Part shown: positions 1 to 64,000 of the stretch, in pieces
Layout of the letters: every line of letters starts with the position of its first letter
How positions within the stretch are numbered: the first letter of the stretch is position 1
Source: Defluviitaleaceae bacterium
GTDB taxonomy: Bacteria; Bacillota; Clostridia; Lachnospirales; WRAX01
Length of the DNA stretch: 64,000 bases
NCBI GenBank assembly: GCA_009780415.1
Contig: WRAC01000001.1
Location: forward strand, 62,001-126,000
Direction: 5' to 3'
Notes under the pieces: generated by a model
Database searches by the model: none
What the model was told of the DNA's origin: nothing
What the model saw: only the letters and a program-made list of their open reading frames with translations
Position numbers and translations under genes: made by a program

Positions 1-543
1 AATTTATGTAACGCAGATGGTATGAAAGACTTCTACCGCTACAATCGTTCAAAGAAGGAACTTTATAATTATATTCGCCGGTCTGACTGTAAAATACCGC
101 GGCATTTATGCAAAATGATTGCTGATATGGACGAAAAATCAGACAAAGTATGGGCAGAGATTGAAAAATTGCCAATCGTACTCCGTCACGGAGATTTCTT
201 CCCGCCCAATATATTTTATGCGGATGACAAAATCATTCTGATAGACTGGGACAGCGCAGGTTGGAGTTATTTGGGTGAAGATATTGTAAACTTGATAGCA
301 GACTCAGGTGACGTTGACCATATGGCGGAATATTATCACACTTGTGTTCCTGCCTATTTGAAAGGTTTCTCGGAGTTTTCAGATGCTTCGCAGATAGAAA
401 GCCTATATATTTACGAACGCATTGTCATGCATTTTGGTTACAGGCTTATAGGCGGCGTTACTTGGCGAAACGATGTGAAGACGCCGGAAGAGCAAAAATC
501 AGACCTTAATGTGCTGCAAAAAATATATGAGATGGAAAATTGA
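1..543 (+). CDS. Aminoglycoside/choline phosphotransferase-family protein, 5' truncated by window edge
   Basis: C-terminal part of an APH-type small-molecule kinase (PF01636 fold). The catalytic loop LRHGDFFPPN carries the HGD...N residues and IDWDSAG is the metal-binding Asp motif. The frame stays open to base 1, so the ATG at 22 in the ORF track is an internal Met and the N-terminal ATP-binding lobe lies outside the window. The family transfers phosphate to aminoglycosides, choline, homoserine or similar hydroxyl compounds in the cytoplasm; the substrate cannot be told from this fragment. A weak G-rich hairpin (about 553-574) follows the stop. Confidence 0.75.
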   Translation, partial: NLCNADGMKDFYRYNRSKKELYNYIRRSDCKIPRHLCKMIADMDEKSDKVWAEIEKLPIVLRHGDFFPPNIFYADDKIILIDWDSAGWSYLGEDIVNLIADSGDVDHMAEYYHTCVPAYLKGFSEFSDASQIESLYIYERIVMHFGYRLIGGVTWRNDVKTPEEQKSDLNVLQKIYEMEN

Positions 544-715
544 CAGCCTGGGGGGCGGACACAAAGTCTGTCCCTTAGATTATTGACTATATACGTTTTA
601 AAGTCCGTGAATGTTGCATTCCGGGCTTGTAAAAATCAGTTATATCCAAACAATATGTTGATACGGTTAATTCATTGTGATAATGTTAACGGGAAAGCAC
701 GAACGGAGGGTTTGT

Positions 716-1564
716 ATGGATATATCCGTAAGCCGCGGGGGAGAGCCCGCGTATGAGTTAATGTTCGACACACTGATGACGGAGGTTTACGGCTTCTCCT
801 TCTCGCCCTGGCTTGAGCGCAAGCTGTGGGACGAACGGTACGAGAGCTATTCGTTTATAAGGGACGGCAAAATGCTGTCGAACGTCTGCATATACAAAAC
901 CGATCTGCTGATACGGGGGGAGCGCGTCCGCGCACACCAAATCGGCGCGGTCGCCACGTTGGAGGGCGAGAGGGGCAAGTCGCTGTCACGCACGCTGATA
1001 GAGCATATTTTAGGCGCGTACCCCGGCACCCCGGCGTTTTTGTACGCGGGCGCGGATGTACTGAATTTCTATCCGCGCTTCGGGTTTCAAAGGAAGTACA
1101 CCTATCGCCCGGTGCTTGGGGCTTCGATAAATAACAAAACGGAAAATGCCGTGAAGTACCTGCCCGACGACGCGTTTGTGCAGAAAATGCTTTACGGGGG
1201 GCGTGTTTATTCGGATTTGGCGGACGCAATGAACATGCAAAGCGTGCAGATGTTCCGTTTGCTGATGTCCTACACCGACAACATTTATTTCCTGCCCGGC
1301 TGCGGGGCGCTGGTTGTCGCGAGGCAGAAGGATGATAAGCTGTTCATTGCCGATGTGATTACGGAGAAGCCGCTTGCGTTTGACATACTTTGCAACGAGC
1401 TGCCCTTTAACGGGGTGGAGCTTGTTGAGTTTGGGTTCTGCCCGGATTGGCTGGGCGCCGTTCCGCGCTGGGAGCGGATGGATTGGGACAGGGAGCCGGT
1501 TTTTTTCTTTGGCGATTGGGAGCTGCCCGAGATATTCCGTTTTCCGGTTTTGTCGGCGACGTAG
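716..1564 (+). CDS. GNAT-family N-acetyltransferase
   Basis: About 282 aa. The N-terminal half has the GNAT layout, with HQIGAVATLEGERGKSLS giving a beta4/pyrophosphate-loop-like stretch followed by a YPRFGFQ motif typical of the last strand of the acetyl-CoA fold. The C-terminal ~130 residues are an added domain of the kind found in two-domain GNATs, so the enzyme is longer than a minimal GNAT (~150 aa). I chose the ATG at 716 rather than 677 because ACGGAGGG lies just upstream of 716. Substrate unknown. It stands alone between the phosphotransferase and the exported-protein cluster. Confidence 0.7.
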   Translation: MDISVSRGGEPAYELMFDTLMTEVYGFSFSPWLERKLWDERYESYSFIRDGKMLSNVCIYKTDLLIRGERVRAHQIGAVATLEGERGKSLSRTLIEHILGAYPGTPAFLYAGADVLNFYPRFGFQRKYTYRPVLGASINNKTENAVKYLPDDAFVQKMLYGGRVYSDLADAMNMQSVQMFRLLMSYTDNIYFLPGCGALVVARQKDDKLFIADVITEKPLAFDILCNELPFNGVELVEFGFCPDWLGAVPRWERMDWDREPVFFFGDWELPEIFRFPVLSAT

Positions 1565-1598
1565 AATCGGGGGTGCAACTCAGATTGTAAAAAATTAC

Positions 1599-1627
1599 TT
1601 GACACAAAGAACTCGTCAACGTATAAT
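1599..1627 (+). promoter_or_regulatory. Sigma-A type promoter for the exported protein at 1666
   Basis: TTGACA (1599-1604), exactly 17 bases, then TATAAT (1622-1627). Transcription would start near 1634, giving a leader of about 30 nt that carries the AAGGAG ribosome site. Confidence 0.85.
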
Positions 1628-1665
1628 ACAGATAGTGACAAAATATAAACTAAGGAGTGAATTTT

Positions 1666-2298
1666 ATGTTGAGAAAAAAGAAGCTGTTTGTAGCTGCGTT
1701 AATGGCGGTTGTGCTTGTGCTTTCATTAACGCCTGTGTCCGCCGCCTTTGACGGCGCGGCGAGGCCGCAAAGCCCGGTCAACGTTTCGGACTTAGCTTAT
1801 CGGGTGCTGGCGGCAACCGAAGCGAACGAGGCATACAGAGCCGGAAGGATGAGTTTATCTGAAGCGCCTCACATACATATAACATTTGATGAATTTGTGG
1901 CGTTACGGAACTCAAGGCTGCCGGAGGCGATGGCGGCTAACGCGGCTTTGGAAGCGTTAATGGCTTCTTCTTCGTCTGTTGGTTACGGAGGGTACACAAA
2001 AAGCAATAGTGATTTTGATAAAACCAAAAATTTCGATGATGAAGAAATTGTTATGTGGATAGGGAATATTTCTTCAACAATGGGCTGGTTTTTTGGCCGT
2101 TTTGAGGTAGGCAGTTTGCTTACGCGAGATAGGGTAAGGACACAAGCATCCGCTCCGTCCGGTATCTCAAAACGGGCTATGGTTACATCGGGCAGCAATT
2201 CAAACACCACAAGCTGGATACGTACCGGTAATGCCATAACCAGTTATGTAAATTTATCTAATAATTCGGCAATATTTGAAGCCGAAGCGCAACAATAG
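1666..2298 (+). CDS. Exported protein of unknown function
   Basis: 210 aa. A Lys/Arg-rich start (MLRKKK), a hydrophobic core and a cleavage site near PVSAA form a clear Sec signal peptide of about 26 residues. The mature part is Ser/Asn-rich, with GYGGYTKSNSDFDKTKN in the middle. I do not recognise a family. The start is the ATG at 1666; the GTG at 1657 in the ORF track overlaps the AAGGAG site. A strong consensus promoter and a 12-bp terminator hairpin bracket the gene, so it is likely well expressed and monocistronic. It may be functionally linked to the two small membrane proteins downstream. Confidence 0.75.
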   Translation: MLRKKKLFVAALMAVVLVLSLTPVSAAFDGAARPQSPVNVSDLAYRVLAATEANEAYRAGRMSLSEAPHIHITFDEFVALRNSRLPEAMAANAALEALMASSSSVGYGGYTKSNSDFDKTKNFDDEEIVMWIGNISSTMGWFFGRFEVGSLLTRDRVRTQASAPSGISKRAMVTSGSNSNTTSWIRTGNAITSYVNLSNNSAIFEAEAQQ

Positions 2299-2314
2299 GG
2301 AAAATGCCGCGTGA

Positions 2315-2351
2315 ACGACCGGAATCGCTATGATTCCGGTCGTCTATTTTT
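2315..2351 (+). terminator. Intrinsic terminator after the exported protein
   Basis: A perfect 12-bp stem (ACGACCGGAATC / GATTCCGGTCGT) with a 5-base loop is followed by CTATTTTT. The T-tract, but not the hairpin, is repeated in front of the second paralogue at about 2943. Confidence 0.85.
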
Positions 2352-2369
2352 ATGTGGGGATGGTGTTTT

Positions 2370-2936
2370 ATGCGTAAATTCATTAAGTCTATAAAGGGTA
2401 AGATAATCCTAGGCATCCTTGCCGCGCTTTTACTTACCGCGGGAACTTACGGCGTTTTGGTCGCCCGTTTCATAAAGCTGAATTTTGATCCTTTATTGAA
2501 TGAAAAGCTGGTTAGAAATCTTGATGATGATTGGACTACATACAGTTATGTCGATGAGCGGTATAGATATGGTTTAGGCCGGGCACGGCCCCGCTCTTTC
2601 AGTACCTGGGCGCAAATGGCTACGCTTACGCATATTGAAAACAATGACGGGCTTCTTACATATATATCCGATATCTATATTTCATTTCAGGCGCATACCT
2701 TCGGCAGCATAAATTATACCCGCCGGTACAATCTCAGCTTGACTTATTTGGGGACGGGTACAGAATACCGCCGCTACTCCGGAATGAGAGGGGCGAGGGT
2801 GGACGTAAACGGCCAGCTTCTTCCGGATTTTGAGTACCACAGCGACTGGCTTTTTGTATACGAGAATTATTATAACGAAATTATGGCTTTCATTCAAGAA
2901 CACAAGGAGTTTTACGGGGAGGAGAATTTTAGGTAA
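2370..2936 (+). CDS. Small membrane-anchored protein, tandem paralogue 1
   Basis: 188 aa. A basic start (MRKFIKSIKGK) leads into one hydrophobic segment (about residues 11-30) and then a ~155-residue extracytoplasmic domain rich in Tyr, Arg and Asp, so it is probably a single-pass or uncleaved-signal protein facing outward. No family recognised. The ATG at 2370 is chosen by alignment with the neighbouring paralogue and by the GGGGATGG site; the 2352 start is an over-extension. It differs from the downstream copy by about twenty residues and one missing codon (ENNDG versus ETNDDG). No clear promoter of its own is seen; expression may come from read-through of the terminator. Confidence 0.7.
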   Translation: MRKFIKSIKGKIILGILAALLLTAGTYGVLVARFIKLNFDPLLNEKLVRNLDDDWTTYSYVDERYRYGLGRARPRSFSTWAQMATLTHIENNDGLLTYISDIYISFQAHTFGSINYTRRYNLSLTYLGTGTEYRRYSGMRGARVDVNGQLLPDFEYHSDWLFVYENYYNEIMAFIQEHKEFYGEENFR

Positions 2937-2967
2937 GTAACCTATTTTTATGTAGGGATGGTGTTTT

Positions 2968-3537
2968 ATGCGTAAATTCATTAAGTCCGTAAAAGGGAAA
3001 ATAATCCTAGGCATACTTGCCGCGCTTTTACTTACCGCGGGAACTTACGGCGTTTTGGTCGCCCGTTTCATAAAGCTGAATTTTGATCCTTTATTAAATG
3101 AAAAGCTAATTAGAAATCTTGATGATGATTGGACTACATACAGTTATGTCGATGAACGCTATGTATATGGTTTAGGCCGGGCACGGCCCCGCTCTTTCAG
3201 TACCTGGGCGCAAATGGCTACGCTTACGCATATTGAAACAAATGACGACGGGCTTGTTGTGTATATATCCGATATCTATATTTCATTTCGGGTGAATACT
3301 GCGGGCAGAATAAATTATAACCGCCGATACAATCTCAGCTTGACTTATTTGGGGACGGGTACAGAATACCGCCGCTACTCCGGTATGAAAGGGGCGATGG
3401 TGGACGTAAACGGCCAGCTTCTTCCGGATTTTGAGTACCACAGCGACTGGCTTTTTGTATACGAAAATTATTATGACGAAATTATGGCTTTCATTCAAGA
3501 ACACAAGGAGTTTTACGGGGAGGAGAATTTTAGGTAA
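2968..3537 (+). CDS. Small membrane-anchored protein, tandem paralogue 2
   Basis: 189 aa and nearly identical to the upstream protein: the N-terminal membrane segment and the C-terminal stretch ending EEFYGEENFR-like (GEENFR) are conserved. The differences cluster around residues 90-115 (FRVNTAGRINYNRR versus FQAHTFGSINYTRR). The duplicated unit includes the ribosome site and the short leader ending GGTGTTTTATG. Same unknown function; possibly a variable surface pair. Confidence 0.7.
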   Translation: MRKFIKSVKGKIILGILAALLLTAGTYGVLVARFIKLNFDPLLNEKLIRNLDDDWTTYSYVDERYVYGLGRARPRSFSTWAQMATLTHIETNDDGLVVYISDIYISFRVNTAGRINYNRRYNLSLTYLGTGTEYRRYSGMKGAMVDVNGQLLPDFEYHSDWLFVYENYYDEIMAFIQEHKEFYGEENFR

Positions 3538-3555
3538 GTAACATGGTCTTAACGG

Positions 3556-3583
3556 CAGGGGCAGTCCTTTTGGGCTGCCCCTG
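3556..3583. terminator. Hairpin between convergent genes
   Basis: CAGGGGCAG / CTGCCCCTG, 9-bp stem with a 10-base loop, lies between the + strand paralogue and the - strand collagen gene. The flanking T-tracts are weak, so it is a probable but not ideal bidirectional terminator. A similar CAGGGGCAGA hairpin follows the gene at 31073-32260. Confidence 0.55.
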
Positions 3584-3592
3584 ACGCTATGC

Positions 3593-5338
3593 CTATTTCT
3601 TCCTCAAATGCGCTCCCGATACCCCGTCGTCCGCGAACCTGAACAGGGATAAATGCCCCGTGCTGCTGGTACTGCCGGAAGCGTTCGCGATAGTTCCGGT
3701 GTGGTTCGACCCGTTTACGATGCGTAAAGCCGTCCCCGCCGCGAAATATCCAACCCTTGTAAGCACGATCTGCCCTGTGGTTCCCAGATTGGACGCGCCG
3801 GCAACGGGGGAGGTATGGTTAATCTCGATATAGAAATAATTGTCCGGCGGATTCCCCGCAGCCAACGACAATACGCATGTCAGTGAGTAAAGCCCGGGCA
3901 TCGTTATCGTGAAGGTTTCGACGCCGTCATAATCTATACCTTCGGCGTAATACTGCTGCGGCGACTCATTCAAAGGCGGGAATCTGACCGCCCCGCCGCT
4001 TGGAATGGCTTGGATGCCTATTATATTGGCATTTAAGAAGGGTTGTAAAACAGGCTCCGCTGAACCCGGCGGGCCTTGAATGCCTTGCTCGCCCTGATCA
4101 CCTTTTTCACCTTGCTGGCCTTCGCAGCCTTGAGGGCCCCGGGGGCCTCTGGGGCCTTGCTCACCCCGGTCGCCTTTTTCGCCGTCGTCGCCCTTCAGGC
4201 CCTGAGGGCCTTGCGGGCCTTGAATACCTTGCTGGCCTTGCTCGCCCTGATCGCCTTGTTGGCCCTGGTCGCCCTGACCGCCTTGCGGACCTTGGGGACC
4301 CTGCGGACCCTGCGGGCCTTGAGGACCTTGAGGACCTTGAGGACCTTGAGGACCTGGGGGGCCTTGCTCGCCCTGATCGCCTTGCTGGCCCTGATCGCCC
4401 TGACCGCCTTGCGGACCTTGGGGACCCTGCGGGCCTTGCGGACCCTGCGGGCCTTGAGAGCCTTGAGGGCCTGGAGGACCCTGCTCGCCTTGATCGCCTT
4501 TATCGCCTTGAGGGCCTTGAGGACCCTGCGGACCTTGGGGGCCTTGCTCACCCGGACAGCCTTGAGGCCCTTTGGGGCCTTGTTCGCCGGGACAGCCCTG
4601 CGGGCCTTGGGGGCCTTGCTCACCCGGACAGCCTTGAGGCCCTTTGGGGCCTTGCTCGCCGGGACAGCCTTGAGGGCCTTGGGGGCCTTGGTCGCCCTTT
4701 TGCCCTTGGTCGCCTTTGGGGCCCTGGTCGCCTTTGGGGCCTTGTTCGCCGGGACAGCCCTGCGGGCCTTGGGGGCCTTGGTCACCCTTTTGCCCTTGGT
4801 CGCCTTTGGACCCCTGGTCGCCTTTGGGGCCTTGCTCGCCGGGACGGCCCTGCGGGCCTTGGTCACCCTTTTGCCCTTGGTCGCCTTTGGGGCCCTGGTC
4901 ACCTTTGGGGCCTTGGTCGCCTTTGGGACCTCGGTCACCCTTGCAGCCCGGCGGCCCTGCCGGACCTTGTTCGCCCGGGCAGCCTTGCGGGCCCATGGGG
5001 CCGGGCTCTCCCGGACAGCCTCTCGGCCCGGCGGGGCCGGTTTCGCCCGGACAGCCTCTCGGCCCCGGCGGGCCTTGCGGGCAGGGATCGGTTTTGTGAT
5101 CACCGTCGCAGTCATGTTTGTGTCTGTGCCCGTGTCTATGGTCTTCTCTGTATTCATCCCTGCATCCGTGCCTATGGTCTTCTCTGTATTCATCCCTGCA
5201 TCCGTGCCTATGGTCTTCTCTGTAGTCGTCCCAGCAGTCGTCTCTGTAGTCATCTCTGCATCCATGACTGCCCTTTTCTTCATTTCTCCTTTCGTACCAC
5301 CAAGAAACTTCCCTATTGCGGTCTGACCTATCTGACAT
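3593..5338 (-). CDS. Collagen-like surface protein with BclA-type C-terminal domain
   Basis: 581 aa. The N-terminus (~85 residues) is highly charged, with three copies of a 12-residue unit [12 protein letters not shown], His/Asp/Cys-rich and possibly metal-binding or cross-linking. About 330 residues of Gly-X-Y triplets follow ([18 protein letters not shown]), then a ~150-residue C-terminal domain of the type that trimerises bacterial collagens such as Bacillus BclA (ends [16 protein letters not shown]). There is no signal peptide, as in exosporium collagens, so a spore-surface or cell-surface role is inferred. TATAGGAGG precedes the ATG. The long antisense ORFs over this gene come from its repetitive, GC-rich composition. 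Confidence 0.85.
5150..5232 (-). repeat. 36-bp tandem repeats inside the collagen-like gene
   Basis: A 36-base unit (12 codons, [12 protein letters not shown]) is present about three times, the outer copies diverged. The unit length keeps frame, so copy number can vary without breaking the protein. Confidence 0.8.
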
Positions 5339-5433
5339 TATCTAGCCTCCTATAATACCGCATATGTTTTGATGGTATATAATATGATATTTAACAATTT
5401 TTGTGAGCGTACACAGGATATTGGGGCGGCATT

Positions 5434-5459
5434 AAAAAGGGCAGACACAAGGCCTGCCC
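5434..5459 (-). terminator. Intrinsic terminator on - strand upstream of collagen gene
   Basis: On the - strand GGGCAG..CTGCCC forms a stem followed by TTTTT. It would stop read-through from the antitoxin RNA or MFS transcripts into the collagen-like gene. Confidence 0.7.
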
Positions 5460-5511
5460 ATCTCTATCCGCGCGGATATAACAAACCATTTTCCCTAAAA
5501 GATACCAAATG

Positions 5512-5540
5512 TTGACAAATTTCGGAAAACCGCCTATAAT
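5512..5540 (+). promoter_or_regulatory. Promoter of Hol-Tox toxin A
   Basis: TTGACA (5512-5517), 17 bases, TATAAT (5535-5540): a full consensus promoter 65 bases upstream of the small toxin ORF. Confidence 0.9.
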
Positions 5541-5604
5541 AATGCTTGTGTGTCATGTGAAAAGGGACGGTTTGTAGCTTAGCCTCTGTATAGGAGGTGA
5601 AGCC

Positions 5605-5709
5605 ATGTCGGTTTTCGAAGCTTTAATGTTTGCAATCGCGTTCGCAACGTTGATTTACTGCATCGCCCGCGATAAGAACAAGAAAAACAAGCGAAGAAAA
5701 CGGAAATAA
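5605..5709 (+). CDS. Putative holin-like toxin (Hol-Tox), type I toxin peptide A
   Basis: 34 aa, too short for the ORF track. It begins MSVFEALMFAIAFATLIY and ends in a very basic tail (KNKKNKRRKRK). The pattern of MS-x-(Y/F)-E, one ~17-residue hydrophobic helix and a Lys/Arg tail matches the Firmicutes Hol-Tox peptides, thought to insert in the membrane. GGAGGTGAAGCC precedes the ATG. A consensus promoter drives it, and a convergent antisense promoter lies beyond its 3' end, as in type I toxin-antitoxin loci. Toxicity is inferred, not shown. It diverges from the copies at 7.6 and 9.0 kb. Confidence 0.75.
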   Translation: MSVFEALMFAIAFATLIYCIARDKNKKNKRRKRK

Positions 5710-5842
5710 CCGCGCCCACTTTTGACCAAGGTATGCGCGGTTAATCCGGAATAACTATACTTTCGGCTTTGACTGAGGCAAGCCGGCCGCCTTTTAAAAC
5801 AGTGATACATACTGAGGGGGTTACCCGCCCTCTCTTTACTTT
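5700..5842 (-). ncRNA. Antisense antitoxin RNA A (predicted)
   Basis: A - strand promoter TTGACA (5872-5877), 17-base spacer, TATGAT (5849-5854) would start an RNA near 5842 that runs toward the toxin and ends at the shared hairpin 5708-5742. The RNA would overlap the 3' end of the toxin message. There is no ORF in it. Confidence 0.7.
5708..5742. terminator. Shared convergent terminator of TA module A
   Basis: AACCGCG / CGCGGTT stem around a ~21-base loop directly after the toxin stop, usable by both converging RNAs. Confidence 0.65.
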
Positions 5843-5891
5843 ACCATAATCATACCAAATACATCCGCAGCTGTCAAGCGTCGTTTGCGCT

Positions 5892-5933
5892 TTACCTATT
5901 ACCTATTACCTATTATTTATTGCCTATTACCTA
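5892..5933. repeat. Heptanucleotide short tandem repeat (CTATTAC), copy 1
   Basis: Six or so units of a CCTATTA/CTATTGC heptamer at the 3' end of the MFS gene. The same repeat sits at the 3' ends of the genes at 38164 and 39832. Confidence 0.8.
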
Positions 5934-7129
5934 ATTTTAATTCCCTTAGCGACGACGAAATTTGCCGCGGACATCAGCCCCGCGAGGATAAACACATACT
6001 CCGGCCCGAAGTTTACCCATATCATGCCGCACACCGCGGAACCGGCAATGGCGAGGATATGGTCAATGGACATGCCCAGCGACAGCGACGGCGTCACATC
6101 CTCCGGGCGCAGGGCGATCTGGCGCATGTAGATGGCGCGGTCCATGCCGAACTGCGCGGTCATGCGGTCTACGATGTTCAGCAGGTAAACCAGCAGCATC
6201 GCCGGCCCCGCCAGCGACACGGCCCGCGCGCCGACCCAGCGGCTCAGCAGCCCGTAAGCTATGTAAACCCCGATAAACGCCAGCGCCTCGATCATCATCA
6301 CCTTGCGCACGCCGTAGCGGTCAATCCAGCGGCCCACGATTGGCACGAAGAAAATGCCGATAAACGCGCCGATTACGGCCAATATGGACATGGAGTCCGC
6401 GCGGAAGCCCAGCAGCTCAATCAGCACCCAGGGGCTGTAAACAATCATTATCTGCTTGCGCCCGCCGAAGAAGGCGCAGATTATATAATACCGTATGTAT
6501 TCTTTCCGGAAAATAAACCTCGCGTTCACCGGCGCGTCTTTTTCCGGAGCGGGATCGACCTTCCGCAATATGCCAAAGAAAACCGCCGCCAGTATGAAAC
6601 ACGCCGCGCTTAATAAAAACACCGCAACCGGAACCCCGAAATCGAAAAAGCCGAACCGGAACCCAAAGAAAATTATCAGCCCGGCAAGCATGGAAAACGC
6701 CATGGACATAGAGTTGAACCGGCCCATCATCCGGCCCATGCCGCGGTCTTTAACCAGCGACAGCCCTATGGAATCCCTCACCGGCATGTTCATATGCGTG
6801 CCCAGCGAATAGATGAAGATAAAGATCAGCATAACGCCGAACGAGGGCCGCCACAGACCCAGCACGGTCATCCCCGCCGCAGCCAGAAGCATGGCGATTA
6901 TGGCGGTTTTTACGTTTTTAAGAAACGCCAGCGACGCTATCAAAAGGAGCGAGATAACCCCGGGCATCTCACGCGGGAACTCGATAAAACCGCGGTCTTG
7001 CGCCGTTGCGTTGTAAGCCTCCCTGAAATAATTCGACAGGATCGAGTCGCTAAGCCCCATCGCCAGGCCCGTAAAGGCCGAAATTATAAGGAAAACCATG
7101 ATGCCGTCGATTTTTCTGTTTTTTCCCAT
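5927..7129 (-). CDS. MFS transporter
   Basis: 400 aa with about 12 hydrophobic segments in two halves joined by a cytoplasmic loop near residues 205-220 (RKVDPAPEKDAP). The second half has the loop GRWIDRYGVRKV, a version of the MFS D-R-x-G-R/K signature. It is an inner-membrane carrier, probably exporting or importing a small solute; substrate unknown. It starts MGKNRKIDGIM and has its own promoter. It runs opposite to the neighbouring toxin genes and splits the TA array. Its stop lies at the edge of a heptamer repeat. Confidence 0.85.
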   Translation of the reverse strand: MGKNRKIDGIMVFLIISAFTGLAMGLSDSILSNYFREAYNATAQDRGFIEFPREMPGVISLLLIASLAFLKNVKTAIIAMLLAAAGMTVLGLWRPSFGVMLIFIFIYSLGTHMNMPVRDSIGLSLVKDRGMGRMMGRFNSMSMAFSMLAGLIIFFGFRFGFFDFGVPVAVFLLSAACFILAAVFFGILRKVDPAPEKDAPVNARFIFRKEYIRYYIICAFFGGRKQIMIVYSPWVLIELLGFRADSMSILAVIGAFIGIFFVPIVGRWIDRYGVRKVMMIEALAFIGVYIAYGLLSRWVGARAVSLAGPAMLLVYLLNIVDRMTAQFGMDRAIYMRQIALRPEDVTPSLSLGMSIDHILAIAGSAVCGMIWVNFGPEYVFILAGLMSAANFVVAKGIKIR

Positions 7130-7149
7130 TATCTCCCCCCGCGCATTAT

Positions 7150-7178
7150 AGTATATATCTATTTAACCCCCCTGTCAA
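7150..7178 (-). promoter_or_regulatory. Promoter of the MFS gene
   Basis: On the - strand TTGACA (7173-7178), 17 bases, TATACT (7150-7155), about 20 bases before the MFS start codon. Confidence 0.75.
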
Positions 7179-7265
7179 ATTATGTATATAATTATCATGA
7201 ATTCCCCGTCTGCCTGGGTTAAAATGATAAGGTGTTCAAAAATGCCGCCGGGATGGCAGGGGACT

Positions 7266-7328
7266 ATGTTCGTAGTTCTAATTAAACTAATGATTTACAT
7301 AGCAGATAAATTTTCCAAAAGAAAATAA
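7266..7328 (+). pseudogene. Truncated Hol-Tox toxin (unit 1)
   Basis: Only the last 19 codons match the intact toxin (VVLIKLMIYIADKFSKRK then stop), placed behind an ATG created at the junction. The normal promoter, leader and N-terminus are missing. Its antisense partner is intact. Confidence 0.8.
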
Positions 7329-7405
7329 CCGCCACTCTTTAGCCGGATAACGGTTATTTTCTACCACTTATTTTGGCTAACCGCTTACCGGCAACGCCTT
7401 TTTAT
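7319..7405 (-). ncRNA. Antisense antitoxin RNA, unit 1 (orphan)
   Basis: - strand promoter TTGACA (7435-7440), 17 bases, TATAAT (7412-7417), then an RNA ending at the hairpin 7321-7361. The cognate toxin is truncated, so this antitoxin is an orphan that could still act on the intact copies. Confidence 0.75.
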
Positions 7406-7468
7406 GTCCTCATTATACCTAACAAAAACTCTCCTGTCAATATATTTCGCTTAAACTCCGCAATTTAA

Positions 7469-7497
7469 TTGACAATAAGTCACCCTTGTAATACAAT
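7469..7497 (+). promoter_or_regulatory. Toxin promoter, unit 2
   Basis: TTGACA (7469-7474), 17 bases, TACAAT (7492-7497). The leader is ~90 nt with a GGGAC-TT-GTCCC hairpin and a CCCCTCCC..AGGGGG stem that would bury the ribosome site, as in type I toxins whose full-length message is poorly translated. Confidence 0.85.
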
Positions 7498-7594
7498 GAT
7501 CCACGTGGGACTTGTCCCATAGGCGCTGCCATTAGTACACTCTTTGTGTGCGAAGCGGTAGGCGGTTGGCCCCTCCCTGAAAGGGGGTGAGGCT

Positions 7595-7702
7595 ATGTCT
7601 GCATATGATACTATAATCATTATATTTGTAGCTATGACATTCGTCGTAGTTCTAATTAAACTAATGATTTACATAGCAGATAAATTTTCTAAAAGAAAAT
7701 AA
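7595..7702 (+). CDS. Putative holin-like toxin (Hol-Tox), unit 2
   Basis: 35 aa, missed by the ORF track. Starts MSAYDTIIIIFVAMTF, has one continuous ~24-residue hydrophobic helix and ends IADKFSKRK. This is the Hol-Tox plan (MS-x-Y, single helix, basic tail). Ribosome site AGGGGGTGAGG, itself inside a potential stem. The peptide is identical to the one in unit 4, though the DNA differs at a few silent positions, consistent with selection on the peptide. A convergent antisense promoter follows. Confidence 0.8.
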   Translation: MSAYDTIIIIFVAMTFVVVLIKLMIYIADKFSKRK

Positions 7703-7778
7703 CCGCCACTCTTTAGCCAGATAACGGTTATTTTCAATCGTATTATTGGCTAACCGCTTACCGGCAACGCCTTTTTAT
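7692..7778 (-). ncRNA. Antisense antitoxin RNA, unit 2
   Basis: - strand promoter TTGACA (7808-7813), 17 bases, TATAAT (7785-7790). RNA of ~85 nt ending at the 11-bp hairpin GAAAATAACCG / CGGTTATTTTC (7695-7735), overlapping the toxin stop codon. Confidence 0.8.
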
Positions 7779-7818
7779 ATCTTTATTATACCCGGCAAAA
7801 GCGATGCTGTCAAGATAT

Positions 7819-8712
7819 TTAACTATGGAAATAGCGCAAAAAAAACCAGGGGCTTTCAAAATCCGCCCTGTAGATGCGGGCTTCCGAGCTTATGCCTTCG
7901 CCAAGGTAAGCGTTTCCCTCAATATCTATCAATAACATCCCGGCCAGCCCCGAAATAACGGCATAACGCCCGATATGGCGGTCATAAGCCATATTTTCGA
8001 TATCCCGCGCTATACGTTCAAGGGTTCGCGATACAAATTCATCTTCCGCGCTCATTTGGGAGAAAATCTCCATGAATTCCGTTCCGATGGCTTCACGCAG
8101 GATTTCCAGTGCCAGAAAACATTTTATCCTCAAGGATTCTATATCGGCTTCCCATTCCCCGGTAAAATCATCCACCCATATGACGGGATTACGTGCCATA
8201 TCCGTATCGTACCCGGCCGCGGATCCGAAAACCTCCGCCAGCCCGCGGACAGGCACATACCAACGTCCGTTTATTTTTTCAGGCGCCGCAAGCAAATCAG
8301 CTTCCTCAAATACTCCGCCTCTGTTCACAGACGCTACCGCTGACCCGTCAGGTATAAAAACCGTGATATTATTGCCTGTCAAAGCAATCCCTCCGCAGGC
8401 GCTTTCCGCATCGGCAACGCCAAAAACCGGCCCGGCGGCGCAGAGAGGCATTAAAGCGCGCCCATCGCGAATTTCGGGTATAAACAGCATAAATTCGCCG
8501 TTTGCCATAAATAACGCCTGGCCCTCCATTGCCTCAACCGTCCCCAAAGGGAACGAGTAGGCGTTAACGGCCGGTTCCCAATCCCAACCATAAACGCCGC
8601 TTTCATCAATAAACCCTATCTGTTTCATATCGTACACCGGGCCGCCGTAAACCGTAACGGGGATTAATAAAATGAACACGGTCACTAAAAATGATTTTAA
8701 GAATTTCATCAT
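7819..8712 (-). CDS. Secreted protein with stalk/copper-amine-oxidase-N-like domain
   Basis: 297 aa. Sec signal peptide of ~24 residues (MMKFLKSFLVTVF...VYGG). The middle contains INGRWYVPVRGLAEVFG and a GYDTD turn, close to the 'W/VPVR.lae.lG' core of the copper amine oxidase N-terminal (stalk) domain common in secreted Firmicutes proteins. It probably acts at the cell surface as a wall- or ligand-binding module. It sits between TA units 2 and 3, and its upstream region is the remnant of unit 3, whose antisense promoter points into it, so that promoter may drive the gene. Confidence 0.6.
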   Translation of the reverse strand: MMKFLKSFLVTVFILLIPVTVYGGPVYDMKQIGFIDESGVYGWDWEPAVNAYSFPLGTVEAMEGQALFMANGEFMLFIPEIRDGRALMPLCAAGPVFGVADAESACGGIALTGNNITVFIPDGSAVASVNRGGVFEEADLLAAPEKINGRWYVPVRGLAEVFGSAAGYDTDMARNPVIWVDDFTGEWEADIESLRIKCFLALEILREAIGTEFMEIFSQMSAEDEFVSRTLERIARDIENMAYDRHIGRYAVISGLAGMLLIDIEGNAYLGEGISSEARIYRADFESPWFFLRYFHS

Positions 8713-8748
8713 TTTACACTTCCTATTTTATCCTTATAATAATAAAAT

Positions 8749-8769
8749 ATGTTTTCCAAAAGAAAATAA
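8749..8769 (+). pseudogene. Remnant of Hol-Tox toxin (unit 3)
   Basis: Only the last six codons and stop (MFSKRK) remain, followed by the conserved hairpin. Confidence 0.65.
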
Positions 8770-8854
8770 CCGCCTCTATTCTTTAGCCAGATAATAGGCG
8801 GTTATTTTCTACCAAATTAATTCAGGCTAACCGCTTACCGGCAGCGCCTTTTAT
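8760..8854 (-). ncRNA. Antisense antitoxin RNA, unit 3 (orphan)
   Basis: - strand promoter TTGACA (8884-8889), 17 bases, TATAAT (8861-8866). Ends at a 14-bp hairpin (8762-8809), the longest in the array. If read through, it continues into the secreted-protein gene at 8712. Confidence 0.75.
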
Positions 8855-8918
8855 GTTCTAATTATACTCAGCGAAAACGCTGCTGTCAAGATATTTCCGT
8901 ACCGGCCCCGCAAAATGA

Positions 8919-8947
8919 TTGACAATAAATCGCTCCTGTATTACAAT
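8919..8947 (+). promoter_or_regulatory. Toxin promoter, unit 4
   Basis: TTGACA (8919-8924), 17 bases, TACAAT (8942-8947), followed by the same GGGAC-TT-GTCCC leader as unit 2. Confidence 0.85.
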
Positions 8948-9042
8948 ACACGTGGGACTTGTCCCATAGGCGTTGCCAAAAGCATACTTTATGTATGCGA
9001 CAGCGGTAGGCGGTTAGCCGCTCCCTGAAGGGGGGTGAGGCT

Positions 9043-9150
9043 ATGTCTGCATATGATACAATAATCATTATATTTGTGGCTATGACATTCGTCGTAGTTC
9101 TAATTAAACTAATGATTTACATAGCAGATAAATTTTCCAAAAGAAAATAA
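9043..9150 (+). CDS. Putative holin-like toxin (Hol-Tox), unit 4
   Basis: 35 aa, identical in sequence to the unit 2 peptide (MSAYDTIIII...KFSKRK). The leader carries the anti-ribosome-site stem CTCCCTGAAG/GGGGGTGAG. It is the last complete unit before the prophage lysis genes. Confidence 0.8.
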   Translation: MSAYDTIIIIFVAMTFVVVLIKLMIYIADKFSKRK

Positions 9151-9224
9151 CCGCCAATCCTTTGCCTGATAGCGGTTATTTTCTTCCAATATCAGGCTAA
9201 CCGCTTACCGGCAGCGCCTTTTAT
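9141..9224 (-). ncRNA. Antisense antitoxin RNA, unit 4
   Basis: - strand promoter TTGACA (9254-9259), 17 bases, TATAAT (9231-9236). The RNA starts near 9224 and ends at the GAAAATAACCGC hairpin (9143-9183). Its 5' part repeats blocks of the toxin leader (GGCG-TGCC, GCGGTTAGCC), because the flanks of the toxin ORF are inverted copies of each other. Confidence 0.8.
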
Positions 9225-9288
9225 GTTCTAATTATACTCAGCAAAAACGCTGCTGTCAAGATATTTCCGTACCGGCCCCGTAAAGTGA

Positions 9289-9317
9289 TTGACAATAAAT
9301 CGTTCCTGTACTACAAT
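9289..9317 (+). promoter_or_regulatory. Toxin promoter, unit 5 (toxin deleted)
   Basis: TTGACA (9289-9294), 17 bases, TACAAT (9312-9317) intact. The leader is cut at AGCATACTTT, joined directly to the last third of the toxin. Confidence 0.8.
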
Positions 9318-9360
9318 ACACGCGGGATTTGTCCCATAGGCGTTGCTAAAAGCATACTTT

Positions 9361-9420
9361 ATCGTAGTTCTAATTAAACTAATAATTTACATAGCAGATA
9401 TGTTTTCCAAAAGAAAATAA
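9361..9420 (+). pseudogene. Hol-Tox toxin with deleted start (unit 5)
   Basis: The last 19 codons are present but the ribosome site and first 16 codons are gone. One Met codon has become Ile and a Lys has become Met relative to the intact copies. Confidence 0.8.
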
Positions 9421-9499
9421 CCGCCCATCTCTAGCCAGATAACGGTTATTTTCTACCAATTAATATCAGGCTAACCGCTTACCGGCAGCGCCTTTTTCT
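9411..9499 (-). ncRNA. Antisense antitoxin RNA, unit 5 (orphan)
   Basis: - strand promoter TTGACA (9529-9534), 17 bases, TATAAT (9506-9511), ending at the conserved hairpin. Promoter retained although the toxin is dead. It lies only ~25 bases from the amidase stop codon. Confidence 0.75.
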
Positions 9500-9557
9500 A
9501 TTCCTATTATACCTGAGGAAAAACATCCTGTCAAGGTATTTAAGCGGATTGCTCCGC

Positions 9558-10202
9558 CTACGCGAGCCTCTCCTCCAGAATCCTCAGATAATCATACTCC
9601 GCAAGGATCTCGCCGCTCATTACGCGCTCCCAGTACGCCGGGTCGTATTGGAAGCCCAGACGGTGGCACTTTGTGACCAGCACGCCCGCGAAAATGGCGT
9701 TGCGCATGCGGTTCCACTCGGCCTCGTTGTTGACGTAGAACAAAGGGCAGCTCTTGCCCGTTACGCAGTAATGGCGGAATACCTGCGAAAACGGGTCTAA
9801 ATTATGGCGGATGCAGATGTCCGCCGTTAAACCGATCAGAGCGCGGTATGTAACGGACGAAAACCGGCCGTCCGGCTTGGGATGGCATGTTTCGATGCCC
9901 AAAAGCCGGGAATTGTTCGTCCTCGCCATCTCGTTCCAGCTCGCGCCGAAGCTGCGCCCGGCATGAGCGGCGCGCTCGTTTTCCGGCACACAGCGCAGTA
10001 TCTCGCCCTGCAAGCCCACGATGTAATGCGCGCTTACCCTGTTGCCCGCGCTTCCATTCTCAAAGTAGTTACGGTTTGCCATTGCGCTGGAACCGGCGTT
10101 GCCCACGAAATGGATCACAACGCCCTGCGGGTCAAGCCTGGCGCCGCCTCTGCCCCTCTCGGCTCCCGGCGTCAATAACGCGTCCTTAATATTAATCTCC
10201 AT
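9558..10202 (-). CDS. N-acetylmuramoyl-L-alanine amidase (endolysin)
   Basis: 214 aa. Amidase_2-type fold: GVVIHFVGN holds the first zinc His, SAHYIV the next region, RAAHAGRS and the C-terminal HYCVTGKSCP supply the further His and Lys/Cys of the active site. It cuts the bond between muramic acid and L-Ala in peptidoglycan at lysis. GGGAGATAAAA selects the ATG at 10202, eleven bases inside the holin gene, so the two are translationally coupled. A short C-terminal tail (~50 aa) may bind the wall. Confidence 0.85.
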   Translation of the reverse strand: MEINIKDALLTPGAERGRGGARLDPQGVVIHFVGNAGSSAMANRNYFENGSAGNRVSAHYIVGLQGEILRCVPENERAAHAGRSFGASWNEMARTNNSRLLGIETCHPKPDGRFSSVTYRALIGLTADICIRHNLDPFSQVFRHYCVTGKSCPLFYVNNEAEWNRMRNAIFAGVLVTKCHRLGFQYDPAYWERVMSGEILAEYDYLRILEERLA

Positions 10203-10647
10203 TTTTATCTCCCTTTTCCTCAATTTTATTCCTTACCAGATGTATGAATTTACTCAGGAACGGTACCTCTATGCCCAGCTCGCCAAGGTTTTCCAGTATC
10301 GAGATCCCCTCGGTGGACAGCAGGTAACACACCGACAGCATACCGAAGAATGCCGGTAATTCAACACCAAGCCCGATATGAACCGCAACTTCGGCCACCA
10401 GGTAATCAATGCCGAAGGCGACGCCTATCAAAACAAAGTAGCACAGCTTTTTAATGAACCCCCAGAAAGCGTCGCGGCTGTTGAGGCTGCGCTGTTTGCA
10501 CGCGGCTATTATACCCGTTATATAATCGCCCGCCTCGAATGCTATGAGTAATAGAACAAGTGCTTGCCCAAGCCCTTCCGCGTAGTGCGCGGTCAACGCG
10601 CCAAGCGCCGAAGCCCCCGCCTTTATGCCGTTTTCGTAGTATTTCAT
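10192..10647 (-). CDS. Phage holin (phage_holin_4 / TcdE-type)
   Basis: 151 aa with three to four hydrophobic segments. GDYITGIIAACKQRSLNSRDAFWGFIKKL is characteristic of the holin_4_1 (Hol44/TcdE/UtxA-like) family. It makes the membrane lesion that releases the amidase. It overlaps the fibre gene upstream by four bases and the amidase downstream, giving a lysis cassette at the 3' end of the late operon. Confidence 0.88.
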   Translation of the reverse strand: MKYYENGIKAGASALGALTAHYAEGLGQALVLLLIAFEAGDYITGIIAACKQRSLNSRDAFWGFIKKLCYFVLIGVAFGIDYLVAEVAVHIGLGVELPAFFGMLSVCYLLSTEGISILENLGELGIEVPFLSKFIHLVRNKIEEKGDKNGD

Positions 10648-12599
10648 AGCTCAATCCATCCCGAAACGGTTTCGGCGTACATGCTTGTATTATACTCAAT
10701 GTATCCGTCCTGTTCAATAATGTTTTCCGTAAAAGCGGACAGCTTCTGCCCGTAATCGGTTATAAGCGGGTGATCCGCGTAAAAACGCGCCCCGGCCTTG
10801 CATCGCATCATCCTGAAACGCGGCGGCGGCGGGGTAAAACACGTAATCGAACCGGTGCTTCCATGTACCGTCCCGAAATAGAAAATTCGGTTGTTATATA
10901 ACACGCCGCGCGTTGTGGCCACCGCACCCGGCGCGGGCATTATCCGCCCGAATTCCCATTTATCCGTATCCGCGCGGTAAATCATGCTCGTTCTGCTGGG
11001 CGCGGTGCCTGCCCCGTTAATAAAATATTTTCCGGGGGCTATGTTGAACGCCGCCCTTGCCGAGACCGTCATCAGCGCCCTACCCAGCCTGTTCCACGTA
11101 TTTTCCGCCGGAGCGTACGTCAAAACCGTGTCTGCGGCCGTATCCGCGCCAATAAAGTAAATCAGCCCGTTATAGACAAAAGCCGTTTGCGACGCCCGCC
11201 CCATTATCACAGGCGACTCTGACGACATACTCCAGGAATCATTTTCAATGTCGTAAATACGTATATTCCGCTGCATAACCAAGCCGCCCATCACGTAAAT
11301 ACGCCCGTTTAAAAGGACACTTACGGTGTTGGACATATCCCAGCCGGACGGGGCATCGGCACCCGCGCTGTAGGTACCGCTTACCGTATCAAAAATTCTG
11401 ATTGTACGCTGAGCGGCACTTTCGCCTCCGCCGAATATGTAGAATTTATCTTCGTCGCAAATTACGCTGCAATTTCCGCAATTCGTCGGCGTTGGCGGCC
11501 CGACGCTTAGTTCATGCGTTTCAAGGTCAAATATCAGTAAAATGTTTTGCGCGTTTAAAGTTCCGCAGCCGAAAATGTAAGCCTTTCCGTCATGCAGCCC
11601 CACTGCCGCCCCGTTCATCGGTATCGGCGCGTCCGGAAATATCCGCCAGCCGTGGTAAATTGAGGCCATGTTTGTTTGAAAGCTCTGAAACCCTGATTTT
11701 TCGGGCTCTGTGCCCTCCAAGGCCTCAGCCACGAATTGGCGCATAACGGTTTGCGTCACAAACTGCTCCGTGTCCAGAGATTTTTGCAAGGCCTCAAAGT
11801 TCTCCTTTATTTCCAAGCCTTCCAAATAAATCGTATTTATTTGCGCGACATGCTCATTTCCTTCAAGCACCTTGCCCTCAAGCAAATCAAGCTTTTCCTG
11901 AGCTTCGGATATCGCGCTTTCCACGGCTGCGTCAAGCCGCTTCAAGCCGTTTTCCGCCGCTTCAAGCATCACTTTCAGCTTTCCGCCGTCCGATTCGGTT
12001 GTCTCCAGAATTTCCTTCGCGTTTTGTATAACCGAATTTAATTCGGTGGTTATTTTTTCCATTTCCTCGGTTTCCAGCCCGAATGCCTCAAATACCTCCT
12101 CCAGCTCCGCAATACGCGCGTCAACTCCTTCAACCGCCGCGTCTACAGCCTTTGTGCCGTTTGCCGCCGCGGCAACCCTGTCGGCCAGCAATTTGCGCAA
12201 TCCCTCGATTTCGTCGTAGTAAAAGCGCCTGCTGTCCGATGAAAACCGTGCCAGCGTCGGCGTTACGGCAAAGTTAAAGTAATTCGTCGCCAAATTTCCG
12301 TCCGGCTCGAACGCCATGTCCAGCTGGCCCGTCACTGTTCCGTACCGGGCAAATGCCTCCGGCGGCGGGACGCATACGATTCCATCATCCTTTATCTGGC
12401 AATCGCAAGCCGCTACGGCATTGTTTTTATAGCTGAACGCGGCCCTGACGGCGGAAAACCGCCCATAATCCAGTTCCCTGGAGCCGTCAAAAACCCTAAA
12501 CCGAAAAACAACCGAATCCACATTTCCCTGATTAACCGAAATATTCGGTAACCGAATTTCTGAATCCCGCAGGTCCAATTCATATGTTCTTTCTATCAA
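10644..12599 (-). CDS. BppU-type baseplate protein fused to kelch receptor-binding propeller
   Basis: 651 aa. Residues 1-125 are a BppU-like (DUF2479) N-terminal domain that attaches to the baseplate. About 135-290 form a coiled coil, rich in Glu/Ala heptads. From ~320 to 590 there are about six kelch repeats (KFYIFGGGE, GRIYVMGGL, GLIYFIGAD), a beta-propeller likely to bind a host glycan or protein. The start is a TTG preceded by AGGAGGGG. The word AACCGAAT is frequent in the first ~600 bases and nearly absent in the kelch part, which hints at a mosaic origin. Confidence 0.8.
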   Translation of the reverse strand: MIERTYELDLRDSEIRLPNISVNQGNVDSVVFRFRVFDGSRELDYGRFSAVRAAFSYKNNAVAACDCQIKDDGIVCVPPPEAFARYGTVTGQLDMAFEPDGNLATNYFNFAVTPTLARFSSDSRRFYYDEIEGLRKLLADRVAAAANGTKAVDAAVEGVDARIAELEEVFEAFGLETEEMEKITTELNSVIQNAKEILETTESDGGKLKVMLEAAENGLKRLDAAVESAISEAQEKLDLLEGKVLEGNEHVAQINTIYLEGLEIKENFEALQKSLDTEQFVTQTVMRQFVAEALEGTEPEKSGFQSFQTNMASIYHGWRIFPDAPIPMNGAAVGLHDGKAYIFGCGTLNAQNILLIFDLETHELSVGPPTPTNCGNCSVICDEDKFYIFGGGESAAQRTIRIFDTVSGTYSAGADAPSGWDMSNTVSVLLNGRIYVMGGLVMQRNIRIYDIENDSWSMSSESPVIMGRASQTAFVYNGLIYFIGADTAADTVLTYAPAENTWNRLGRALMTVSARAAFNIAPGKYFINGAGTAPSRTSMIYRADTDKWEFGRIMPAPGAVATTRGVLYNNRIFYFGTVHGSTGSITCFTPPPPRFRMMRCKAGARFYADHPLITDYGQKLSAFTENIIEQDGYIEYNTSMYAETVSGWIEL

Positions 12600-12632
12600 A
12601 TGTACCCCTCCTGTTTTAATATATTTCTCAAT

Positions 12633-12863
12633 TTACCTCCACCCGCCCATTATCACGCCGTTTACGATAATAACCCTGTCACCGGCGGCGGGAACATAGG
12701 ACTTTAGGAATTTGTAAGCTTTCTGTGAATTACCCGTCTCCCCGGCAAAGCGCAGAAACGGCTGTCCGGAAACGACGGAGGCCACAGTGGCATATTGCAC
12801 ATCGATCCCCGTATTCCTTTGTCCATTATTGAGCATTTTGCCATATTGCATATCCGATGTCAC
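12633..12863 (-). CDS. Small phage structural protein
   Basis: 76 aa, GTG start overlapping the end of the upstream gene. Sequence contains VQYATVASVVSGQPFLRF and GDRVIIVNGVIMGGW, a beta-rich pattern like OB-fold/tail-spike-tip accessory proteins (DUF2577-like position), but I cannot assign a family. Its place between the hub candidate and the fibre suggests a baseplate part. Confidence 0.5.
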   Translation of the reverse strand: MTSDMQYGKMLNNGQRNTGIDVQYATVASVVSGQPFLRFAGETGNSQKAYKFLKSYVPAAGDRVIIVNGVIMGGWR

Positions 12864-13981
12864 AGCCGGATCACTCTCCTCGCCTCATGCGTCATCATTC
12901 CGCCGTTCCGTAAATCCATTTCCCACGCTGTTTCCACAAATTTTGCCGGCGTATCAAGCACTTCAGGTATATTGAGGAACAACGTTCCGAAGCAGCCATG
13001 CCCGGGCATCACAGGCGTTTTAAAATGCAGCCTTGACCCTGCGATGCTTTTTTCAATGGCTGACCTCTTGGTGAATATGTCCAATGTTTCCTGGTCATTA
13101 ATATTGTTCAATTGTTCATAATCTACAATATTTCGCCCCCTGCGTACAGTAGACAATGGGTTCTGCGGATTGCTGTTAATATAAGTGGATGATATCTCTT
13201 CCCTGTTAACATTCAGCGCCACACGCGTGAATATGTTAGCGCGTCCCGTAAATTCAGCGTTTTCTGTGAAGCTTGGGTACAGAACGCTGCCCGTCAAGCT
13301 CGAATAACTCAAATCCACCTTTCTCTCCGCCGGGTCAATATACGAAAAACTGCACAAAACCCCCGTTTCGTCGGCAAAAATAGGCGTATAGTTCATCTGC
13401 CTCAGGATTTCGTTTACGACATCACGTTTTTTCATACCCGTAGGATACTCCGCATCATCGGCAAATACTTTATTAGACGCAGCAATTTTACTAAATAATA
13501 TGCCTGATGATGCCAATATCCGTTCAACAGTACCAATATAAGGGCTTCCGCGGGATATGTAAAATCTATTCGTGAACCTGTCCTCCTCAAGGATAACTGT
13601 TTTGTCATAAGCCCCTATTATCAAGCTTTTCGACGCTCCAACAATCCTGTATCTGGGGCTTGACAGCAAAAACACGCCCAGCGGCCACTCAACCGTCCCT
13701 CCCTTTGGCATATGAAGCACAAACCAGGGCCTCAGCTTGTCCGACAAAAAGTCGATCTTCTGGCGCCATTCCGCTGACAGTTCGAAAACAGCGGAGCGCA
13801 TAACGGCGCGGTTTTCCCCATAACTCACGCGTCCTGATTTGCATTCAACCTCTCCGATCTTCATCTCATTTCTGTTCAACAACTCAAAACGGAACGAAAC
13901 TTTTCGGGTGCCGCGTTTCATATGCAATTCGTTCATTATTTCATGTTTTGAGTATCCTTTTTTGTTAATTATGCTATTCAC
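12860..13981 (-). CDS. Phage baseplate hub / tail protein candidate
   Basis: 373 aa. The internal part GVFLLSSPRYRI and YDKTVILEEDRF...YISRGSPYIGTVERILASSG resembles the Siphovirus ReqiPepy6 Gp37-like / gp27-like hub proteins that sit at the tail tip. Its position upstream of the fibre fits. Start uncertain (GTG at 13981; no ideal ribosome site). Unlike its neighbours it contains essentially none of the AACCGAA words common elsewhere in the prophage, pointing to separate acquisition. Confidence 0.5.
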   Translation of the reverse strand: MNSIINKKGYSKHEIMNELHMKRGTRKVSFRFELLNRNEMKIGEVECKSGRVSYGENRAVMRSAVFELSAEWRQKIDFLSDKLRPWFVLHMPKGGTVEWPLGVFLLSSPRYRIVGASKSLIIGAYDKTVILEEDRFTNRFYISRGSPYIGTVERILASSGILFSKIAASNKVFADDAEYPTGMKKRDVVNEILRQMNYTPIFADETGVLCSFSYIDPAERKVDLSYSSLTGSVLYPSFTENAEFTGRANIFTRVALNVNREEISSTYINSNPQNPLSTVRRGRNIVDYEQLNNINDQETLDIFTKRSAIEKSIAGSRLHFKTPVMPGHGCFGTLFLNIPEVLDTPAKFVETAWEMDLRNGGMMTHEARRVIRL

Positions 13982-13990
13982 CGCCCTCTA

Positions 13991-16015
13991 TCAATTTGTT
14001 TCAGTCTCAACAAACACGAAGTTAACGATAACATATCCGGGTTCAGCCGCAACCGACCGAACTTTACCCGAAATAATACCGAACGCCGAACCGAATCTCC
14101 TGTCGCATAAACATAAAATTCCGTCGCTTAACGCGAATTCGGTTAACATTTCATAATCCAGCATATTGCACAAATATGACAGAAATAATACCCTGGATTC
14201 ACAGCTTCCAATTTCTGTAACCGGCCTTTTCCTGCCTATTAACTTAGTCAGCACCTTGTCCCTGGATACCTCAGCCGCTTTCGGTTCCTCACCCGGCGCA
14301 AGCATCGTCAGCGCAATTAATTTTTCCGGCCTATCCTTTATAAAAATGATTGTTTCATTGAAATCAACCAAAGCGTCAGCCTTATCCGATTCCGAATATC
14401 CATTCCCTTCATTTTCAATAAGCCGCGTAAAATACGTATATTTTATTCCGGGTGATGCCGTGAAATCCGTATAAACACATTCTATAAACCTGTCAAATTG
14501 TTTATAATGCTTGTCCAGCATTATTTGTTCAATTTGTATATATTCATCAGTACCTGCATTTGACCTGAATACTTCCAACTTATAGAATTCGGTTTTTAAA
14601 TCATACATAATTCGGTTAATCAGCTTAATACCGATTCGGTTGTTATCAACAATATTAAGCTTTATATCCGGCACAAATTTACCCGAGACCGAAAACGCCA
14701 GCGCAGCCCATCCGGAATATAATCCGTATTCATTTCTTATACGCATTTTAACCGAATAATTACCATCGGGAAACAGAATTTCGGTTTTATAGGTAAAGCT
14801 GCCGTCGAAAGCGACATCACCGGTTTCGCTCCAAACATCACCGTTTGCGTTATAAAACATCATTTCCCAGCTCATAGCATTTACAGCCGAAAACGTTACA
14901 ACCGGGCGGTTTATGCTGCTGACAGCAACGATTACGGGGGTTTGCGGCGTACCAATCACCCAAAAAGCCGCCACATCGCTCCAAGGCCCCAAATCGCCCA
15001 ACTGCCCCGTAGCGCGTACCTGCCATTCAACCGTACTCTGTCCGGTTATGGATTCGGTTAAAAGGCTTGTAACGCCGTTCGTAATTCGGTTAACCCAATT
15101 TCCGCCTGAAATCCTATATCTCACATCAAACCGCGAAGCGCGTAAATCGTACTGTGAGTTATACCTCCATTCAAGCAAAGCTCCCGAAGCGGCTTCCACA
15201 GCGACATTCACCGGATACACCAACAGCGGAGCAAGCGGCGGGGTCGATGCCAAAACGAAGCTTGCAATCTCCGAAAACTCCGACGTTCCAAGGTTACTAA
15301 CCGTTTGCACGCGCCAAGTAACCGAATTTCCGCTGGCAAAAGAACCGGGCGCAAACATATGGCTGTTATTAATATTCGGTAGGTTGAGCTGCTGCCAATT
15401 ACCCGAATTTACCCTATATTGCAATACACTTCGTTGTTGCTCGTCCCTCGGAGCGCTTGAATTTCGGTTAAATCGCCAACTCAACTGAATTTCCGAATTC
15501 GGGTGTCGGTTTACGCCTCCATTCGGTTGCAATGTATCCGGCGTTCTTGGCTCAAAAGTCTGATAACCAACCCGAAGCTCACAAAGCGAATAGTTGCAAT
15601 GCAAAAACCCATTACTGGTGTTACTTGGGTAAAAGCCTATACTATAAGCGATATTGCTTGGAAAATGCGTAAACAGCTCCGCTTCCCTTACTACATCAAT
15701 ATTAATGTATTGCGCGGAGCCCGTCATGCCCGTGCGCGTAAATTCGGTTGACACTCGGTAATCATTAACCGAATTAAACACAAACCCGCCGACTTCAAGA
15801 CGCCCTGTACCGTTCAGCAGCGTTTGCGTCTCGAAACGCAGGCGTAGCATCATACTTGTAATTCTCGCGCCGCTTAAATCCGGCTGCTGGAAAATCAATC
15901 CGCCCGTATTGAACACGCCGCCCGTATGACCAATCCGCGTGGATTGCCCGCTTACAATGGGTATTATATTATTACTGCTATTAACCAAAAGGCCGTTCAC
16001 CGGCTTCAAAACCAC
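13991..16015 (-). CDS. Phage tail/adhesion protein with fibronectin-III-like domains
   Basis: 674 aa. The N-terminal ~150 residues look like a beta-sandwich. Then come three FN3-like repeats with the typical W-x-V-x-A pattern (VTWRVQTVSNLGTSEFS, VEWQVRATGQLGDLGPWS, YSVKMRIRNEYGLYSGWA). The C-terminal ~200 residues resemble a tail-tip/Dit-type domain. It occupies the place where a tape-measure gene normally lies but has no coiled coil or tape repeats. Start uncertain: GTG at 16015 has no close ribosome site. An in-frame ATA 18 bases upstream is better spaced from GGGGAG. Confidence 0.6.
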   Translation of the reverse strand: MVLKPVNGLLVNSSNNIIPIVSGQSTRIGHTGGVFNTGGLIFQQPDLSGARITSMMLRLRFETQTLLNGTGRLEVGGFVFNSVNDYRVSTEFTRTGMTGSAQYINIDVVREAELFTHFPSNIAYSIGFYPSNTSNGFLHCNYSLCELRVGYQTFEPRTPDTLQPNGGVNRHPNSEIQLSWRFNRNSSAPRDEQQRSVLQYRVNSGNWQQLNLPNINNSHMFAPGSFASGNSVTWRVQTVSNLGTSEFSEIASFVLASTPPLAPLLVYPVNVAVEAASGALLEWRYNSQYDLRASRFDVRYRISGGNWVNRITNGVTSLLTESITGQSTVEWQVRATGQLGDLGPWSDVAAFWVIGTPQTPVIVAVSSINRPVVTFSAVNAMSWEMMFYNANGDVWSETGDVAFDGSFTYKTEILFPDGNYSVKMRIRNEYGLYSGWAALAFSVSGKFVPDIKLNIVDNNRIGIKLINRIMYDLKTEFYKLEVFRSNAGTDEYIQIEQIMLDKHYKQFDRFIECVYTDFTASPGIKYTYFTRLIENEGNGYSESDKADALVDFNETIIFIKDRPEKLIALTMLAPGEEPKAAEVSRDKVLTKLIGRKRPVTEIGSCESRVLFLSYLCNMLDYEMLTEFALSDGILCLCDRRFGSAFGIISGKVRSVAAEPGYVIVNFVFVETETN

Positions 16016-16030
16016 ATCATGCTGAGCTAT

Positions 16031-16231
16031 TTACTCCACTCCCCTTATCACAAGGCTTGTGTGCGCTGGATCCTCATTAGCACTTTCCATCAGCCATTCA
16101 CGCAACGTCAAAAGCTGGATTTCATCAAATTCTTTAAGTATTTTCAAAACCTCCGCGACCTCCTCCAGCTCATCTAAATAGTATTCTAATCTTGTACATA
16201 ACGCATATATTTCCTCGTTATTTTTGTACAC
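16031..16231 (-). CDS. Small acidic phage protein (tail chaperone position)
   Basis: About 66 aa from a GTG preceded by GGGAGG (the 94-aa ORF is over-extended into the upstream gene). Acidic, helical, Leu-rich (YYLDELEEVAEVLKILKEF). It sits directly after the tail-tube candidate, where tail-assembly chaperones usually lie, but nothing in the sequence proves this. Confidence 0.5.
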   Translation of the reverse strand: MYKNNEEIYALCTRLEYYLDELEEVAEVLKILKEFDEIQLLTLREWLMESANEDPAHTSLVIRGVE

Positions 16232-16244
16232 ATTTACCTCCCAT

Positions 16245-16856
16245 TTAATATTCGGATTCTTCGTTACCAAAAAAATAAATCTGAAAAGGCGGTTTCGTTT
16301 TATCAAAAAACTCACCCGAATGCGGGATAAACCGAATTTTTATTCCATTTTCGGTTTCTTGCCTAGCGTCGAAGCTTATACCGCCGACATTTACCGCATT
16401 CCGCAGCTCTATCGCGATAAGCCCCCCATTGCTCAAATCACCTATCCATACGAGATTCTCAACATATTGATTTAAAAGTATCTTCCGTATGTCCAGCACC
16501 GCCATATTCAATTCCTGACTATCTATAACCGAATTCGGTAAGAAGCGTGTTAATATATCCGGCGCAAACTCCGCCAATGTTGCGGAAAGTTCAATATCCC
16601 ATCCCCGAATCACTGTTGAGTTAACCGAACCAAATAACTCGCCATCCTCCCTATACCTACGAAAGACAGGCTGGGAGCGGAATACAAAGCCGTCCCTTGT
16701 CGCGCCTAAGAAATTTTCACCGTCCGACAGCAATTCGTTTATTCTTTCCTTAACATCCGCAACTCTCTTCAGATCCCGCAAATTAAAATCCGAAAAAAGT
16801 AGTCCGGCGTTGATTTGCAGCCTTTTATGCGTTTCCTTACTTGTAAATTTCAGCAT
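16245..16856 (-). CDS. Phage tail-tube/major tail protein candidate
   Basis: 203 aa. Starts MLKFTSKETHKRLQ behind AAGGAG. Contains RGWDIELSATLAEFAPDILTRFLP, a layout seen in Firmicutes tail-tube-type proteins, in the usual position after the head-tail joining genes. Assigned mostly from gene order. Confidence 0.45.
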   Translation of the reverse strand: MLKFTSKETHKRLQINAGLLFSDFNLRDLKRVADVKERINELLSDGENFLGATRDGFVFRSQPVFRRYREDGELFGSVNSTVIRGWDIELSATLAEFAPDILTRFLPNSVIDSQELNMAVLDIRKILLNQYVENLVWIGDLSNGGLIAIELRNAVNVGGISFDARQETENGIKIRFIPHSGEFFDKTKPPFQIYFFGNEESEY

Positions 16857-16865
16857 TTTTTCTCC

Positions 16866-17273
16866 TTATCCCGATTCGTCCGTATAACAGCTCAAGGTAT
16901 AGTAAAATATCCGGTCCTTTGACAAGTTATCTGAATTCGGTTCCGCCTCGGTAAATTGTCTTGTCCTACCCAACCGAATATAACCGAATCCATTTGGCAG
17001 TTTTATCATTACCCCTTCCGCTGGAAACGCTCGCGTAATCTGCGCAATTAAATCATTAATGATTGTAAAATCCTCCGAAAAGGTATAAATTACGGCCTTT
17101 TCACTGCTCTTACCAAATATCTGGCACGACGAAATCGTATATGTAATATAAGGTTTTTTAATGCCTTTAGGCACGTAATTCTGTACAAAAGCCGGAATCC
17201 CGAATCCATTCCAAAATTCATGTAATGCATTCGCAGCAGCGCAAAAAACCGAATTTATATTACTCATCACCAT
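16866..17273 (-). CDS. Phage head-tail connector (tail completion-like) protein
   Basis: About 135 aa. Reads FWNGFGIPAFVQNYVPKGIKKPYITYTIS, typical of tail-completion (gp17/DUF3168-like) proteins whose N-terminus has Ala-rich helices followed by PYITY. It overlaps the end of the upstream gene, and several in-frame ATG/GTG codons (17276-17267) make the exact start uncertain. Confidence 0.5.
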   Translation of the reverse strand: MVMSNINSVFCAAANALHEFWNGFGIPAFVQNYVPKGIKKPYITYTISSCQIFGKSSEKAVIYTFSEDFTIINDLIAQITRAFPAEGVMIKLPNGFGYIRLGRTRQFTEAEPNSDNLSKDRIFYYTLSCYTDESG

Positions 17274-17652
17274 CACCGCCTCCCGGCATTTCAGTTTTTA
17301 TTACTCCGCACATTTGTAGCTTCAAGCCTGATATATCAGGCGTCACGCGCGATTCAGGATTCGTCAGAATCCTGTATGTAGAGCCATCCCCAAGCCTTTT
17401 CACAAAATCGTCGAATACCGGAATTTCATAATCCATGCCTCTTTGTATGTACAACGAGTATCTTTCCGCTACATCCACTATTTGACCAACCGAATTTGTT
17501 CCATTGCCGCTTACTTCTTTTTCCCTCGACAATGTGATAGCCGCCCGAAATATCGGCCCTTTTTCCCACGATACCCTGATTACGCCGTCAACCGATTTTT
17601 CAATAACCCTTGAATATAACCGAAAATCCTCGGTAAAATCTGCTAAAGCCAA
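17260..17652 (-). CDS. Phage head-tail joining protein candidate
   Basis: 130 aa from a TTG preceded by GGAGGG. Contains KGPIFRAAITLSREKEVSGNG and TYRILTNPESRVTP, a pattern like the minor capsid/stopper (DUF6751-type) proteins found after the capsid in SPP1/PBSX-like phages. Position supports a role in closing the head. Confidence 0.45.
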   Translation of the reverse strand: MALADFTEDFRLYSRVIEKSVDGVIRVSWEKGPIFRAAITLSREKEVSGNGTNSVGQIVDVAERYSLYIQRGMDYEIPVFDDFVKRLGDGSTYRILTNPESRVTPDISGLKLQMCGVIKTEMPGGGDGDE

Positions 17653-17703
17653 CCTATCCCTCCTATCTCAAGTGAAGGGGCTTTTTACAGCCCCCTCAGA
17701 CAA

Positions 17704-18153
17704 TCAAAACACGTGCAACAGCGGATCAGACATCTTCCGGTATCTATTCAGACTTTTGGCAAACTCCGTTTCCCAGCTGCCTCTGCCCTTTTCAACCGTA
17801 TAACGGTATTCACCGAATTGCTCCGATAATATATTTCCTTTCGGTGATCTCTTACCGAATTCTTCAATTTCGGTTACCAACTCCAAAAAATCTATGGGAA
17901 TATTCAACCGAAAAGCTGATGTATAAATTCGGTTAACTGTTTTATTGAGCGTAAAATATGATTCTTCATCACTTTTATAATCTTTGTGCAATATGTACAC
18001 CGAATTTCTATCAACACCTGCAAGGTAAACATAATCACCCGACTGAAAATCTTCCGATAATTTAATCTTTCCGTCCTTCACCACAATTTCACCGTTAACA
18101 CAGTAACCATCCCAAAACATGTTCCGTACTTCGCGCATAATCGTCAAAAGCAT
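17704..18153 (-). CDS. Phage head-tail adaptor candidate
   Basis: About 149 aa. Reads MREVRNMFWDGYCVNGEIVVKDGKI, then a C-terminal region rich in Lys/Arg. GGAGG precedes the ATG at 18153. No clear family; assigned to the connector group by location just after the capsid gene. Confidence 0.45.
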   Translation of the reverse strand: MLLTIMREVRNMFWDGYCVNGEIVVKDGKIKLSEDFQSGDYVYLAGVDRNSVYILHKDYKSDEESYFTLNKTVNRIYTSAFRLNIPIDFLELVTEIEEFGKRSPKGNILSEQFGEYRYTVEKGRGSWETEFAKSLNRYRKMSDPLLHVF

Positions 18154-18187
18154 CAATTTGCCTCCTTTTCACTGTTTAAAAAGGTGT

Positions 18188-19138
18188 TTATTGTATAGTA
18201 TGCTTAATTTCGATCATACCAATGTTCTTATTCTCATGCACGCGGTTCCAGTTTACGGGATTACGAAGTTCCGCATTTGAAGGTGATTCACCAGAAACAA
18301 CCGCTCCGGTAAACGCAATTCCAAGCGGATGCATGATTAAGGCTTTACGTGTAATGAGGTAATCTTCGCTCAATAACGCGCTTCTGCTCACTTCAACCGG
18401 TGTCATATCCACAGGCGTTCCGTCGCCGCGTCCAATAGCCCCTTCTGCCAGAAGATATGTAGAGAATACTTTCCCCGCTTCGTCATATTGCACAGAATCA
18501 TCCACAATTACATCATACCCAAGATACTCAGCAATCCTCGCTCCTGTAGACGGCCGCATAAACGTGATCAAATCCTGCTTCTGCAAGCTCGTATACACCG
18601 CGCTGTGCATCACAATCGCGTGTAATTGACCGAATACGTCACCGAGTAGCTGCTTTGCGTCAAGCACCATTTCCGCGTTAAGCGCCCCCGGATTAGCCGC
18701 GCCGAACACATGCCCGGACATCCCAGGAGACGCGAAAGCCCCTGCCAGTGAGGATACCAGCACTTTCTGCTCATCGCGTACCCAATATTCCGCAACCATT
18801 TCCGCAATCGCCGCAAGCGCGCTGTCTCCCGCTATCGCGGACGCCAATTCCCTAATACTCCATGCCGCGGCGCGGAAATTAATTGCCGCCACATCGGCCC
18901 GAGCCGTCACAGGCGTTGGGTTTAAGGCTCCCGTCATGCTTAAAACCTCACTGTCAACCGAAATTCGGTTCCAATAAGGCATATTTACGGTACGCCCTCC
19001 CCTACTGGCCAAATTCGCCAGAGCCTCTGAATTCACTACCGCTCCCGACCTTATCAAAGGCGATTTTTCCGCCACTTTCTCACGCACATAAGCCGCAAAT
19101 ACCGTGGGTTCAATTATTTCATTGATTTTATTAATGAT
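18188..19138 (-). CDS. Phage major capsid protein
   Basis: About 316 aa. Motifs include REKVAEKSPLIRSGAVV, RTVNMPYWNRISVDSEV, GLHAIVMHSAVY-like QLHAIVMHSAVYTSLQ and AEYLGYDVIVDDSV, matching the HK97-fold capsids of Clostridial siphoviruses. The ORF track starts at an internal GTG (19087). The only good ribosome site, GGAGGAG at 19150-19144, is followed in frame by ATC/ATT at 19138/19135 and then NKINEIIEPTVFAAYV, the family N-terminus, so a non-AUG start is likely. The gene is GC-richer and nearly free of AACCGAA words. Confidence 0.85.
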   Translation of the reverse strand: MINKINEIIEPTVFAAYVREKVAEKSPLIRSGAVVNSEALANLASRGGRTVNMPYWNRISVDSEVLSMTGALNPTPVTARADVAAINFRAAAWSIRELASAIAGDSALAAIAEMVAEYWVRDEQKVLVSSLAGAFASPGMSGHVFGAANPGALNAEMVLDAKQLLGDVFGQLHAIVMHSAVYTSLQKQDLITFMRPSTGARIAEYLGYDVIVDDSVQYDEAGKVFSTYLLAEGAIGRGDGTPVDMTPVEVSRSALLSEDYLITRKALIMHPLGIAFTGAVVSGESPSNAELRNPVNWNRVHENKNIGMIEIKHTIQ

Positions 19139-19175
19139 ATATACTCCTCCAATATTTTTATTTAACCGAATTCGG

Positions 19176-19790
19176 TTAAAGCTTTACACCGGCTCTCAAA
19201 GCCATCTCGGTGGCTGAAACGGGATTTTCCCTATAAATCCGGGTTTGCTCATCCAAATTCGGTTTATCCCTGCTCCAGGGATTATTATTCGGTTTTGTAA
19301 TTGCCGGCCTCAATGCTACTTCGGCCTTTTCAAACATCACATTACCGAAAGCGTACGGATATTCGGTTTTGAGTGATTTTATTTTTTCGGTTAAAAGCTT
19401 TTCGGTTACGTTGTAATCATAACCGAATTCTTTATCATCAAAGCACAGCTCTTTTTTCAACAGCTTAATAAAATGCGGATTAGCCCCGCCAGCCTCAAGC
19501 GCCTTTGACATTTCTAAATCCCGCCGTTCCAACGTTTCGGCTTCTTCCCTAACCTTATCCATCTCCTCAAATTCCGTTATCCTGTTTGCGGCGGTGGAAA
19601 ACTCTTCCCTGACGGCTGCGAAATCCTCATTCAACGCACATAACTCGGCAAGCTTCTCCTTGTAGAGTTCCTTACGTACAAATCCATCGGATATCAACTT
19701 CGCAATAGCCTGGGAAACCGCTCCCATAGCCGGTTCCTCAACTTCTTTACCCAATATGCTTTTAATGTTTTCAATTACTGCGGATCCCAT
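19176..19790 (-). CDS. Phage scaffold protein
   Basis: About 204 aa from ATG 19790 (AGGAGGTACT). Charged, helical and rich in Glu/Lys/Ala, with EFEEMDKVREEAETLERRDL; the C-terminal third contains NNPWSRDKPNLDEQ, seen at the end of phage scaffolding proteins. Located between portal and capsid, as expected for an internal scaffold. Confidence 0.75.
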   Translation of the reverse strand: MGSAVIENIKSILGKEVEEPAMGAVSQAIAKLISDGFVRKELYKEKLAELCALNEDFAAVREEFSTAANRITEFEEMDKVREEAETLERRDLEMSKALEAGGANPHFIKLLKKELCFDDKEFGYDYNVTEKLLTEKIKSLKTEYPYAFGNVMFEKAEVALRPAITKPNNNPWSRDKPNLDEQTRIYRENPVSATEMALRAGVKL

Positions 19791-21117
19791 AGTACCTCCT
19801 GTTTTTAAAGTCAACCGAATTTTCGGTTAATCTCAAAATCTCATCGATCCTGGATTCGGGTATCAACGGATTTAGTTCCAATGCGGTACGCTGATCTATA
19901 TCCGCGCGCATCTTGTAGATATTGCTTATGGTTTCCGCATCGTTAATCAGTGACCTGCGCCTAAACGTTATATTAACGGGCTTTTTGAGATTCAAAAATT
20001 TTAAGATCCCGGCGACGAAGCTCTCAGCCTGCCACTCGAACATATCGGCCTTCAAATCCAATTCGGTCATAGCCGCCTTAATCGCGACATTTGTCAGCCC
20101 GCCGCCGCTCAGTTCCTCGGTGTCAAGCGTTTGCGTCTCCTTGTACATTTGTCTCTCAAGAAGCCTCAAAGCCTCACTGCGCGCGGCATACGGGACATCG
20201 ATGGTCTTTATCTGCGCGCCCGAATCCCCATCCGTATAAATCGTCCGGTACTCCTCAATTTCCTCAATCAATTGCCTAAGATTCGCTCCGCCGTAGTTTT
20301 GTACGACATAGTAAATATCATTCGCACGATCCAGATTATCCCCAAAATCCGACATTATCCGGTCATACAGATCAATATCGTTCTTTAGCCCGCAACTCAG
20401 ATAACTCTCCTGATTGTCGTTCCCATATAGGGCAATAACCGGTAAAACCGAATATTGATCCACCGAAATTTCGGTTATTTCATCACCGGATTTTATAACT
20501 TTTCGGTAGTATGGCCGTTTCTCAGCCTCCAACCGAATTTCATCATTGTTTATCCGATAAACCGAAATTCCATCTATCTCAAAAACCTCAACAAACATAG
20601 GCTTTTTCGCGTCAGCCTGGTAAAACCGCATTCCAATCTTAACTTCTGACGTACGCTCATCGTTTAATCCAAAGAATTCGGTTGCATACATCGGAATAAC
20701 CGAATCACCGGTCCAGAATCCCCAGCAGCACCCGTCAATCAGCGCATGCCTGCCAATCCGCTGTAATGAAACGTCGAAATCCGCGCCCAGCCTCTCTTTT
20801 ACGTCAGCGGGCAAACTTGCCCCATTCCCAAGCAAGTACATGCAAAGCTGATTCACGCTTTTGGCAAAAAACCCGCAGCATTTTCGGTTAGCCGGCTTTG
20901 TAACCCTTTTATTCGTTTTATTCGAGTCTCCTATAGTCAAAACCTTCGCTCTTTTACTCATAATTTCGGTATTTTTTCGGTTGTAATATGCGCGCGCGAT
21001 TATCGCGTGTCTAAACATTTCCGAATTTTTATAATCAGTCACCGAATTTTTAATAAAGTTCAGCTTCGCGGTTTCACCTTCGGCGCAAGCTTCAAGCCAG
21101 TCCTGGTATGTATTAAT
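19771..21117 (-). CDS. Phage portal protein (SPP1 gp6-like)
   Basis: About 448 aa. The sequence FFAKSVNQLCMYLLGNGASLP and later ELSGGGLTNVAIKAAMTELDLKA are hallmarks of the SPP1-type portal (PF05133). It forms the dodecameric ring through which DNA enters the head. The track start (GTG 21042) has no ribosome site. TAGGAGGG at 21121-21131 is followed in frame by ATT (21117) and NTYQDWLEACAEGE, the family N-terminus, so I place the start at this ATT. It overlaps the scaffold start by 20 bases. Confidence 0.85.
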   Translation of the reverse strand: MNTYQDWLEACAEGETAKLNFIKNSVTDYKNSEMFRHAIIARAYYNRKNTEIMSKRAKVLTIGDSNKTNKRVTKPANRKCCGFFAKSVNQLCMYLLGNGASLPADVKERLGADFDVSLQRIGRHALIDGCCWGFWTGDSVIPMYATEFFGLNDERTSEVKIGMRFYQADAKKPMFVEVFEIDGISVYRINNDEIRLEAEKRPYYRKVIKSGDEITEISVDQYSVLPVIALYGNDNQESYLSCGLKNDIDLYDRIMSDFGDNLDRANDIYYVVQNYGGANLRQLIEEIEEYRTIYTDGDSGAQIKTIDVPYAARSEALRLLERQMYKETQTLDTEELSGGGLTNVAIKAAMTELDLKADMFEWQAESFVAGILKFLNLKKPVNITFRRRSLINDAETISNIYKMRADIDQRTALELNPLIPESRIDEILRLTENSVDFKNRRYYGIRSN

Positions 21118-21131
21118 AAAATCCCTCCTAC

Positions 21132-22319
21132 TTAAATAATTCTCATAGTTCTAACAAAGTACCTCAAGGCGTCACAGGCATGGTCATTTTCCTTTTTAGG
21201 CTTTTCCGTACTCTCATTGCCATCCCATGCATATTGCACAATTTCATTCAGCAGACGTCTACACTTTATGTGTATTTTAACCTGTCCCAAACTTAACGCA
21301 GAAGCCGTATTTCTTATACCCGCAATAATCTCATTGTCGGCCCTTTTTACTGCATATTCGCCCTTTTTCCGTATTAATTGTATAAAAGAGGCCGCCGACG
21401 GATCAATAATAATACAGTCTATACCGCAATTGTTTCTTTTGGTCAATTTGCATAATTTGTCATAATACTCCTCGTCTGTACACGCCATCCCCGATTCGCG
21501 CCCGCTATGATAAAATTCGTCTATCGCAACCCATTTTCCATCTTTACAACCGAATAATAACATAACAGTTGCGTTCTGTATTCCGTAATCAACCGAAATT
21601 ACATATCGTTCGTACTTTTCATCAATTCGGTCAATAATATTTTCTTTACCGAATTTCGGGTAAACCATGCCATCCGCCGCTGTCCATCTGCCCTCAATAT
21701 ATCTGCCGTAATACACCGTGCCCTCATATTCTTTTTTCAATTCCGCCACAAAGCCGCTGTTAAGATACGGATTGTCATCAATATGAAAATATTGCACAAA
21801 AGCAGCCGATTTATCCAAAAAACCTTTCAACCAATGCCCCGGCCCCTCAGGATTACAGGTGCCGTCGAAACGGCTGTATGGCTTATCCAGCCTGGATTTC
21901 AGCAATTCAAATACCTCTCTGCCCCACTCCGCGACTTCGTCTCCATACACATATTTAAAGCTTGCCCCACGCAATTTTGCCATCTGTGCGTTCTTTTCAG
22001 CGCCAATAACGTACACTGTCTCATTAAACAACTTGCACATATTCCATCCATCAACTTTATGCACCATTTCTTCTCCATAGACTTCCCGCATTGGCGCTAA
22101 AATGTTGCGTTCAATGCTCCCCACGGTGACGCCCATAATGCAGGTAAGTCCCGGAAGTCCTGTTCTTATGCGAATCTGTTTAGGAATAACATGCCTGATA
22201 TCAACAAATGTCTTCCCGCTGCGCGTAGCGCCCACCTTAAAATTCCATCTCTTATCGGCATCCCGTATGTACGAAAGCTGTTTTTCCGTAAGCTTCCCAA
22301 CCCCATCAATCTGTTTCAT
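21132..22319 (-). CDS. Phage terminase large subunit (PBSX type)
   Basis: 395 aa from ATG 22319. Walker A KVGATRSGKTF in the ATPase domain, and nuclease-domain residues in YVISVDYGIQN and ACDALRYF near the end. It is the motor and nuclease that packages DNA into proheads through the portal. The 22361 start in the track is an extension into the small-subunit gene; MKQIDGVGKLTEKQ is the expected N-terminus. It overlaps TerS by 14 bases. Confidence 0.9.
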   Translation of the reverse strand: MKQIDGVGKLTEKQLSYIRDADKRWNFKVGATRSGKTFVDIRHVIPKQIRIRTGLPGLTCIMGVTVGSIERNILAPMREVYGEEMVHKVDGWNMCKLFNETVYVIGAEKNAQMAKLRGASFKYVYGDEVAEWGREVFELLKSRLDKPYSRFDGTCNPEGPGHWLKGFLDKSAAFVQYFHIDDNPYLNSGFVAELKKEYEGTVYYGRYIEGRWTAADGMVYPKFGKENIIDRIDEKYERYVISVDYGIQNATVMLLFGCKDGKWVAIDEFYHSGRESGMACTDEEYYDKLCKLTKRNNCGIDCIIIDPSAASFIQLIRKKGEYAVKRADNEIIAGIRNTASALSLGQVKIHIKCRRLLNEIVQYAWDGNESTEKPKKENDHACDALRYFVRTMRII

Positions 22320-22701
22320 TGTGCACTTTTTCCTGTACAATATCACCAAATCCACCGGCATCTGCCGTCAAAGCCGCTGCTTCCTCATCCATTTTAAGAA
22401 TACCGTCAAGCACTTCAAGCGCTTGATACATTGATTTTTCAGCTCTTTCCCGCTCCAGCCTCTCCAGCAAATACGCCGACATCGGTTTGCTTAATTTTCC
22501 AGTAATACCGCCTTTCTCCAAATTTACCTCTTTTTGGTTTTGTAACTTTTCCACTGCCTTTTTAACGCCTATATGCTCCTCCGCAAGCTCAAGCAGCTCC
22601 CCGTAATCCCAACCATTTTTTAAACAACATTCCTTCAAAATCGGCAATCCATCGCGGTTTTCCAATATATAATCCTCAATCCGCTTAATAATTTCCCTAA
22701 T
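22306..22701 (-). CDS. Phage terminase small subunit
   Basis: About 131 aa. Reads REIIKRIEDYILENRDGLPILKECCL, then WDYGELLELAEEH, an HTH-containing small terminase pattern, with a helical C-terminus (YLLERLERERAEKSMYQ). It recognises the packaging start and hands DNA to TerL. The GTG at 22764 has no ribosome site; GCGGGAG (22710-22716) is followed 8 bases later by an in-frame ATT (22701), a candidate non-AUG start. Confidence 0.7.
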   Translation of the reverse strand: MREIIKRIEDYILENRDGLPILKECCLKNGWDYGELLELAEEHIGVKKAVEKLQNQKEVNLEKGGITGKLSKPMSAYLLERLERERAEKSMYQALEVLDGILKMDEEAAALTADAGGFGDIVQEKVHNETD

Positions 22702-22833
22702 CTTTTTAACTCCCGCTATCTCAAAACACCCGCCAACATATTTTTTATATTTATATCTTAACACAGACCGAATGTATGTTTTTGGGCAAATTTTAACAGC
22801 CTTTAAACCCGCTCCCAGTGCAGCATCCAGAAA

Positions 22834-22858
22834 TTCGGGTAACTATAATTTACCCGAA
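22834..22858. terminator. Hairpin between early and late prophage genes
   Basis: TTCGGGTAA / TTACCCGAA inverted repeat over the stop codon of the ArpU-like gene. It may end the early - strand transcript before terS. Confidence 0.5.
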
Positions 22859-23271
22859 TAATCATAAAATTTCTTTGCAGCCGCCGACCTCTCCGTATTA
22901 ACCTCCTCCCCTATCCTTTCCCAGCTCAAGCCGTTTATCACACGCAAACGCGCTATCAACCGCATTTCCGTGTCCCCAATCTTGCCAATGGCCTTCTCAA
23001 GTTTCAGCCTTTCGCGCATAATTTTGTGCATATTCAACAACATCGCTTCTTCCAGCTCCTCCAATAGTATCATATAATCCATATACCGGTCCCTTTTATC
23101 CCACTTGCCCCCCGCACAGTTTGACAGCCATGAACCCCAGATATATATAGCTTTCTCGCGTATTTCACGCATCTCGTTCTTTAACCTCCGAGCCTCGTTC
23201 AATAACAGCGAAAGCCTCTTCCCGTCATAATCGTGATTATTGTATTTTGCGCTTTTTTTTCCTTTGTTCAA
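22843..23271 (-). CDS. ArpU/sigma-like phage late transcription regulator
   Basis: About 142 aa from TTG 23271, chosen because GGAGGTG lies six bases upstream; the 197-aa ORF is over-extended into the replication gene. The C-terminus MRLIARLRVINGLSWERIGEEVNTERSAAAKKFYDYS is a sigma-70 region 4-like HTH of the ArpU/RinA group (DUF1492-like). Such proteins switch on late genes in Firmicutes phages, and it sits just before terS. Confidence 0.75.
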   Translation of the reverse strand: MNKGKKSAKYNNHDYDGKRLSLLLNEARRLKNEMREIREKAIYIWGSWLSNCAGGKWDKRDRYMDYMILLEELEEAMLLNMHKIMRERLKLEKAIGKIGDTEMRLIARLRVINGLSWERIGEEVNTERSAAAKKFYDYSGKL

Positions 23272-23305
23272 TTTGTACACCTCCAAGCCGCGCAATTTTA
23301 ATTTA

Positions 23306-24259
23306 TTACGTAACCGCAAGGTACTCATTCGCCTTTTCCTCAATAAGCCGGCCAATCTTCTCATAATCATAATCATGACTTTCAAATTGCGGAAATTTGC
23401 TGTTCCATGTGCTGACACGCATATTTTTTCCAACACTTATGTACTTTTTGCCATTCTTAACGCCATTTTCCATCCAATCTTTAAGCACTGTGCATATATA
23501 TGCCAAATTAAACTTGTTGTAATCCATCGAAGTATCTATAGCCAATTTAATTGTTTCCGCGGGAAACACGTCCAGCCATTTAGTCAGCACCACGCACATT
23601 CTCTCCCTGGTTACGCAATCAACCGAATTCGGTAACAAGCCATTAATTTCCGCGGCGCGTGAATTCGTTTTCGTTGTCGCCGTCCCGGCCTTCTTCGAAG
23701 AAGAAGACGATTTACTTTCATTTACTTTACTTTTCTTTACTTTACTTTGTGTACTTCCGGTACCTTTTTCATCATTTCCGGTACCGGAAATTCGGTTTCC
23801 GGCACTGGAAATTGTTTCATAATGCACCTTTTTTTGAATAGATTTCGGAACAATTTTTATGTTGTCAACCGAAATCACTACATATTCCTCAATTAAACAT
23901 ACCAAATCCCTCTTAGCACAAATTCGCAGAAACCGCTCCTGTATGCCCCTTGAGGTTAATATTCCATGCTCCTCATATACACTTTTGTCAAACAGCTCTT
24001 TCTCCATGCAGTATTTCACAACTTTCGCAACAAAATCACCTTTACAGCCCCCGCCGATTCTTTCCGCCAAAATAAACGCGTCCTCATCACCGAATTCAAG
24101 GTAATACCCTTCTCCCCCATAAATATCACACAACAGCGCCAAATAAACACTTATAGCCTCAAACCCGAATTTATTTTTCAGCAGCATAATTTTTTTATCG
24201 CGGAAAATTTTAATATCCAACGGAAAATAATCCGCTCCCGTTTTTAATCCGCGCGCCAT
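23306..24259 (-). CDS. Phage replication initiator, Lin1244/Lin1753-like N-terminus with DnaD-like C-terminus
   Basis: About 317 aa from ATG 24259 (MARGLKTGADYFPLDIKIF). The N-terminal domain FEAISVYLALLCDIYGGEGYY matches the DUF4373 winged helix. After a Ser/Lys linker with repeated KVKKSKVNESKSSSSS comes a DnaD-like region ending NLAYICTVLKDWMENG. It probably loads helicase at the prophage origin. It overlaps the upstream 69-aa gene by TAATG and is the only replication gene seen. Confidence 0.8.
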   Translation of the reverse strand: MARGLKTGADYFPLDIKIFRDKKIMLLKNKFGFEAISVYLALLCDIYGGEGYYLEFGDEDAFILAERIGGGCKGDFVAKVVKYCMEKELFDKSVYEEHGILTSRGIQERFLRICAKRDLVCLIEEYVVISVDNIKIVPKSIQKKVHYETISSAGNRISGTGNDEKGTGSTQSKVKKSKVNESKSSSSSKKAGTATTKTNSRAAEINGLLPNSVDCVTRERMCVVLTKWLDVFPAETIKLAIDTSMDYNKFNLAYICTVLKDWMENGVKNGKKYISVGKNMRVSTWNSKFPQFESHDYDYEKIGRLIEEKANEYLAVT

Positions 24260-24468
24260 TATGCCACCACCATATGATTTCCAATAAAATTCCATATGTA
24301 GTTTTCAACACATTCCATACAAACGCTTTCTCCCTCAAAAATATAATACACTTCCTGTGACCCCCCATAAATCAACCTTCCGCATTCACAAACCGTCAGA
24401 TAAGCCTGCATTTCTTTCTTTTTAACCTCACCAAATTTAATACATTCTGTCAATTCCGGATGCTGCAT
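24259..24468 (-). CDS. Small Cys-rich phage protein (possible zinc ribbon)
   Basis: 69 aa. Two Cys pairs (VCECGR and CMECVEN) could hold one zinc ion. First gene of the early operon, overlapping the replication gene by TAATG. Function unknown. Confidence 0.6.
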   Translation of the reverse strand: MQHPELTECIKFGEVKKKEMQAYLTVCECGRLIYGGSQEVYYIFEGESVCMECVENYIWNFIGNHMVVA

Positions 24469-24489
24469 TTTTATCTCCCCTCTTAGTAT

Positions 24490-24544
24490 TCGGTTGATTA
24501 ACCGATTTCGGTTATATTATATTAAATATAACCGAAATTGTCAA
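24490..24544. promoter_or_regulatory. Prophage early promoter (-) covered by repressor operators
   Basis: The - strand promoter is TTGACA (24539-24544), 17 bases, TATAAT (24516-24521). A perfect palindrome ATTTCGGTTATATT-6-AATATAACCGAAAT (24505-24538) covers the spacer and -10. A second, shorter palindrome TCGGTT-GATT-AACCGA is at 24490-24505. Both have the half-site AACCGA, so they are the likely binding sites of the adjacent repressor. Confidence 0.85.
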
Positions 24545-24567
24545 TAATAAATAATCACTAAAAACCC

Positions 24568-24596
24568 TTGTATTTTTTAGACGAATATGTTAAACT
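24568..24596 (+). promoter_or_regulatory. Repressor promoter
   Basis: TTGTAT (24568-24573), 17 bases, TAAACT (24591-24596) on the + strand, divergent from the early promoter and 45 bases before the repressor start. Confidence 0.7.
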
Positions 24597-24640
24597 TAAA
24601 TCGGCGAAATTCAGTCATAACTATTAAGGAGACCGAATTT

Positions 24641-25249
24641 ATGAGCACTGGCGGGCGTCTGCGTACCGAGCGCAAGAAACTTAAAATCACACAGGGCGAA
24701 ATGGCCAAACGCATAGGGGTCAGCCTCTCAACCATCTCCGACATCGAACGCGGCAAAATAAAAAGCGTCACCCCGCGTCTGGCAAATTTACTGCACGAAG
24801 CTTACGGGATCGACCCGCATTGGCTTATGTACGGCAATGCCGCCCAATTCACGCCCCTAACCGAATCGATCAAAACCGTGTTTATTCCCTCAACCGAATA
24901 TTCGTCCTTACCGGACAGAATTACCTTATCCCCGATAGAAACCGAAATTATATTACTCTACCTTACGCTGGACAAAGAAACACGCCAACAGGTTTTAACC
25001 GAATTCGCATACAGCATAGCGAAAAACAAAGACATACCAAAGCCTGTCATAACAGCCTTTAACGGCCCCGCAAAACATTCCCGTCCAACCGAACATGACA
25101 CCGAATTTGCATCCGATATTTTACCCGTCATATCCAGCCGGCAGTATTTTGACCAATCCGGATTAAACGTATCCTTAACCGAAAATGAAGTGCTTGAAAC
25201 CGAAAAAGCAATATCAAAACGCTCAAAAGGACAGAAAAAAAAGGCATAA
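24641..25249 (+). CDS. XRE/CI-type prophage repressor
   Basis: 202 aa from ATG 24641 behind AAGGAG (the 24587 start is an over-extension). Residues ~6-65 form an XRE HTH: ERKKLKITQGEMAKRIGVSLSTISDIERGK. There is no Ser-Lys protease domain of the LexA/CI kind, so induction is not by RecA self-cleavage. The C-terminal half is rich in Thr-Glu because the word ACCGAA recurs at least eight times in the gene. It faces the early operon across a palindromic operator. Confidence 0.85.
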   Translation: MSTGGRLRTERKKLKITQGEMAKRIGVSLSTISDIERGKIKSVTPRLANLLHEAYGIDPHWLMYGNAAQFTPLTESIKTVFIPSTEYSSLPDRITLSPIETEIILLYLTLDKETRQQVLTEFAYSIAKNKDIPKPVITAFNGPAKHSRPTEHDTEFASDILPVISSRQYFDQSGLNVSLTENEVLETEKAISKRSKGQKKKA

Positions 25250-25253
25250 CTCT

Positions 25254-25273
25254 AAGGGCACGAATAAGCCCTT
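25254..25273. terminator. Hairpin after the repressor
   Basis: AAGGGC / GCCCTT with an 8-base loop followed by TGTT; modest terminator between the repressor and the convergent small ORF. Confidence 0.5.
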
Positions 25274-25284
25274 TGTTATCTACA

Positions 25285-25449
25285 TCATTTAATCTTCGAT
25301 AAAACTAGGCAAACTACCAGCGGCTCCGCGCCAACCGGCACATACAGCATCCTTTCCAACCCGTCGTATGTAAAAAAACCGCACTCATAATATTCCAGCC
25401 TCACTTTCTTTTTTTTCAACATAAACTCAAATAAAAATATGACTGCCAT
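25285..25449 (-). CDS. Small protein of unknown function at the prophage edge
   Basis: 54 aa, not in the ORF track. ATG 25449 follows AGGAGAGCG at good spacing. It begins MAVIFLFEFMLKKKKVRLEYY and contains two Cys. A TATAAT lies about 50 bases upstream on the - strand. No family recognised. It converges on the repressor and may belong to the prophage or the host. Confidence 0.5.
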   Translation of the reverse strand: MAVIFLFEFMLKKKKVRLEYYECGFFTYDGLERMLYVPVGAEPLVVCLVLSKIK

Positions 25450-25558
25450 CGCTCTCCTCCCGTCAGGTTGCGAAAATACCGGAAAAGGGCTTATTCAGTC
25501 ATATTATAGTACATCGCGTTAACTACCGACACTGACTTCATGTATTAACGCGAATTAT

Positions 25559-28500
25559 TTAATTACCCATCGATTCGGTTGCAACCGAAAGCATCAGCTT
25601 AATCCGGTTCAACTGATTAACCTCGCTTGCGCCGGGATCATAGTCAACTGCGACTACATTTGTTCCCGGCCAAAGCCTCCTTAATTCTTTAATTATTCCC
25701 TTTCCAGTCACGTGGTTCGGCAGACATGCGAAGGGCTGCGCGCACACAATATTTTTCACGCCGGATTTGATAAGCTCAATCATTTCAGCCGTCAGGAACC
25801 ATCCTTCACCGCTCTGATTCCCCATCGAAACAATCGGCTTCGCCAATTTCGCCAATTCGGTTATTTTCTGCGGAGGCACAAACCTGCGGCTCGCGGTCAA
25901 AGCCTTCCCGGCAAAACCCCTATACCGCTCAATTACCCGTATCATCACATTCGTTAAGCATTTTACCCACCAAGACCCGCCAAAATACTTCCATTTATAC
26001 GTAGAATTATATAAACCATAAAGGAAGAAATCGGTTAGATCCGGCACCACGGCTTCCGCTCCTTCGGCCTCCAAAAGCCCTACAATATCATTGTTAGCCG
26101 TTGGATGATACTTCACAAGTATCTCACCAACCACCCCAACTTTCGGTTTATCAACCGAATTCAACTCTATTTCATCGAAATCTTTAATTATTCCATATGT
26201 ATTCCTTTTTAACTCCCTAAACTTCCCCCTTCGCACCGCGCCCTTCAAAACCCTCACCCATCGCCCGCAAAGCCCGTCAACCGCGCCTTTCACTTTTTCA
26301 TACGGCCTTGTCGCGTACACCGTTCTCATCAGCAAATCCCCATATATCAACGCTTGCATGCTTTTATTCAACAAACCCAGCCCAAGCTTCATGCCGGGAT
26401 GTTTCTCAAACCCCTGCGCCGACAGCGCAATCACCGGAATCCCCGGAAATCCGGCCTTCACAAGCGCCCTCCTGATAAACCCAACATAGTTCGACGCCCT
26501 GCACCCGCCGCCCGTCTGCGTCATCACAACCGAAAGCTTTTCCGTATCATACTCGCCGCTGAAAACCGCCTTCAACACCTGTCCCACAACAATCACCGCC
26601 GGATAACATGCGTCGTTGTTAACGTACCGTAACCCTATATCCACGGCATCCTTGTCCATCGCAGGCAGCACGCGCAAGTCATATCCCTCCGCCTGAAACG
26701 CCTCCTGCACCAGCTCAAAATGCAGCGGGGACATCTGCGGAGATAATACTGTGTGTCTGTATTTCATTTCCCGTGCGAAGAGAGGGAACCCGTCTAAATG
26801 CGGTTTTACATTTTTAACCGAATTAACCGAATATTTCCCGTCTCTTGCGCGAAGCGCCGCAAACAGCGACCTAACCCGGATTCTCGCGCTGCCAAGGTTA
26901 TTGACCTCGTCTATTTTAAGCAGCGTAAAAATCTTACCCTCTCTGTTCAAAATATCCTGAACCTCATCCGTAGTCACGGCATCCAGCCCGCAGCCGAACG
27001 AATTCAACTGAATCAAGTCAATATTCGGTTGGCCGCATACAAATCGCGCGGCTGAATATAGCCTGGAATGATACATCCACTGGTCACGCACATTCAACCG
27101 AATATTTCGGTTATCACCCGGCAAATGGGCAACCGAATCCTCTGAAAGCACCGCAACCCCAAACCCCGTAATCATCTCAGGTATCCCGTGGTTAATCTCA
27201 GGATCGGCATGATACGGCCTCCCAGCCAACACAACGCCCCTCTGCCCGGATTGCCTCAGGTACTCCAGCGCCCTCTCGCCTTCACTTCGCACATCCTCGC
27301 AAAACCGCTCCTGTTCGGTTAAGGCTTTCTTCAGCGCACGCGATATCTCACGCTTAGGCACCTCCGGCAAAGCCGCCGCAAGCCCGTTAAGCAGGGCTTT
27401 CTTGTTATTCAACGTTAAGAAGGGATTCCTGAAATCAATACCTTCCGTACGCAATTCCTCTACATTCAACCGAATATTCTCCGGATAACTGGCAACAATC
27501 GGGCAGTTATAGCAGCTTTCACCCGAATCAGTTTCATCTTTTTCATAAACCACACTGGGATAGAAAATAAATTTCACCCCGTCCCCAATCAGCTCCATAA
27601 TATGCCCATGGGCCAATTTCGCGGGATAACACACGCTTTCGCTGGGCATACTCTCCATGCCCTTCTCATAAACCCCGCGCGTAGTACACGGCGACAACTT
27701 AACCGAATAGCCTAATTCGGTAAAAAGCGTATGCCACAACGGATAATTCTCATACATGTTAAGCACACGCGGAATCCCCACAACGCCGCGCTTTGCCAGC
27801 TTCTCCGGCAGCGGCTCATAATCGAAGACCCTCTTATTCTTATACGCGTACAAATTCGGTAACTCTGAATTCAGCTTAACCGAATCCTCATTACCCGAAA
27901 ACGCCTGTACCCTCTCGCAACGGTTACCCGAAATAAACCGCCGTTCAACCGAATTATCACCGATTTCCGTAAACCTGTTTACCGTCAGCAAGCAATTGTT
28001 CCCGCAGCCCTTACAACGGCTCAAACTAGGCGAAATCCGCAACGCAACAAGCTTCTCCCGCGTCAAAATCCCCGAAGCAACCCGCTCCCCGGCCGCAACC
28101 GCAACCGAACCGCAAGCATACTCATCATCCAAAACGAAAGGGTCAAGGGGCGAAGCTCCTTGCAGGGGCTTGGGGACAGAGTCCTCAAGGTCTTGTCCTT
28201 TATCCCTGGCAATCAAAGCCGCGCCATAAGCCCCCATAAGCCCCGCAATATCAGGCCTCGCGGCCCGTTTCCCGGCAATCTGCTCAAACGCGCGAAGCAC
28301 GGCGTCATTCAAAAACGTGCCGCCCTGCACCACCGCGCGGCTGCCCAAATCCTGCGGGTCGGTGATTTTTATAACCTTTTGCAGCGCGTTTTTCACAACG
28401 CTGTACGCAAGCCCCGCGGCGATATCCCCGACATCCGCGCCCTCTTTCTGCGCCTGCTTAACGCGGCTGTTCATGAAAACGGTGCAGCGGCTGCCCAAAT

Positions 28501-29938
28501 CTATAGGATTCCCGGCGAACAGCGCAATCTCGGCAAACTCGGACGCGGTATACCCCATACTAGCGGCGAACGTCTCGATAAAAGAGCCGCAGCCCGCGCT
28601 GCAAGCCTCGTTCAGCAGCACATTCTCAATCGCCCCATCCTTCACGCGGATGCATTTCATATCCTGCCCGCCGATATCAAGTATAAAATCCACATCCGGC
28701 ACAAAATGGGCGGCGGCACGGTAATGCGCGACGGTCTCAATCTCACCCAAATCCACGCACAGCGCGGCTTTCACAAGATTCTCCCCATACCCCGTCACAC
28801 AGCTCTGCGAAATATATGCACAATCCGGCATAGTTTCATATATGCAATTCAACGAATCAATAATTACTTTCAAGGGATTTCCTTGGTTATTCTGATAACT
28901 GGAATGCAAAAGCTCGCCATCGGCTCCAATCAACGCCAGCTTCGTCGTCGTCGAGCCCGCGTCAATGCCAAGGAAACACGGCCCGCTGTATTCGGTTAAA
29001 TCGGCATGAACAACCGAATCAGTCTTGTGCGATTTCGTAAATTCGGTCAGCGCCGTCTCCGACCGAAAAAGCGGCTCAAGCCTCGCTATCTCAAAATTAA
29101 CCTTCTTATTATTATGTAAGTTATGTATTAATTCACTTAGCGTCAATCCCGGCAAAACCACGCTGTGCGCCGTGCTGTACGCCGCGCCCATCGCCGCGAA
29201 CAAATGCCCGTTTTCCGGCGACAAAGCGTTCCTCTCCTCCAAATTCAACACCTTAACAAACCGCTGCCTAAGCTCCGGCAGGAAATGCAGCGGCCCGCCC
29301 AAAAACATCACGTTTCCGCGGATCGGCTTGCCGCAGGCCAGCCCGCTGATGGTCTGCGCCACAACCGCGGCAAAAATCGACGCCGCCAAATCCTCGCGCG
29401 ACGCGCCCTCGTTAATCAGCGGCTGGACGTCGCTCTTCGCGAAAACCCCGCACCTCGCCGCGATGGGATAAATGTTCGAAGCGCCCTCCGCAAGGCGGTT
29501 CAGCCCGGCGGCATCCGTCTGCAAAAGCGCCGCCATCTGGTCGATAAACGCGCCCGTGCCGCCCGCGCAAATGCCGTTCATGCGCTGCTCCAGCCCGCCC
29601 GTAAAGTAAATAATCTTGGCATCCTCGCCGCCAATCTCAATGGCCACGTCGCACTCAGGCGCGCCAAACCGCACGGCCGTTGCAACCGCGACAACCTCCT
29701 GCACAAAGGGAACCCCTATCCACTCCGCAATGGAAAGCCCGCCCGAGCCCGTAATTACGGCATCAAGCGGCTCCGTCCCAATCTCCGCTTCGGCCGCCGC
29801 AAACAGCGCCCCAAGCGTCTCCGCAATATTAGTAAAATGCCGCGCGTACCGTGAAAAAACAAGGCTTCCGCCCTCGTCCACAACCGCGACCTTCACCGTA
29901 GTCGAGCCTATATCAATACCCAAACGTAATTTAGCCAT
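25559..29938 (-). CDS. Acyl-CoA dehydratase activase-related giant protein (two BadF/BcrA ATPase domains plus DUF2229 and dehydratase-like region)
   Basis: 1459 aa from ATG 29938 (AGGAGGTAGA). Residues ~3-255 and ~315-570 are two ASKHA ATPase domains (LGIDIGSTTVKVAV; LGIDAGSTTTKLAL) with the cluster loops CAGGTGAFIDQM and CSAGCGSFIETF. Then come a Cys-rich region (CKGCGNNC), a DUF2229 domain and a C-terminal part like the 2-hydroxyacyl-CoA dehydratase subunits. Known relatives couple ATP hydrolysis to electron delivery for radical dehydration of acyl-CoA; this stand-alone fused form has no proven substrate. A dispersed repeat is inserted in frame near residue 580-600. Confidence 0.85.
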   Translation of the reverse strand: MAKLRLGIDIGSTTVKVAVVDEGGSLVFSRYARHFTNIAETLGALFAAAEAEIGTEPLDAVITGSGGLSIAEWIGVPFVQEVVAVATAVRFGAPECDVAIEIGGEDAKIIYFTGGLEQRMNGICAGGTGAFIDQMAALLQTDAAGLNRLAEGASNIYPIAARCGVFAKSDVQPLINEGASREDLAASIFAAVVAQTISGLACGKPIRGNVMFLGGPLHFLPELRQRFVKVLNLEERNALSPENGHLFAAMGAAYSTAHSVVLPGLTLSELIHNLHNNKKVNFEIARLEPLFRSETALTEFTKSHKTDSVVHADLTEYSGPCFLGIDAGSTTTKLALIGADGELLHSSYQNNQGNPLKVIIDSLNCIYETMPDCAYISQSCVTGYGENLVKAALCVDLGEIETVAHYRAAAHFVPDVDFILDIGGQDMKCIRVKDGAIENVLLNEACSAGCGSFIETFAASMGYTASEFAEIALFAGNPIDLGSRCTVFMNSRVKQAQKEGADVGDIAAGLAYSVVKNALQKVIKITDPQDLGSRAVVQGGTFLNDAVLRAFEQIAGKRAARPDIAGLMGAYGAALIARDKGQDLEDSVPKPLQGASPLDPFVLDDEYACGSVAVAAGERVASGILTREKLVALRISPSLSRCKGCGNNCLLTVNRFTEIGDNSVERRFISGNRCERVQAFSGNEDSVKLNSELPNLYAYKNKRVFDYEPLPEKLAKRGVVGIPRVLNMYENYPLWHTLFTELGYSVKLSPCTTRGVYEKGMESMPSESVCYPAKLAHGHIMELIGDGVKFIFYPSVVYEKDETDSGESCYNCPIVASYPENIRLNVEELRTEGIDFRNPFLTLNNKKALLNGLAAALPEVPKREISRALKKALTEQERFCEDVRSEGERALEYLRQSGQRGVVLAGRPYHADPEINHGIPEMITGFGVAVLSEDSVAHLPGDNRNIRLNVRDQWMYHSRLYSAARFVCGQPNIDLIQLNSFGCGLDAVTTDEVQDILNREGKIFTLLKIDEVNNLGSARIRVRSLFAALRARDGKYSVNSVKNVKPHLDGFPLFAREMKYRHTVLSPQMSPLHFELVQEAFQAEGYDLRVLPAMDKDAVDIGLRYVNNDACYPAVIVVGQVLKAVFSGEYDTEKLSVVMTQTGGGCRASNYVGFIRRALVKAGFPGIPVIALSAQGFEKHPGMKLGLGLLNKSMQALIYGDLLMRTVYATRPYEKVKGAVDGLCGRWVRVLKGAVRRGKFRELKRNTYGIIKDFDEIELNSVDKPKVGVVGEILVKYHPTANNDIVGLLEAEGAEAVVPDLTDFFLYGLYNSTYKWKYFGGSWWVKCLTNVMIRVIERYRGFAGKALTASRRFVPPQKITELAKLAKPIVSMGNQSGEGWFLTAEMIELIKSGVKNIVCAQPFACLPNHVTGKGIIKELRRLWPGTNVVAVDYDPGASEVNQLNRIKLMLSVATESMGN
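28135..28204. repeat. Two-hairpin dispersed repeat (family 1), copy inside the activase gene
   Basis: A ~60-bp unit beginning AAGGGTCAAGGGGCGAAG and ending CCTCAAGGTCTT. In the activase frame it encodes about 22 residues with no stop (KGQDLEDSVPKPLQGASPLDP), between the second ATPase domain and the Cys-rich region. Other copies: 30845, 43612 (inverted) and 45909. Confidence 0.85.
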
Positions 29939-29949
29939 TCTACCTCCTA

Positions 29950-30113
29950 AGAGCCTGTCTAGTATCTCCATTCCGGCGTCTTTTCGGTAAATTTTCCGTT
30001 ATGCGTCGTCACGAAAAACCTTCCGTGCCTTCGGGCACGCGCAGTTTTCCGTTCCTAGCCTAACGAAAAATTTACGCGAAAATCCACCGAAAGCGAGATA
30101 CTAGACAGGCTCT
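29950..30113. repeat. MITE-like palindromic element A, copy 1
   Basis: 164 bp with perfect 19-bp terminal inverted repeats starting AGAGCCTGTCTAGTATC. The interior is partly palindromic and has no ORF. An inverted relative with about 85% similarity by eye is at 58340-58501. Confidence 0.85.
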
Positions 30114-30254
30114 GAAAACTAAAATCAATCCCATTAAAAATTATAATATCGCCCAATAATATTTTCAACGCACAAAATTTATCACAAATGTAATTTTTTA
30201 TCCAATCGGTGACGATATTAATAATACGCTGTATAATACGGGAGGGGTATCCTT

Positions 30255-30830
30255 ATGTCTGAACCGGCACTTAAATACGATGATTACCAATATGAAAAGC
30301 TTAACGGAAAAATTACCGCAATGGCGCCAAGCCCAAATGTGAACCATACAAAATCCGCCATCAATATATTTAAAATTTTTGACCGTTACCTTGAAGGTAA
30401 GCCTTGTGAGGTTTTTTCCGAGGGCTATGACGTTCATTTATCAGAAAGCGATTACGTAATTCCGGACATGATGGTCGTATGCAACAAAGATATCATTAAA
30501 TACGACGGTATATACGGCGCGCCCGATTTGGTCGTTGAAGTCCTCTCACCGGGCACATCCAGAAAAGACCGCGGCTACAAAAAGAACCTCTACGAAAAGC
30601 ACGGCGTAACCGAATTTTGGCTGGTTTCAACCGAAATGCGCTCCATCGAGGTATATTTGCTGACAAACGGACGCTATGAATTAGACGATGTTTACACAGT
30701 TTTCCCGGAATCCTTAATCAAACGGATGCGCGAGGAAGGCAAAACCGAATTCGTAACCGAATTCAACCCCGCGATTTTCCCAGAGCTGATTATCAAGCTT
30801 GACGAAGTATTCAAAGATCTGATCAACTAA
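30255..30830 (+). CDS. Uma2-family putative endonuclease (DUF820)
   Basis: 191 aa. PDLVVEVLSPGTSRKDRGYKKNLYEKHGVTEFWLV is the Uma2 signature with the D...ExLSPxT...K residues of a restriction-endonuclease-like fold; YVIPDMMVVC supplies the upstream Asp. GGGAGGGG precedes the ATG and a TATAAT lies at 30232. The family is mostly uncharacterised and common on mobile DNA. The last 40 codons contain three AACCGAATT words. Confidence 0.85.
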   Translation: MSEPALKYDDYQYEKLNGKITAMAPSPNVNHTKSAINIFKIFDRYLEGKPCEVFSEGYDVHLSESDYVIPDMMVVCNKDIIKYDGIYGAPDLVVEVLSPGTSRKDRGYKKNLYEKHGVTEFWLVSTEMRSIEVYLLTNGRYELDDVYTVFPESLIKRMREEGKTEFVTEFNPAIFPELIIKLDEVFKDLIN

Positions 30831-30844
30831 CCTGCCCAAATATG

Positions 30845-30902
30845 GAAGGGTCAAGGGGGCATACCCTTTGCAAGGGTTTGGGGACAGAGTCCCCAAGGTC
30901 TT
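30845..30902. repeat. Two-hairpin dispersed repeat (family 1), intergenic copy
   Basis: GAAGGGTCAAGGGGGC...CCCCAAGGTCTT after the Uma2 gene. The two stems are AAGGG..CCCTT and TTGGGGACAGAGTCCCCAA, with paired changes relative to other copies. Confidence 0.85.
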
Positions 30903-30925
30903 ATCTTTATATATTTTATATATAA

Positions 30926-31057
30926 TACCATGTTGCAATCTAAGTGATAGTAAGTTTTTACTGACGGCGCAAAAACCGCGCCATGGGCAAGTCGTACCGC
31001 GCTTCGCTACAGCGTACGACATTGCTCACTAACTATCACTATGATTGCAAGATGGTA
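30926..31057. repeat. MITE-like palindromic element B, copy 1
   Basis: 132 bp; ends TACCATGTTGCAATCTAAG and the near-perfect inverse GATTGCAAGATGGTA, with an inner hairpin GTCGTACCGCG..CGTACGAC. It is directly upstream of the EF-hand gene and forms its leader. Confidence 0.8.
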
Positions 31058-31072
31058 AGAGGAGGCATTGCA

Positions 31073-32260
31073 ATGAAGATAGCCAGCAGTAACGTACAAA
31101 TGTCGGCTGTCAGCTCGCGTGAGCAATCGGTCAGCTTCAGGCACGAAACCACGCAGATTTTCACAACGCAGGGCGCGCTGCGCGAAGCCGGGCTCATTGG
31201 CTCCGGCGTATCGCTGACCTTGTCCGACGAAGCCCGCGCCGCGCTGGAGAAAGCGGCGGAGGAACCCGAGCAGAACAACAGCCTCACGGACGAAATGAAC
31301 CGCGCGCAGAATGACCGCATACGCAGCTTTATCAACAACTCGAACAACATTTCTGTCAGGCATTTATCCAGCCGGTTTATGCTGTCGCATAACGAGTTTA
31401 AGATGGATCTGCTGCGAAGCATGATGGAAGCCCTGACAGGCCGGAAATTCCGCGTTAACCCGCTGCCCGAGATGGGCGGTCAGCAAGGCCAGAACCAAGT
31501 CTCCGCCACGCAGGAGCATATACAGGCGCAGTGGAGCCGGATCAGCCAGCTCCAGATGAGCCAGCAGGATTTGCAGGCCCTGCAAGACCGCCAGCCCGCC
31601 GTTCTAACCTTCACAAACGTTACTTTGGAGCGGTTTGAGCGCGAAAACGTGTGCTTCACGGCTCAGGCGCACATCACAACCGAATGCGGGATGGAAATCG
31701 ACATCGACATCGCCCTCAACATGACCAGGGAGATTTACGAAAGGTTTGATTTCTCGTCATTCACCACCATGCAGTTCGTTGACCCGCTGGTAATCAACTT
31801 CGACACCGATATGGCGCGTTTATGCGACACGAAGTTTGAGTTCGACCTGGACGCAAGCGGCACGCCCAACCAGATTTCCAGGCTGCTGCAAGGCTCCGGC
31901 TATCTGGCGAAATGCAACGGCTCGGGCGAGGTTCAGGACGGCAGCCAGCTCTTCGGCGCGCTCTGCGGCAACGGCTTCGCGCACCTGACCAAATACGATA
32001 CCGACGGCAACGGCTGGATCGACGCCAACGACGAGGTCTGGGACAGCCTGCGCATCTGGGTACATAACCCGGACGGCACGAACAGCCTCTTAGCTCTGGG
32101 CGAGGTCGGCATCGGCGCAATCTTCCTGGGCTCCGTGGAAACGGACTTCACACTGGCAGGCGACAGCGGCGACGTAAACGGCATGCTGCGCCGCACCGGC
32201 TTCTTCCTCTTCACGGACGGCAGCGCCGGCACCGTGCAGCATTTGGATTTGAGGGTATAA
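31073..32260 (+). CDS. EF-hand-containing protein of unknown function
   Basis: 395 aa from ATG 31073 (AGAGGAGG). The 30983 start runs through the MITE and is rejected. The C-terminal ~120 residues resemble the tail of RTX/hemolysin-type proteins: QLFGALCGNGFAHLTKYDTDGNGWIDANDEVW with an EF-hand DTDGNGWID and WDSLRIWVHNPDG. There is no signal peptide. The middle is Gln-rich. Probably calcium-binding; location and role unknown. Confidence 0.65.
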   Translation: MKIASSNVQMSAVSSREQSVSFRHETTQIFTTQGALREAGLIGSGVSLTLSDEARAALEKAAEEPEQNNSLTDEMNRAQNDRIRSFINNSNNISVRHLSSRFMLSHNEFKMDLLRSMMEALTGRKFRVNPLPEMGGQQGQNQVSATQEHIQAQWSRISQLQMSQQDLQALQDRQPAVLTFTNVTLERFERENVCFTAQAHITTECGMEIDIDIALNMTREIYERFDFSSFTTMQFVDPLVINFDTDMARLCDTKFEFDLDASGTPNQISRLLQGSGYLAKCNGSGEVQDGSQLFGALCGNGFAHLTKYDTDGNGWIDANDEVWDSLRIWVHNPDGTNSLLALGEVGIGAIFLGSVETDFTLAGDSGDVNGMLRRTGFFLFTDGSAGTVQHLDLRV

Positions 32261-32266
32261 AAAAAT

Positions 32267-32304
32267 CAGGGGCAGACCTTATGCTTCATCTGCCCCTGTT
32301 GCAC
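32267..32304 (+). terminator. Terminator after the EF-hand gene
   Basis: CAGGGGCAGA / TCTGCCCCTG 10-bp stem with a 12-base loop preceded by an A-run. Downstream T-tract is short. Confidence 0.65.
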
Positions 32305-32449
32305 CCGCTGTGTTCACTTTCACTGCCCGTTCATTTGGAAATCTGTCTGATTATTAATAATCCTACTCTATTATACACTATACGTTTGGATTTGTCAATA
32401 TAAATTAAATACAATTTGTAATCCCTCTTTCCCGGCTTTTCCGCATAAT

Positions 32450-32478
32450 TTGACATTCCGTCCCGTTTAAGGTATAAT
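32450..32478 (+). promoter_or_regulatory. Promoter of the DUF1576 gene
   Basis: TTGACA (32450-32455), 17 bases, TATAAT (32473-32478), 34 bases before the start codon. Confidence 0.85.
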
Positions 32479-32511
32479 TAAGTCCGTATAGTATGGATAA
32501 GGATTGATTTC

Positions 32512-33813
32512 ATGCGAAATTTCCACAATCTACGAAAGCGCGAGTTTATGCCGTTTTCGCTGATGATATGTGTGAACCTTGCGTTGCTTGCTTTGGGCTT
32601 TATTGCGGACGGGCCGGCTGAAACCTGGGCCGGCTTCACGCGGATTATCCAATCCCGGTCTATCCTCGTCACCGACTATATATATATAGGCGGCATCGGC
32701 GCGACGCTGATGAACGTGTCCATCGTGGGCCTGGCCTGCACCGTCATGCTTATCCGGCTGGGACTGAAACCCGGCGGCGCGAACGTCATGGCGGTTTGGA
32801 TGTCCATGGGCTTTGCGTTCTTCGGCAAAAACGTGTTCAACATGATACCGCTGACCATCGGCGTCTGGCTTTATTCCAGGTACGTCAAACACCCGTTCTC
32901 CCAGCATTATCTGGGCGCGATGCTCGTCTCAACCCTCTCGCCCACCATCTCCGAGATCGCGTTCATGGGCGTTTACAGCCGCTTTATCGAGATTCCGGCG
33001 GGTATCGCAATGGGCTTCTTCATCGGCTTCATCTTCCCCGTCATATCCGCCGAATCCGTTAAGACGCACAACGGCTTCAACCTCTACAACATGGGCTTCG
33101 CGGGCGGCGTGGTCGCCACCGTCCTAGCCACGGGCTACCGCAACCTGGGCATACCCGTGCGCCCCGCCTCGTACTGGTCAAGCGGAAACAACGTATTTAT
33201 GGCAGCTTTACTGTACTCCATCTCAGCTTTAGTCCTTCTCATCGGATTATTTTTTGATTCAACCACAAAAAGCGCAAAAAAACACAAAAAAGAGCCGATC
33301 CTGAAAAACCTGCGCGGTTTCAGGCGTATTCACGGCCACAGCGGCAGGCTCCTCACCGACTACTACCAAATGTACGAAAACAGCATATACATAAACATGG
33401 CCTGCCTCTGCGCTTTCGGCACAACCATCGTCCTGATTCTGGGCGCGCAGCTCTCCGGCCCGGCCGTCGCGGGCATCCTGACCATGATGGCCTTCGGCTC
33501 CCTCGGCAAGCACATGCGCAACGTCACGCCCATCATCATCGGCGCGATCCTCTCCGACTTCGCCAACAACCTCGACCCCGCCGCCCCCGTAAACATCGTC
33601 GCCATCCTCTTCTCAACGGGCCTCGCGCCCCTCGCCGGCGCATACGGCCCAATCTGGGGCATCATCGCCGGGTTCCTGCACGTAAACGTCGCCACCTACA
33701 TCGGGAGCCTAAACAGCGGCCTGAACCTCTACAACAACGGCTTCGCGGCGACCTTCGTAGTCATGTTCCTGCTGCCCGTCATAACGATATTTAAAAAGGG
33801 AGAAAAGTATTAA
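32512..33813 (+). CDS. DUF1576 membrane protein
   Basis: 433 aa with about ten to twelve hydrophobic segments. It has an internal duplication: GFNLYNMGFAGGVVA near residue 190 and GLNLYNNGFAATFV near 405 are equivalent, each at the end of one half, as in inverted-topology transporters. DUF1576 proteins are widespread in Firmicutes and have no known substrate. Consensus promoter and AAGGA site upstream; probably single-gene. Confidence 0.8.
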   Translation: MRNFHNLRKREFMPFSLMICVNLALLALGFIADGPAETWAGFTRIIQSRSILVTDYIYIGGIGATLMNVSIVGLACTVMLIRLGLKPGGANVMAVWMSMGFAFFGKNVFNMIPLTIGVWLYSRYVKHPFSQHYLGAMLVSTLSPTISEIAFMGVYSRFIEIPAGIAMGFFIGFIFPVISAESVKTHNGFNLYNMGFAGGVVATVLATGYRNLGIPVRPASYWSSGNNVFMAALLYSISALVLLIGLFFDSTTKSAKKHKKEPILKNLRGFRRIHGHSGRLLTDYYQMYENSIYINMACLCAFGTTIVLILGAQLSGPAVAGILTMMAFGSLGKHMRNVTPIIIGAILSDFANNLDPAAPVNIVAILFSTGLAPLAGAYGPIWGIIAGFLHVNVATYIGSLNSGLNLYNNGFAATFVVMFLLPVITIFKKGEKY

Positions 33814-33839
33814 AAAGGGAGGATTGCTCCTCCCCGGGT

Positions 33840-35297
33840 CTAATTAACTCTCGCCCTAAAATATCTCCCATACTTCGTAAAAACATAAACCGTATGCGAA
33901 GCCTCGTCCATCGACAGCCAAATCCCCTCATCCGCGGGCGGCACGGCATACGAATACACCCTCCCCGCCCCTTCATCCCAAATGACCACCGAAATCCCGC
34001 GTTCGCGCTTCTCGGGCGTTGGCCGCACATTATGACGCGTACCCAGCGTATATTCATAAAACGTCGTATTATCCTGCGTTTTCGAGCGTCCCGTCGGCGT
34101 AAGCGTGTTCTGCTCAACGTACGGGGCGTACAAGCCCGCCCCCTCCACGCGTCCGTGGGTCTTGTACGCGATCCTGCCGCCCAGGCTCCATGCCGCCATA
34201 AACTCGGATTCCTCGTACCACAACCGCACCTCCCCGTCAACCGCCGCCGCCGGGTCGTTTACGATAACGTAATACCGCCCGTCGTCGCCGCGCTCATAGC
34301 CCACTACAACCAGCAAATGCCCGAAAGTCCGGCGTATCGGCGCGTTCGTGACGATGGGCAAATCCCCCGGCACATCGGCGTTTTGCTTGTACCTGACGCT
34401 TGTGATCACGGGGTTGCCGTTCATCAGCTCCCATTTTATATCCTCTATGCCCGCGCAATACTCTATGTACGACGCAAACCCGTACGACGCGATAAAAGCC
34501 GCGTTAAACACCCAGTTGCCGTAACCGTCGTAAGCCGTGTCCAGCACGCCCATCGCCGCCATTTCGGGCAGGACGCTCACGCCCCTCCAATCCAGCACCA
34601 TTGCGGCGGAGACAGGGCTGCACACCCGCGTGTGGAATTGCGGGTCGCGCGTGGTCTGCGCGATGGGCCTTACGTTCAGCGTCCCGGTGTAATCCGCGAT
34701 GGCCGCCAGGGCTTCCGCGTCAAAGGGGGAATGCGCCGCAAGCGCCGCCCCCTCAAGCGTATTGCGGAACGTAGCCGCCACCAGCCGCACCGACGGCGCA
34801 GCCCTGCCGTCCTCCGTATAAAAAACGAGCCTGTACCTGTACGCGTCCGCTTCCTTGCCGCCAATAACCGTGATAATGTCCACGTCAACAAAAGCGGCGC
34901 CCCTTTCATCTTCGGGGGTCGGCGGCGCGGAGGTACTGTCCCCCGCAGTCGTCCATTTGGCAATCTTCAGCCAGTCCGTCCAGACGCCTTCAACGCGCAC
35001 CGTAGCTTCGGCGGTAATCCAGGTTTTTGCCGGGGTATCGGCGTTCCAGGACAGCACCATGCGCGTGAATCCCGGGGTTTCAAACTCCGCCGATTCGAAT
35101 GCGCCGCTGACTGGGAACATACCCAAAGCGCCCGGTTTCAGGCGGATCTGCCCGTCCTCAAACTCTGTCTGTAAAAAAGTGCCGTTCTCAAAGTCCGCGT
35201 ACGTACTATGCAAAATAATCCCTCCCTGAGCCATTACGGGCATGCAAACAAAAACTAATAATATTACAACAAACGAAACCGCTATTTTACCGGACAT
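33840..35297 (-). CDS. Secreted C39-like cysteine peptidase family protein
   Basis: About 485 aa. Signal peptide MSGKIAVSFVVILLVFVCMP...A. After a ~190-residue beta-rich N-terminal region comes a Peptidase_C39_2 domain: catalytic Cys in TRVCSPVSAAMVLDW, His in RRTFGHLLVVVGY and Asp in VIVNDPAA. The C-terminal ~110 residues are an extra domain. It probably acts outside the cell as a peptidase or bacteriocin-type processing enzyme. The ATG at 35297 comes two bases after the stop of the 35-aa ORF, so it is translated by coupling; the 35336 start has no ribosome site. Confidence 0.75.
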   Translation of the reverse strand: MSGKIAVSFVVILLVFVCMPVMAQGGIILHSTYADFENGTFLQTEFEDGQIRLKPGALGMFPVSGAFESAEFETPGFTRMVLSWNADTPAKTWITAEATVRVEGVWTDWLKIAKWTTAGDSTSAPPTPEDERGAAFVDVDIITVIGGKEADAYRYRLVFYTEDGRAAPSVRLVAATFRNTLEGAALAAHSPFDAEALAAIADYTGTLNVRPIAQTTRDPQFHTRVCSPVSAAMVLDWRGVSVLPEMAAMGVLDTAYDGYGNWVFNAAFIASYGFASYIEYCAGIEDIKWELMNGNPVITSVRYKQNADVPGDLPIVTNAPIRRTFGHLLVVVGYERGDDGRYYVIVNDPAAAVDGEVRLWYEESEFMAAWSLGGRIAYKTHGRVEGAGLYAPYVEQNTLTPTGRSKTQDNTTFYEYTLGTRHNVRPTPEKRERGISVVIWDEGAGRVYSYAVPPADEGIWLSMDEASHTVYVFTKYGRYFRARVN

Positions 35298-35298
35298 T

Positions 35299-35406
35299 CT
35301 ACCGTCCGACGGCAAAAGCCGCAATCGACCCGGCAAGCATCGCCAAAGCCAGCAGCACCGCGATAGTCATAGCAATTATACGCTTACGGCGTTCTTTCCT
35401 ATGCAT
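35299..35406 (-). CDS. Small membrane peptide coupled to the C39-like gene
   Basis: 35 aa, not in the ORF track. Begins MHRKERRKRIIAMTIAVLL: basic cytoplasmic end then a ~22-residue helix ending AFAVGR. The ribosome site GAAGGAGAT is excellent. It starts within the TAATG overlap of the upstream gene and stops just before the peptidase ATG. It may aid or regulate export of the peptidase. Confidence 0.6.
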   Translation of the reverse strand: MHRKERRKRIIAMTIAVLLALAMLAGSIAAFAVGR

Positions 35407-35573
35407 TATTTATCTCCTTCGTAAGGGCGGCTCTCGCGGCTGCCCGAGTTGGATAAATCCCCGGCTAAACTGGCTATGGCTTTCTTAGTATCTTCCAATT
35501 CCTCAATGGTCTTACATTTTCCAATCATTTCCAAAACCATAACCATTATCGCTTTAAATTGAAAATCCGTCAT
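35406..35573 (-). CDS. Small helical protein of unknown function
   Basis: 55 aa from ATG 35573 with GGAGGGGAAGG upstream (the 92-aa ORF is an over-extension into the cobalamin gene). Starts MTDFQFKAIMVMVLEMIG and is helical, with CKTIEELEDTKKAIASL. Four-base ATGA overlap with the PduO stop and TAATG with the next ORF. It resembles in size and style the 44-aa protein at 41163-41297. Confidence 0.6.
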   Translation of the reverse strand: MTDFQFKAIMVMVLEMIGKCKTIEELEDTKKAIASLAGDLSNSGSRESRPYEGDK

Positions 35574-36085
35574 TTGCCTTCCCCTCCGGCCTCTCTTACC
35601 GATAAAACAAACAAATAATCCGAAAGCCTGTTGATATACGCCAGCGCGTCCACCGACAGCGGATACTCCCAGCCGATTGTGCAAAGCGCCCTTTCAGCCC
35701 GCCTTACCACCGTCCGCGCGATATGGGCGCAAGCAGAGACCTCGTTTACCCCCGGCAAATCGAAGCAAGTCTCCCCGCTCCAGCTCCCGGCAATCGCGTC
35801 GATCCTTTTCTCAATCTCCAGCTCCAGCCCCGCGGGAAAGGGATATTTATCCATTTCCTTGCCGCCCAGAGCGGCGCAGTGGGACATCAGCACGATCAGA
35901 TCCTTCTGTATTTGCTCAATAAAAGCCTTTTCATCCCCGGAAACCTTGCATTTCAACATACCAAGCCACGCGCTGACCTCGTCCAGCTCGCCCAGCGCCC
36001 TGAACCTGTCCGCGTCCTTATGCAGGCGCATGCCGCCCAGCAGCTCAGATTGCCCGTAATCGCCGAGTTTTGTGTAAATCTTCAT
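35570..36085 (-). CDS. Cob(I)alamin adenosyltransferase, PduO type
   Basis: 171 aa. YTKLGDYGQSELLGG is the ATP-binding N-terminal motif, RFRALGELDEVSAWLG the trimer/ATP contact, and VRRAERAL..NRLSDYLFVL the C-terminal signature. It transfers adenosine from ATP to cob(I)alamin, making coenzyme B12 in the cytoplasm. First gene of a four-gene overlapping operon with two tiny proteins and the C39-like peptidase, an unusual set of neighbours. No cobalamin riboswitch was seen. Confidence 0.9.
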   Translation of the reverse strand: MKIYTKLGDYGQSELLGGMRLHKDADRFRALGELDEVSAWLGMLKCKVSGDEKAFIEQIQKDLIVLMSHCAALGGKEMDKYPFPAGLELEIEKRIDAIAGSWSGETCFDLPGVNEVSACAHIARTVVRRAERALCTIGWEYPLSVDALAYINRLSDYLFVLSVREAGGEGK

Positions 36086-36126
36086 GTTATCACCCTTTTA
36101 TATATTAACATACATTTTAAGCACTA

Positions 36127-37155
36127 TCAACCCTTCCGCGCCACAATCAAATCCCTCTTTATCGCCTGGTCAACCCTATGCGTAAAATCATCAAACGGAT
36201 ACTCCGTCAAAACTTCAAACCCAGCGCCGCGTACAACATCGGCAAGCTCCGCCTTTTTGGTGGTAAACTCATTAAAGGCAAAAACCAGCGCGCCGCCTCG
36301 CGCAAGAACCGCAAACAGCTTATCCGCGACGCTTTCAACCAGGGGAACGGCGTTCCTCGTTTTACCCGCGCTTTTATGCTGAACCCCATAGGGCAAATCA
36401 GCCGCAATTATATCTATTGAACCGTTCTTAATAAAATCCAGGCACACGGCGCAATCACCCGTATACAGACTGTAATTCTGGCGTACCTTTCTATCAAAAT
36501 CCTCTTTATTGCTTGCGAACTCCGCGTGGACGGCATCCGCAGCCTTACGCCCCTGCTTATCCGCGCGCTTTTCCTGCCTGAATTTATGCTTGTAACGCCC
36601 CTCTTGCAAATATTTCTCAAAAAATACATTCGCTTCGGAAGCGTTTTTCTCTATCTCAATGCCCACGGCGTCCATACCCCGGGCAATGCCCTCAAACAAA
36701 ACCGTCCCGCGGCCCGCCACCGGGTCAAGGAGCCTTAGCTTCCGGCCCGCAAGCGCCATGGCCGCTCCGCTGGCTACTGACGGCGCAAGCGCCATGGCCG
36801 CATTAACCATCAGCCGCACAAACCGCTCGTTTGTCTTACCGGTATATTTTAAAATCGTGTTGATATTCTCGGGAAAAGCGTACCCGGCATCCGCATAAAC
36901 CGGCAGAAGCTTGCCGCCATGCAGCTCAAACAGCGCAAGGAAGAACGACAGCCCCGCGATTTCAGCAAGCGCCGCCGCATCGGCCGGGCCCTCCGCCCGA
37001 AAGCCGAGGTACGCAACCCCCGCCAGCTCCATAAACTCTATATCGGTAAAATTCCTCTTGCTTGTAACAATTTCAAACTCTTTCCTCATAATATCCCGCG
37101 CCGCGCCGAAATAAACGCGGTTAAACCCGGGATTTAACAATAACGCATAGCGCAT
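36127..37155 (-). CDS. SAM-dependent nucleic-acid methyltransferase (TRM11/RlmL-like)
   Basis: 342 aa from ATG 37155 (CAGGAGGACTTTC). Motif I LLDPVAGRGTVLFEGIARG and motif IV ADLPYG (a D-x-P-Y variant of N-methyltransferases) define the catalytic Rossmann domain. A Lys/Arg-rich insert of ~45 residues (YKHKFRQEKRADKQGRK) separates them, and an N-terminal ~130-residue domain stands where THUMP/ferredoxin-like RNA-binding domains occur. Probably modifies tRNA or rRNA. The 395-aa ORF start lies in a palindromic repeat and is rejected. Confidence 0.75.
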   Translation of the reverse strand: MRYALLLNPGFNRVYFGAARDIMRKEFEIVTSKRNFTDIEFMELAGVAYLGFRAEGPADAAALAEIAGLSFFLALFELHGGKLLPVYADAGYAFPENINTILKYTGKTNERFVRLMVNAAMALAPSVASGAAMALAGRKLRLLDPVAGRGTVLFEGIARGMDAVGIEIEKNASEANVFFEKYLQEGRYKHKFRQEKRADKQGRKAADAVHAEFASNKEDFDRKVRQNYSLYTGDCAVCLDFIKNGSIDIIAADLPYGVQHKSAGKTRNAVPLVESVADKLFAVLARGGALVFAFNEFTTKKAELADVVRGAGFEVLTEYPFDDFTHRVDQAIKRDLIVARKG

Positions 37156-37177
37156 GAAAGTCCTCCTGCCCGCTTCG

Positions 37178-37299
37178 GCTGTCCCATACCGAAACGCGTG
37201 GGGTGGGGCGGGCCGCCGCGTACGCGGCGTGTGCGCCTGCGGCGCACAGCGCGGGAACCGCGCGCCCGCCCCACCCCACGCGTTTCGGTATGGGACAGC
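37178..37299. repeat. Palindromic element C with perfect 36-bp arms
   Basis: Arms 37178-37213 and 37264-37299 are exact inverse repeats (start GCTGTCCCATACCGAAACG). The GC-rich loop contains two smaller hairpins (CGCCGCGTACGCGGCG; TGTGCGCCTGCGGCGCACA). All frames read through it, creating false ORF extensions on both strands. It lies between convergent-free minus genes, upstream of the methyltransferase. Confidence 0.9.
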
Positions 37300-37324
37300 A
37301 AGGTTCATCGTCAAAGATTCATCG

Positions 37325-38152
37325 TCAAGTATAAAACTTCACCTTACCGGCCGCATATTCGGCCAATTCATTCTGTTCATCCAGTTCATGCGCCTTTGCG
37401 AACCGCTTCGCCGCCGCCTTATAAAACCCGGCGTTGAAGTGCATCACCCCGATATTATAAACCATCGCCGCCCGCTTTTTCCTGTTAACAAGCTGGATAC
37501 ACAAATGCGCAATCCCGGCAAGCACCAGCGCCGCGCCGCCCAGCACAACGTACTGGCTGTCCAGCAAAAGCCCCGACAGCGCCGCCGGAATCCCCAGCAC
37601 CAGAATCAGAACATTCACCCCGAATTTCCCATAAGGCAGCGACGCGGCGGGGGTTTTATCAATCTTTTCCTTAACCTCGGGGCTAAAGGCCCTTGCCGCC
37701 GTTTCGCGCTTCAATTTCTCGGGCTTTTTGCGCGGCTTCTCAACAACCGTTTCCGGCGGCAGGATCCTATATTCCTCAATCCTTCGATCCTTTATCTTAA
37801 AAACAATATGGATGTCGCGCTTTAAATTATTCCCGCCCTTGGAACGCACCTTCCGCGTGATGGTCAGTATGTAATAAATCCCTTCCTCGTAAGGGTCGGT
37901 GGGCTTCATAACGATCATGTTCTTAGCCGTGTCATAGGTAATCTCGGTATCAAGGATATAACCGTTCGTCTCGGTAACGGTCATGCTCTTGTGCGACACC
38001 GTCACCGGGTCAAGGACGATATTAAACTTAATGAACCACAAAACCGGCCCGCTCAGGTCGTTCAGGCGCACCTTAACACGCCCCGCCAGCTCCGGGTCGC
38101 TGATCCCAACGCGTATCTTCTCTCCCCTGACAATATGCTTATTATCACCCAT
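37325..38152 (-). CDS. Membrane protein of unknown function with C-terminal TPR-like tail
   Basis: 275 aa. Residues ~1-125 look like an Ig-like beta domain (VKVRLNDLSGPVLWF, YYILTITRKVRS). A basic linker (EKPRKKPEKLKRE) follows, then two transmembrane helices (GVNVLILVLGIPAAL; YVVLGGAALVLAGIA) and a helical tail FYKAAAKRFAKAHELDEQNELAEYA like one TPR. No clear ribosome site before the ATG. Unknown function; perhaps a small scaffold at the membrane. Confidence 0.6.
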   Translation of the reverse strand: MGDNKHIVRGEKIRVGISDPELAGRVKVRLNDLSGPVLWFIKFNIVLDPVTVSHKSMTVTETNGYILDTEITYDTAKNMIVMKPTDPYEEGIYYILTITRKVRSKGGNNLKRDIHIVFKIKDRRIEEYRILPPETVVEKPRKKPEKLKRETAARAFSPEVKEKIDKTPAASLPYGKFGVNVLILVLGIPAALSGLLLDSQYVVLGGAALVLAGIAHLCIQLVNRKKRAAMVYNIGVMHFNAGFYKAAAKRFAKAHELDEQNELAEYAAGKVKFYT

Positions 38153-38163
38153 AGCAAGAGCAG

Positions 38164-38194
38164 TTAATAGTTAATAGGCAATAGGCAATAGGTA
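38164..38194. repeat. Heptanucleotide short tandem repeat, copy 2
   Basis: About four units of AATAGGC/AATAGTT at the 3' end of the aldose epimerase gene; it encodes that protein's last residues (CLLPINY). Confidence 0.85.
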
Positions 38195-39159
38195 AATTCA
38201 AAGGCGATTCTGTGTCTATATTCTTCGCCGGCTTTTAGCAGGCCGCCCGGGAATTGGGTTATGTTGGGCTTATTGGGGTAATATTGCGGCTCCAGGCACA
38301 TTCCGCTGTTTTTATTGTAAATTTGGCCGCCGCGCCCTTTATGCTCAGTCATCTTTTCCGACACATAAAGCTGTATGCACGGCAAATCCGTATGCACGCG
38401 CAGGACGCGCCCGGTGTCGGGGCAAAGAACCTCCGCCGCCGGGTTTTCCCCGTCAAAGACGTAGTTCAGGTCATAATCGTCCCTTGCCACATCCCTCACG
38501 GCCCTGAAATCATACACCGTACCCTCAACCGGCAGCACCTCGCCCGTCGGGATCTGCCCCTCGCCAAGCGGCGTATACGCCCCGGCGTTCAGCCTTAACC
38601 TGTGCGACAGCACATTGCCCTCCCCGCGCAGGTTAAAATATGCATGGTTGGTCATACTCACATATGTATCCTTATCCGAAACCGCGAAAAAGTCCATAAC
38701 CACGCTGTTTCCGTCCAGCCGTACCGTTATCTCCGCGTCCAGGTTCCCCGGATACCCCATTTCCCCGTCGGGGCTGTGCAGCTTCAGCTTCACACCGTTT
38801 TCCAGCGCCTCCGCGTCCCATATCCGTTTGTTCCAGTTCCCGCCGCCGTGCAGGTGGTTAAGCCCCTCATTGGCACAAAGCTTATGCCGGGCGCCGTTAA
38901 GCTCAAACCCAGCCCCGCCGATCCGGTTCGAGTACCGCCCGACCATCGCGCCCACATAGGCATTGTCCGCCAAATACTCATCCGCGGTATCATACCCCAG
39001 GCACACCTCACCCGGGTTCCCGTCCCTGTCCGGCGCGGTTATGGACGTTATAATCCCGCCCAAATCCGACACCGTAAACCCAACCTTCTCACCCTTCACG
39101 GAAAAAAGCCTGACCGTCCGCCCGTCAGGCATTTTCCCCCAATCCTTAACAGTTACCAT
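38164..39159 (-). CDS. galM: Aldose 1-epimerase (galactose mutarotase)
   Basis: 331 aa. Catalytic His residues in NHLHGG (first) and TNHAYFNLRG (second), Glu in CLEPQYYPN near the end: the GalM active site. Interconverts alpha and beta hexoses in the cytoplasm. Preceding context (kinase/isomerase genes for deoxysugars 5 kb away) fits sugar catabolism. The usual C-terminus (HRIAFEF) is followed by about eight extra residues encoded by a heptamer repeat. Confidence 0.9.
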   Translation of the reverse strand: MVTVKDWGKMPDGRTVRLFSVKGEKVGFTVSDLGGIITSITAPDRDGNPGEVCLGYDTADEYLADNAYVGAMVGRYSNRIGGAGFELNGARHKLCANEGLNHLHGGGNWNKRIWDAEALENGVKLKLHSPDGEMGYPGNLDAEITVRLDGNSVVMDFFAVSDKDTYVSMTNHAYFNLRGEGNVLSHRLRLNAGAYTPLGEGQIPTGEVLPVEGTVYDFRAVRDVARDDYDLNYVFDGENPAAEVLCPDTGRVLRVHTDLPCIQLYVSEKMTEHKGRGGQIYNKNSGMCLEPQYYPNKPNITQFPGGLLKAGEEYRHRIAFEFTYCLLPINY

Positions 39160-39243
39160 ATCCTCATCTCCTCAAAAACGATACTCACCATTAGTATTAT
39201 AATCCAAAGCCCCAATTTATTCAACCACGGAATCGAACGCATT

Positions 39244-39735
39244 CTATACATGCTTCTCATAAATCCGCCCGCCCTCATTCGGCTCAATTTTACCCGTGTC
39301 TATATAATCCATCGATTTCCAAAAAAATCCATTACCCACAATGTCTGTCAAATAAATGCCTTTTATATTATGTTTTTTAAGCTCTTCCTCGGCCTTGCTA
39401 ACCATCGCTTTACCCAATCCAATCCCCCGCAGCTGTTTGTCGGCGTATATTTCCGACATATGCCCCCAGCCTTCATATCCGTCAGCATATCCGCGCACTT
39501 CCCCGCAATCCGGGTGGAAAGTGACAAAGCCCTTATACCCGCCGTCCATTACGCATATAAAAGTTGTTTTCCCCCCAAAATACCTTTTAAAATGTTCAAA
39601 AAGCTCATCAAACGAATACGCCGGATAAAATAAATCCGGCTCCTCCCGGGAAATTTCCGCCTCATACCTTTGATACAAAGGCAGCAGCTCCATCATCATA
39701 TCTTCATCCCCCATATCCAACTCAACAAACTTCAC
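39244..39735 (-). CDS. GNAT-family N-acetyltransferase
   Basis: 163 aa. The acetyl-CoA loop LRGIGLGKAMVSKAEEELKK (Q/RxxGxG/A) and the final strand GIYLTDIVGNGFFWKSMDY are standard. Single-domain cytoplasmic acetyltransferase; substrate unknown. Acidic N-terminus MKFVELDMGDEDMM. Confidence 0.85.
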   Translation of the reverse strand: MKFVELDMGDEDMMMELLPLYQRYEAEISREEPDLFYPAYSFDELFEHFKRYFGGKTTFICVMDGGYKGFVTFHPDCGEVRGYADGYEGWGHMSEIYADKQLRGIGLGKAMVSKAEEELKKHNIKGIYLTDIVGNGFFWKSMDYIDTGKIEPNEGGRIYEKHV

Positions 39736-39796
39736 CCCGCACCCTCCTCTTAAAACCGCACTAAAACCCCCAAAAAAAATCTTTCAGGGGTTTTGC

Positions 39797-39833
39797 CTAT
39801 TACCTATTACCTGTTACCTATTTACCTGTTTTT
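39797..39833. repeat. Heptanucleotide short tandem repeat, copy 3
   Basis: Four to five units of CCTATTA/CCTGTTA ending at the glutamate dehydrogenase stop codon. Confidence 0.8.
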
Positions 39834-41079
39834 AATACCATCCTCTCAGCTTCATAACCTGAGCGATCCTCTGAATCGAATACATATAAGCCGCCGTCCT
39901 AAGCGGCACGCCATGCTTCTCCTTCACCGCCCAGACAGCCGCGAACGCGTCCACCATCGCGCGCTCCTCTTTTTCCGCAACCTCGGCGTCGCTCCAGTAA
40001 TATCCGTACAGATTCTGGCACCACTCAAAATACGAGACCGTCACGCCGCCCGCGTTCGCAAGGATATCCGGCACAACCGCAATGCCCTTATTCAGTAAAA
40101 TCGCGTCCGCCTCAGGCGTTACCGGCCCGTTCGCGCCCTCGGCAATCAGCTTGACGTTGATTTTCGGCGCGTTATCCACCGTTATGGCGTTCTCCATCGC
40201 GCAAGGCAGCAAAACGTCGGCCTCCATCGCCCAAAACTCCTCCGGCGTAATCTCCTTAGCGCCGGGAAATCCCTTAATAGAGCCTTTATTGCCGTTCTTA
40301 TATTCCAAAAGCTTTTTGCAATCTATCCCATTTTCATTGCAAAGCACGCAGTCCCACTCGCAGATTGCCGTAATAACGGCCCCCTGCGCCTCCGTGCAAA
40401 GCGCGGAATGCGAGCCCACGTTGCCAAAGCCCTGCAGCAGCACCTTCGCGCCCTTCATGTCAAAGCCCAGCTTCTTGCAGGCCTCGCGGACGGAAATCGC
40501 CACGCCAAGCCCCGTAGCCGCCGTGCGGCCCTTCGACCCGCCGAACTCCACCGGCTTGCCCGTAATAACGCCCAAAGCGCTGTGGCCCGATAACTTGCAA
40601 TACTCGTCCACCATCCATGCCATAATCTGCCCGTTTGTGTTCACGTCCGGCGCGGGGATGTCCACCTTTTCGCCAAGCAGCTTATGCGTGGCCTGAACAT
40701 AACCCCTCGACAGGCGCTCCTTCTCCCCCTCGCTGAGCGTCCCGGGATCGACGCAGACGCCCCCCTTGCCGCCGCCGTAAGGCAGGCCCACAATGGCGCA
40801 TTTTATCGTCATCCATGTCGCCAGCGCCTTTACCTCGTCGCCGTGCACGCTGGGGTGGAAGCGGATGCCGCCCTTGTACGGGCCCAGCGCGTCGTTATGG
40901 TAACCGCGCCACGCGGTAAACACCTTCGTCGTGCCGTCGTCCATCCTGACCGGGATGTTAACCTCAATCACCTTTTGCGGGTTCTTCAAGATCTCATAAA
41001 CCGCCGGATCCGCGCCCAGCCTGCCGCAAGCGTCCTTTATCAGCGACTGCGCCGCCTGTAAAGGGTTTAACGTTTCCAT
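39832..41079 (-). CDS. gdhA: Glutamate dehydrogenase (Glu/Leu/Phe/Val family)
   Basis: 415 aa from ATG 41079, with GGAGGTG upstream (the GTG at 41088 overlaps the ribosome site). Active-site Lys in GPYKGGIRFHP, MTIKCAIVGLPYGGGKGG, and the Rossmann motif LLQGFGNVGSHSA for NAD(P). It interconverts glutamate and 2-oxoglutarate plus ammonia. The length (~415) matches the catabolic, NAD-type bacterial and archaeal enzymes. Monocistronic by appearance. Confidence 0.92.
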   Translation of the reverse strand: METLNPLQAAQSLIKDACGRLGADPAVYEILKNPQKVIEVNIPVRMDDGTTKVFTAWRGYHNDALGPYKGGIRFHPSVHGDEVKALATWMTIKCAIVGLPYGGGKGGVCVDPGTLSEGEKERLSRGYVQATHKLLGEKVDIPAPDVNTNGQIMAWMVDEYCKLSGHSALGVITGKPVEFGGSKGRTAATGLGVAISVREACKKLGFDMKGAKVLLQGFGNVGSHSALCTEAQGAVITAICEWDCVLCNENGIDCKKLLEYKNGNKGSIKGFPGAKEITPEEFWAMEADVLLPCAMENAITVDNAPKINVKLIAEGANGPVTPEADAILLNKGIAVVPDILANAGGVTVSYFEWCQNLYGYYWSDAEVAEKEERAMVDAFAAVWAVKEKHGVPLRTAAYMYSIQRIAQVMKLRGWY

Positions 41080-41162
41080 ACTAAACACCTCCGTAAAAAT
41101 TTATCTCATTTTATCAAAGAAAAACAATTTATTCAACCGCAAATATGGCGCGAGTAAACCCA

Positions 41163-41297
41163 TTATTTATTAGTCTTATCATCTTTCCTGGCTTCTTGTA
41201 AAACTTCGTTTATAACATCCGTAACGCCTTCCCAATCCTCTTTCTTGCAAAGCTTGGCAAGCGCGGAAAACAAGGCGATTATCTCAATCCTGGTCAT
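41163..41297 (-). CDS. Small helical protein of unknown function
   Basis: 44 aa, not in the ORF track. ATG 41297 follows AAGGAGCTC and overlaps the 3' end of the effector-binding protein gene by 14 bases. Starts MTRIEIIALFSALAKLC; helical, acidic C-terminus. Like the 55-aa protein at 35406 it is an overlapping tail gene. Confidence 0.55.
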   Translation of the reverse strand: MTRIEIIALFSALAKLCKKEDWEGVTDVINEVLQEARKDDKTNK

Positions 41298-41835
41298 CGT
41301 TTGAGCTCCTTTCGTCAGAATCTGCGCTTCCACCACATTCACCTCTTATAACAAACCCCACATCCAAAATAACCTTCCTATCCTTATCCGGCTCGGTAAA
41401 CCGCGGGCAAACAAACCGCTCAAACCACCATTCCCCTGCCTCAAAGCCCTCCTCTTTAAGCCTTTCTAAGCATTCCGCCTCCCTGCCGTACAATTCAACC
41501 TCTTTCCCGTAAATCCAGCACACACCGAACGCGCCCTCGGGAAAGTCAACATGTCCGAAGCCCTCGGGTACATCGGTGCCTTCCGGCGTAAACATCCCGA
41601 TCCAATACTCATAATTCTCATTTTCCCCGCGCATCAAGCCGATGTTCGCCGCGCTGTCCTCATAGGCGCTTACCCCGCCGGTCCGCTCCTCGATCAAATC
41701 AAACCAGCCGTTCACAAACCACTCGCCCCACCTCGTGCCGAACGACTTGCCAATGCGGTCACCGTTGACGTACCTTTTCCCGATAAACCGCAGCGCGGGA
41801 ACGTCTTGCCTGTATGCCTTAATGATTTCCGTCAT
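41284..41835 (-). CDS. GyrI-like/AraC effector-binding domain protein
   Basis: 183 aa. Stand-alone effector-binding fold: EIIKAYRQDVPALRFIGKRY, then YWIGMFTPEGTDVPEGFGHVDFPEGAFGVCWIYG and AGEWWFERFVCPRF. Such proteins bind small hydrophobic or cationic drugs, or inhibit gyrase; no DNA-binding part is attached. The start at 41835 (ATG) or 41847 (GTG) is ambiguous. Confidence 0.75.
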   Translation of the reverse strand: MTEIIKAYRQDVPALRFIGKRYVNGDRIGKSFGTRWGEWFVNGWFDLIEERTGGVSAYEDSAANIGLMRGENENYEYWIGMFTPEGTDVPEGFGHVDFPEGAFGVCWIYGKEVELYGREAECLERLKEEGFEAGEWWFERFVCPRFTEPDKDRKVILDVGFVIRGECGGSADSDERSSNDDQD

Positions 41836-41860
41836 ATAATCCCCCACCTAGTCCATTGGA

Positions 41861-43597
41861 CTAGTTCCTGTTATAAACCGTCCCGCAGACCGGGTCAACC
41901 GTAATGCTGCTGCCGTCCGAAATCAGCTTCGTCGCGTCCTCCGCGCCCGTAATCAGCGGAATATCCATCGCCACCGCCGCCGCCGCTATGCCCGACGCGC
42001 CGAACTCCTCCTCCGTAACAACCGCGACGGCCCGACGCAGCAGCCGCAGCGCCTCCTTCGTCGTCTTATCGATAACGATGACGCACCCGTCCACAAACTC
42101 CGCGCTTTCCTTGCGCCGGCTGATAACGCAGGCCTTGGAGCCGACGCTCTGCATCCCGTGGCCCACGCCCTTCACGATGGTATCGCCCAGCACCAGCACC
42201 TGCACCATGTTCGTAACCGAACTCTGCTGGGACGACGAGCCCGTCACCACGATAATATCGCCCTCCGCCGCGTGCCCGGATTCCAGCACCTTCTCCGCCG
42301 CGTTCCTGTAAACCGCGCCGCTTTCCTCGTGGTATTCGCTCAGAAGCGGCACCACGCCCCAGCTCATCGCCATCTGCTGATACGTCTTAAACTTGGGCGT
42401 AACGGCGATAATCCGCACGCAGGGCCGGTACCGCGAAATCATCCGCGCCGCCGTCCCGTTAACCGTCACCGTAACGATGGCGACCGCTCCCAGGTCATGC
42501 GCCGCCGAACAAGCCGCGTGGCTTATCGCGTCGGTGATATTATGCTCGATTTTGGCGTTATAACCCCGGAACTGCTCCCTGTAATCAATATTCTCCTCGG
42601 TCTGCTGGGCGATCTTCACCATCGTTTTCAGGCTCTCCACCGGGTATTTCCCGCCCGCCGTCTCGCCGCTCAGCATCAGCGCGCTTGTGCCGTCATAAAT
42701 CGCGTTCGCGATATCCGTAATCTCGGCCCGCGTCGGCCTTGGGTTATTAATCATGCTTTCAAGCATATGCGTCGCCGTAATAACCTTCTTGCCCGCCCGG
42801 TAACACTTTTTAATCAGCGTTTTCTGTATCCCCGGCAGCTCCTCAAACGGGATCTCAACGCCCATGTCGCCCCGCGCCACCATTATCCCGTCACTTACCC
42901 TTATAATCTCGTCAATATTTTCAACGCCCTCGGCGTTCTCAATCTTCGATATCAGCTGGCACCTGATCGGCCCAAGCCCCGCCAGAAAATTCTGGGCCAG
43001 AAAAACGTCCTCCGCCGACCTTACGAAACTAAGCGCGATATAATCCGCGTCGTTTTCATAGGCAAACGTCAAATCCGCCTTATCCGTCTCGCTCAAATAA
43101 GGCATGTCAACGCTGACCCCCGGCAGATTCAAGCTCTTCCTGTTCTTCAGCTCCCCGCCGTAAATCACGCGGCACAGGATATCGCTGCCCTTAACCTCCT
43201 CAACCCTAAGCTCAATCAGCCCGTCGTCAAGCATAACCTTTGTACCCTTTTCAACGTTCCCCGGCAAACCCTCATAAGTTACCGAAACAATCTCCTTCGT
43301 TCCCGGCACGTCCCTTGTAGTCAGCGTAAACTCCGCGCCGACCTCAAGGTTTACCTTGCCCTTCTCAAACGTCCGCACCCTGATCTCCGGCCCCTTGGTA
43401 TCCGCCAAAATCGCCACAGGCCGTTTCAGTTCCTCCCTCAGCTTCTTCAGCGCCTCAATCTTCGCCAGATGCTCGGGATGCGTCCCGTGCGAAAAGTTCA
43501 GCCGCGCCACGTTCATCCCGCCCAGTATCAGTTCCCGCATAATTTCCGGCTTCTCCGACGCCGGCCCTATCGTGCAGATTATTTTGGTTTTATGCAT
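41861..43597 (-). CDS. pyk: Pyruvate kinase with C-terminal PEP-utilising-like domain
   Basis: 578 aa. TKIICTIGPAS, NFSHG, LADTKGPEIR, the Lys/Mg site MVARGDMGVEIP and ATHMLESMINNPRPTRAEI are all present, so the enzyme should be active in glycolysis (PEP + ADP to pyruvate + ATP). The last ~80 residues are the extra domain seen in Bacillus-type enzymes, but the usual SHA motif with the phospho-His is replaced (GASGIAAAAVA), so it cannot be phosphorylated there. Confidence 0.93.
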   Translation of the reverse strand: MHKTKIICTIGPASEKPEIMRELILGGMNVARLNFSHGTHPEHLAKIEALKKLREELKRPVAILADTKGPEIRVRTFEKGKVNLEVGAEFTLTTRDVPGTKEIVSVTYEGLPGNVEKGTKVMLDDGLIELRVEEVKGSDILCRVIYGGELKNRKSLNLPGVSVDMPYLSETDKADLTFAYENDADYIALSFVRSAEDVFLAQNFLAGLGPIRCQLISKIENAEGVENIDEIIRVSDGIMVARGDMGVEIPFEELPGIQKTLIKKCYRAGKKVITATHMLESMINNPRPTRAEITDIANAIYDGTSALMLSGETAGGKYPVESLKTMVKIAQQTEENIDYREQFRGYNAKIEHNITDAISHAACSAAHDLGAVAIVTVTVNGTAARMISRYRPCVRIIAVTPKFKTYQQMAMSWGVVPLLSEYHEESGAVYRNAAEKVLESGHAAEGDIIVVTGSSSQQSSVTNMVQVLVLGDTIVKGVGHGMQSVGSKACVISRRKESAEFVDGCVIVIDKTTKEALRLLRRAVAVVTEEEFGASGIAAAAVAMDIPLITGAEDATKLISDGSSITVDPVCGTVYNRN

Positions 43598-43611
43598 GTT
43601 TTAACCTCCTA

Positions 43612-43695
43612 AAGACCTTGAGGGCACCGCCCCTGTACGCCCGCTTTTTGGGCGTACGGCTCCCGCAAGGAGCTTCGCCCCTTGACCCTTCTGTT
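43612..43695. repeat. Two-hairpin dispersed repeat (family 1), inverted copy with an insert
   Basis: Reads on the - strand as AAGGGTCAAGGGGCGAAG...CCCTCAAGGTCTT. The region between the two stems is enlarged by a nested palindrome GTACGCCC..GGGCGTAC. Lies in the leader of the pyruvate kinase gene. Confidence 0.85.
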
Positions 43696-43758
43696 TTAAT
43701 ATAGATTATATATTATAGCAAGGTGATTTACAATTTTTATTTTACACTGAAAAAGGAC

Positions 43759-43787
43759 TTGCGTAATTGTTATATCCGGCGTATAAT
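43759..43787 (+). promoter_or_regulatory. Antitoxin RNA promoter of TA module 6
   Basis: TTGCGT (43759-43764), 17 bases, TATAAT (43782-43787), pointing toward the - strand toxin. Confidence 0.75.
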
Positions 43788-43794
43788 GGGGATA

Positions 43795-43965
43795 GAATAA
43801 AGTCGGGGGAACGTGTCACCGCTCCCCCTGTCCATTGGCCGCGTTAAATTCTGGATTTAACCATGTCATTGGACCGGCACTTACCGCATTGACGGTTAGG
43901 CTTGCACAACTATTTAATTGAAAATAGTCGCGACACCCTTCCATAAGAGGCGCGGCTATTTTCCT
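43795..43965 (+). ncRNA. Antisense antitoxin RNA of TA module 6 (predicted)
   Basis: RNA of about 170 nt from the promoter above to the hairpin AAAATAGTCGCG / CGCGGCTATTTT (43921-43962). It contains a GGGGGA..TCCCCC hairpin near its 5' end and the block CTTACCGC, shared with the 7-9 kb units. Confidence 0.7.
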
Positions 43966-44045
43966 TTTCTGTCAACGTATACCAGCAAAGCCACAAGGAA
44001 CAAGCCCGCTGTAAATAATATCATTAATATCTCATACGTGGACAC
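43956..44045 (-). CDS. Putative holin-like toxin (Hol-Tox), module 6
   Basis: 29 aa, not in the ORF track. GTG start behind GGGAGGGTGA. Begins MSTYEILMILFTAGLFLVAL and ends VDRKGK, the most typical Hol-Tox sequence in the window. Convergent antisense promoter and shared hairpin as in the other modules, but in the opposite orientation and of diverged sequence. Confidence 0.8.
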   Translation of the reverse strand: MSTYEILMILFTAGLFLVALLVYVDRKGK

Positions 44046-44149
44046 GCTTATCACCCTCCCTTCCGGTTGGATTTGGTTTTTCAACCATCACCGCCTTTCG
44101 GGATGTGCAAGCTGGGAATTAACCGCCCTATGCGTTCATGCGTAGTGAA

Positions 44150-44178
44150 ATTATAACACGTATATAAAATTAATACAA
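44150..44178 (-). promoter_or_regulatory. Toxin promoter of TA module 6
   Basis: - strand TTGTAT (44173-44178), 17 bases, TATAAT (44150-44155), about 100 bases before the toxin start. Confidence 0.75.
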
Positions 44179-44236
44179 CTCGTAATAACCGTTAAAATCC
44201 TCATTTGCACAATGGTGCTGTAAATCAAGTGAGTTT

Positions 44237-44319
44237 AACCACGAAATACACGAAAAAAGAAAATTAAAAAATCGAAATGCTGATGCGTCATGTTCATTGA
44301 TTTCGTGTGTTTCGTGGTT
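44237..44319. repeat. Palindromic repeat D
   Basis: AACCACGAAATACACGAAA and its inverse TTTCGTGTGTTTCGTGGTT (one mismatch) flank 45 bases. It produces the spurious ORF 44170-44358 (NHETHEI-type peptide). No gene. Confidence 0.8.
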
Positions 44320-44381
44320 CATGTCTTTTGTCTTTGTGAAGATAGCAACACTGTACAAATGAGGAATTTAACCGTTTACAC

Positions 44382-44410
44382 TGGACAAAAATCCCAAAAT
44401 CAATTAAAAT
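44382..44410 (+). promoter_or_regulatory. Promoter of the rhamnulokinase-like gene
   Basis: TGGACA (44382-44387), 17 bases, TAAAAT (44405-44410), 17 bases before the start codon: so the leader is nearly absent. Confidence 0.55.
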
Positions 44411-44426
44411 ATACACGGGTGATTTT

Positions 44427-45899
44427 ATGAATGTTGTACTTGCCATAGACCTCGGCGCATCCAGCGGACGCGCCATGCTGTGCTTTTACGAGGACGGGAG
44501 GTTCCGCCTTCAGGAGGCCCACCGCTTTGAAAACATCCCCATAACGCGGGACGGGCGTCTGATGTGGGATTATAAAACGCTTCTGCGCGAGGTTAAAACC
44601 GGCATGAAGAAAGCTTCCGGGGTTACACATATCGACAGTGTCGGCATAGACACCTGGGGCGTGGATTTCGCGCTGGTTACGAAAGACGGCGAAATATTGG
44701 AGGGCCCCGCCCACTACCGCGACACGCGCAAAAACGGCATAAGCGAGGAAGTGTTCAAAGACGTTCCCCCCGAATTTATCTACCGGCGCACAGGCATCCA
44801 ATTTATGGAAATAAATACGTTATACCAATTATACGCGCTGAAAAGGGACAGGCCGGAGCTGTTCGGCCAAGACCTGCGGCTCCTTATGATGCCGGATTTG
44901 CTGGGCTGGTCGCTTACGGGCAAATTCTGCGCCGAGATCAGCATCGCATCCACCTCAAACCTAGTGGACCCCTATTTCAAGCAATGGGACAACGGCCTCA
45001 CGGACAAACTGGGCCTGGGCCCTATTATCCCCTGGTTCCAGAACATCGTACATCCCGGCACCGAACTGGGAGCCGTAAAACCCGAAATCCTTGAGGAGCT
45101 GGGCCTGCCTGACATGCGCGTCATTTCCGTGGCGGGGCACGACACCGCCAGCGCCGTGGCCGCCGTCCCCTACAACCCCGAAAACACGCTGTTCCTGTCC
45201 AGCGGCACATGGAACCTGATCGGCGCGGAGCTGGACGGGCCCGTCCGCTCCGCCGAATCCGCCGCCGCCAACGTATCCAACGAAATCGGCTATGGCGGCA
45301 AGATAAGGTTCTTGAAAAACGTAACCGGATTCTGGCTGGTTCAGCAGGCGCGCGAAACCTTCCGCGCCCAGGGCAAAAGCCTTGATTATGCCGCTTTAGA
45401 GAGCTTGGCCCTCGAATCCGCGGCTTTACGGCATTTTATTGACCCGGACAATCCGGATGTCGCAAGTCCCTGCGACATGCCCGCGCAAATCCGCGCCTGC
45501 TGCCGAAGAACAAACCAATCCGTCCCCGAATCCGACGCGGCCCTGATGCGCTGCATCTACGACAGCCTTGCGCTGAAACTCCGCATGGCGGCGGAAAGCC
45601 TTGAAACAAACAGCGGCAAAACCTTCGGCGCGATCCACCTTGTAGGCGGCGGCACCCAATCCGCCCTCCTATGCCAAACCATAGCGGACATAACGCGCAA
45701 ACGCGTGGACTCAGGCCCCGTGGAAGCCACGGCCCTGGGCAACGCCGCCGCCCAGTTCATAGCAAACGGCACGCTCAAAGACATAGGTGAAGCCCGCCGC
45801 GTAATCCGCGAAAGCTTTGACATTAAGCAATACAATCCGGCCATACCGCACGAAACCGCCGAAATCGCATACACTCGGTTCAAAGCGCTAATCATATAA
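44427..45899 (+). CDS. Rhamnulokinase-type FGGY sugar kinase
   Basis: 490 aa. N-terminal LAIDLGASSGRAML phosphate loop, DSVGIDTWGVDF with the catalytic region, and HLVGGGTQSALLCQTIAD in the C-terminal lobe are typical of RhaB. It phosphorylates L-rhamnulose or, given the adjacent L-fucose isomerase, L-fuculose at O1. Full length for the family (~480-490). Followed after a dispersed repeat by the isomerase gene on the same strand, so the two are likely one operon. No aldolase in the window. Confidence 0.88.
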   Translation: MNVVLAIDLGASSGRAMLCFYEDGRFRLQEAHRFENIPITRDGRLMWDYKTLLREVKTGMKKASGVTHIDSVGIDTWGVDFALVTKDGEILEGPAHYRDTRKNGISEEVFKDVPPEFIYRRTGIQFMEINTLYQLYALKRDRPELFGQDLRLLMMPDLLGWSLTGKFCAEISIASTSNLVDPYFKQWDNGLTDKLGLGPIIPWFQNIVHPGTELGAVKPEILEELGLPDMRVISVAGHDTASAVAAVPYNPENTLFLSSGTWNLIGAELDGPVRSAESAAANVSNEIGYGGKIRFLKNVTGFWLVQQARETFRAQGKSLDYAALESLALESAALRHFIDPDNPDVASPCDMPAQIRACCRRTNQSVPESDAALMRCIYDSLALKLRMAAESLETNSGKTFGAIHLVGGGTQSALLCQTIADITRKRVDSGPVEATALGNAAAQFIANGTLKDIGEARRVIRESFDIKQYNPAIPHETAEIAYTRFKALII

Positions 45900-45908
45900 T
45901 CCAAAAAC

Positions 45909-45968
45909 GAAAGGGTCAAGGGACGAATGTCCCTTGCGGGGGTTTGGGGGCGGCGCCCCCAAGGTCTT
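45909..45968. repeat. Two-hairpin dispersed repeat (family 1), copy between kinase and isomerase
   Basis: GAAAGGGTCAAGGGACGAATGTCCCTTGCGGG...CCCCCAAGGTCTT. Stem 1 is AAGGGACGAATGTCCCTT and stem 2 TTGGGGGCGGCGCCCCCAA, both perfect, so the copy is fresh. It may act as an RNA spacer or processing site within the operon. Confidence 0.85.
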
Positions 45969-45990
45969 AACTTTATAAGGAGGAACCCGA

Positions 45991-47775
45991 ATGACTTACC
46001 CAAAAATCGGCATAAGGCCGACGATAGACGGGCGCTGGGGCGGCGTCCGCGAAGGCCTGGAAGCGAAGACGATGGCGATGGCGAAATCCGCTGAGGAGCT
46101 GATAACGTCGACATTACGTTATCCGGACGGCACGCCCGTGCAATGCGTGGTGAACCCGGGCACGATAGGCGGCGGCGCGGAAGCCGCGAAATGCGAGGAT
46201 TTCTTCGCCGCGAACAACGTAACGGCAACGCTGACGGTCACGCCCTGCTGGTGCTACGGGTCGGAGACCTTCGACATGAACCCGTCTACGGTCAAGGCGG
46301 TGTGGGGCTTCAACGGAACGGAGCGCCCCGGCGCGGTTTACCTTGCCGCCGTAATGAGCGCGTACGCCCAGAAAGGCCTGCCCGCGTTCAGCATCTACGG
46401 GCGCGACGTGCAGGATCTGGACGATAACTCGATCCCGCCGGACGTTAGGGAGAAGCTGCTGGATTTCGCCAAATGCGCGATAGCGGTGGGCTGGATGAGG
46501 AACAAGAGCTACGTGAACTTAGGCGGCGTAAGCATGGGCATCGCGGGCAGTTACTGCAACGAGAGCTTTTTCCAGAAATATCTGGGGATCCGCGCGGAAT
46601 GGGTGGACCTGACGGAGCTGTTAAGGCGCGTAAACCTTGAGATTTATGACGAGGACGAGTACGAGAAGGCGTTTAACTGGATACAGGCGAAGTGCAAAGA
46701 GGGCTTTGACGTAAACGCGGGGAAGGAACTGCCGTGCGTCATAACGAAATCCAAGTATGTCCCGGCTGATCAGGACTGGGCGTTTATCGCCAAGATGACG
46801 GTTATCGTCAAGGACATCCTGTTCGGCAACCCCAAACTGGCGGAGCTGGGCTGGCACGAGGAAGCGCTGGGCAAAAACGCCGTGGCCGGCGGGTTCCAGG
46901 GACAAAGGCACTGGACGGACTGGCTGCCGAACGGCGACTTTACCGAGGCGATACTGGCCTCAACGTTCGACTGGAACGGCGCGCGCGAACCCGTGGCGTT
47001 CGCAACCGAGAACGACACGCTGAACGGCGCCGCGATGCTGTTCGGGAAGCTTGTGAGTGACACCGCGCCCTGCTTCCACGACGTGCGTACATACTGGAGC
47101 CCGGAGGCCGCGGAGCGCGTTTCCGGCAAAAAGCCGGAGGGCAAGGCCGGGGCCGGTTTCATACATCTGATAAACAGCGGCGCGACGGCGCTGGACGGCA
47201 CGGGCGCGGCAAAGGACGCGGAGGGCAGGGGCTGCATGAAGCCCTTCTGGGAAATGAGCGAGGCGGATATCGACGCATGTACGGAAGCGACGCTTTGGTG
47301 CCGCGCGAACTACGAATATTTCCGCGGCGGCGGCTATTCCAGCAACTTTAAAAACGCGGCGGAAATGCCCGTAACCCTGCTGCGCGTGAACATTATCGAC
47401 GGCGTTGGCCCCGTACTCCAAATCGCACAGGGACACACCGTGAGCCTGAACGACCACACCCACAAAACAATCGACCTGCGCACGGACCGCACATGGCCCA
47501 CTACATGGTTCGTGCCGGAGCTGACGGGCAGCGGCCCGTTCACGGATGTCTACAGCGTAATGGCGGCATGGGGCGCGAACCACGGCGTCACGGTCTACGG
47601 CCACGTGGGCGCGCGCCTGATAACCCTGGCCAGCATGCTCCGCATCCCCGTATCCATGTGCAACGTCCCCGCCGATAAATTCTTCCGCCCCCACGTCTGG
47701 GCCGCATACGGCACGTACGACACACAAGCCGCCGACTACAAAGCCTGCGAAACCTACGGCCCGCTCTATAAATAA
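45991..47775 (+). CDS. fucI: L-fucose isomerase
   Basis: 594 aa. MTYPKIGIRPTIDGRWGGVREGLE is the conserved start. Later GVSMGIAGSYCNESFFQKYLG and the metal-site region ATENDTLNGAAMLFGKL (E, D) with NDHTHKTIDLRTDRTWPTTWF (His) support an active Mn-dependent enzyme. It converts L-fucose to L-fuculose. AAGGAGG upstream. Partner of the kinase before it; suggests use of host or plant glycans. Confidence 0.93.
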   Translation: MTYPKIGIRPTIDGRWGGVREGLEAKTMAMAKSAEELITSTLRYPDGTPVQCVVNPGTIGGGAEAAKCEDFFAANNVTATLTVTPCWCYGSETFDMNPSTVKAVWGFNGTERPGAVYLAAVMSAYAQKGLPAFSIYGRDVQDLDDNSIPPDVREKLLDFAKCAIAVGWMRNKSYVNLGGVSMGIAGSYCNESFFQKYLGIRAEWVDLTELLRRVNLEIYDEDEYEKAFNWIQAKCKEGFDVNAGKELPCVITKSKYVPADQDWAFIAKMTVIVKDILFGNPKLAELGWHEEALGKNAVAGGFQGQRHWTDWLPNGDFTEAILASTFDWNGAREPVAFATENDTLNGAAMLFGKLVSDTAPCFHDVRTYWSPEAAERVSGKKPEGKAGAGFIHLINSGATALDGTGAAKDAEGRGCMKPFWEMSEADIDACTEATLWCRANYEYFRGGGYSSNFKNAAEMPVTLLRVNIIDGVGPVLQIAQGHTVSLNDHTHKTIDLRTDRTWPTTWFVPELTGSGPFTDVYSVMAAWGANHGVTVYGHVGARLITLASMLRIPVSMCNVPADKFFRPHVWAAYGTYDTQAADYKACETYGPLYK

Positions 47776-47922
47776 AAACAATCGCTTACCGCAGGGGCGG
47801 GCCCGGTGTCCGCCCCTTACTCAACTTCAATTCAACTTTTTCCCGAAAAACACAACTATTTCCGTATGGTTAAACCCCCAAATTACTGTTAATATTAACT
47901 CATCCGGCAAAGGAGGAGTTTT

Positions 47923-48759
47923 ATGATAGACAACATCAGCGCAGGCGGCCAAATCCTGCTGCTGCGCAAACGTAAGGGCTTTACGCAGGAGGAGCTGGCG
48001 GACAGGCTGGGTATCACCGCCCAGGCAATCAGCAAATGGGAAAACGGCCACGCGCTGCCGGAAACCGCGCTGCTCCCGTTATTGGCGAAGCTCTTGGACA
48101 GTACAATCGACGCGATACTGATGCCCGTTACCGTTAAAGAGGGCGACATAATGTCCTTCGGCAGCTATCAATGGCGCGTTTTGCAGGTAAACGAAGGCGG
48201 CGCCCTGATAATCACGGAAACAACCATCGGCAAGGCACCCTTCCACGACAGCCACACCGGCGTCACATGGGAGAAATGCAGCCTGCGCAAATACCTGAAC
48301 GGGGAGTTTTGCGACAAGTTTACGGACGCGGAGAAATCCCGGATAATAAAGACAAAGCTGAGCGACCGCGACAACCCCTGGTACGGCGTAAGCTGCGGCG
48401 ACCCGACATTTGACAGGATATTTCTGCTGAGCTACGACGAAGTAATCCGGTATTTCGGCGACAGCGGCGATATGCGAGGCAAAAAGGGCTGGTTCTGGGC
48501 GGAGGAAGATAAAATCGCGCCCGCTGACTGCACTTGCCGCCTTAAATACGGCGACTGCATTTTCGACCAATTCAACGATGCCCGCAAAGTCCGGAGTTTA
48601 AGGGGCGACGACGACTGGTGGTGGCTGCGCTCCCCCGGAGGGTATGGCATGCACACCGCCGGCTCAATCGGCTACTTCGGCGAGCTGTTCCTTTGCGGCG
48701 ACGATGCCTGCAGGGTGGACGGCGGCGTTCGTCCGGCCCTGTGGCTCAGCATACAGTAA
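47923..48759 (+). CDS. XRE-family regulator fused to DUF6273
   Basis: 278 aa. Residues ~8-62 XRE HTH (LLRKRKGFTQEELADRLGITAQAISKWENG). Residues ~80-278 a DUF6273 domain: SLRKYLNGEFCDKFT, WWWLRSPGGYGMHTAGS and VRPALWLSI, a formylglycine-enzyme-like fold common in Clostridial surface proteins. Here it is cytoplasmic, so it may serve as a ligand-sensing part. GGAGGAG upstream. Targets unknown. Confidence 0.85.
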   Translation: MIDNISAGGQILLLRKRKGFTQEELADRLGITAQAISKWENGHALPETALLPLLAKLLDSTIDAILMPVTVKEGDIMSFGSYQWRVLQVNEGGALIITETTIGKAPFHDSHTGVTWEKCSLRKYLNGEFCDKFTDAEKSRIIKTKLSDRDNPWYGVSCGDPTFDRIFLLSYDEVIRYFGDSGDMRGKKGWFWAEEDKIAPADCTCRLKYGDCIFDQFNDARKVRSLRGDDDWWWLRSPGGYGMHTAGSIGYFGELFLCGDDACRVDGGVRPALWLSIQ

Positions 48760-48869
48760 AATGGAGGCTTGAAAAGGTTACATAAAATCCATATAGTTTA
48801 GTCTCATATAAAAACGGCGGTGTATTGGCAAGATACACAGCCCACAGATTGTTGACAAACGACGGTTTC

Positions 48870-48888
48870 GGGCGATCACAGATCGCCC
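48870..48888. repeat. Short palindrome GGGCGATC-ACA-GATCGCCC
   Basis: Perfect 8-bp arms in the gap 48760-48969, flanked by CCTACG. Of a type often dispersed in bacterial chromosomes; only one copy here. Confidence 0.6.
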
Positions 48889-48932
48889 CTACGAAGTTCG
48901 CCTGATAAAAAATATATTTTGCCGGCAGTCTG

Positions 48933-48969
48933 ACGCCTATCGGAGTATTATATCCGGCAGGCGTTTTTC
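48933..48969 (+). terminator. Terminator-like hairpin in the convergent gap
   Basis: ACGCCTATCGG / CCGGCAGGCGT imperfect stem followed by TTTTTC on the + strand, just beyond the end of the - strand gene at 48970. Confidence 0.5.
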
Positions 48970-50031
48970 TTACCGCGGCAAAAACTCAGTTGCCGCGGTT
49001 GAACCCGATTCAATAACGCTGACCTTGACGCCCGTCAATAATTCGCCGCTATGGTTGCCTACGTACAGATAATACTCCCCGTCTAAATTAACATCCCGGC
49101 CGGCAGACGGGATTGTATTGATGTAAGGGCCTTCATAGCCATACATATAAGTCGTGTAAAAATACCATTGGCCTGACTGAGACACTCTTTCAGCGTATTC
49201 ACGCCTCAGCCCGGAATATATACGGAAGCCGGAACCGGACTCCGAAGTCACTTCCACAATGTACGAATTATCGCCGCCCATAACTACCTTTGCGACGGGA
49301 AAGGCTTCCCCCGGCGCTATTTCCGCAATATACGCCCCGTCAGAAGCGGTGCCGTCGCCGGGCGGTGAATGGTTAATCCGCCCGTTCGGATGGAAGGTAG
49401 AAAGCGTTACGGTCACATTGCGCAGCCCGTCACTTGGGCTTCCTATGTAAACATAAAAGCTCCCCTCCTGAACATTGCGCGCCGCGACACCGGCGTTGCT
49501 TAACGTGTGGCTTACCTCATAGCCCGGGCTAAGCGTCAGATTGCCCAGATACCAGGGGCTGCCGCTCAATGTCATGATATCGCCGTCCTTAATCGCGCCG
49601 GCAAAGAACGCTCCGACCGTTTCGGAATATATATGGATTTCGTATTCAATATCATCATAAAGCTCTATTTCGGCGATGCGGATCAGCTCACCCGGGGCAA
49701 TATGGTCAAAGCTCAGGTGAAGTATATTAAGACTCCCCCTCAATTCCGCCATCTGCCTATATCTTTCTTCGGAAAGCTCTATAAACCTGTCACGTAATTC
49801 ATTAAGCTCCCTCTCCCTTTCAAGCAGCTCCAGTTCCCTTTCAAGCAGCTCCCTCTCCCTTTCAAGCAGCTCCCACTGCCTTTCAGATAAGCCGGGCGGC
49901 TCCGGCGCGGCTCCGAGCGCCTCAACCTGAGCCGGGCTAAAGTTAAAGCCGATCAAAAGCCCGGCGGAGACGACAGCCGCCCCGATCAGCCCAAACAGCG
50001 CCCTGCCGCTTTTTTTTTGCTTTTTTCCCAA
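48970..50031 (-). CDS. C-terminal extracytoplasmic part of a split BlaR1-like receptor
   Basis: Up to 353 aa from a TTG at 50031. It opens GKKQKKSGRALFGLIGAAVVSAGLLIG (basic stop-transfer plus a membrane helix), then a coiled coil of ELLERER repeats (~residues 45-95) and two similar ~110-residue beta domains (each running PGE...I/V...YVYIG or YYLYVGN). Its frame continues the BlaR1 protein, whose frame ends here: removing one A from the A9 run at 50010-50018 fuses the two. So it is probably not an independent gene. The sensor part is not the penicillin-binding domain of classic BlaR1. Confidence 0.65.
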   Translation of the reverse strand: MGKKQKKSGRALFGLIGAAVVSAGLLIGFNFSPAQVEALGAAPEPPGLSERQWELLERERELLERELELLERERELNELRDRFIELSEERYRQMAELRGSLNILHLSFDHIAPGELIRIAEIELYDDIEYEIHIYSETVGAFFAGAIKDGDIMTLSGSPWYLGNLTLSPGYEVSHTLSNAGVAARNVQEGSFYVYIGSPSDGLRNVTVTLSTFHPNGRINHSPPGDGTASDGAYIAEIAPGEAFPVAKVVMGGDNSYIVEVTSESGSGFRIYSGLRREYAERVSQSGQWYFYTTYMYGYEGPYINTIPSAGRDVNLDGEYYLYVGNHSGELLTGVKVSVIESGSTAATEFLPR

Positions 50032-50977
50032 GAATATTCAAAAACCGTTGTTTCAGCATGCGTTTCCCTCCAATAAAATTCGTGGTCAGCCGGCTGCGGC
50101 AAACCCGGCGGCCCGCGGCCATGTTCAGGAGCATTTCGCTGTATTTCTTCCGCAAGCCCATGTCCATGCCGTGTACCGTCAGCGTGTCGCAGATGGTCTC
50201 TATGTCCTTGTTGGCCTGTTTTATCATAAGGTGGACGGCGGGGTTAAACCAATGGATGCTTATCGTTATCATAAGGGCAAGCTTATACCATAAATCCCGG
50301 CGCTTGTAGTGCGTCAGCTCATGCCGGAAAATGAAACGCAAGTCCTCCTCATCACAGCTCAAGTCCGGCAGCAACACGGCAGGCTTTATAAAACCCATAA
50401 GCATCGGCGTTTTAATGCCCTTGCAGCGTTTAAGGCCGAGCGCTCTCACAATACCCATCCGCCGCGCCGTTTCGTTAAATATTTGCAAATAACCGGGGTC
50501 GGGTTCAGGCATACCCCATCTCCGCACAAAGCGCTTGAACATAAGATGGTTTGCCGCGTGGTAAGCCACGGACAGGAATATCCCCGCAAACCATACAATC
50601 CGGATCACGTCGAACAGATTGGCGGAAGACGGGTTGATTGATTCCCGCGCGGGCTCGGCTGATAAAACCGGAACGCCGCGGCTCACGGTTTCCCCGCCGT
50701 CACGCCGGGAGCCGTCCCCCGCCAAACCGGCGGTATTATTAATCCGCCGTATGTCATAGGAAGAGGCAGCCGCGGGCACCGGCACATGTATCTGAACAGC
50801 CGGCCTGGGGATAAACGAGGCGAACGGCAGGCATAAACAGCCCATCACCAATATCCACATTAAATAACGCCCGCCCGCGGTATATTTCCTTTCCAAAAAC
50901 GGCGCCGCGAACAGCAAAAGGATGATGAGCGGCGTTATTATCAGCGAAACGCTTGCCAGAGACAGCAACAGCGTCAC
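49943..50977 (-). CDS. BlaR1/MecR1-like M56 metallopeptidase, frameshifted at its C-terminus
   Basis: 344 aa. Four membrane segments; zinc-peptidase motif FRHELTHYKRRD and downstream Glu region ETICDTLTV. Classic BlaR1 senses a ligand outside and cleaves the BlaI repressor inside. The frame reaches MLKQRFLNILGKKAKKK, the normal junction before the last helix, then turns into unrelated residues (AVWADRGGCRLRR) at an A9 tract. The next 353-aa ORF supplies the helix and sensor in the other frame. Start overlaps blaI by four bases. Confidence 0.8.
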   Translation of the reverse strand: MTLLLSLASVSLIITPLIILLLFAAPFLERKYTAGGRYLMWILVMGCLCLPFASFIPRPAVQIHVPVPAAASSYDIRRINNTAGLAGDGSRRDGGETVSRGVPVLSAEPARESINPSSANLFDVIRIVWFAGIFLSVAYHAANHLMFKRFVRRWGMPEPDPGYLQIFNETARRMGIVRALGLKRCKGIKTPMLMGFIKPAVLLPDLSCDEEDLRFIFRHELTHYKRRDLWYKLALMITISIHWFNPAVHLMIKQANKDIETICDTLTVHGMDMGLRKKYSEMLLNMAAGRRVCRSRLTTNFIGGKRMLKQRFLNILGKKAKKKRQGAVWADRGGCRLRRAFDRL

Positions 50978-51357
50978 TGCGCATCACCCGCTTTTTCATC
51001 GATGAAGCTTTTTAACTCGTCAAGGTCGCGCCGCGAAATGCCGTCGCCGTTATAAAGCGACGCGACGAAGCTTTTCAGCGAATTGCCGTGCAGCCGCTCC
51101 AGAAACGACTTGCTCTCGCTTTCCAAATATTCGTCCTCGTTTATGACCGGGGCGTAATAATTCGTCTTGCCGTTTCTGTAAACGGATAAAAACCCGCGGT
51201 CAACAAGTCTGGCCAAAAAATTAAGCAATGTCGTAAGCGCCCAATCCTTCTTCCCCTCAAGCTTATTCATAATAACCGCCGACGTTGTTTCGCCGCCGCA
51301 TTTCCAAATAACCTTCATGATTTCCAGTTCCGCGTCCGGAAGCCGTGAAACCGCCAT
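50974..51357 (-). CDS. BlaI/MecI-family repressor
   Basis: 127 aa from ATG 51357 (AGGTGGGG). Winged helix: LPDAELEIMKVIWKCGGETTSAVIMNKL, then WALTTLLNFLARLVDRGFLSVYRNGKTNYYAP. The C-terminal dimer helix ends LDELKSFIDEK. It binds TACA-TGTA dyads, and two lie in its own promoter. It is cleaved or released through the adjacent M56 receptor. Confidence 0.92.
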   Translation of the reverse strand: MAVSRLPDAELEIMKVIWKCGGETTSAVIMNKLEGKKDWALTTLLNFLARLVDRGFLSVYRNGKTNYYAPVINEDEYLESESKSFLERLHGNSLKSFVASLYNGDGISRRDLDELKSFIDEKAGDAQ

Positions 51358-51373
51358 TTGCCCCACCTCATTC

Positions 51374-51424
51374 TACATATGTAAAACATATTATCATTTT
51401 ACACATGTAAAACGTATTTGTCAA
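51374..51424 (-). promoter_or_regulatory. blaI-blaR1 promoter with two BlaI operators
   Basis: - strand promoter TTGACA (51419-51424), 17 bases, TAAAAT (51396-51401). Operators TACACATGTA (51400-51409) and TACATATGTA (51374-51383), both the TACA-N2-TGTA type used by BlaI/MecI, overlap the -10 and start site: autorepression. Confidence 0.85.
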
Positions 51425-51514
51425 TAGGTTTTTGAAATTTTTAAAGAAAAATTAAATCTTGTAATCAAAAGGATTAACGCATATAATGAATAAAAAAACG
51501 GGGAGGATGGGTTT

Positions 51515-52399
51515 ATCACTAAATCGATGCAAAAACTGATTGTTATTCCTTTAATCATGCTGCTGTCGCTTGCGCCCGTTGCGGACGCCCGCGCGTCAAG
51601 CCCGGAAAGCGGCGGCGCGGATGAGCGGATCATCCGCCTGGCGTCTTACGCCAGCATCCTTGGCGGAACGGTTATCCACCACCACCTCAGCCTGGGCGTG
51701 GACAAAGGCGCGGCCGATGCCTTCGAGCCGCTGCTTGCCGCCTTCGCAAACCGCCTGTACGGCTTGGAAACGGAGTTCGGCAAGGTTACGGTGCGTTATG
51801 AAGGGGCATTTGACGATATTAACCCCGATGATTTTACCGGCATTGTCCTGGCATGGAACGGAGACCCTCTGGAGTTTGATTTTACGGCAACCCGAAAGAT
51901 AAAGCACGGCCGCGGGCGCGATTTAGTCACCGACATCTATTTGGACATAACGGTTAACTACGAAAAACCGGGCGTTTACTCATTTACCGGAAAGTACGCG
52001 GGCGCCCCGTTCACCTTGTATATAGGAGTTAACTTCGAGCGCGTCGCCAAGTCTCCGGCGGACCCGGCAAGCTTAACCCACCTGTCCGTAACATATTTGC
52101 CCGCGGACGAGGTAAAGGCCCGTCCCGTAACGGACATCTCCTTCCATTTCGGCGGGGTTCATGAATGGTTCGGCGTGAACGACCTGAGGGATGTACGGCT
52201 TACGAACGGCGGTTTAGACGTTCCGTTCGGCTTACACGACTACATTGTACGGCATTTTGTGTACGATGGGGACGGAAACGCCTCCGGAACGGTGTTTACG
52301 CTGGTTCTTACAAATCCCCTGACAACCCCCGGAGTATACCGTCTATCCGGGTTTTACGGGGATGAGCGTTTTGATTTAAGCTGGATGCAATTAAATTAG
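51515..52399 (+). CDS. Exported protein of unknown function with two related beta domains
   Basis: About 290-294 aa. Signal peptide MQKLIVIPLIMLLSLAPVADA. Two ~120-residue parts with parallel features (YLDITVNYEKPGVYSFTGKYAGAPFTLYIG; TLVLTNPLTTPGVYRLSGFYGDERFDL). The ATG at 51527 is 20 bases from the only ribosome site (GGGAGGATGG). An in-frame ATC at 51515 is correctly spaced, so a non-AUG start is possible. Divergent from blaI across a BlaI-type promoter region. Not recognised as a family. Confidence 0.65.
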   Translation: MTKSMQKLIVIPLIMLLSLAPVADARASSPESGGADERIIRLASYASILGGTVIHHHLSLGVDKGAADAFEPLLAAFANRLYGLETEFGKVTVRYEGAFDDINPDDFTGIVLAWNGDPLEFDFTATRKIKHGRGRDLVTDIYLDITVNYEKPGVYSFTGKYAGAPFTLYIGVNFERVAKSPADPASLTHLSVTYLPADEVKARPVTDISFHFGGVHEWFGVNDLRDVRLTNGGLDVPFGLHDYIVRHFVYDGDGNASGTVFTLVLTNPLTTPGVYRLSGFYGDERFDLSWMQLN

Positions 52400-52423
52400 A
52401 ATGACATGGAAAGGAGCCATAAC

Positions 52424-54022
52424 ATGACACGGAGAATTATTTGCGCGGCTTTGCTAACCGTGATGCTTATTCTGGCGGCTTCCTGCGGCGCGGCGCCCGA
52501 CCATCCGTTTATGGATGATATACCGTTGATTATACCGTCAATCCCCGCCGGGGAGACATTCATTTTTCAAAATAATGAATACTCTATAATCGTAAACACC
52601 GAATCAATGCTTCCCTATCACTTTTTTAACTACATGGAAGGCTTGTTTCAGGTTTGCTACGATGCCGGGAATCATTTCGACCACGGGCACGGCTGCCTGA
52701 ACGTCGGCTTTACCGACACGTACGGCAACGTCATAATACCGCTTGAATACAGGCTCGGCTGGCATGACGAGCTGCACAGCGACGGTTTGGTGCTTTTGGT
52801 ATCCCATGATTTCAGGTACGGTTATGCCGACGCGTCAGGCGAATTTGTTATACCGGTTCAGTTCATGCATGTATCCGGTTTTAATGAGGACGGGCTGCTG
52901 ATAGCCGGAAAAATTTTCGATGACGGTTCGCATGGGTATGGCATTATTAACAGGGAAGGCGAAACCGTCCTGCCGTTTGAGTATGAATTTCTGACCAATC
53001 TATCGGGTGATGCGGTGGTGGTCGCTGAATTCGGCAGCTTTACGACAAGGTACGGATTGATGGACATTCGCGGCGAAATCATTATCCCTGTCCAATATGA
53101 ATTTATGCATATAGATATTAACGAAGGCTTAGTACATGTGCAAACAGGCGGGCACCCAGCCTTTGACTACCCGGACAGGAAGCACGGGGTTTATGACATC
53201 GCGGGGAACGTTGTTATTCCCGCGGAGCTGGATTACGCGTTTGTAAGCAATTTCTTTGACGGGCTGGCCTCCGTAACGCAAATGACCGGTGACCATGTCG
53301 TCATTTCCGCCGAACGGGGCTTTACCCAACCCGTCTTAATATACGGCTATATCGACAAAACCGGCGCGCTGGCCATACCGATGGATTTCAACCTCGCCAA
53401 CCATTTCGCCGACGGCCTTGCCTTGGTAGGGGTCTATGAGGATATAAGCAAGGGCGACGCTATGCTGTACGGTTTTATCGACACGCGGGGCAACGCGGCC
53501 GTACCGGTTATATACGCGGACGCGCGGGAGTTCTCCGAGGGGTTGGCGGCGGTCGGAATCAAAACCGCGGCGGGGATAAAATACGGTTATGTAAACAGGC
53601 GCGGCGAAACCGTTATACCGTTTGAATTTGACGCGGCGGAACTGTTCGGCGGCGGCTTTGCCTGGGTCAGAATCAACGGTATGTGGGGAATGATAGATTC
53701 CGCGGGGAACGCGGTAATCCCGCCGATTTATCAAAGCTATAGCAAAGTGTCGGACGGTTTGGCCGCGGTAAAGTCGCGTAATCTGTGGGAGCTTACGGAT
53801 TTTTCGGGGAATGTCGCCGTACAGTATTCATTTGAAAGCCTGCATATATTTTCGCACGGTCTGGCAATCGTTAGAAAAGACGGCAAATTCGGCCTTATCA
53901 ACACAAGCGGCGAAATAGTCGTACCCCTTGTATACGACGAAATTCAAAGGTTCGATGATTTTATTATAGTAAGGGAGAACGGATTGCGGGGAATTTGGAG
54001 GATAGTGCCGTCGGAAGAATAA
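52424..54022 (+). CDS. WG-repeat lipoprotein
   Basis: 532 aa from ATG 52424 (GGAAAGGAGCC). Signal peptide with lipobox LAASC, so it is anchored outside the membrane. About ten WG/KWG-type repeats follow, each with a G-(Y/L)-(I/V)-(D/N) strand and (V/I)IP(V/L)-x-(Y/F) turn (YGYADASGEFVIPVQF, YGLMDIRGEIIIPVQY, YGYVNRRGETVIPFEF). Such proteins form a propeller-like surface array of unknown role. Same strand, 25 bases after the gene before: likely one operon. Confidence 0.85.
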   Translation: MTRRIICAALLTVMLILAASCGAAPDHPFMDDIPLIIPSIPAGETFIFQNNEYSIIVNTESMLPYHFFNYMEGLFQVCYDAGNHFDHGHGCLNVGFTDTYGNVIIPLEYRLGWHDELHSDGLVLLVSHDFRYGYADASGEFVIPVQFMHVSGFNEDGLLIAGKIFDDGSHGYGIINREGETVLPFEYEFLTNLSGDAVVVAEFGSFTTRYGLMDIRGEIIIPVQYEFMHIDINEGLVHVQTGGHPAFDYPDRKHGVYDIAGNVVIPAELDYAFVSNFFDGLASVTQMTGDHVVISAERGFTQPVLIYGYIDKTGALAIPMDFNLANHFADGLALVGVYEDISKGDAMLYGFIDTRGNAAVPVIYADAREFSEGLAAVGIKTAAGIKYGYVNRRGETVIPFEFDAAELFGGGFAWVRINGMWGMIDSAGNAVIPPIYQSYSKVSDGLAAVKSRNLWELTDFSGNVAVQYSFESLHIFSHGLAIVRKDGKFGLINTSGEIVVPLVYDEIQRFDDFIIVRENGLRGIWRIVPSEE

Positions 54023-54044
54023 AAACGGCATTTTACCGTCAGCT

Positions 54045-56000
54045 TTAATAACGTATGGTTTCGATTATATTTTTACCTTGAATCCGCGAGGCGGAATACC
54101 GCATTGTAACCCATGTCACAATCAGGACGCCAAGGGAGCATTGGATTATCGGCAGCCACGGCATAGGGAAGCCGAGTTCAACAGGCACAGCCAGATACCG
54201 GTAAACCGCATATGACCCGGCAACGCCCAGCGGCAAACCGATAACAAGGGATTTCAAGGAGCATAGTATGCTTTCGAGATTCAGCATACGGCTTAATCCC
54301 TCCGGCGTCATGCCCGCGCTCCGCAAAACCGCGAATTCGCGGGAACGGGAGCGCACGTTTGCCGATATGGTGCTGATTACGTTTGTCAGGCCTATAAGCG
54401 TCAGCATAGCGATAAAGCCGTAAATAAAAACCATGATGAGTCGGCCTATATCGCGTGTCATATCCATTTGCTCCTGGATATTGAATACGCTCAAATCCCC
54501 GAGGCTTTCATCGAACGTAAACATATCACGCAGCACGGCGCCCGCATATTCGGTAAATCCCGCCGCGTCCGATGAATTGGCGAACCATACGTACGATAAG
54601 GCGTCAAGCGCGGGAACGATGATGTTCACCATACTGTTGCTGACCCAAAGGATTTCCTTAGGTATTTCGCCTATCGAAAGCACGCCGTGCAAGGTTATGT
54701 CAAACTCATCGCCGTAATAATAATTCTTCATGCGTAATGTTTGATTGCTGAAAATCAATGGGGCGAGTATCTGCCGGCCTTCATCATGATACAGGGTAAA
54801 CTGATTTACAAGAATATTTGAACCGCGCGGCACTCCCGCCAGCCTGCATAAAGCATCATAATTTTCCGCGTCCAAAACGATAAGGCTTGCGAAGATGATG
54901 TGTTCCCGATTATCCGGGCCGAGGGGCGGGTCAAGGATTTCCCTCGTCCTTGAGTTCAGCATTTCAATCGGAACCAGCGCCCGGTACGAGTGATAATCGG
55001 CTCCCGCGCCGAATACGTCCGTATCGGGAAACTCACGCATTTTTTCCGTTATTTCGCCGGCAAGGACGCTGTTAACCGCAACATATTTCCGTTCGATTAA
55101 TTCCCAATCCTCTATCCGTCTGGCATCATAGTAAGAATAAAATTGCGCCGCCACATTTATGTCTATGCCGGGGAAGAACACGTTTGTAAGCGTGCCCATC
55201 ATCATCCCGAACGTGCCGACCACAATAAATAAAACAATGCTGACGGTCAGCGACACTACCGTTGCGCGAAAATTCCTGCGGCTTCGCTTCAATGACTTGG
55301 AAGCCAACACGCCCTCAAACCCGAATAACTTTTGGATAAGCCAATTTTTGCGGGCTTGCCCCGGCTTGACTTTAACCTCGCCCGCGACGCGTATGGCGTC
55401 AATAGCGGTCAGCCCCGCCGCTTTACGGGCCGGAAGCCATGCCGAAAGGCCTACCGTCATAAATGATATTATTACAGAAAGCAGCAATGCCTGCCACGCG
55501 ATTACAAAATCCAAAACAAGGGGCTGTTCGCTGACATTGTTAAGCCTAGTAAGAAAATAATCCACGATGCGAACACCCGTTAAGTTTACAAGCAGCCCTA
55601 AGGCTAACCCGGCAGGAATACCGATTAAGCAAAGGTAAACGCCTTCATACATAATCGTTTCCGCAATCTGTTTCTTTGTTGCGCCCACGCTTTTTAAGAT
55701 TCCGAACTGCGCCGCGCGTTCGCCCGCGCTCACCCGGAAAGCGTTCGATACGACGATGACGGACGCGGCGACGATTATGGAAACAAAAACCGCGCTCATG
55801 CCGAACAGCATTGAATTATACATATTTATGTAATATTCATTATCGCCTATCACATGCCTGAACATAGCGTCGCCGCTCGCCGCGAAGCCAAAGACCGCGG
55901 TTATCATTGCGGTGGCGAGTATAATGCCGGCAAGCGTCCACGCGGTGCGGCCCCGGCTTGATTTTATTTGGCTGTACGCCAATTTTGCCGTCAGCTTCAT
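54045..56000 (-). CDS. FtsX-like ABC transporter permease
   Basis: 651 aa. A four-helix FtsX/MacB core repeated at N- and C-ends: VVSNAFRVSAGERAAQFGILKSVGATKKQI and NVISTISANVRSRSREFAVLRSAGMTPEGL, with ~230 residues of outside domain between (330-520). Of the BceB/YtrF-type Firmicutes permeases, usually moving or sensing peptides. Overlaps the ATPase gene by four bases, with a two-component system upstream. Confidence 0.88.
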   Translation of the reverse strand: MKLTAKLAYSQIKSSRGRTAWTLAGIILATAMITAVFGFAASGDAMFRHVIGDNEYYINMYNSMLFGMSAVFVSIIVAASVIVVSNAFRVSAGERAAQFGILKSVGATKKQIAETIMYEGVYLCLIGIPAGLALGLLVNLTGVRIVDYFLTRLNNVSEQPLVLDFVIAWQALLLSVIISFMTVGLSAWLPARKAAGLTAIDAIRVAGEVKVKPGQARKNWLIQKLFGFEGVLASKSLKRSRRNFRATVVSLTVSIVLFIVVGTFGMMMGTLTNVFFPGIDINVAAQFYSYYDARRIEDWELIERKYVAVNSVLAGEITEKMREFPDTDVFGAGADYHSYRALVPIEMLNSRTREILDPPLGPDNREHIIFASLIVLDAENYDALCRLAGVPRGSNILVNQFTLYHDEGRQILAPLIFSNQTLRMKNYYYGDEFDITLHGVLSIGEIPKEILWVSNSMVNIIVPALDALSYVWFANSSDAAGFTEYAGAVLRDMFTFDESLGDLSVFNIQEQMDMTRDIGRLIMVFIYGFIAMLTLIGLTNVISTISANVRSRSREFAVLRSAGMTPEGLSRMLNLESILCSLKSLVIGLPLGVAGSYAVYRYLAVPVELGFPMPWLPIIQCSLGVLIVTWVTMRYSASRIQGKNIIETIRY

Positions 56001-56680
56001 TGGCGCACCGCCTCGTCACGGAGGATCCGCCCATCGCTGATTGTTATTACACGGTCAGCCTGCAAGGCTATGTTTTCGTCGTGAGTAATTATGATCAGGG
56101 TCTGGTTAAATCTTTTGTTGGACAGTTTCAAGAGGTCTATAACCTCACGGCTGGATTTGCTGTCAAGGTTCCCCGTGGGTTCGTCGGCAAGAATTACCGC
56201 GGGGTCGTTAATCAATGCCCTGCCGATAGAAACCCTCTGCTGCTGCCCTCCCGAAAGCTCGCCGGGCAAATGCCCTGCCCGGTCAGACAGCCCTATGGTT
56301 TCAAGGATATATTTTAACTTGCTCGCGTCCGGCTTGCGCCCGTCCAATAACCTTGGCAGCATGATGTTTTCTTCGGCGGTAAGCGTATGGATTAAGTTGT
56401 AAAACTGATAGATAAGGCCTATATTGCGGCGGCGGAATATTGCCAGCTCGCTTTCGTTTAATTTGTAAATCTCGTTGCCGTCAATTGTCACCGTTCCCGA
56501 AGTCGGGCGGTCAACGCCGCCTATAAGGTGCATGAGCGTGGATTTGCCGGAGCCGGATGCCCCGATAATCGCCGCAAACTCGCCTTTCTCAACGCTGAAG
56601 CTCACGCCGCCCAGCGCCGTGACCACCGTATCGCCTTTCCCATATGTCTTGTACAAATCTTTCACTTGTAAAACAGCCAT
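55997..56680 (-). CDS. ABC transporter ATP-binding protein
   Basis: 227 aa. Walker A GASGSGKSTLMH, signature LSGGQQQRVSIGRAL, Walker B VILADEPTGNLDS, H-loop ITHD. LolD/MacB/BceA subfamily. Forms the motor of the FtsX-like permease it overlaps. Confidence 0.93.
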   Translation of the reverse strand: MAVLQVKDLYKTYGKGDTVVTALGGVSFSVEKGEFAAIIGASGSGKSTLMHLIGGVDRPTSGTVTIDGNEIYKLNESELAIFRRRNIGLIYQFYNLIHTLTAEENIMLPRLLDGRKPDASKLKYILETIGLSDRAGHLPGELSGGQQQRVSIGRALINDPAVILADEPTGNLDSKSSREVIDLLKLSNKRFNQTLIIITHDENIALQADRVITISDGRILRDEAVRQ

Positions 56681-56768
56681 TTTTTACCTCCCCGTGTTTG
56701 ATGAAGCTATTTTAACAAACCAAAATGACTTTTCGGTGACTTTTTTTATGCCGAAAGTGACAATCCGG

Positions 56769-57620
56769 TCACTTAAAGAATTTCAGCGTAAATACAGCGC
56801 CTTGCCCATTACCGCCGCCATCTATTTCAATATCCCCGTTTTGCCCCCGCATTATCGCAAGGGCAAGAGGCAAGCCTATGCCGCAGCCTTTTTCATGGTT
56901 GGAGCCTTCAAACCGTTTGAAAAGCTTATAAATTTTATTTTTTTCTATTCCATTACCGCTATCCGTAACGGAAATCCACTTGCAGATAGGGTTTGAACCG
57001 CATTCTATGCGTATCGCGCCGCCATCAGGCGAAGCTTCCGAAGCATTTTTAATTAGGTTGGTTAAGGCTTCGCTTGTCCAGCGCCTGTCACAGGGCAATT
57101 CCGCGCCATTAACAATTTCTATTCCCTGATTTTTCACATCAAGCAGGATTTGAAGCGGTTCAAGCGCAAGGCCGATCAGTTCGTTTGACGGTATGGTTTC
57201 TGTTTTAAACTCTACGGCCCCCGCGTCAAGCTTCGCTATTTTAAGCAGCGCATAGGCAAACCACTCCATACGCGCAAGCCCCGCCTTTATATTCGACAGA
57301 AATTCCGTCTGCTTATCCGCGGGCGTTTCGCCTGCGGTGAGGGCGTTTTCAAGCAGCTCGGCCATAATCATCATTGAGGTGAGCGGCGTTTTAATCTGGT
57401 GGGAGATGTTCACAAGGGTATCGCTCATTGCGTTGCGTTCCTTTTGCAATATGTCAACCTGTTCATTTTTGCGGTATGCAAGCGTATGGATATCATTTTT
57501 GAGTATGCCCCATCCGCCCTCACGATTATCACGCAAATCAACGGATTGCCCGTCTATGATTTTACGGATATTACCGGACAGTTCCCTTACCTCGCTTTTT
57601 TTAATCCACACGGTAGCCAA
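56769..57620 (-). CDS. Sensor histidine kinase without visible membrane helices
   Basis: 283 aa. H-box LVNISHQIKTPLTSMM, N-box LTNLIKNASEAS, G-boxes VTDSGNGIEKN and GCGIGLPLALAIMRGQNG. There is a ~75-residue N-terminal region but no transmembrane segment, so it may receive its signal from the ABC transporter complex, as Bce-type systems do. It overlaps the response regulator by 20 bases. Could be 5' shortened, but no frame break is seen. Confidence 0.85.
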   Translation of the reverse strand: MATVWIKKSEVRELSGNIRKIIDGQSVDLRDNREGGWGILKNDIHTLAYRKNEQVDILQKERNAMSDTLVNISHQIKTPLTSMMIMAELLENALTAGETPADKQTEFLSNIKAGLARMEWFAYALLKIAKLDAGAVEFKTETIPSNELIGLALEPLQILLDVKNQGIEIVNGAELPCDRRWTSEALTNLIKNASEASPDGGAIRIECGSNPICKWISVTDSGNGIEKNKIYKLFKRFEGSNHEKGCGIGLPLALAIMRGQNGDIEIDGGGNGQGAVFTLKFFK

Positions 57621-58254
57621 TCCCCCTAACAGTTTCGATATTCAGCGAATCGCCAAGTTTTTCACGCAGTCTTTTGATATATACGGTCAGCGTGTTATCT
57701 TCAACGAAGCTTCCCGCCGAATCCCAAATATTCTCCAAAATTTGCGCGCGCGTAAGCAATTGCCCTCTGTGCGAGGCGAATATCAGCAGCAGACGGTATT
57801 CAAGGGCTGTTAATACAAGCAATGCCCCGTTTATATACGTTTTGCCCGCCGACACATCAATCGTGATATCCCCAACGGTTAACAAAGACGGGATTGAATT
57901 GCCGGCAGCCTCATTCAATGTGCGCTTGACCCTGGCAAGCAGCTCGCGTATGCGGAAGGGTTTGATAACATAGTCATCCGCGCCGCCTTCAAAAGCCTTA
58001 ACGATACAGGCCTCGTCATCAACAACCGTCAGAAAGATTACCGCCGTATCCGATAGCTTTTTCCGGACATCAAAGCCCGTACCGTCAGGCAATTGCATAT
58101 CCAATATCGCAAGGTCGAATTTATGGGCCGCTATAGCATTGACCGCTTCATTTACGGTCAAGCCGTGGGATACGGCGTACCCTTCCCGCTCAAGGGCATA
58201 TACAAGCCCCGACGCTATCATTCTATCATCTTCAACAACTAAAATACGCTTCAT
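57601..58254 (-). CDS. OmpR-family response regulator
   Basis: 217 aa. Receiver with Asp in LAILDMQLPDGTG (phospho-Asp), acidic pair VVEDD, Lys in YVIKPF. C-terminal winged helix ends TVYIKRLREKLGD...VRGIGYRVD. First gene of the regulator-kinase-ATPase-permease cluster; presumably controls the transporter. ATG 58254 with GGGGTGAG. Confidence 0.92.
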   Translation of the reverse strand: MKRILVVEDDRMIASGLVYALEREGYAVSHGLTVNEAVNAIAAHKFDLAILDMQLPDGTGFDVRKKLSDTAVIFLTVVDDEACIVKAFEGGADDYVIKPFRIRELLARVKRTLNEAAGNSIPSLLTVGDITIDVSAGKTYINGALLVLTALEYRLLLIFASHRGQLLTRAQILENIWDSAGSFVEDNTLTVYIKRLREKLGDSLNIETVRGIGYRVD

Positions 58255-58289
58255 CAATTCTCACCCCGTATATAAGAACGATAAATATC

Positions 58290-58322
58290 AGACCTGTCCG
58301 GCAACTTGCATTCGGCGGATTT
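58290..58322. repeat. Fragment of MITE-like element A
   Basis: AGACCTGTCCGGCAACTTGC and ~13 more bases match the left end of the full element 18 bases away. Confidence 0.7.
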
Positions 58323-58339
58323 CTTTGATATTTTATATT

Positions 58340-58501
58340 AGACCTGTCCGGTAACCTGCTTTCGGTGGATTTTCGCGCAAATTTTTTGTTATGCTAGGAA
58401 CGAAAAACCGCGTGTGCCCAAAGGCACAGAAGGTTTTTTGTGACGACGCAGAACGGAAAATTTGCCGGAAAGACGCCGGAACGAGGTTACCGGACAGGTC
58501 T
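58340..58501. repeat. MITE-like palindromic element A, copy 2
   Basis: 162 bp with perfect 18-bp terminal inverted repeats (AGACCTGTCCGGTAACCT). Inverted relative to copy 1 at 29950. The terminal repeats differ between copies but each pair matches itself exactly, so changes occurred on both arms. No ORF. Confidence 0.88.
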
Positions 58502-58624
58502 ATTGATAAAAGTAACAAAAATCGACCGGGATTTCAAGATAAATAATAACCATCTTATCTTTACACTAAGCCCATGATTTGATAAGATGGATTACGATAA
58601 TATAAAATAATTTTATTTACCCTC

Positions 58625-58655
58625 TTGACTTGAACATGATGTCGCAGTTTAAACT
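58625..58655 (+). promoter_or_regulatory. MerR-type promoter with 19-base spacer
   Basis: TTGACT (58625-58630), 19 bases, TAAACT (58650-58655), just before the MerR-family gene. The long spacer is the hallmark of promoters activated by MerR proteins; suggests autoregulation. Confidence 0.6.
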
Positions 58656-58688
58656 CTCTTTAAGAGATTGGGAAAGGAGGGTACGGTC

Positions 58689-60245
58689 ATGGAATTGCTG
58701 ACAGTCAGCAGGATTTCAAAGGATTATGGCGTTTCCACAAGAATGCTGCGCTATTATGAACAAAACGGCCTCATTAAAAGCCTTAGAAAAGAAGGATATT
58801 CATACAGGGTTTATGATGAGGCCGCGGTCATGCGCTTGCAGCAGGTTATTATCCTGCGCAAATTGCAAATCCCGGTAAAGCAGATATGCGCTATCTTAAA
58901 TAATCCCGGCGCCTCAGCGGTTATTGAGGTCTTTAAGAAAAACATACGGGAAATTGATATCGAAATTACCGCTTTGTCTACAATCAGAAAGATTTTAAAC
59001 AGATTTGTAAACGAGCTTGAGGAAGCGGCCAGCCTAAATCTTAGCCTTGATTTCCTAAACGGCGATTCCGTAAAGGAATTAACCGGCTCCCTCTCCCTGA
59101 TCCAAAAAAACATAAAGGAGAGTATGGCAATGAACGATCTGAACCAAGCCGCGGAGGTTTTGAGCAAACTGCGCAATGTAAGGGTGATATACCTGCCGGC
59201 TATGACGGTGGCGTCATACCGTTATATAGGCGAAAACCATGAGGAAAACGCCTTGAAAACGGTGGATGAGTTTGTAAGGAAAAGCGGGCTTCTGCAAATT
59301 AAGCCCGATTTACGTCATTTTGGGTTTGAACACCATCTTTTGTTTTCGGAACACCGCGGTTATGATGCGATGGTATCAATACCCGATGATATGGACGTCC
59401 CCGCGCCGCTTGTCAAGAAGAAATTACGCGGCGGGATGTACGCTGCTTACACAACCGATATTGGCGCGGTTGATTCTTGGCTGGGTATGCTGGCTTGGAT
59501 AAACGACAGCGGCAAGTATCAGTTTTGTGATACCTACGCGCGCATAGAACCGGCTGTGGAGGAAATTATATACACGGGAAGGTTTTATTTCGAAGAACAG
59601 TTAAATTATTACAATAATATTCAAGCTCCTGATTTTAACCCGGATGACATGCAGTGGGACATGTTAATGGCCATAAAGCCTGCGGAAACCACCGCGGAGG
59701 TTTCTGAGGATATAACGGACAGCTTGGAAAAATGCGGTTTAAATGCCAGACTTGTAAATAGAAATAAAACAAAGATAATAGGATTTTCAAAAATCATACC
59801 CAGAGGCTCAAAGGATGATTTTGTGGAAGAATTTACGAATGAAATCAAATCCGACGGGCGCTTGGATATACTGAATCAATACAGAAAGCCCGGCGCCCCG
59901 CTCCTCGGCTTTGGCTTCCATGATTTAGATTCCAAAAGGAACGGAGGCTGGCGCTTAACATACGGTATGTTGGAATCAGACATAACAGATGCGGATGCTT
60001 TTATGAAACATAATCCGTTTGTTAAAAATATCGACGCCTCTAAATGGCTGCGCATAGAATACACAAAGGAATTTGACTCTGATTCTATCGCGAAAAAAGC
60101 CTACGAAGCCGCCCCTAAGCTTGGATATATTTTTAACAGCACCATTATGGGTAATATCGACGAATACCCGGACGGCAATATTGGGAAACCCGCCGGCGGA
60201 GACGGTAGGGAAAGCGTCCTATATCACTGGTTTCCCGTTTTGTAA
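58689..60245 (+). CDS. MerR-family regulator with large effector-binding region
   Basis: 518 aa from ATG 58689 (GGAAAGGAGGG). N-terminal MerR HTH: LTVSRISKDYGVSTRMLRYYEQNGLI, then a dimer helix to ~residue 120. The remaining ~390 residues contain two GyrI-like effector-binding copies, with the pattern MTVASYRYIGENHEEN...GGMYAAYTTD in the first. Much longer than classic MerR (~150-280 aa). Likely senses a small molecule; target may be itself or the esterase convergent to it. Confidence 0.8.
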   Translation: MELLTVSRISKDYGVSTRMLRYYEQNGLIKSLRKEGYSYRVYDEAAVMRLQQVIILRKLQIPVKQICAILNNPGASAVIEVFKKNIREIDIEITALSTIRKILNRFVNELEEAASLNLSLDFLNGDSVKELTGSLSLIQKNIKESMAMNDLNQAAEVLSKLRNVRVIYLPAMTVASYRYIGENHEENALKTVDEFVRKSGLLQIKPDLRHFGFEHHLLFSEHRGYDAMVSIPDDMDVPAPLVKKKLRGGMYAAYTTDIGAVDSWLGMLAWINDSGKYQFCDTYARIEPAVEEIIYTGRFYFEEQLNYYNNIQAPDFNPDDMQWDMLMAIKPAETTAEVSEDITDSLEKCGLNARLVNRNKTKIIGFSKIIPRGSKDDFVEEFTNEIKSDGRLDILNQYRKPGAPLLGFGFHDLDSKRNGGWRLTYGMLESDITDADAFMKHNPFVKNIDASKWLRIEYTKEFDSDSIAKKAYEAAPKLGYIFNSTIMGNIDEYPDGNIGKPAGGDGRESVLYHWFPVL

Positions 60246-60268
60246 CATGCTCTGTTCTTAGTCTGTTC

Positions 60269-61042
60269 TTAGATACGCCTTATCATACCAGGCTCTAAGC
60301 CAAGCGTATCAATAAACCTCTTTATATATACGTCCCATAACGCCCATTCGTGACCGCCGGGTGATTCCTCGTACGTAAGGTTATATCCCAGGTCTTGAAC
60401 AAAATCCCTGAAACGGACATTGCCTTCGAACAGGAAATCATCCGTGCCGCAAAATTGGTAAAGGCGGGGCTTTTGCCGGAGCCTCGCCGTTCTTTCCGCG
60501 GCGGCGAACAGGTCGTTGGCGCTGCCCTTGATAGCGTCCACGCCTCCCGCAACCATTTTTATCTCATTTTTCATATCTTCCGTGCCCGCGAACAGATTAA
60601 CCAAATCCAGCGCGCCGGACAGGCTTCCCGCCACCGAGAATAAATCCGGGCGGTTAAGGGCGCATTTGAACGCGCCGAAGCCCCCCATGGACAAGCCGGC
60701 AACAAAGGTATCCTCGTACTTCCTTGACAGCTTGAACAACGCGCGGGTCACTTCAATCAATTCCACACTTACGAAAGTCCAGTACCTATAGCCGTTTTCT
60801 ATGCCGGGAAAATCGTTGTAAAAGCTGTTGTTGCAATCGGGCATAATAACGGCCAGCTTGTATTCTTCCGCATAGCGCGGGAGAGAAGTAGACCGCGCCC
60901 AGGAATTGAAATCGCCCGAATACCCGTGCAGCAGGTAAAGCACCGGGTATTCGCCGCCATTAATATCCTCCGGTATAATCACGTTCATATTTGTGTGGGA
61001 GTTGAGCGCCTTGGAATAAAAACTACAGGTCATAAACGCCAT
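60269..61042 (-). CDS. Esterase D/PHB depolymerase-like alpha/beta hydrolase
   Basis: 257 aa. VLYLLHGYSGDFNSW holds the oxyanion region, VAGLSMGGFGAFKCAL the nucleophile Ser, and GGHEWALWDVY the catalytic His. PF00756 family: acyl esters such as S-formylglutathione or acetylated/feruloylated sugars. No signal peptide, so cytoplasmic. ATG behind AAGGAGAATC. Confidence 0.9.
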   Translation of the reverse strand: MAFMTCSFYSKALNSHTNMNVIIPEDINGGEYPVLYLLHGYSGDFNSWARSTSLPRYAEEYKLAVIMPDCNNSFYNDFPGIENGYRYWTFVSVELIEVTRALFKLSRKYEDTFVAGLSMGGFGAFKCALNRPDLFSVAGSLSGALDLVNLFAGTEDMKNEIKMVAGGVDAIKGSANDLFAAAERTARLRQKPRLYQFCGTDDFLFEGNVRFRDFVQDLGYNLTYEESPGGHEWALWDVYIKRFIDTLGLEPGMIRRI

Positions 61043-61162
61043 ACAGATTCTCCTTTTGCTTCCTTTTGTTTCATAGTATAATAATTATAGCACGAATAGA
61101 ATAAATAATAAATATTTTATATTCTGAAAGCGAACCAACGGCCATCTTGCGACAATATAGCT

Positions 61163-61702
61163 ATGAAGGGGATGATGGCATCGGTTGAAAAAGAATTCTC
61201 CGATTTTTTGGAAGCTCATGAAAAAGACATCTTCTCCTTTTGCCTTTATTTGACTATGAGGGGGGACGATGCGGAGGAGTTGTACCAGGACACTATGCTG
61301 GCGGCATTTTTATCTATGGATAAGCTAGATATGGCAAAAAATCCCAAGGCGTTTATATATGCTATTGCCGCGGGAAAATGGAAAAACGCGCGCCGCAAGG
61401 CTTTTAGGCGCAATACTATCGCTCCGGCCGCGGATGTTTTGGAAATTGCGGATATGCCCGGCGCGGATGGCACGGAAGCCGCAATTGAAAAGGTGTTATT
61501 CAAAAAAGCAATCGCTGAAGCCTTCAGCCGTTTGGATGTCAAATACCGGGTTCCCTTGATATTATGTTACTTTGATGATTGTTCTATTGAAGTGATAGCC
61601 GGAATTTGCAAAATACCCAAAGGCACGGTCAAGAGCAGGCTGCATAAGGGGCGAAGCCTGTTAAAGCGGGAGCTGGTCAAGGAGGGGTATGATGGAAGAT
61701 AA
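61163..61702 (+). CDS. ECF sigma-70 family RNA polymerase sigma factor
   Basis: About 175-179 aa. Region 2 DIFSFCLYLTMRGDDAEELYQDTMLAAF and region 4 RLDVKYRVPLILCYFDDCSIEVIAGICKIPKGTVKSRLHKGRSLL. Directs transcription in answer to envelope signals, held by the membrane protein encoded just after it. Start at 61163 or 61175 (neither with an ideal ribosome site). Confidence 0.9.
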   Translation: MKGMMASVEKEFSDFLEAHEKDIFSFCLYLTMRGDDAEELYQDTMLAAFLSMDKLDMAKNPKAFIYAIAAGKWKNARRKAFRRNTIAPAADVLEIADMPGADGTEAAIEKVLFKKAIAEAFSRLDVKYRVPLILCYFDDCSIEVIAGICKIPKGTVKSRLHKGRSLLKRELVKEGYDGR

Positions 61703-62030
61703 TCTGACAAGTGATTTAAAGGAGTTTTTCGCGGACAGAGTACCGCCCCCGGCGGAAACCAGGACCGCCTTGACCCGAAAGCTGGCGGAGGCGCAAAGGG
61801 ATATTGAGCGCAGACGGACGATAGGGCAGTGTTTATTGGTCCTGCTCTATGCAATGCTGTTTTCGGCTTCAATACTCGGGATAGCGTGGGTGTTTTTCGG
61901 CGCGGGCATAATTGTCCTTGCCGTCTTGATTTACCTTTCCGCGTCCATAACCGCCGGGCTTGCCATTGTATTAGCCTTTAAAAGTCTATTAGCGAAAGGC
62001 GGTAACGCGTGTGATGCTGTTATGGACTAG
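61692..62030 (+). CDS. Probable anti-sigma membrane protein
   Basis: 112 aa. N-terminal ~45 soluble residues (DLKEFFADRVPPPAETRTALTRKL), then two transmembrane helices. AGGAGGGG overlaps the sigma stop, so the two are coupled. Position and form suggest it holds the ECF sigma factor at the membrane. Confidence 0.65.
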   Translation: MEDNLTSDLKEFFADRVPPPAETRTALTRKLAEAQRDIERRRTIGQCLLVLLYAMLFSASILGIAWVFFGAGIIVLAVLIYLSASITAGLAIVLAFKSLLAKGGNACDAVMD

Positions 62031-62322
62031 CGCCGGAATATTCGTATTCTCCATTCTCGCCCTTTTAACCATGCTGGGCTGCTGGACATATTCAGACGCT
62101 AAGATACGCTCCGGCAAACCGGAAATTTGGGTTTTGATCGTTCTTCTCGTACCCAATTTTATCGGCCTTATTATCTATCTTCTGATTGGCAGGACAAAGG
62201 AATCAGAAGGCCCGAAGCCGCCCGGGAATAAATTTTTCAAACCCCTCGCCGCCTTTGGCATACTGACCATATTGGCCTTTGCGGCCGTCATGACATTTGC
62301 GATACTTGTACCGATACCATAG
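62011..62322 (+). CDS. PLDc_N-type small membrane protein
   Basis: 103 aa, three hydrophobic helices. WTYSDAKIRSGKPEIWVLIVLLVPNFIGLIIYLLIGR is the phospholipase D N-terminal membrane domain (PLDc_N) without a catalytic part. Overlaps the anti-sigma gene; same operon. Confidence 0.7.
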   Translation: MMLLWTSAGIFVFSILALLTMLGCWTYSDAKIRSGKPEIWVLIVLLVPNFIGLIIYLLIGRTKESEGPKPPGNKFFKPLAAFGILTILAFAAVMTFAILVPIP

Positions 62323-62344
62323 TATTAAACGGGAGGAAAACATA

Positions 62345-62983
62345 ATGTTATTATTTACTTTAAGCCTGATAGGACTAATACTTTCAATTTTTGCCCTGTT
62401 GGGCACCGTCGCCTTATGGGTCTATAAAGACGCCAAAACAAGGGCGGAAAACGCGGGGATTTGGGCGATATTAAGCCTTGTGGCATTCCCCGTCGGTTTG
62501 ATTGTTTATCTTTTGGCGGGCAGGACAAAAAAAGTCAACGGAACCCCAGCGCCTAAAATCAAATTAATAATACTCGCAATATTCTTTGCGGTCCTGGTGG
62601 CCGTATCCGCCGGGCTTCTCATATACAGCGTCACAGGCGGGTCTTTAACAGGATTTGGATCGGTAAAATCCGGCGCGTTCTCCATGTCGATGAATTGGTA
62701 TTCGGACGGCCGTTGGTCATTTAACGCCCGAAGCGCCAATGGCAGGATATCCAGATCCCCCAACCTGACTGCCGAGGAGCTTAATTCCTTCTTTGTAACT
62801 AATTCCAACAATAACGGGGAGGTGAGCTTGTTAATTTCTCAGGGGAATGTTGAAACAACCGTAGATATCTCCGGTTATTTCAACGGTTATATAGATATGA
62901 GTGATTTTAAACCGGGGCGGATAAGGCTGCAATTGAATTTTAACAGGGCGTCAGACGTAAGCGCCTTAATACGGTGGCGGTAA
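62345..62983 (+). CDS. PLDc_N-type membrane protein with outside domain
   Basis: 212 aa from ATG 62345 (GGGAGG). The first ~60 residues repeat the domain of the gene before (WVYKDAKTRAENAGIWAILSLVAFPVGLIVYLLAGR). After another helix, an outside ~110-residue beta domain follows (GAFSMSMNWYSDGRW; TVDISGYFNGYIDMSDF). Last gene of the sigma operon; may be a sensor or effector at the envelope. Confidence 0.7.
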   Translation: MLLFTLSLIGLILSIFALLGTVALWVYKDAKTRAENAGIWAILSLVAFPVGLIVYLLAGRTKKVNGTPAPKIKLIILAIFFAVLVAVSAGLLIYSVTGGSLTGFGSVKSGAFSMSMNWYSDGRWSFNARSANGRISRSPNLTAEELNSFFVTNSNNNGEVSLLISQGNVETTVDISGYFNGYIDMSDFKPGRIRLQLNFNRASDVSALIRWR

Positions 62984-63032
62984 GTCTCGGCTTCCTCAAA
63001 ATCGCTGTGAAGAACAAATTGCCCGATGTCTT

Positions 63033-63085
63033 TAATACCAAGCTGCAATCTAAATCACACTAGCTTTGATTGCAGCTTGGTATTA
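63033..63085. repeat. MITE-like palindromic element B, short copy
   Basis: 53 bp with perfect 18-bp inverted ends TAATACCAAGCTGCAATC, sharing these ends with the element at 30926. Lies between convergent genes and could act as a terminator; it supplies the stop codon of the - strand gene. Confidence 0.8.
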
Positions 63086-64000
63086 CTGTAAGAATTCACT
63101 TTTCTTCTCATCCAGCACAAGCAGCGCGCCCTCGAAATCATAGTCGTCAATCCGGTCCGCAAGCTTGTCCATGCCGACGATGCCGCGCAGCCTATCCACA
63201 TAATCGGACGCGCCGAAATCGTTCTTTTTCAATAACGGCTCCAGTTCCCCAAGCAGTTCCGACAACTCATCGCTTTTTATTTCAAGGGTAACCGGTTTTG
63301 CGTATTCCGCTTCTTTCAAAAGGGGTTCCAGTTCGATAAGGGCTTTTTTCAGTTCTTTTTCAAGAACGTCCAGTTGTTCGGGCGTCCAGCCATCCGGCCT
63401 GCCGCTCAGGGTTTCCTCAAGTGAAAACGCCGCGTCCCGCAGCTCATTTTTACCCAGATATCCCGCGCCGCTTTTTAAGGTATGGGCGATTCTGTGCGCG
63501 GTTTTTATATCCCCCGAATTTAACGCCGCGGATATTTTTTCAAAGGTGTCTTTATTACCCGCCGCGAAAACGACCGCCGCTTTACGGAACAGCTCTTCCT
63601 CACTTTTGAAACCGGATTTCCGTTTTTCGCCGCCGGTGCCCGGTTGGATTTTATTAAGCGGCAGATATTTCTTAACAATCTCGCACAACTCGTCCGAATT
63701 AACGGGCTTAGCTAAAAAATCGTTAAAACCGTTGCTAATAAACATATCCCTCGCGTTTTTAACGGCATTGGCGGTCAAGGCAACAATTACAAGCTCTTCA
63801 AACTTCCCGCCCATATTCCTTATCTCCCGCACAGTTTCAATACCGTCCATCTCCGGCATCATCTGATCCATGAAAACAATGTCGTAATCTTTTTGCTTTA
63901 TAAGCTCGATTGCCATAATCCCCGAATCCGCCGTGTCCGCTTGAATATCCATAAGGCTTAATAAACCGCTTGCTACCTTCAGGTTAAACACGTTGTCATC
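63083..64000 (-). CDS. Hybrid sensor kinase C-terminal part (receiver plus HPt), cut by the window edge
   Basis: The frame is open to base 64000, reading DDNVFNLKVASGLL, so the ORF-track start (63991) is internal. Residues ~1-115 are a receiver (phospho-Asp in DIVFMDQMMPEMDG, Lys in FLAKPVN). Residues ~150-230 are an HPt domain with the phospho-His in IAHTLKSGAGYLG. A C-terminal ~70-residue extension follows. The kinase core lies outside. Part of a phosphorelay. Confidence 0.88.
   Translation of the reverse strand, partial: DDNVFNLKVASGLLSLMDIQADTADSGIMAIELIKQKDYDIVFMDQMMPEMDGIETVREIRNMGGKFEELVIVALTANAVKNARDMFISNGFNDFLAKPVNSDELCEIVKKYLPLNKIQPGTGGEKRKSGFKSEEELFRKAAVVFAAGNKDTFEKISAALNSGDIKTAHRIAHTLKSGAGYLGKNELRDAAFSLEETLSGRPDGWTPEQLDVLEKELKKALIELEPLLKEAEYAKPVTLEIKSDELSELLGELEPLLKKNDFGASDYVDRLRGIVGMDKLADRIDDYDFEGALLVLDEKKSEFLQ

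Follow-up and report, generated by a model that had tools for sequence, protein, structure and literature searches.

A BlaR1-like receptor gene put out of frame at an A9 tract in a Defluviitaleaceae bacterium, and its unfamiliar sensor

In the BlaR1/MecR1-BlaI/MecI systems, an M56 membrane metalloprotease with HEXXH...ExxxD motifs is encoded in the same operon as its BlaI-type partner, the two genes overlap, and TACANNTGTA operators are situated in the blaI promoter. A membrane helix leads from the protease to an extracellular C-terminal domain, which in these receptors is a penicillin-binding sensor with an SxxK motif. For S. aureus BlaR1, the two protease motifs have been described as HEXXH and E242XXXD (PMC9834060).

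A second group of described cases concerns genes that contain runs of adenines. In many bacteria, selection against A/T runs becomes visible at a length of nine (Baranov et al., PMC1088944), and Thermus dnaX makes use of slippage at an A9 run (PMC1088944). In C. rodentium, tssM1 is rescued at an A11 run with an efficiency of about 20-25% (PMC4256274), and the E. coli polymerase has been found to slip little on short A runs (PMC6260861). Variation in the DNA itself is known from V. cholerae, where the length of the A8/A9 tracts in wbeL and manA changes by a single base and reversion has been shown for manA (PMC3441752).

A locus that touches on both groups is present in the 64,000-nt stretch analysed here (the window), which belongs to contig WRAC01000001.1 of a Defluviitaleaceae bacterium whose 2.53 Mb genome is a draft of 85 contigs. 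On the minus strand, a BlaI/MecI-type repressor gene (50974-51357; PF03965, E=2.9e-27) probably begins with the ATG at 51357, a start that agrees with MAIPKLPDAELEIMK in the relative L084. It overlaps by four bases with an M56 (BlaR1-type) membrane metalloprotease frame (49943-50977; PF05569, E=5.4e-46, profile positions 5-296), in which three membrane helices are predicted. This frame exhibits HELTH at residues 219-223 and E260TICD264 (that is, E260xxxD264), and hence the Pfam domain, the HEXXH and the downstream ExxxD by which the M56 peptidase family is recognized. A further open reading frame (ORF) of 353 codons, opened by TTG, follows at 48970-50031 in another frame and encodes the second half of the receptor. 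Its parts are a membrane helix (ALFGLIGAAVVSAGLLIGF; 49945-50001, residues 11-29 of this half) homologous to the helix that follows the protease in the relatives L084, L085, and L083, a Glu/Arg-rich coiled-coil linker (49741-49899) for which Pfam and PDB searches returned coiled-coil-type matches at chance level only, and two beta domains at 49417-49740 and 48973-49416.

The promoter of the blaI-type gene consists of TTGACA at 51424-51419 and TAAAAT at 51401-51396 with a spacing of 17 bp. Pattern matching identified one BlaI-type operator inside it (TACATGTGTA, 51400-51409, minus strand) and a second one just downstream of it (TACATATGTA, 51374-51383, minus strand); chance alone would give 0.27 such sites in the window, and the stricter form TTTACANNTGTARA has no exact matches in the genome other than these two sites (51374-51409). 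The repressor may have no targets other than its own operon and perhaps a divergent gene for a secreted protein at 51527. Similar operators precede blaI in L083 and L084 (two each), L085, and L087. In its BlaI/MecI partner and its operators, the locus is thus organized like blaR1 and mecR1, and it would represent an autoregulated BlaI-M56 receptor operon.

It departs from these systems in two respects, namely a broken receptor frame and the nature of the sensor. On the minus strand, the M56 frame reads CTT GGG AAA AAA GCA AAA AAA AAG CGG (LGKKAKKKR...), while the sensor frame reads TTG GGA AAA AAG CAA AAA AAA AGC GGC (GKKQKKSG...). The context of the tract is GGG AAAAAA GC AAAAAAAAA GCGG, with the A9 run located exactly at 50010-50018, where the reading frame changes by +1 relative to the M56 frame. 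The two ORFs overlap by 89 bases (49943-50031). The initial annotation had described a BlaR1-like receptor split at this run, with an M56 frame that ends in noise after LGKKAKKK and a next ORF, starting GKKQKKSG, that supplies the missing membrane helix, a coiled coil, and two beta domains, and our analysis bears this description out: past NILGKKAKKK, the M56 frame continues for about 21 residues without homology before its stop at 49943, and the second ORF is open over all its 353 residues. One A fewer, as proposed there, was confirmed to join the two frames, and two more would do the same. The protease and the helix that leads to the sensor are accordingly not encoded on one chain as in BlaR1/MecR1; the helix is present, out of frame.

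That the two halves belong to one receptor is shown by relatives in which the gene is intact. In a tblastn comparison with the window, residues 26-344 of L084 matched frame -1 with an end at 50015 and residues 341-377 matched frame -2 from 50022, so that the frame change falls on the A9 tract. L085 and L083, likewise single ORFs with protease and helix on one chain, matched frame -1 up to the tract and frame -2 from the tract onward, and third-position GC switches phase at the same point. In addition, L166, an M56 receptor from another family of the order with one open frame, matched with its M56 part in frame -1 and with its beta domain in frame -2. Since L166 carries the same beta domain and the protease on one chain, their occurrence side by side is no coincidence of neighboring genes. 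Because intact single-gene relatives match one frame up to the tract and the other from there on, the M56 and sensor halves are one receptor.

As an alternative, the two ORFs could be proper genes, one for a short M56 protease and one for a sensor that has its own translation start and membrane anchor. Two-gene arrangements do exist among distant M56 genes. The M56 proteases (332-335 aa) of six examined loci in a different family of the order (L076-L080, L082) stop directly behind the fourth helix. In each case an independent gene on that strand comes next, coding for an exported protein of about 500 aa in most loci and of 186 aa in one; such pairs may be a naturally two-protein form of the BlaR receptor. 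However, the break lies after the fourth helix in these loci and before it here, and the M56 ORF of the window ends in non-homologous residues. The sensor ORF overlaps it by 89 bases, and the TTG is the sole start before the membrane helix and showed no Shine-Dalgarno sequence, which makes independent translation unlikely. Two separate genes are thus the least probable of the readings considered for this locus. A GGAGGG...ATG sequence was considered as an internal start and rejected, as it lies in the M56 frame and encodes the GGK.M motif common in M56 proteins.

Our preferred explanation, to which we assign a probability of roughly 0.7, is that a single receptor gene has been put out of frame by a lineage-specific change from A8 to A9, either as a genuine recent or polymorphic mutation or as an error in the consensus. 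In the ancestral receptor, encoded by one gene, a cytoplasmic gluzincin protease with three membrane helices would have been followed by helix four, the coiled coil, and, outside the cell, the pair of beta domains. The lysine-rich stretch before the fourth helix would then have gained one A, giving A9 where the joined frame needs A8; the ancestral run length of eight is inferred, the closest homologue being only 53% identical. Normal decoding of A9 would yield a protease without the last helix and the sensor. By analogy with BlaR1, an extracellular signal at the beta domains of the intact receptor would cause the protease to cleave BlaI and thereby open the operon. Cells with A8, or slipped transcripts, would provide this full receptor, while A9 transcripts would give a ligand-blind protease. 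Repressor, operators, protease, and sensor all appear intact but for one base, and, to judge from the lack of an internal stop in the sensor ORF, the gene has either not decayed or begun to do so only recently. A functional slippage site would likewise leave the downstream frame and the operators intact.

The distribution of A tracts in the genome, as obtained from pattern searches, is informative for several of these possibilities. There are 851 A7, 168 A8, and seven A9 tracts and no A10, corresponding to a 5-fold drop from A7 to A8 and a 24-fold drop from A8 to A9. As A9 is the longest A run of the genome and occurs in seven copies only, its coincidence with the frame break is more than would be expected by chance. 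The depletion of A9 and the absence of A10 are consistent with slippage or mutation at runs of nine. Most tracts are at or below A8, and a one-base gain from A8 is therefore the simplest history. Among the other six A9 tracts, four are clearly inside open frames, a fifth sits where an open frame begins, and the sixth is apparently intergenic; none of them splits a gene. Similarly, no long gene was found to be split at the 30 A8 tracts that were inspected, and there was no sign of splitting in 20 other ORFs tested in the window. These results indicate that the assembly is not grossly unreliable at A runs.

They also bear on the first version of the preferred explanation, a sequencing or assembly error in which the true tract would be A8 and the receptor gene unbroken. 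This version would fit a draft of 85 contigs and the fact that a single base restores a gene that is intact in all close relatives. Moreover, the M56 genes of L081 (around 1990-2010, minus strand, at a GC-rich inverted repeat) and L149 (around 3890), both from draft genomes, show isolated frame breaks that do not coincide with A runs, as draft errors would give. The four A9 tracts clearly within genes, the 30 A8 tracts, and the 20 unsplit window ORFs speak against it, and we regard an error as a tentative explanation that deserves serious weight. Somewhat more probable, and the foremost of the individual accounts although it falls short of even odds, is a genuine recent mutation or an A8/A9 polymorphism. 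The sequenced cells would then be receptor-off or ligand-blind, and the locus would be a young pseudogene or merely hypermutable. Homopolymers of eight to nine A mutate readily, the second half runs over 353 codons without a stop, and the wbeL and manA tracts of V. cholerae offer a precedent in which an A8/A9 run switches a gene off by a one-base change (PMC3441752). In contrast to those contingency loci, the tract described here is not conserved among relatives and is known from one genome, and a mutation looks the same here as a consensus error.

Conservation was examined at several levels. A homologue search of contigs with the single query protein gave no matches, and 80 loci were recovered with an alignment of two sequences. 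Nearest to the query are L084 (MAG Th196P3bin47) with 53% protease identity, L085 (Nt197P3bin72) with 46%, and L083 with about 45-48% (48% as the upper value), the last of which is one locus with L086 and L006; the genus itself is represented by one genome in the comparison set. Judging from their isolate names, the two named MAGs presumably derive from termite guts. L084, L085, and L083 share the operon, the helix after the lysine stretch, and the operator type with the locus in the window; they differ from it in being continuous through the join, with short A runs there, and in carrying other extracellular domains. At the join, NILGKTKKGAAALFIAIGAVVFAAGLLVGFNF of L084 aligns without a break with NILGKKAKK/SGRALFGLIGAAVVSAGLLIGFNF of the present locus.

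A survey of A runs covered 113 M56 segments belonging to 108 loci. At the join site, no other locus exceeded eight, a length reached by three, and only the query had nine; apart from the query, none of the approximately 108 loci exhibited a break at an A run. At least 190 residues follow the HEXXH motif in 98 of the 113 segments. The shorter segments represent proteins terminating shortly behind helix four, genes with a break elsewhere (L081, L149, L031), and matches that are spurious or in the wrong frame (L117, L123); L117 had been considered as a frame-broken M56 gene and was dismissed as a wrong-frame match. Across 294 sampled genomes of the order, almost every M56 frame among the matches listed was long. 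The conserved A run for which the initial annotation had suggested looking in homologous loci was thus not found, and its view of the tract as an evolved slippage or phase-variation site was not supported: the homologues are continuous, and mutation, polymorphism, or an assembly error fits equally well or better. Because the homologues share neither the tract nor the split, mutation or polymorphism is ranked first, consensus error second, and functional slippage third.

Functional transcriptional slippage would mean that RNA polymerase steadily makes A8 (or A11) transcripts, so that a sensorless protease and the full receptor are produced in a set ratio. As in the A9-broken ORFs of Baranov (2005) and in tssM1, an A run sits at the exact frame break and slippage by a single base restores the frame; unlike them, the present case is known from DNA sequence alone and needs the loss of one A or the gain of two. 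The use of A9 by Thermus dnaX, the selection against slippage seen at this length in many bacteria (PMC1088944), the rescue of tssM1 at A11 (PMC4256274), and the sharp depletion of A9 in this genome lend the idea some credit. Nevertheless, no homologue with overlapping ORFs at a slippery tract was found, the other A9 genes of the genome tolerate their tracts, and the E. coli polymerase, from which that of this species may differ, slips little on short A runs (PMC6260861). Steady slippage is hence considered improbable. A role of the tract in switching receptor architecture, in which slippage or A8/A9 variation would mix full receptor and sensorless protease and thereby set basal BlaI cleavage independently of ligand, is similarly doubtful. 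In a genome so depleted of A9, slippage at such a run is nonetheless physically plausible and could yield some full-length receptor; a programmed or phase-variable use of the tract is conceivable but improbable.

Ribosomal frameshifting at the lysine run has very little in its favor as a source of the joined product. The frame-0 sequence A AAA AAG is a dnaX-type -1 slippery heptamer, and sliding of ribosomes on iterated AAA codons has been reported (PMC4363877). However, joining the halves needs a +1 shift, which the heptamer does not give; a -1 shift at A AAA AAG, considered as a candidate, would lead into the third frame, where a stop follows AAGRCLG.

If the preferred reading of one receptor gene with an A8-to-A9 change is adopted, gene callers would report two genes at this locus, one of them a false short protease. 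Should slippage turn out to be true, the locus would encode a rare sensory receptor that carries its ligand domain on only part of the molecules.

The kind of receptor, M56-BlaI, and the type of frame break, at a homopolymer, are both known; the unfamiliar part is the sensor. In place of a penicillin-binding domain, it comprises a coiled coil bearing two small beta domains, which a one-on-one comparison identified as repeats of each other (E=4e-9). Neither PF00905 nor an SxxK motif was detected in it, searches of PDB sequences and NCBIfam gave no match to a BlaR1 sensor, and nothing beyond noise was obtained from Pfam (above cut-off), NCBIfam, or PDB sequences. The NCBIfam model blaR1_generic scored 115.5 bits, far below its cut-off of 400. 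These results agree with the earlier proposal of a non-penicillin-binding sensor, and the domain is accordingly predicted not to bind penicillin in the manner of BlaR1. An order-wide search found beta domain 2 in the M56 receptor L166 and in the protein L165 (E=7e-11 and 1.5e-17), the latter with 39% identity in the matched part. A profile of the beta domain searched across the class had matches in this genome only, even though L165 and L166 had come up in the order-wide search. An AlphaFold model of beta domain 2 from four sequences is all-beta with moderate confidence (pLDDT 66, pTM 0.67), and a model of the sensor from one sequence reached a pLDDT of 34. Fold comparison of the four-sequence model gave no significant hit (best E=9e-3, no credible fit).

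The close relatives of the receptor have different extracellular parts after the same helix. As this case shows, the M56-BlaI receptors of these clostridia retain the protease and the membrane part and exchange their sensors, which may be a pair of beta domains, other extracellular domains, or separate exported proteins. Consequently, many of them are unlikely to be antibiotic receptors like BlaR1.

Several other features were observed in the surroundings. An HTH regulator with a C-terminal DUF6273 domain (47923-48759) adjoins the receptor operon, and a C-terminal domain similar to DUF6273 is apparent by eye in the M56 paralogue L003 on contig C50. An FtsX-type permease, an ABC ATPase, a histidine kinase, and a response regulator lie in a row at 54045-58257, forming a Bce-like module near the BlaI operon; in L087, the M56 gene is followed by an apparent FtsX-type permease. 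Finally, a prophage region at approximately 9558-24295 of the window encodes portal, terminase, scaffold, holin, and amidase proteins together with a Kelch-repeat protein of 651 aa.
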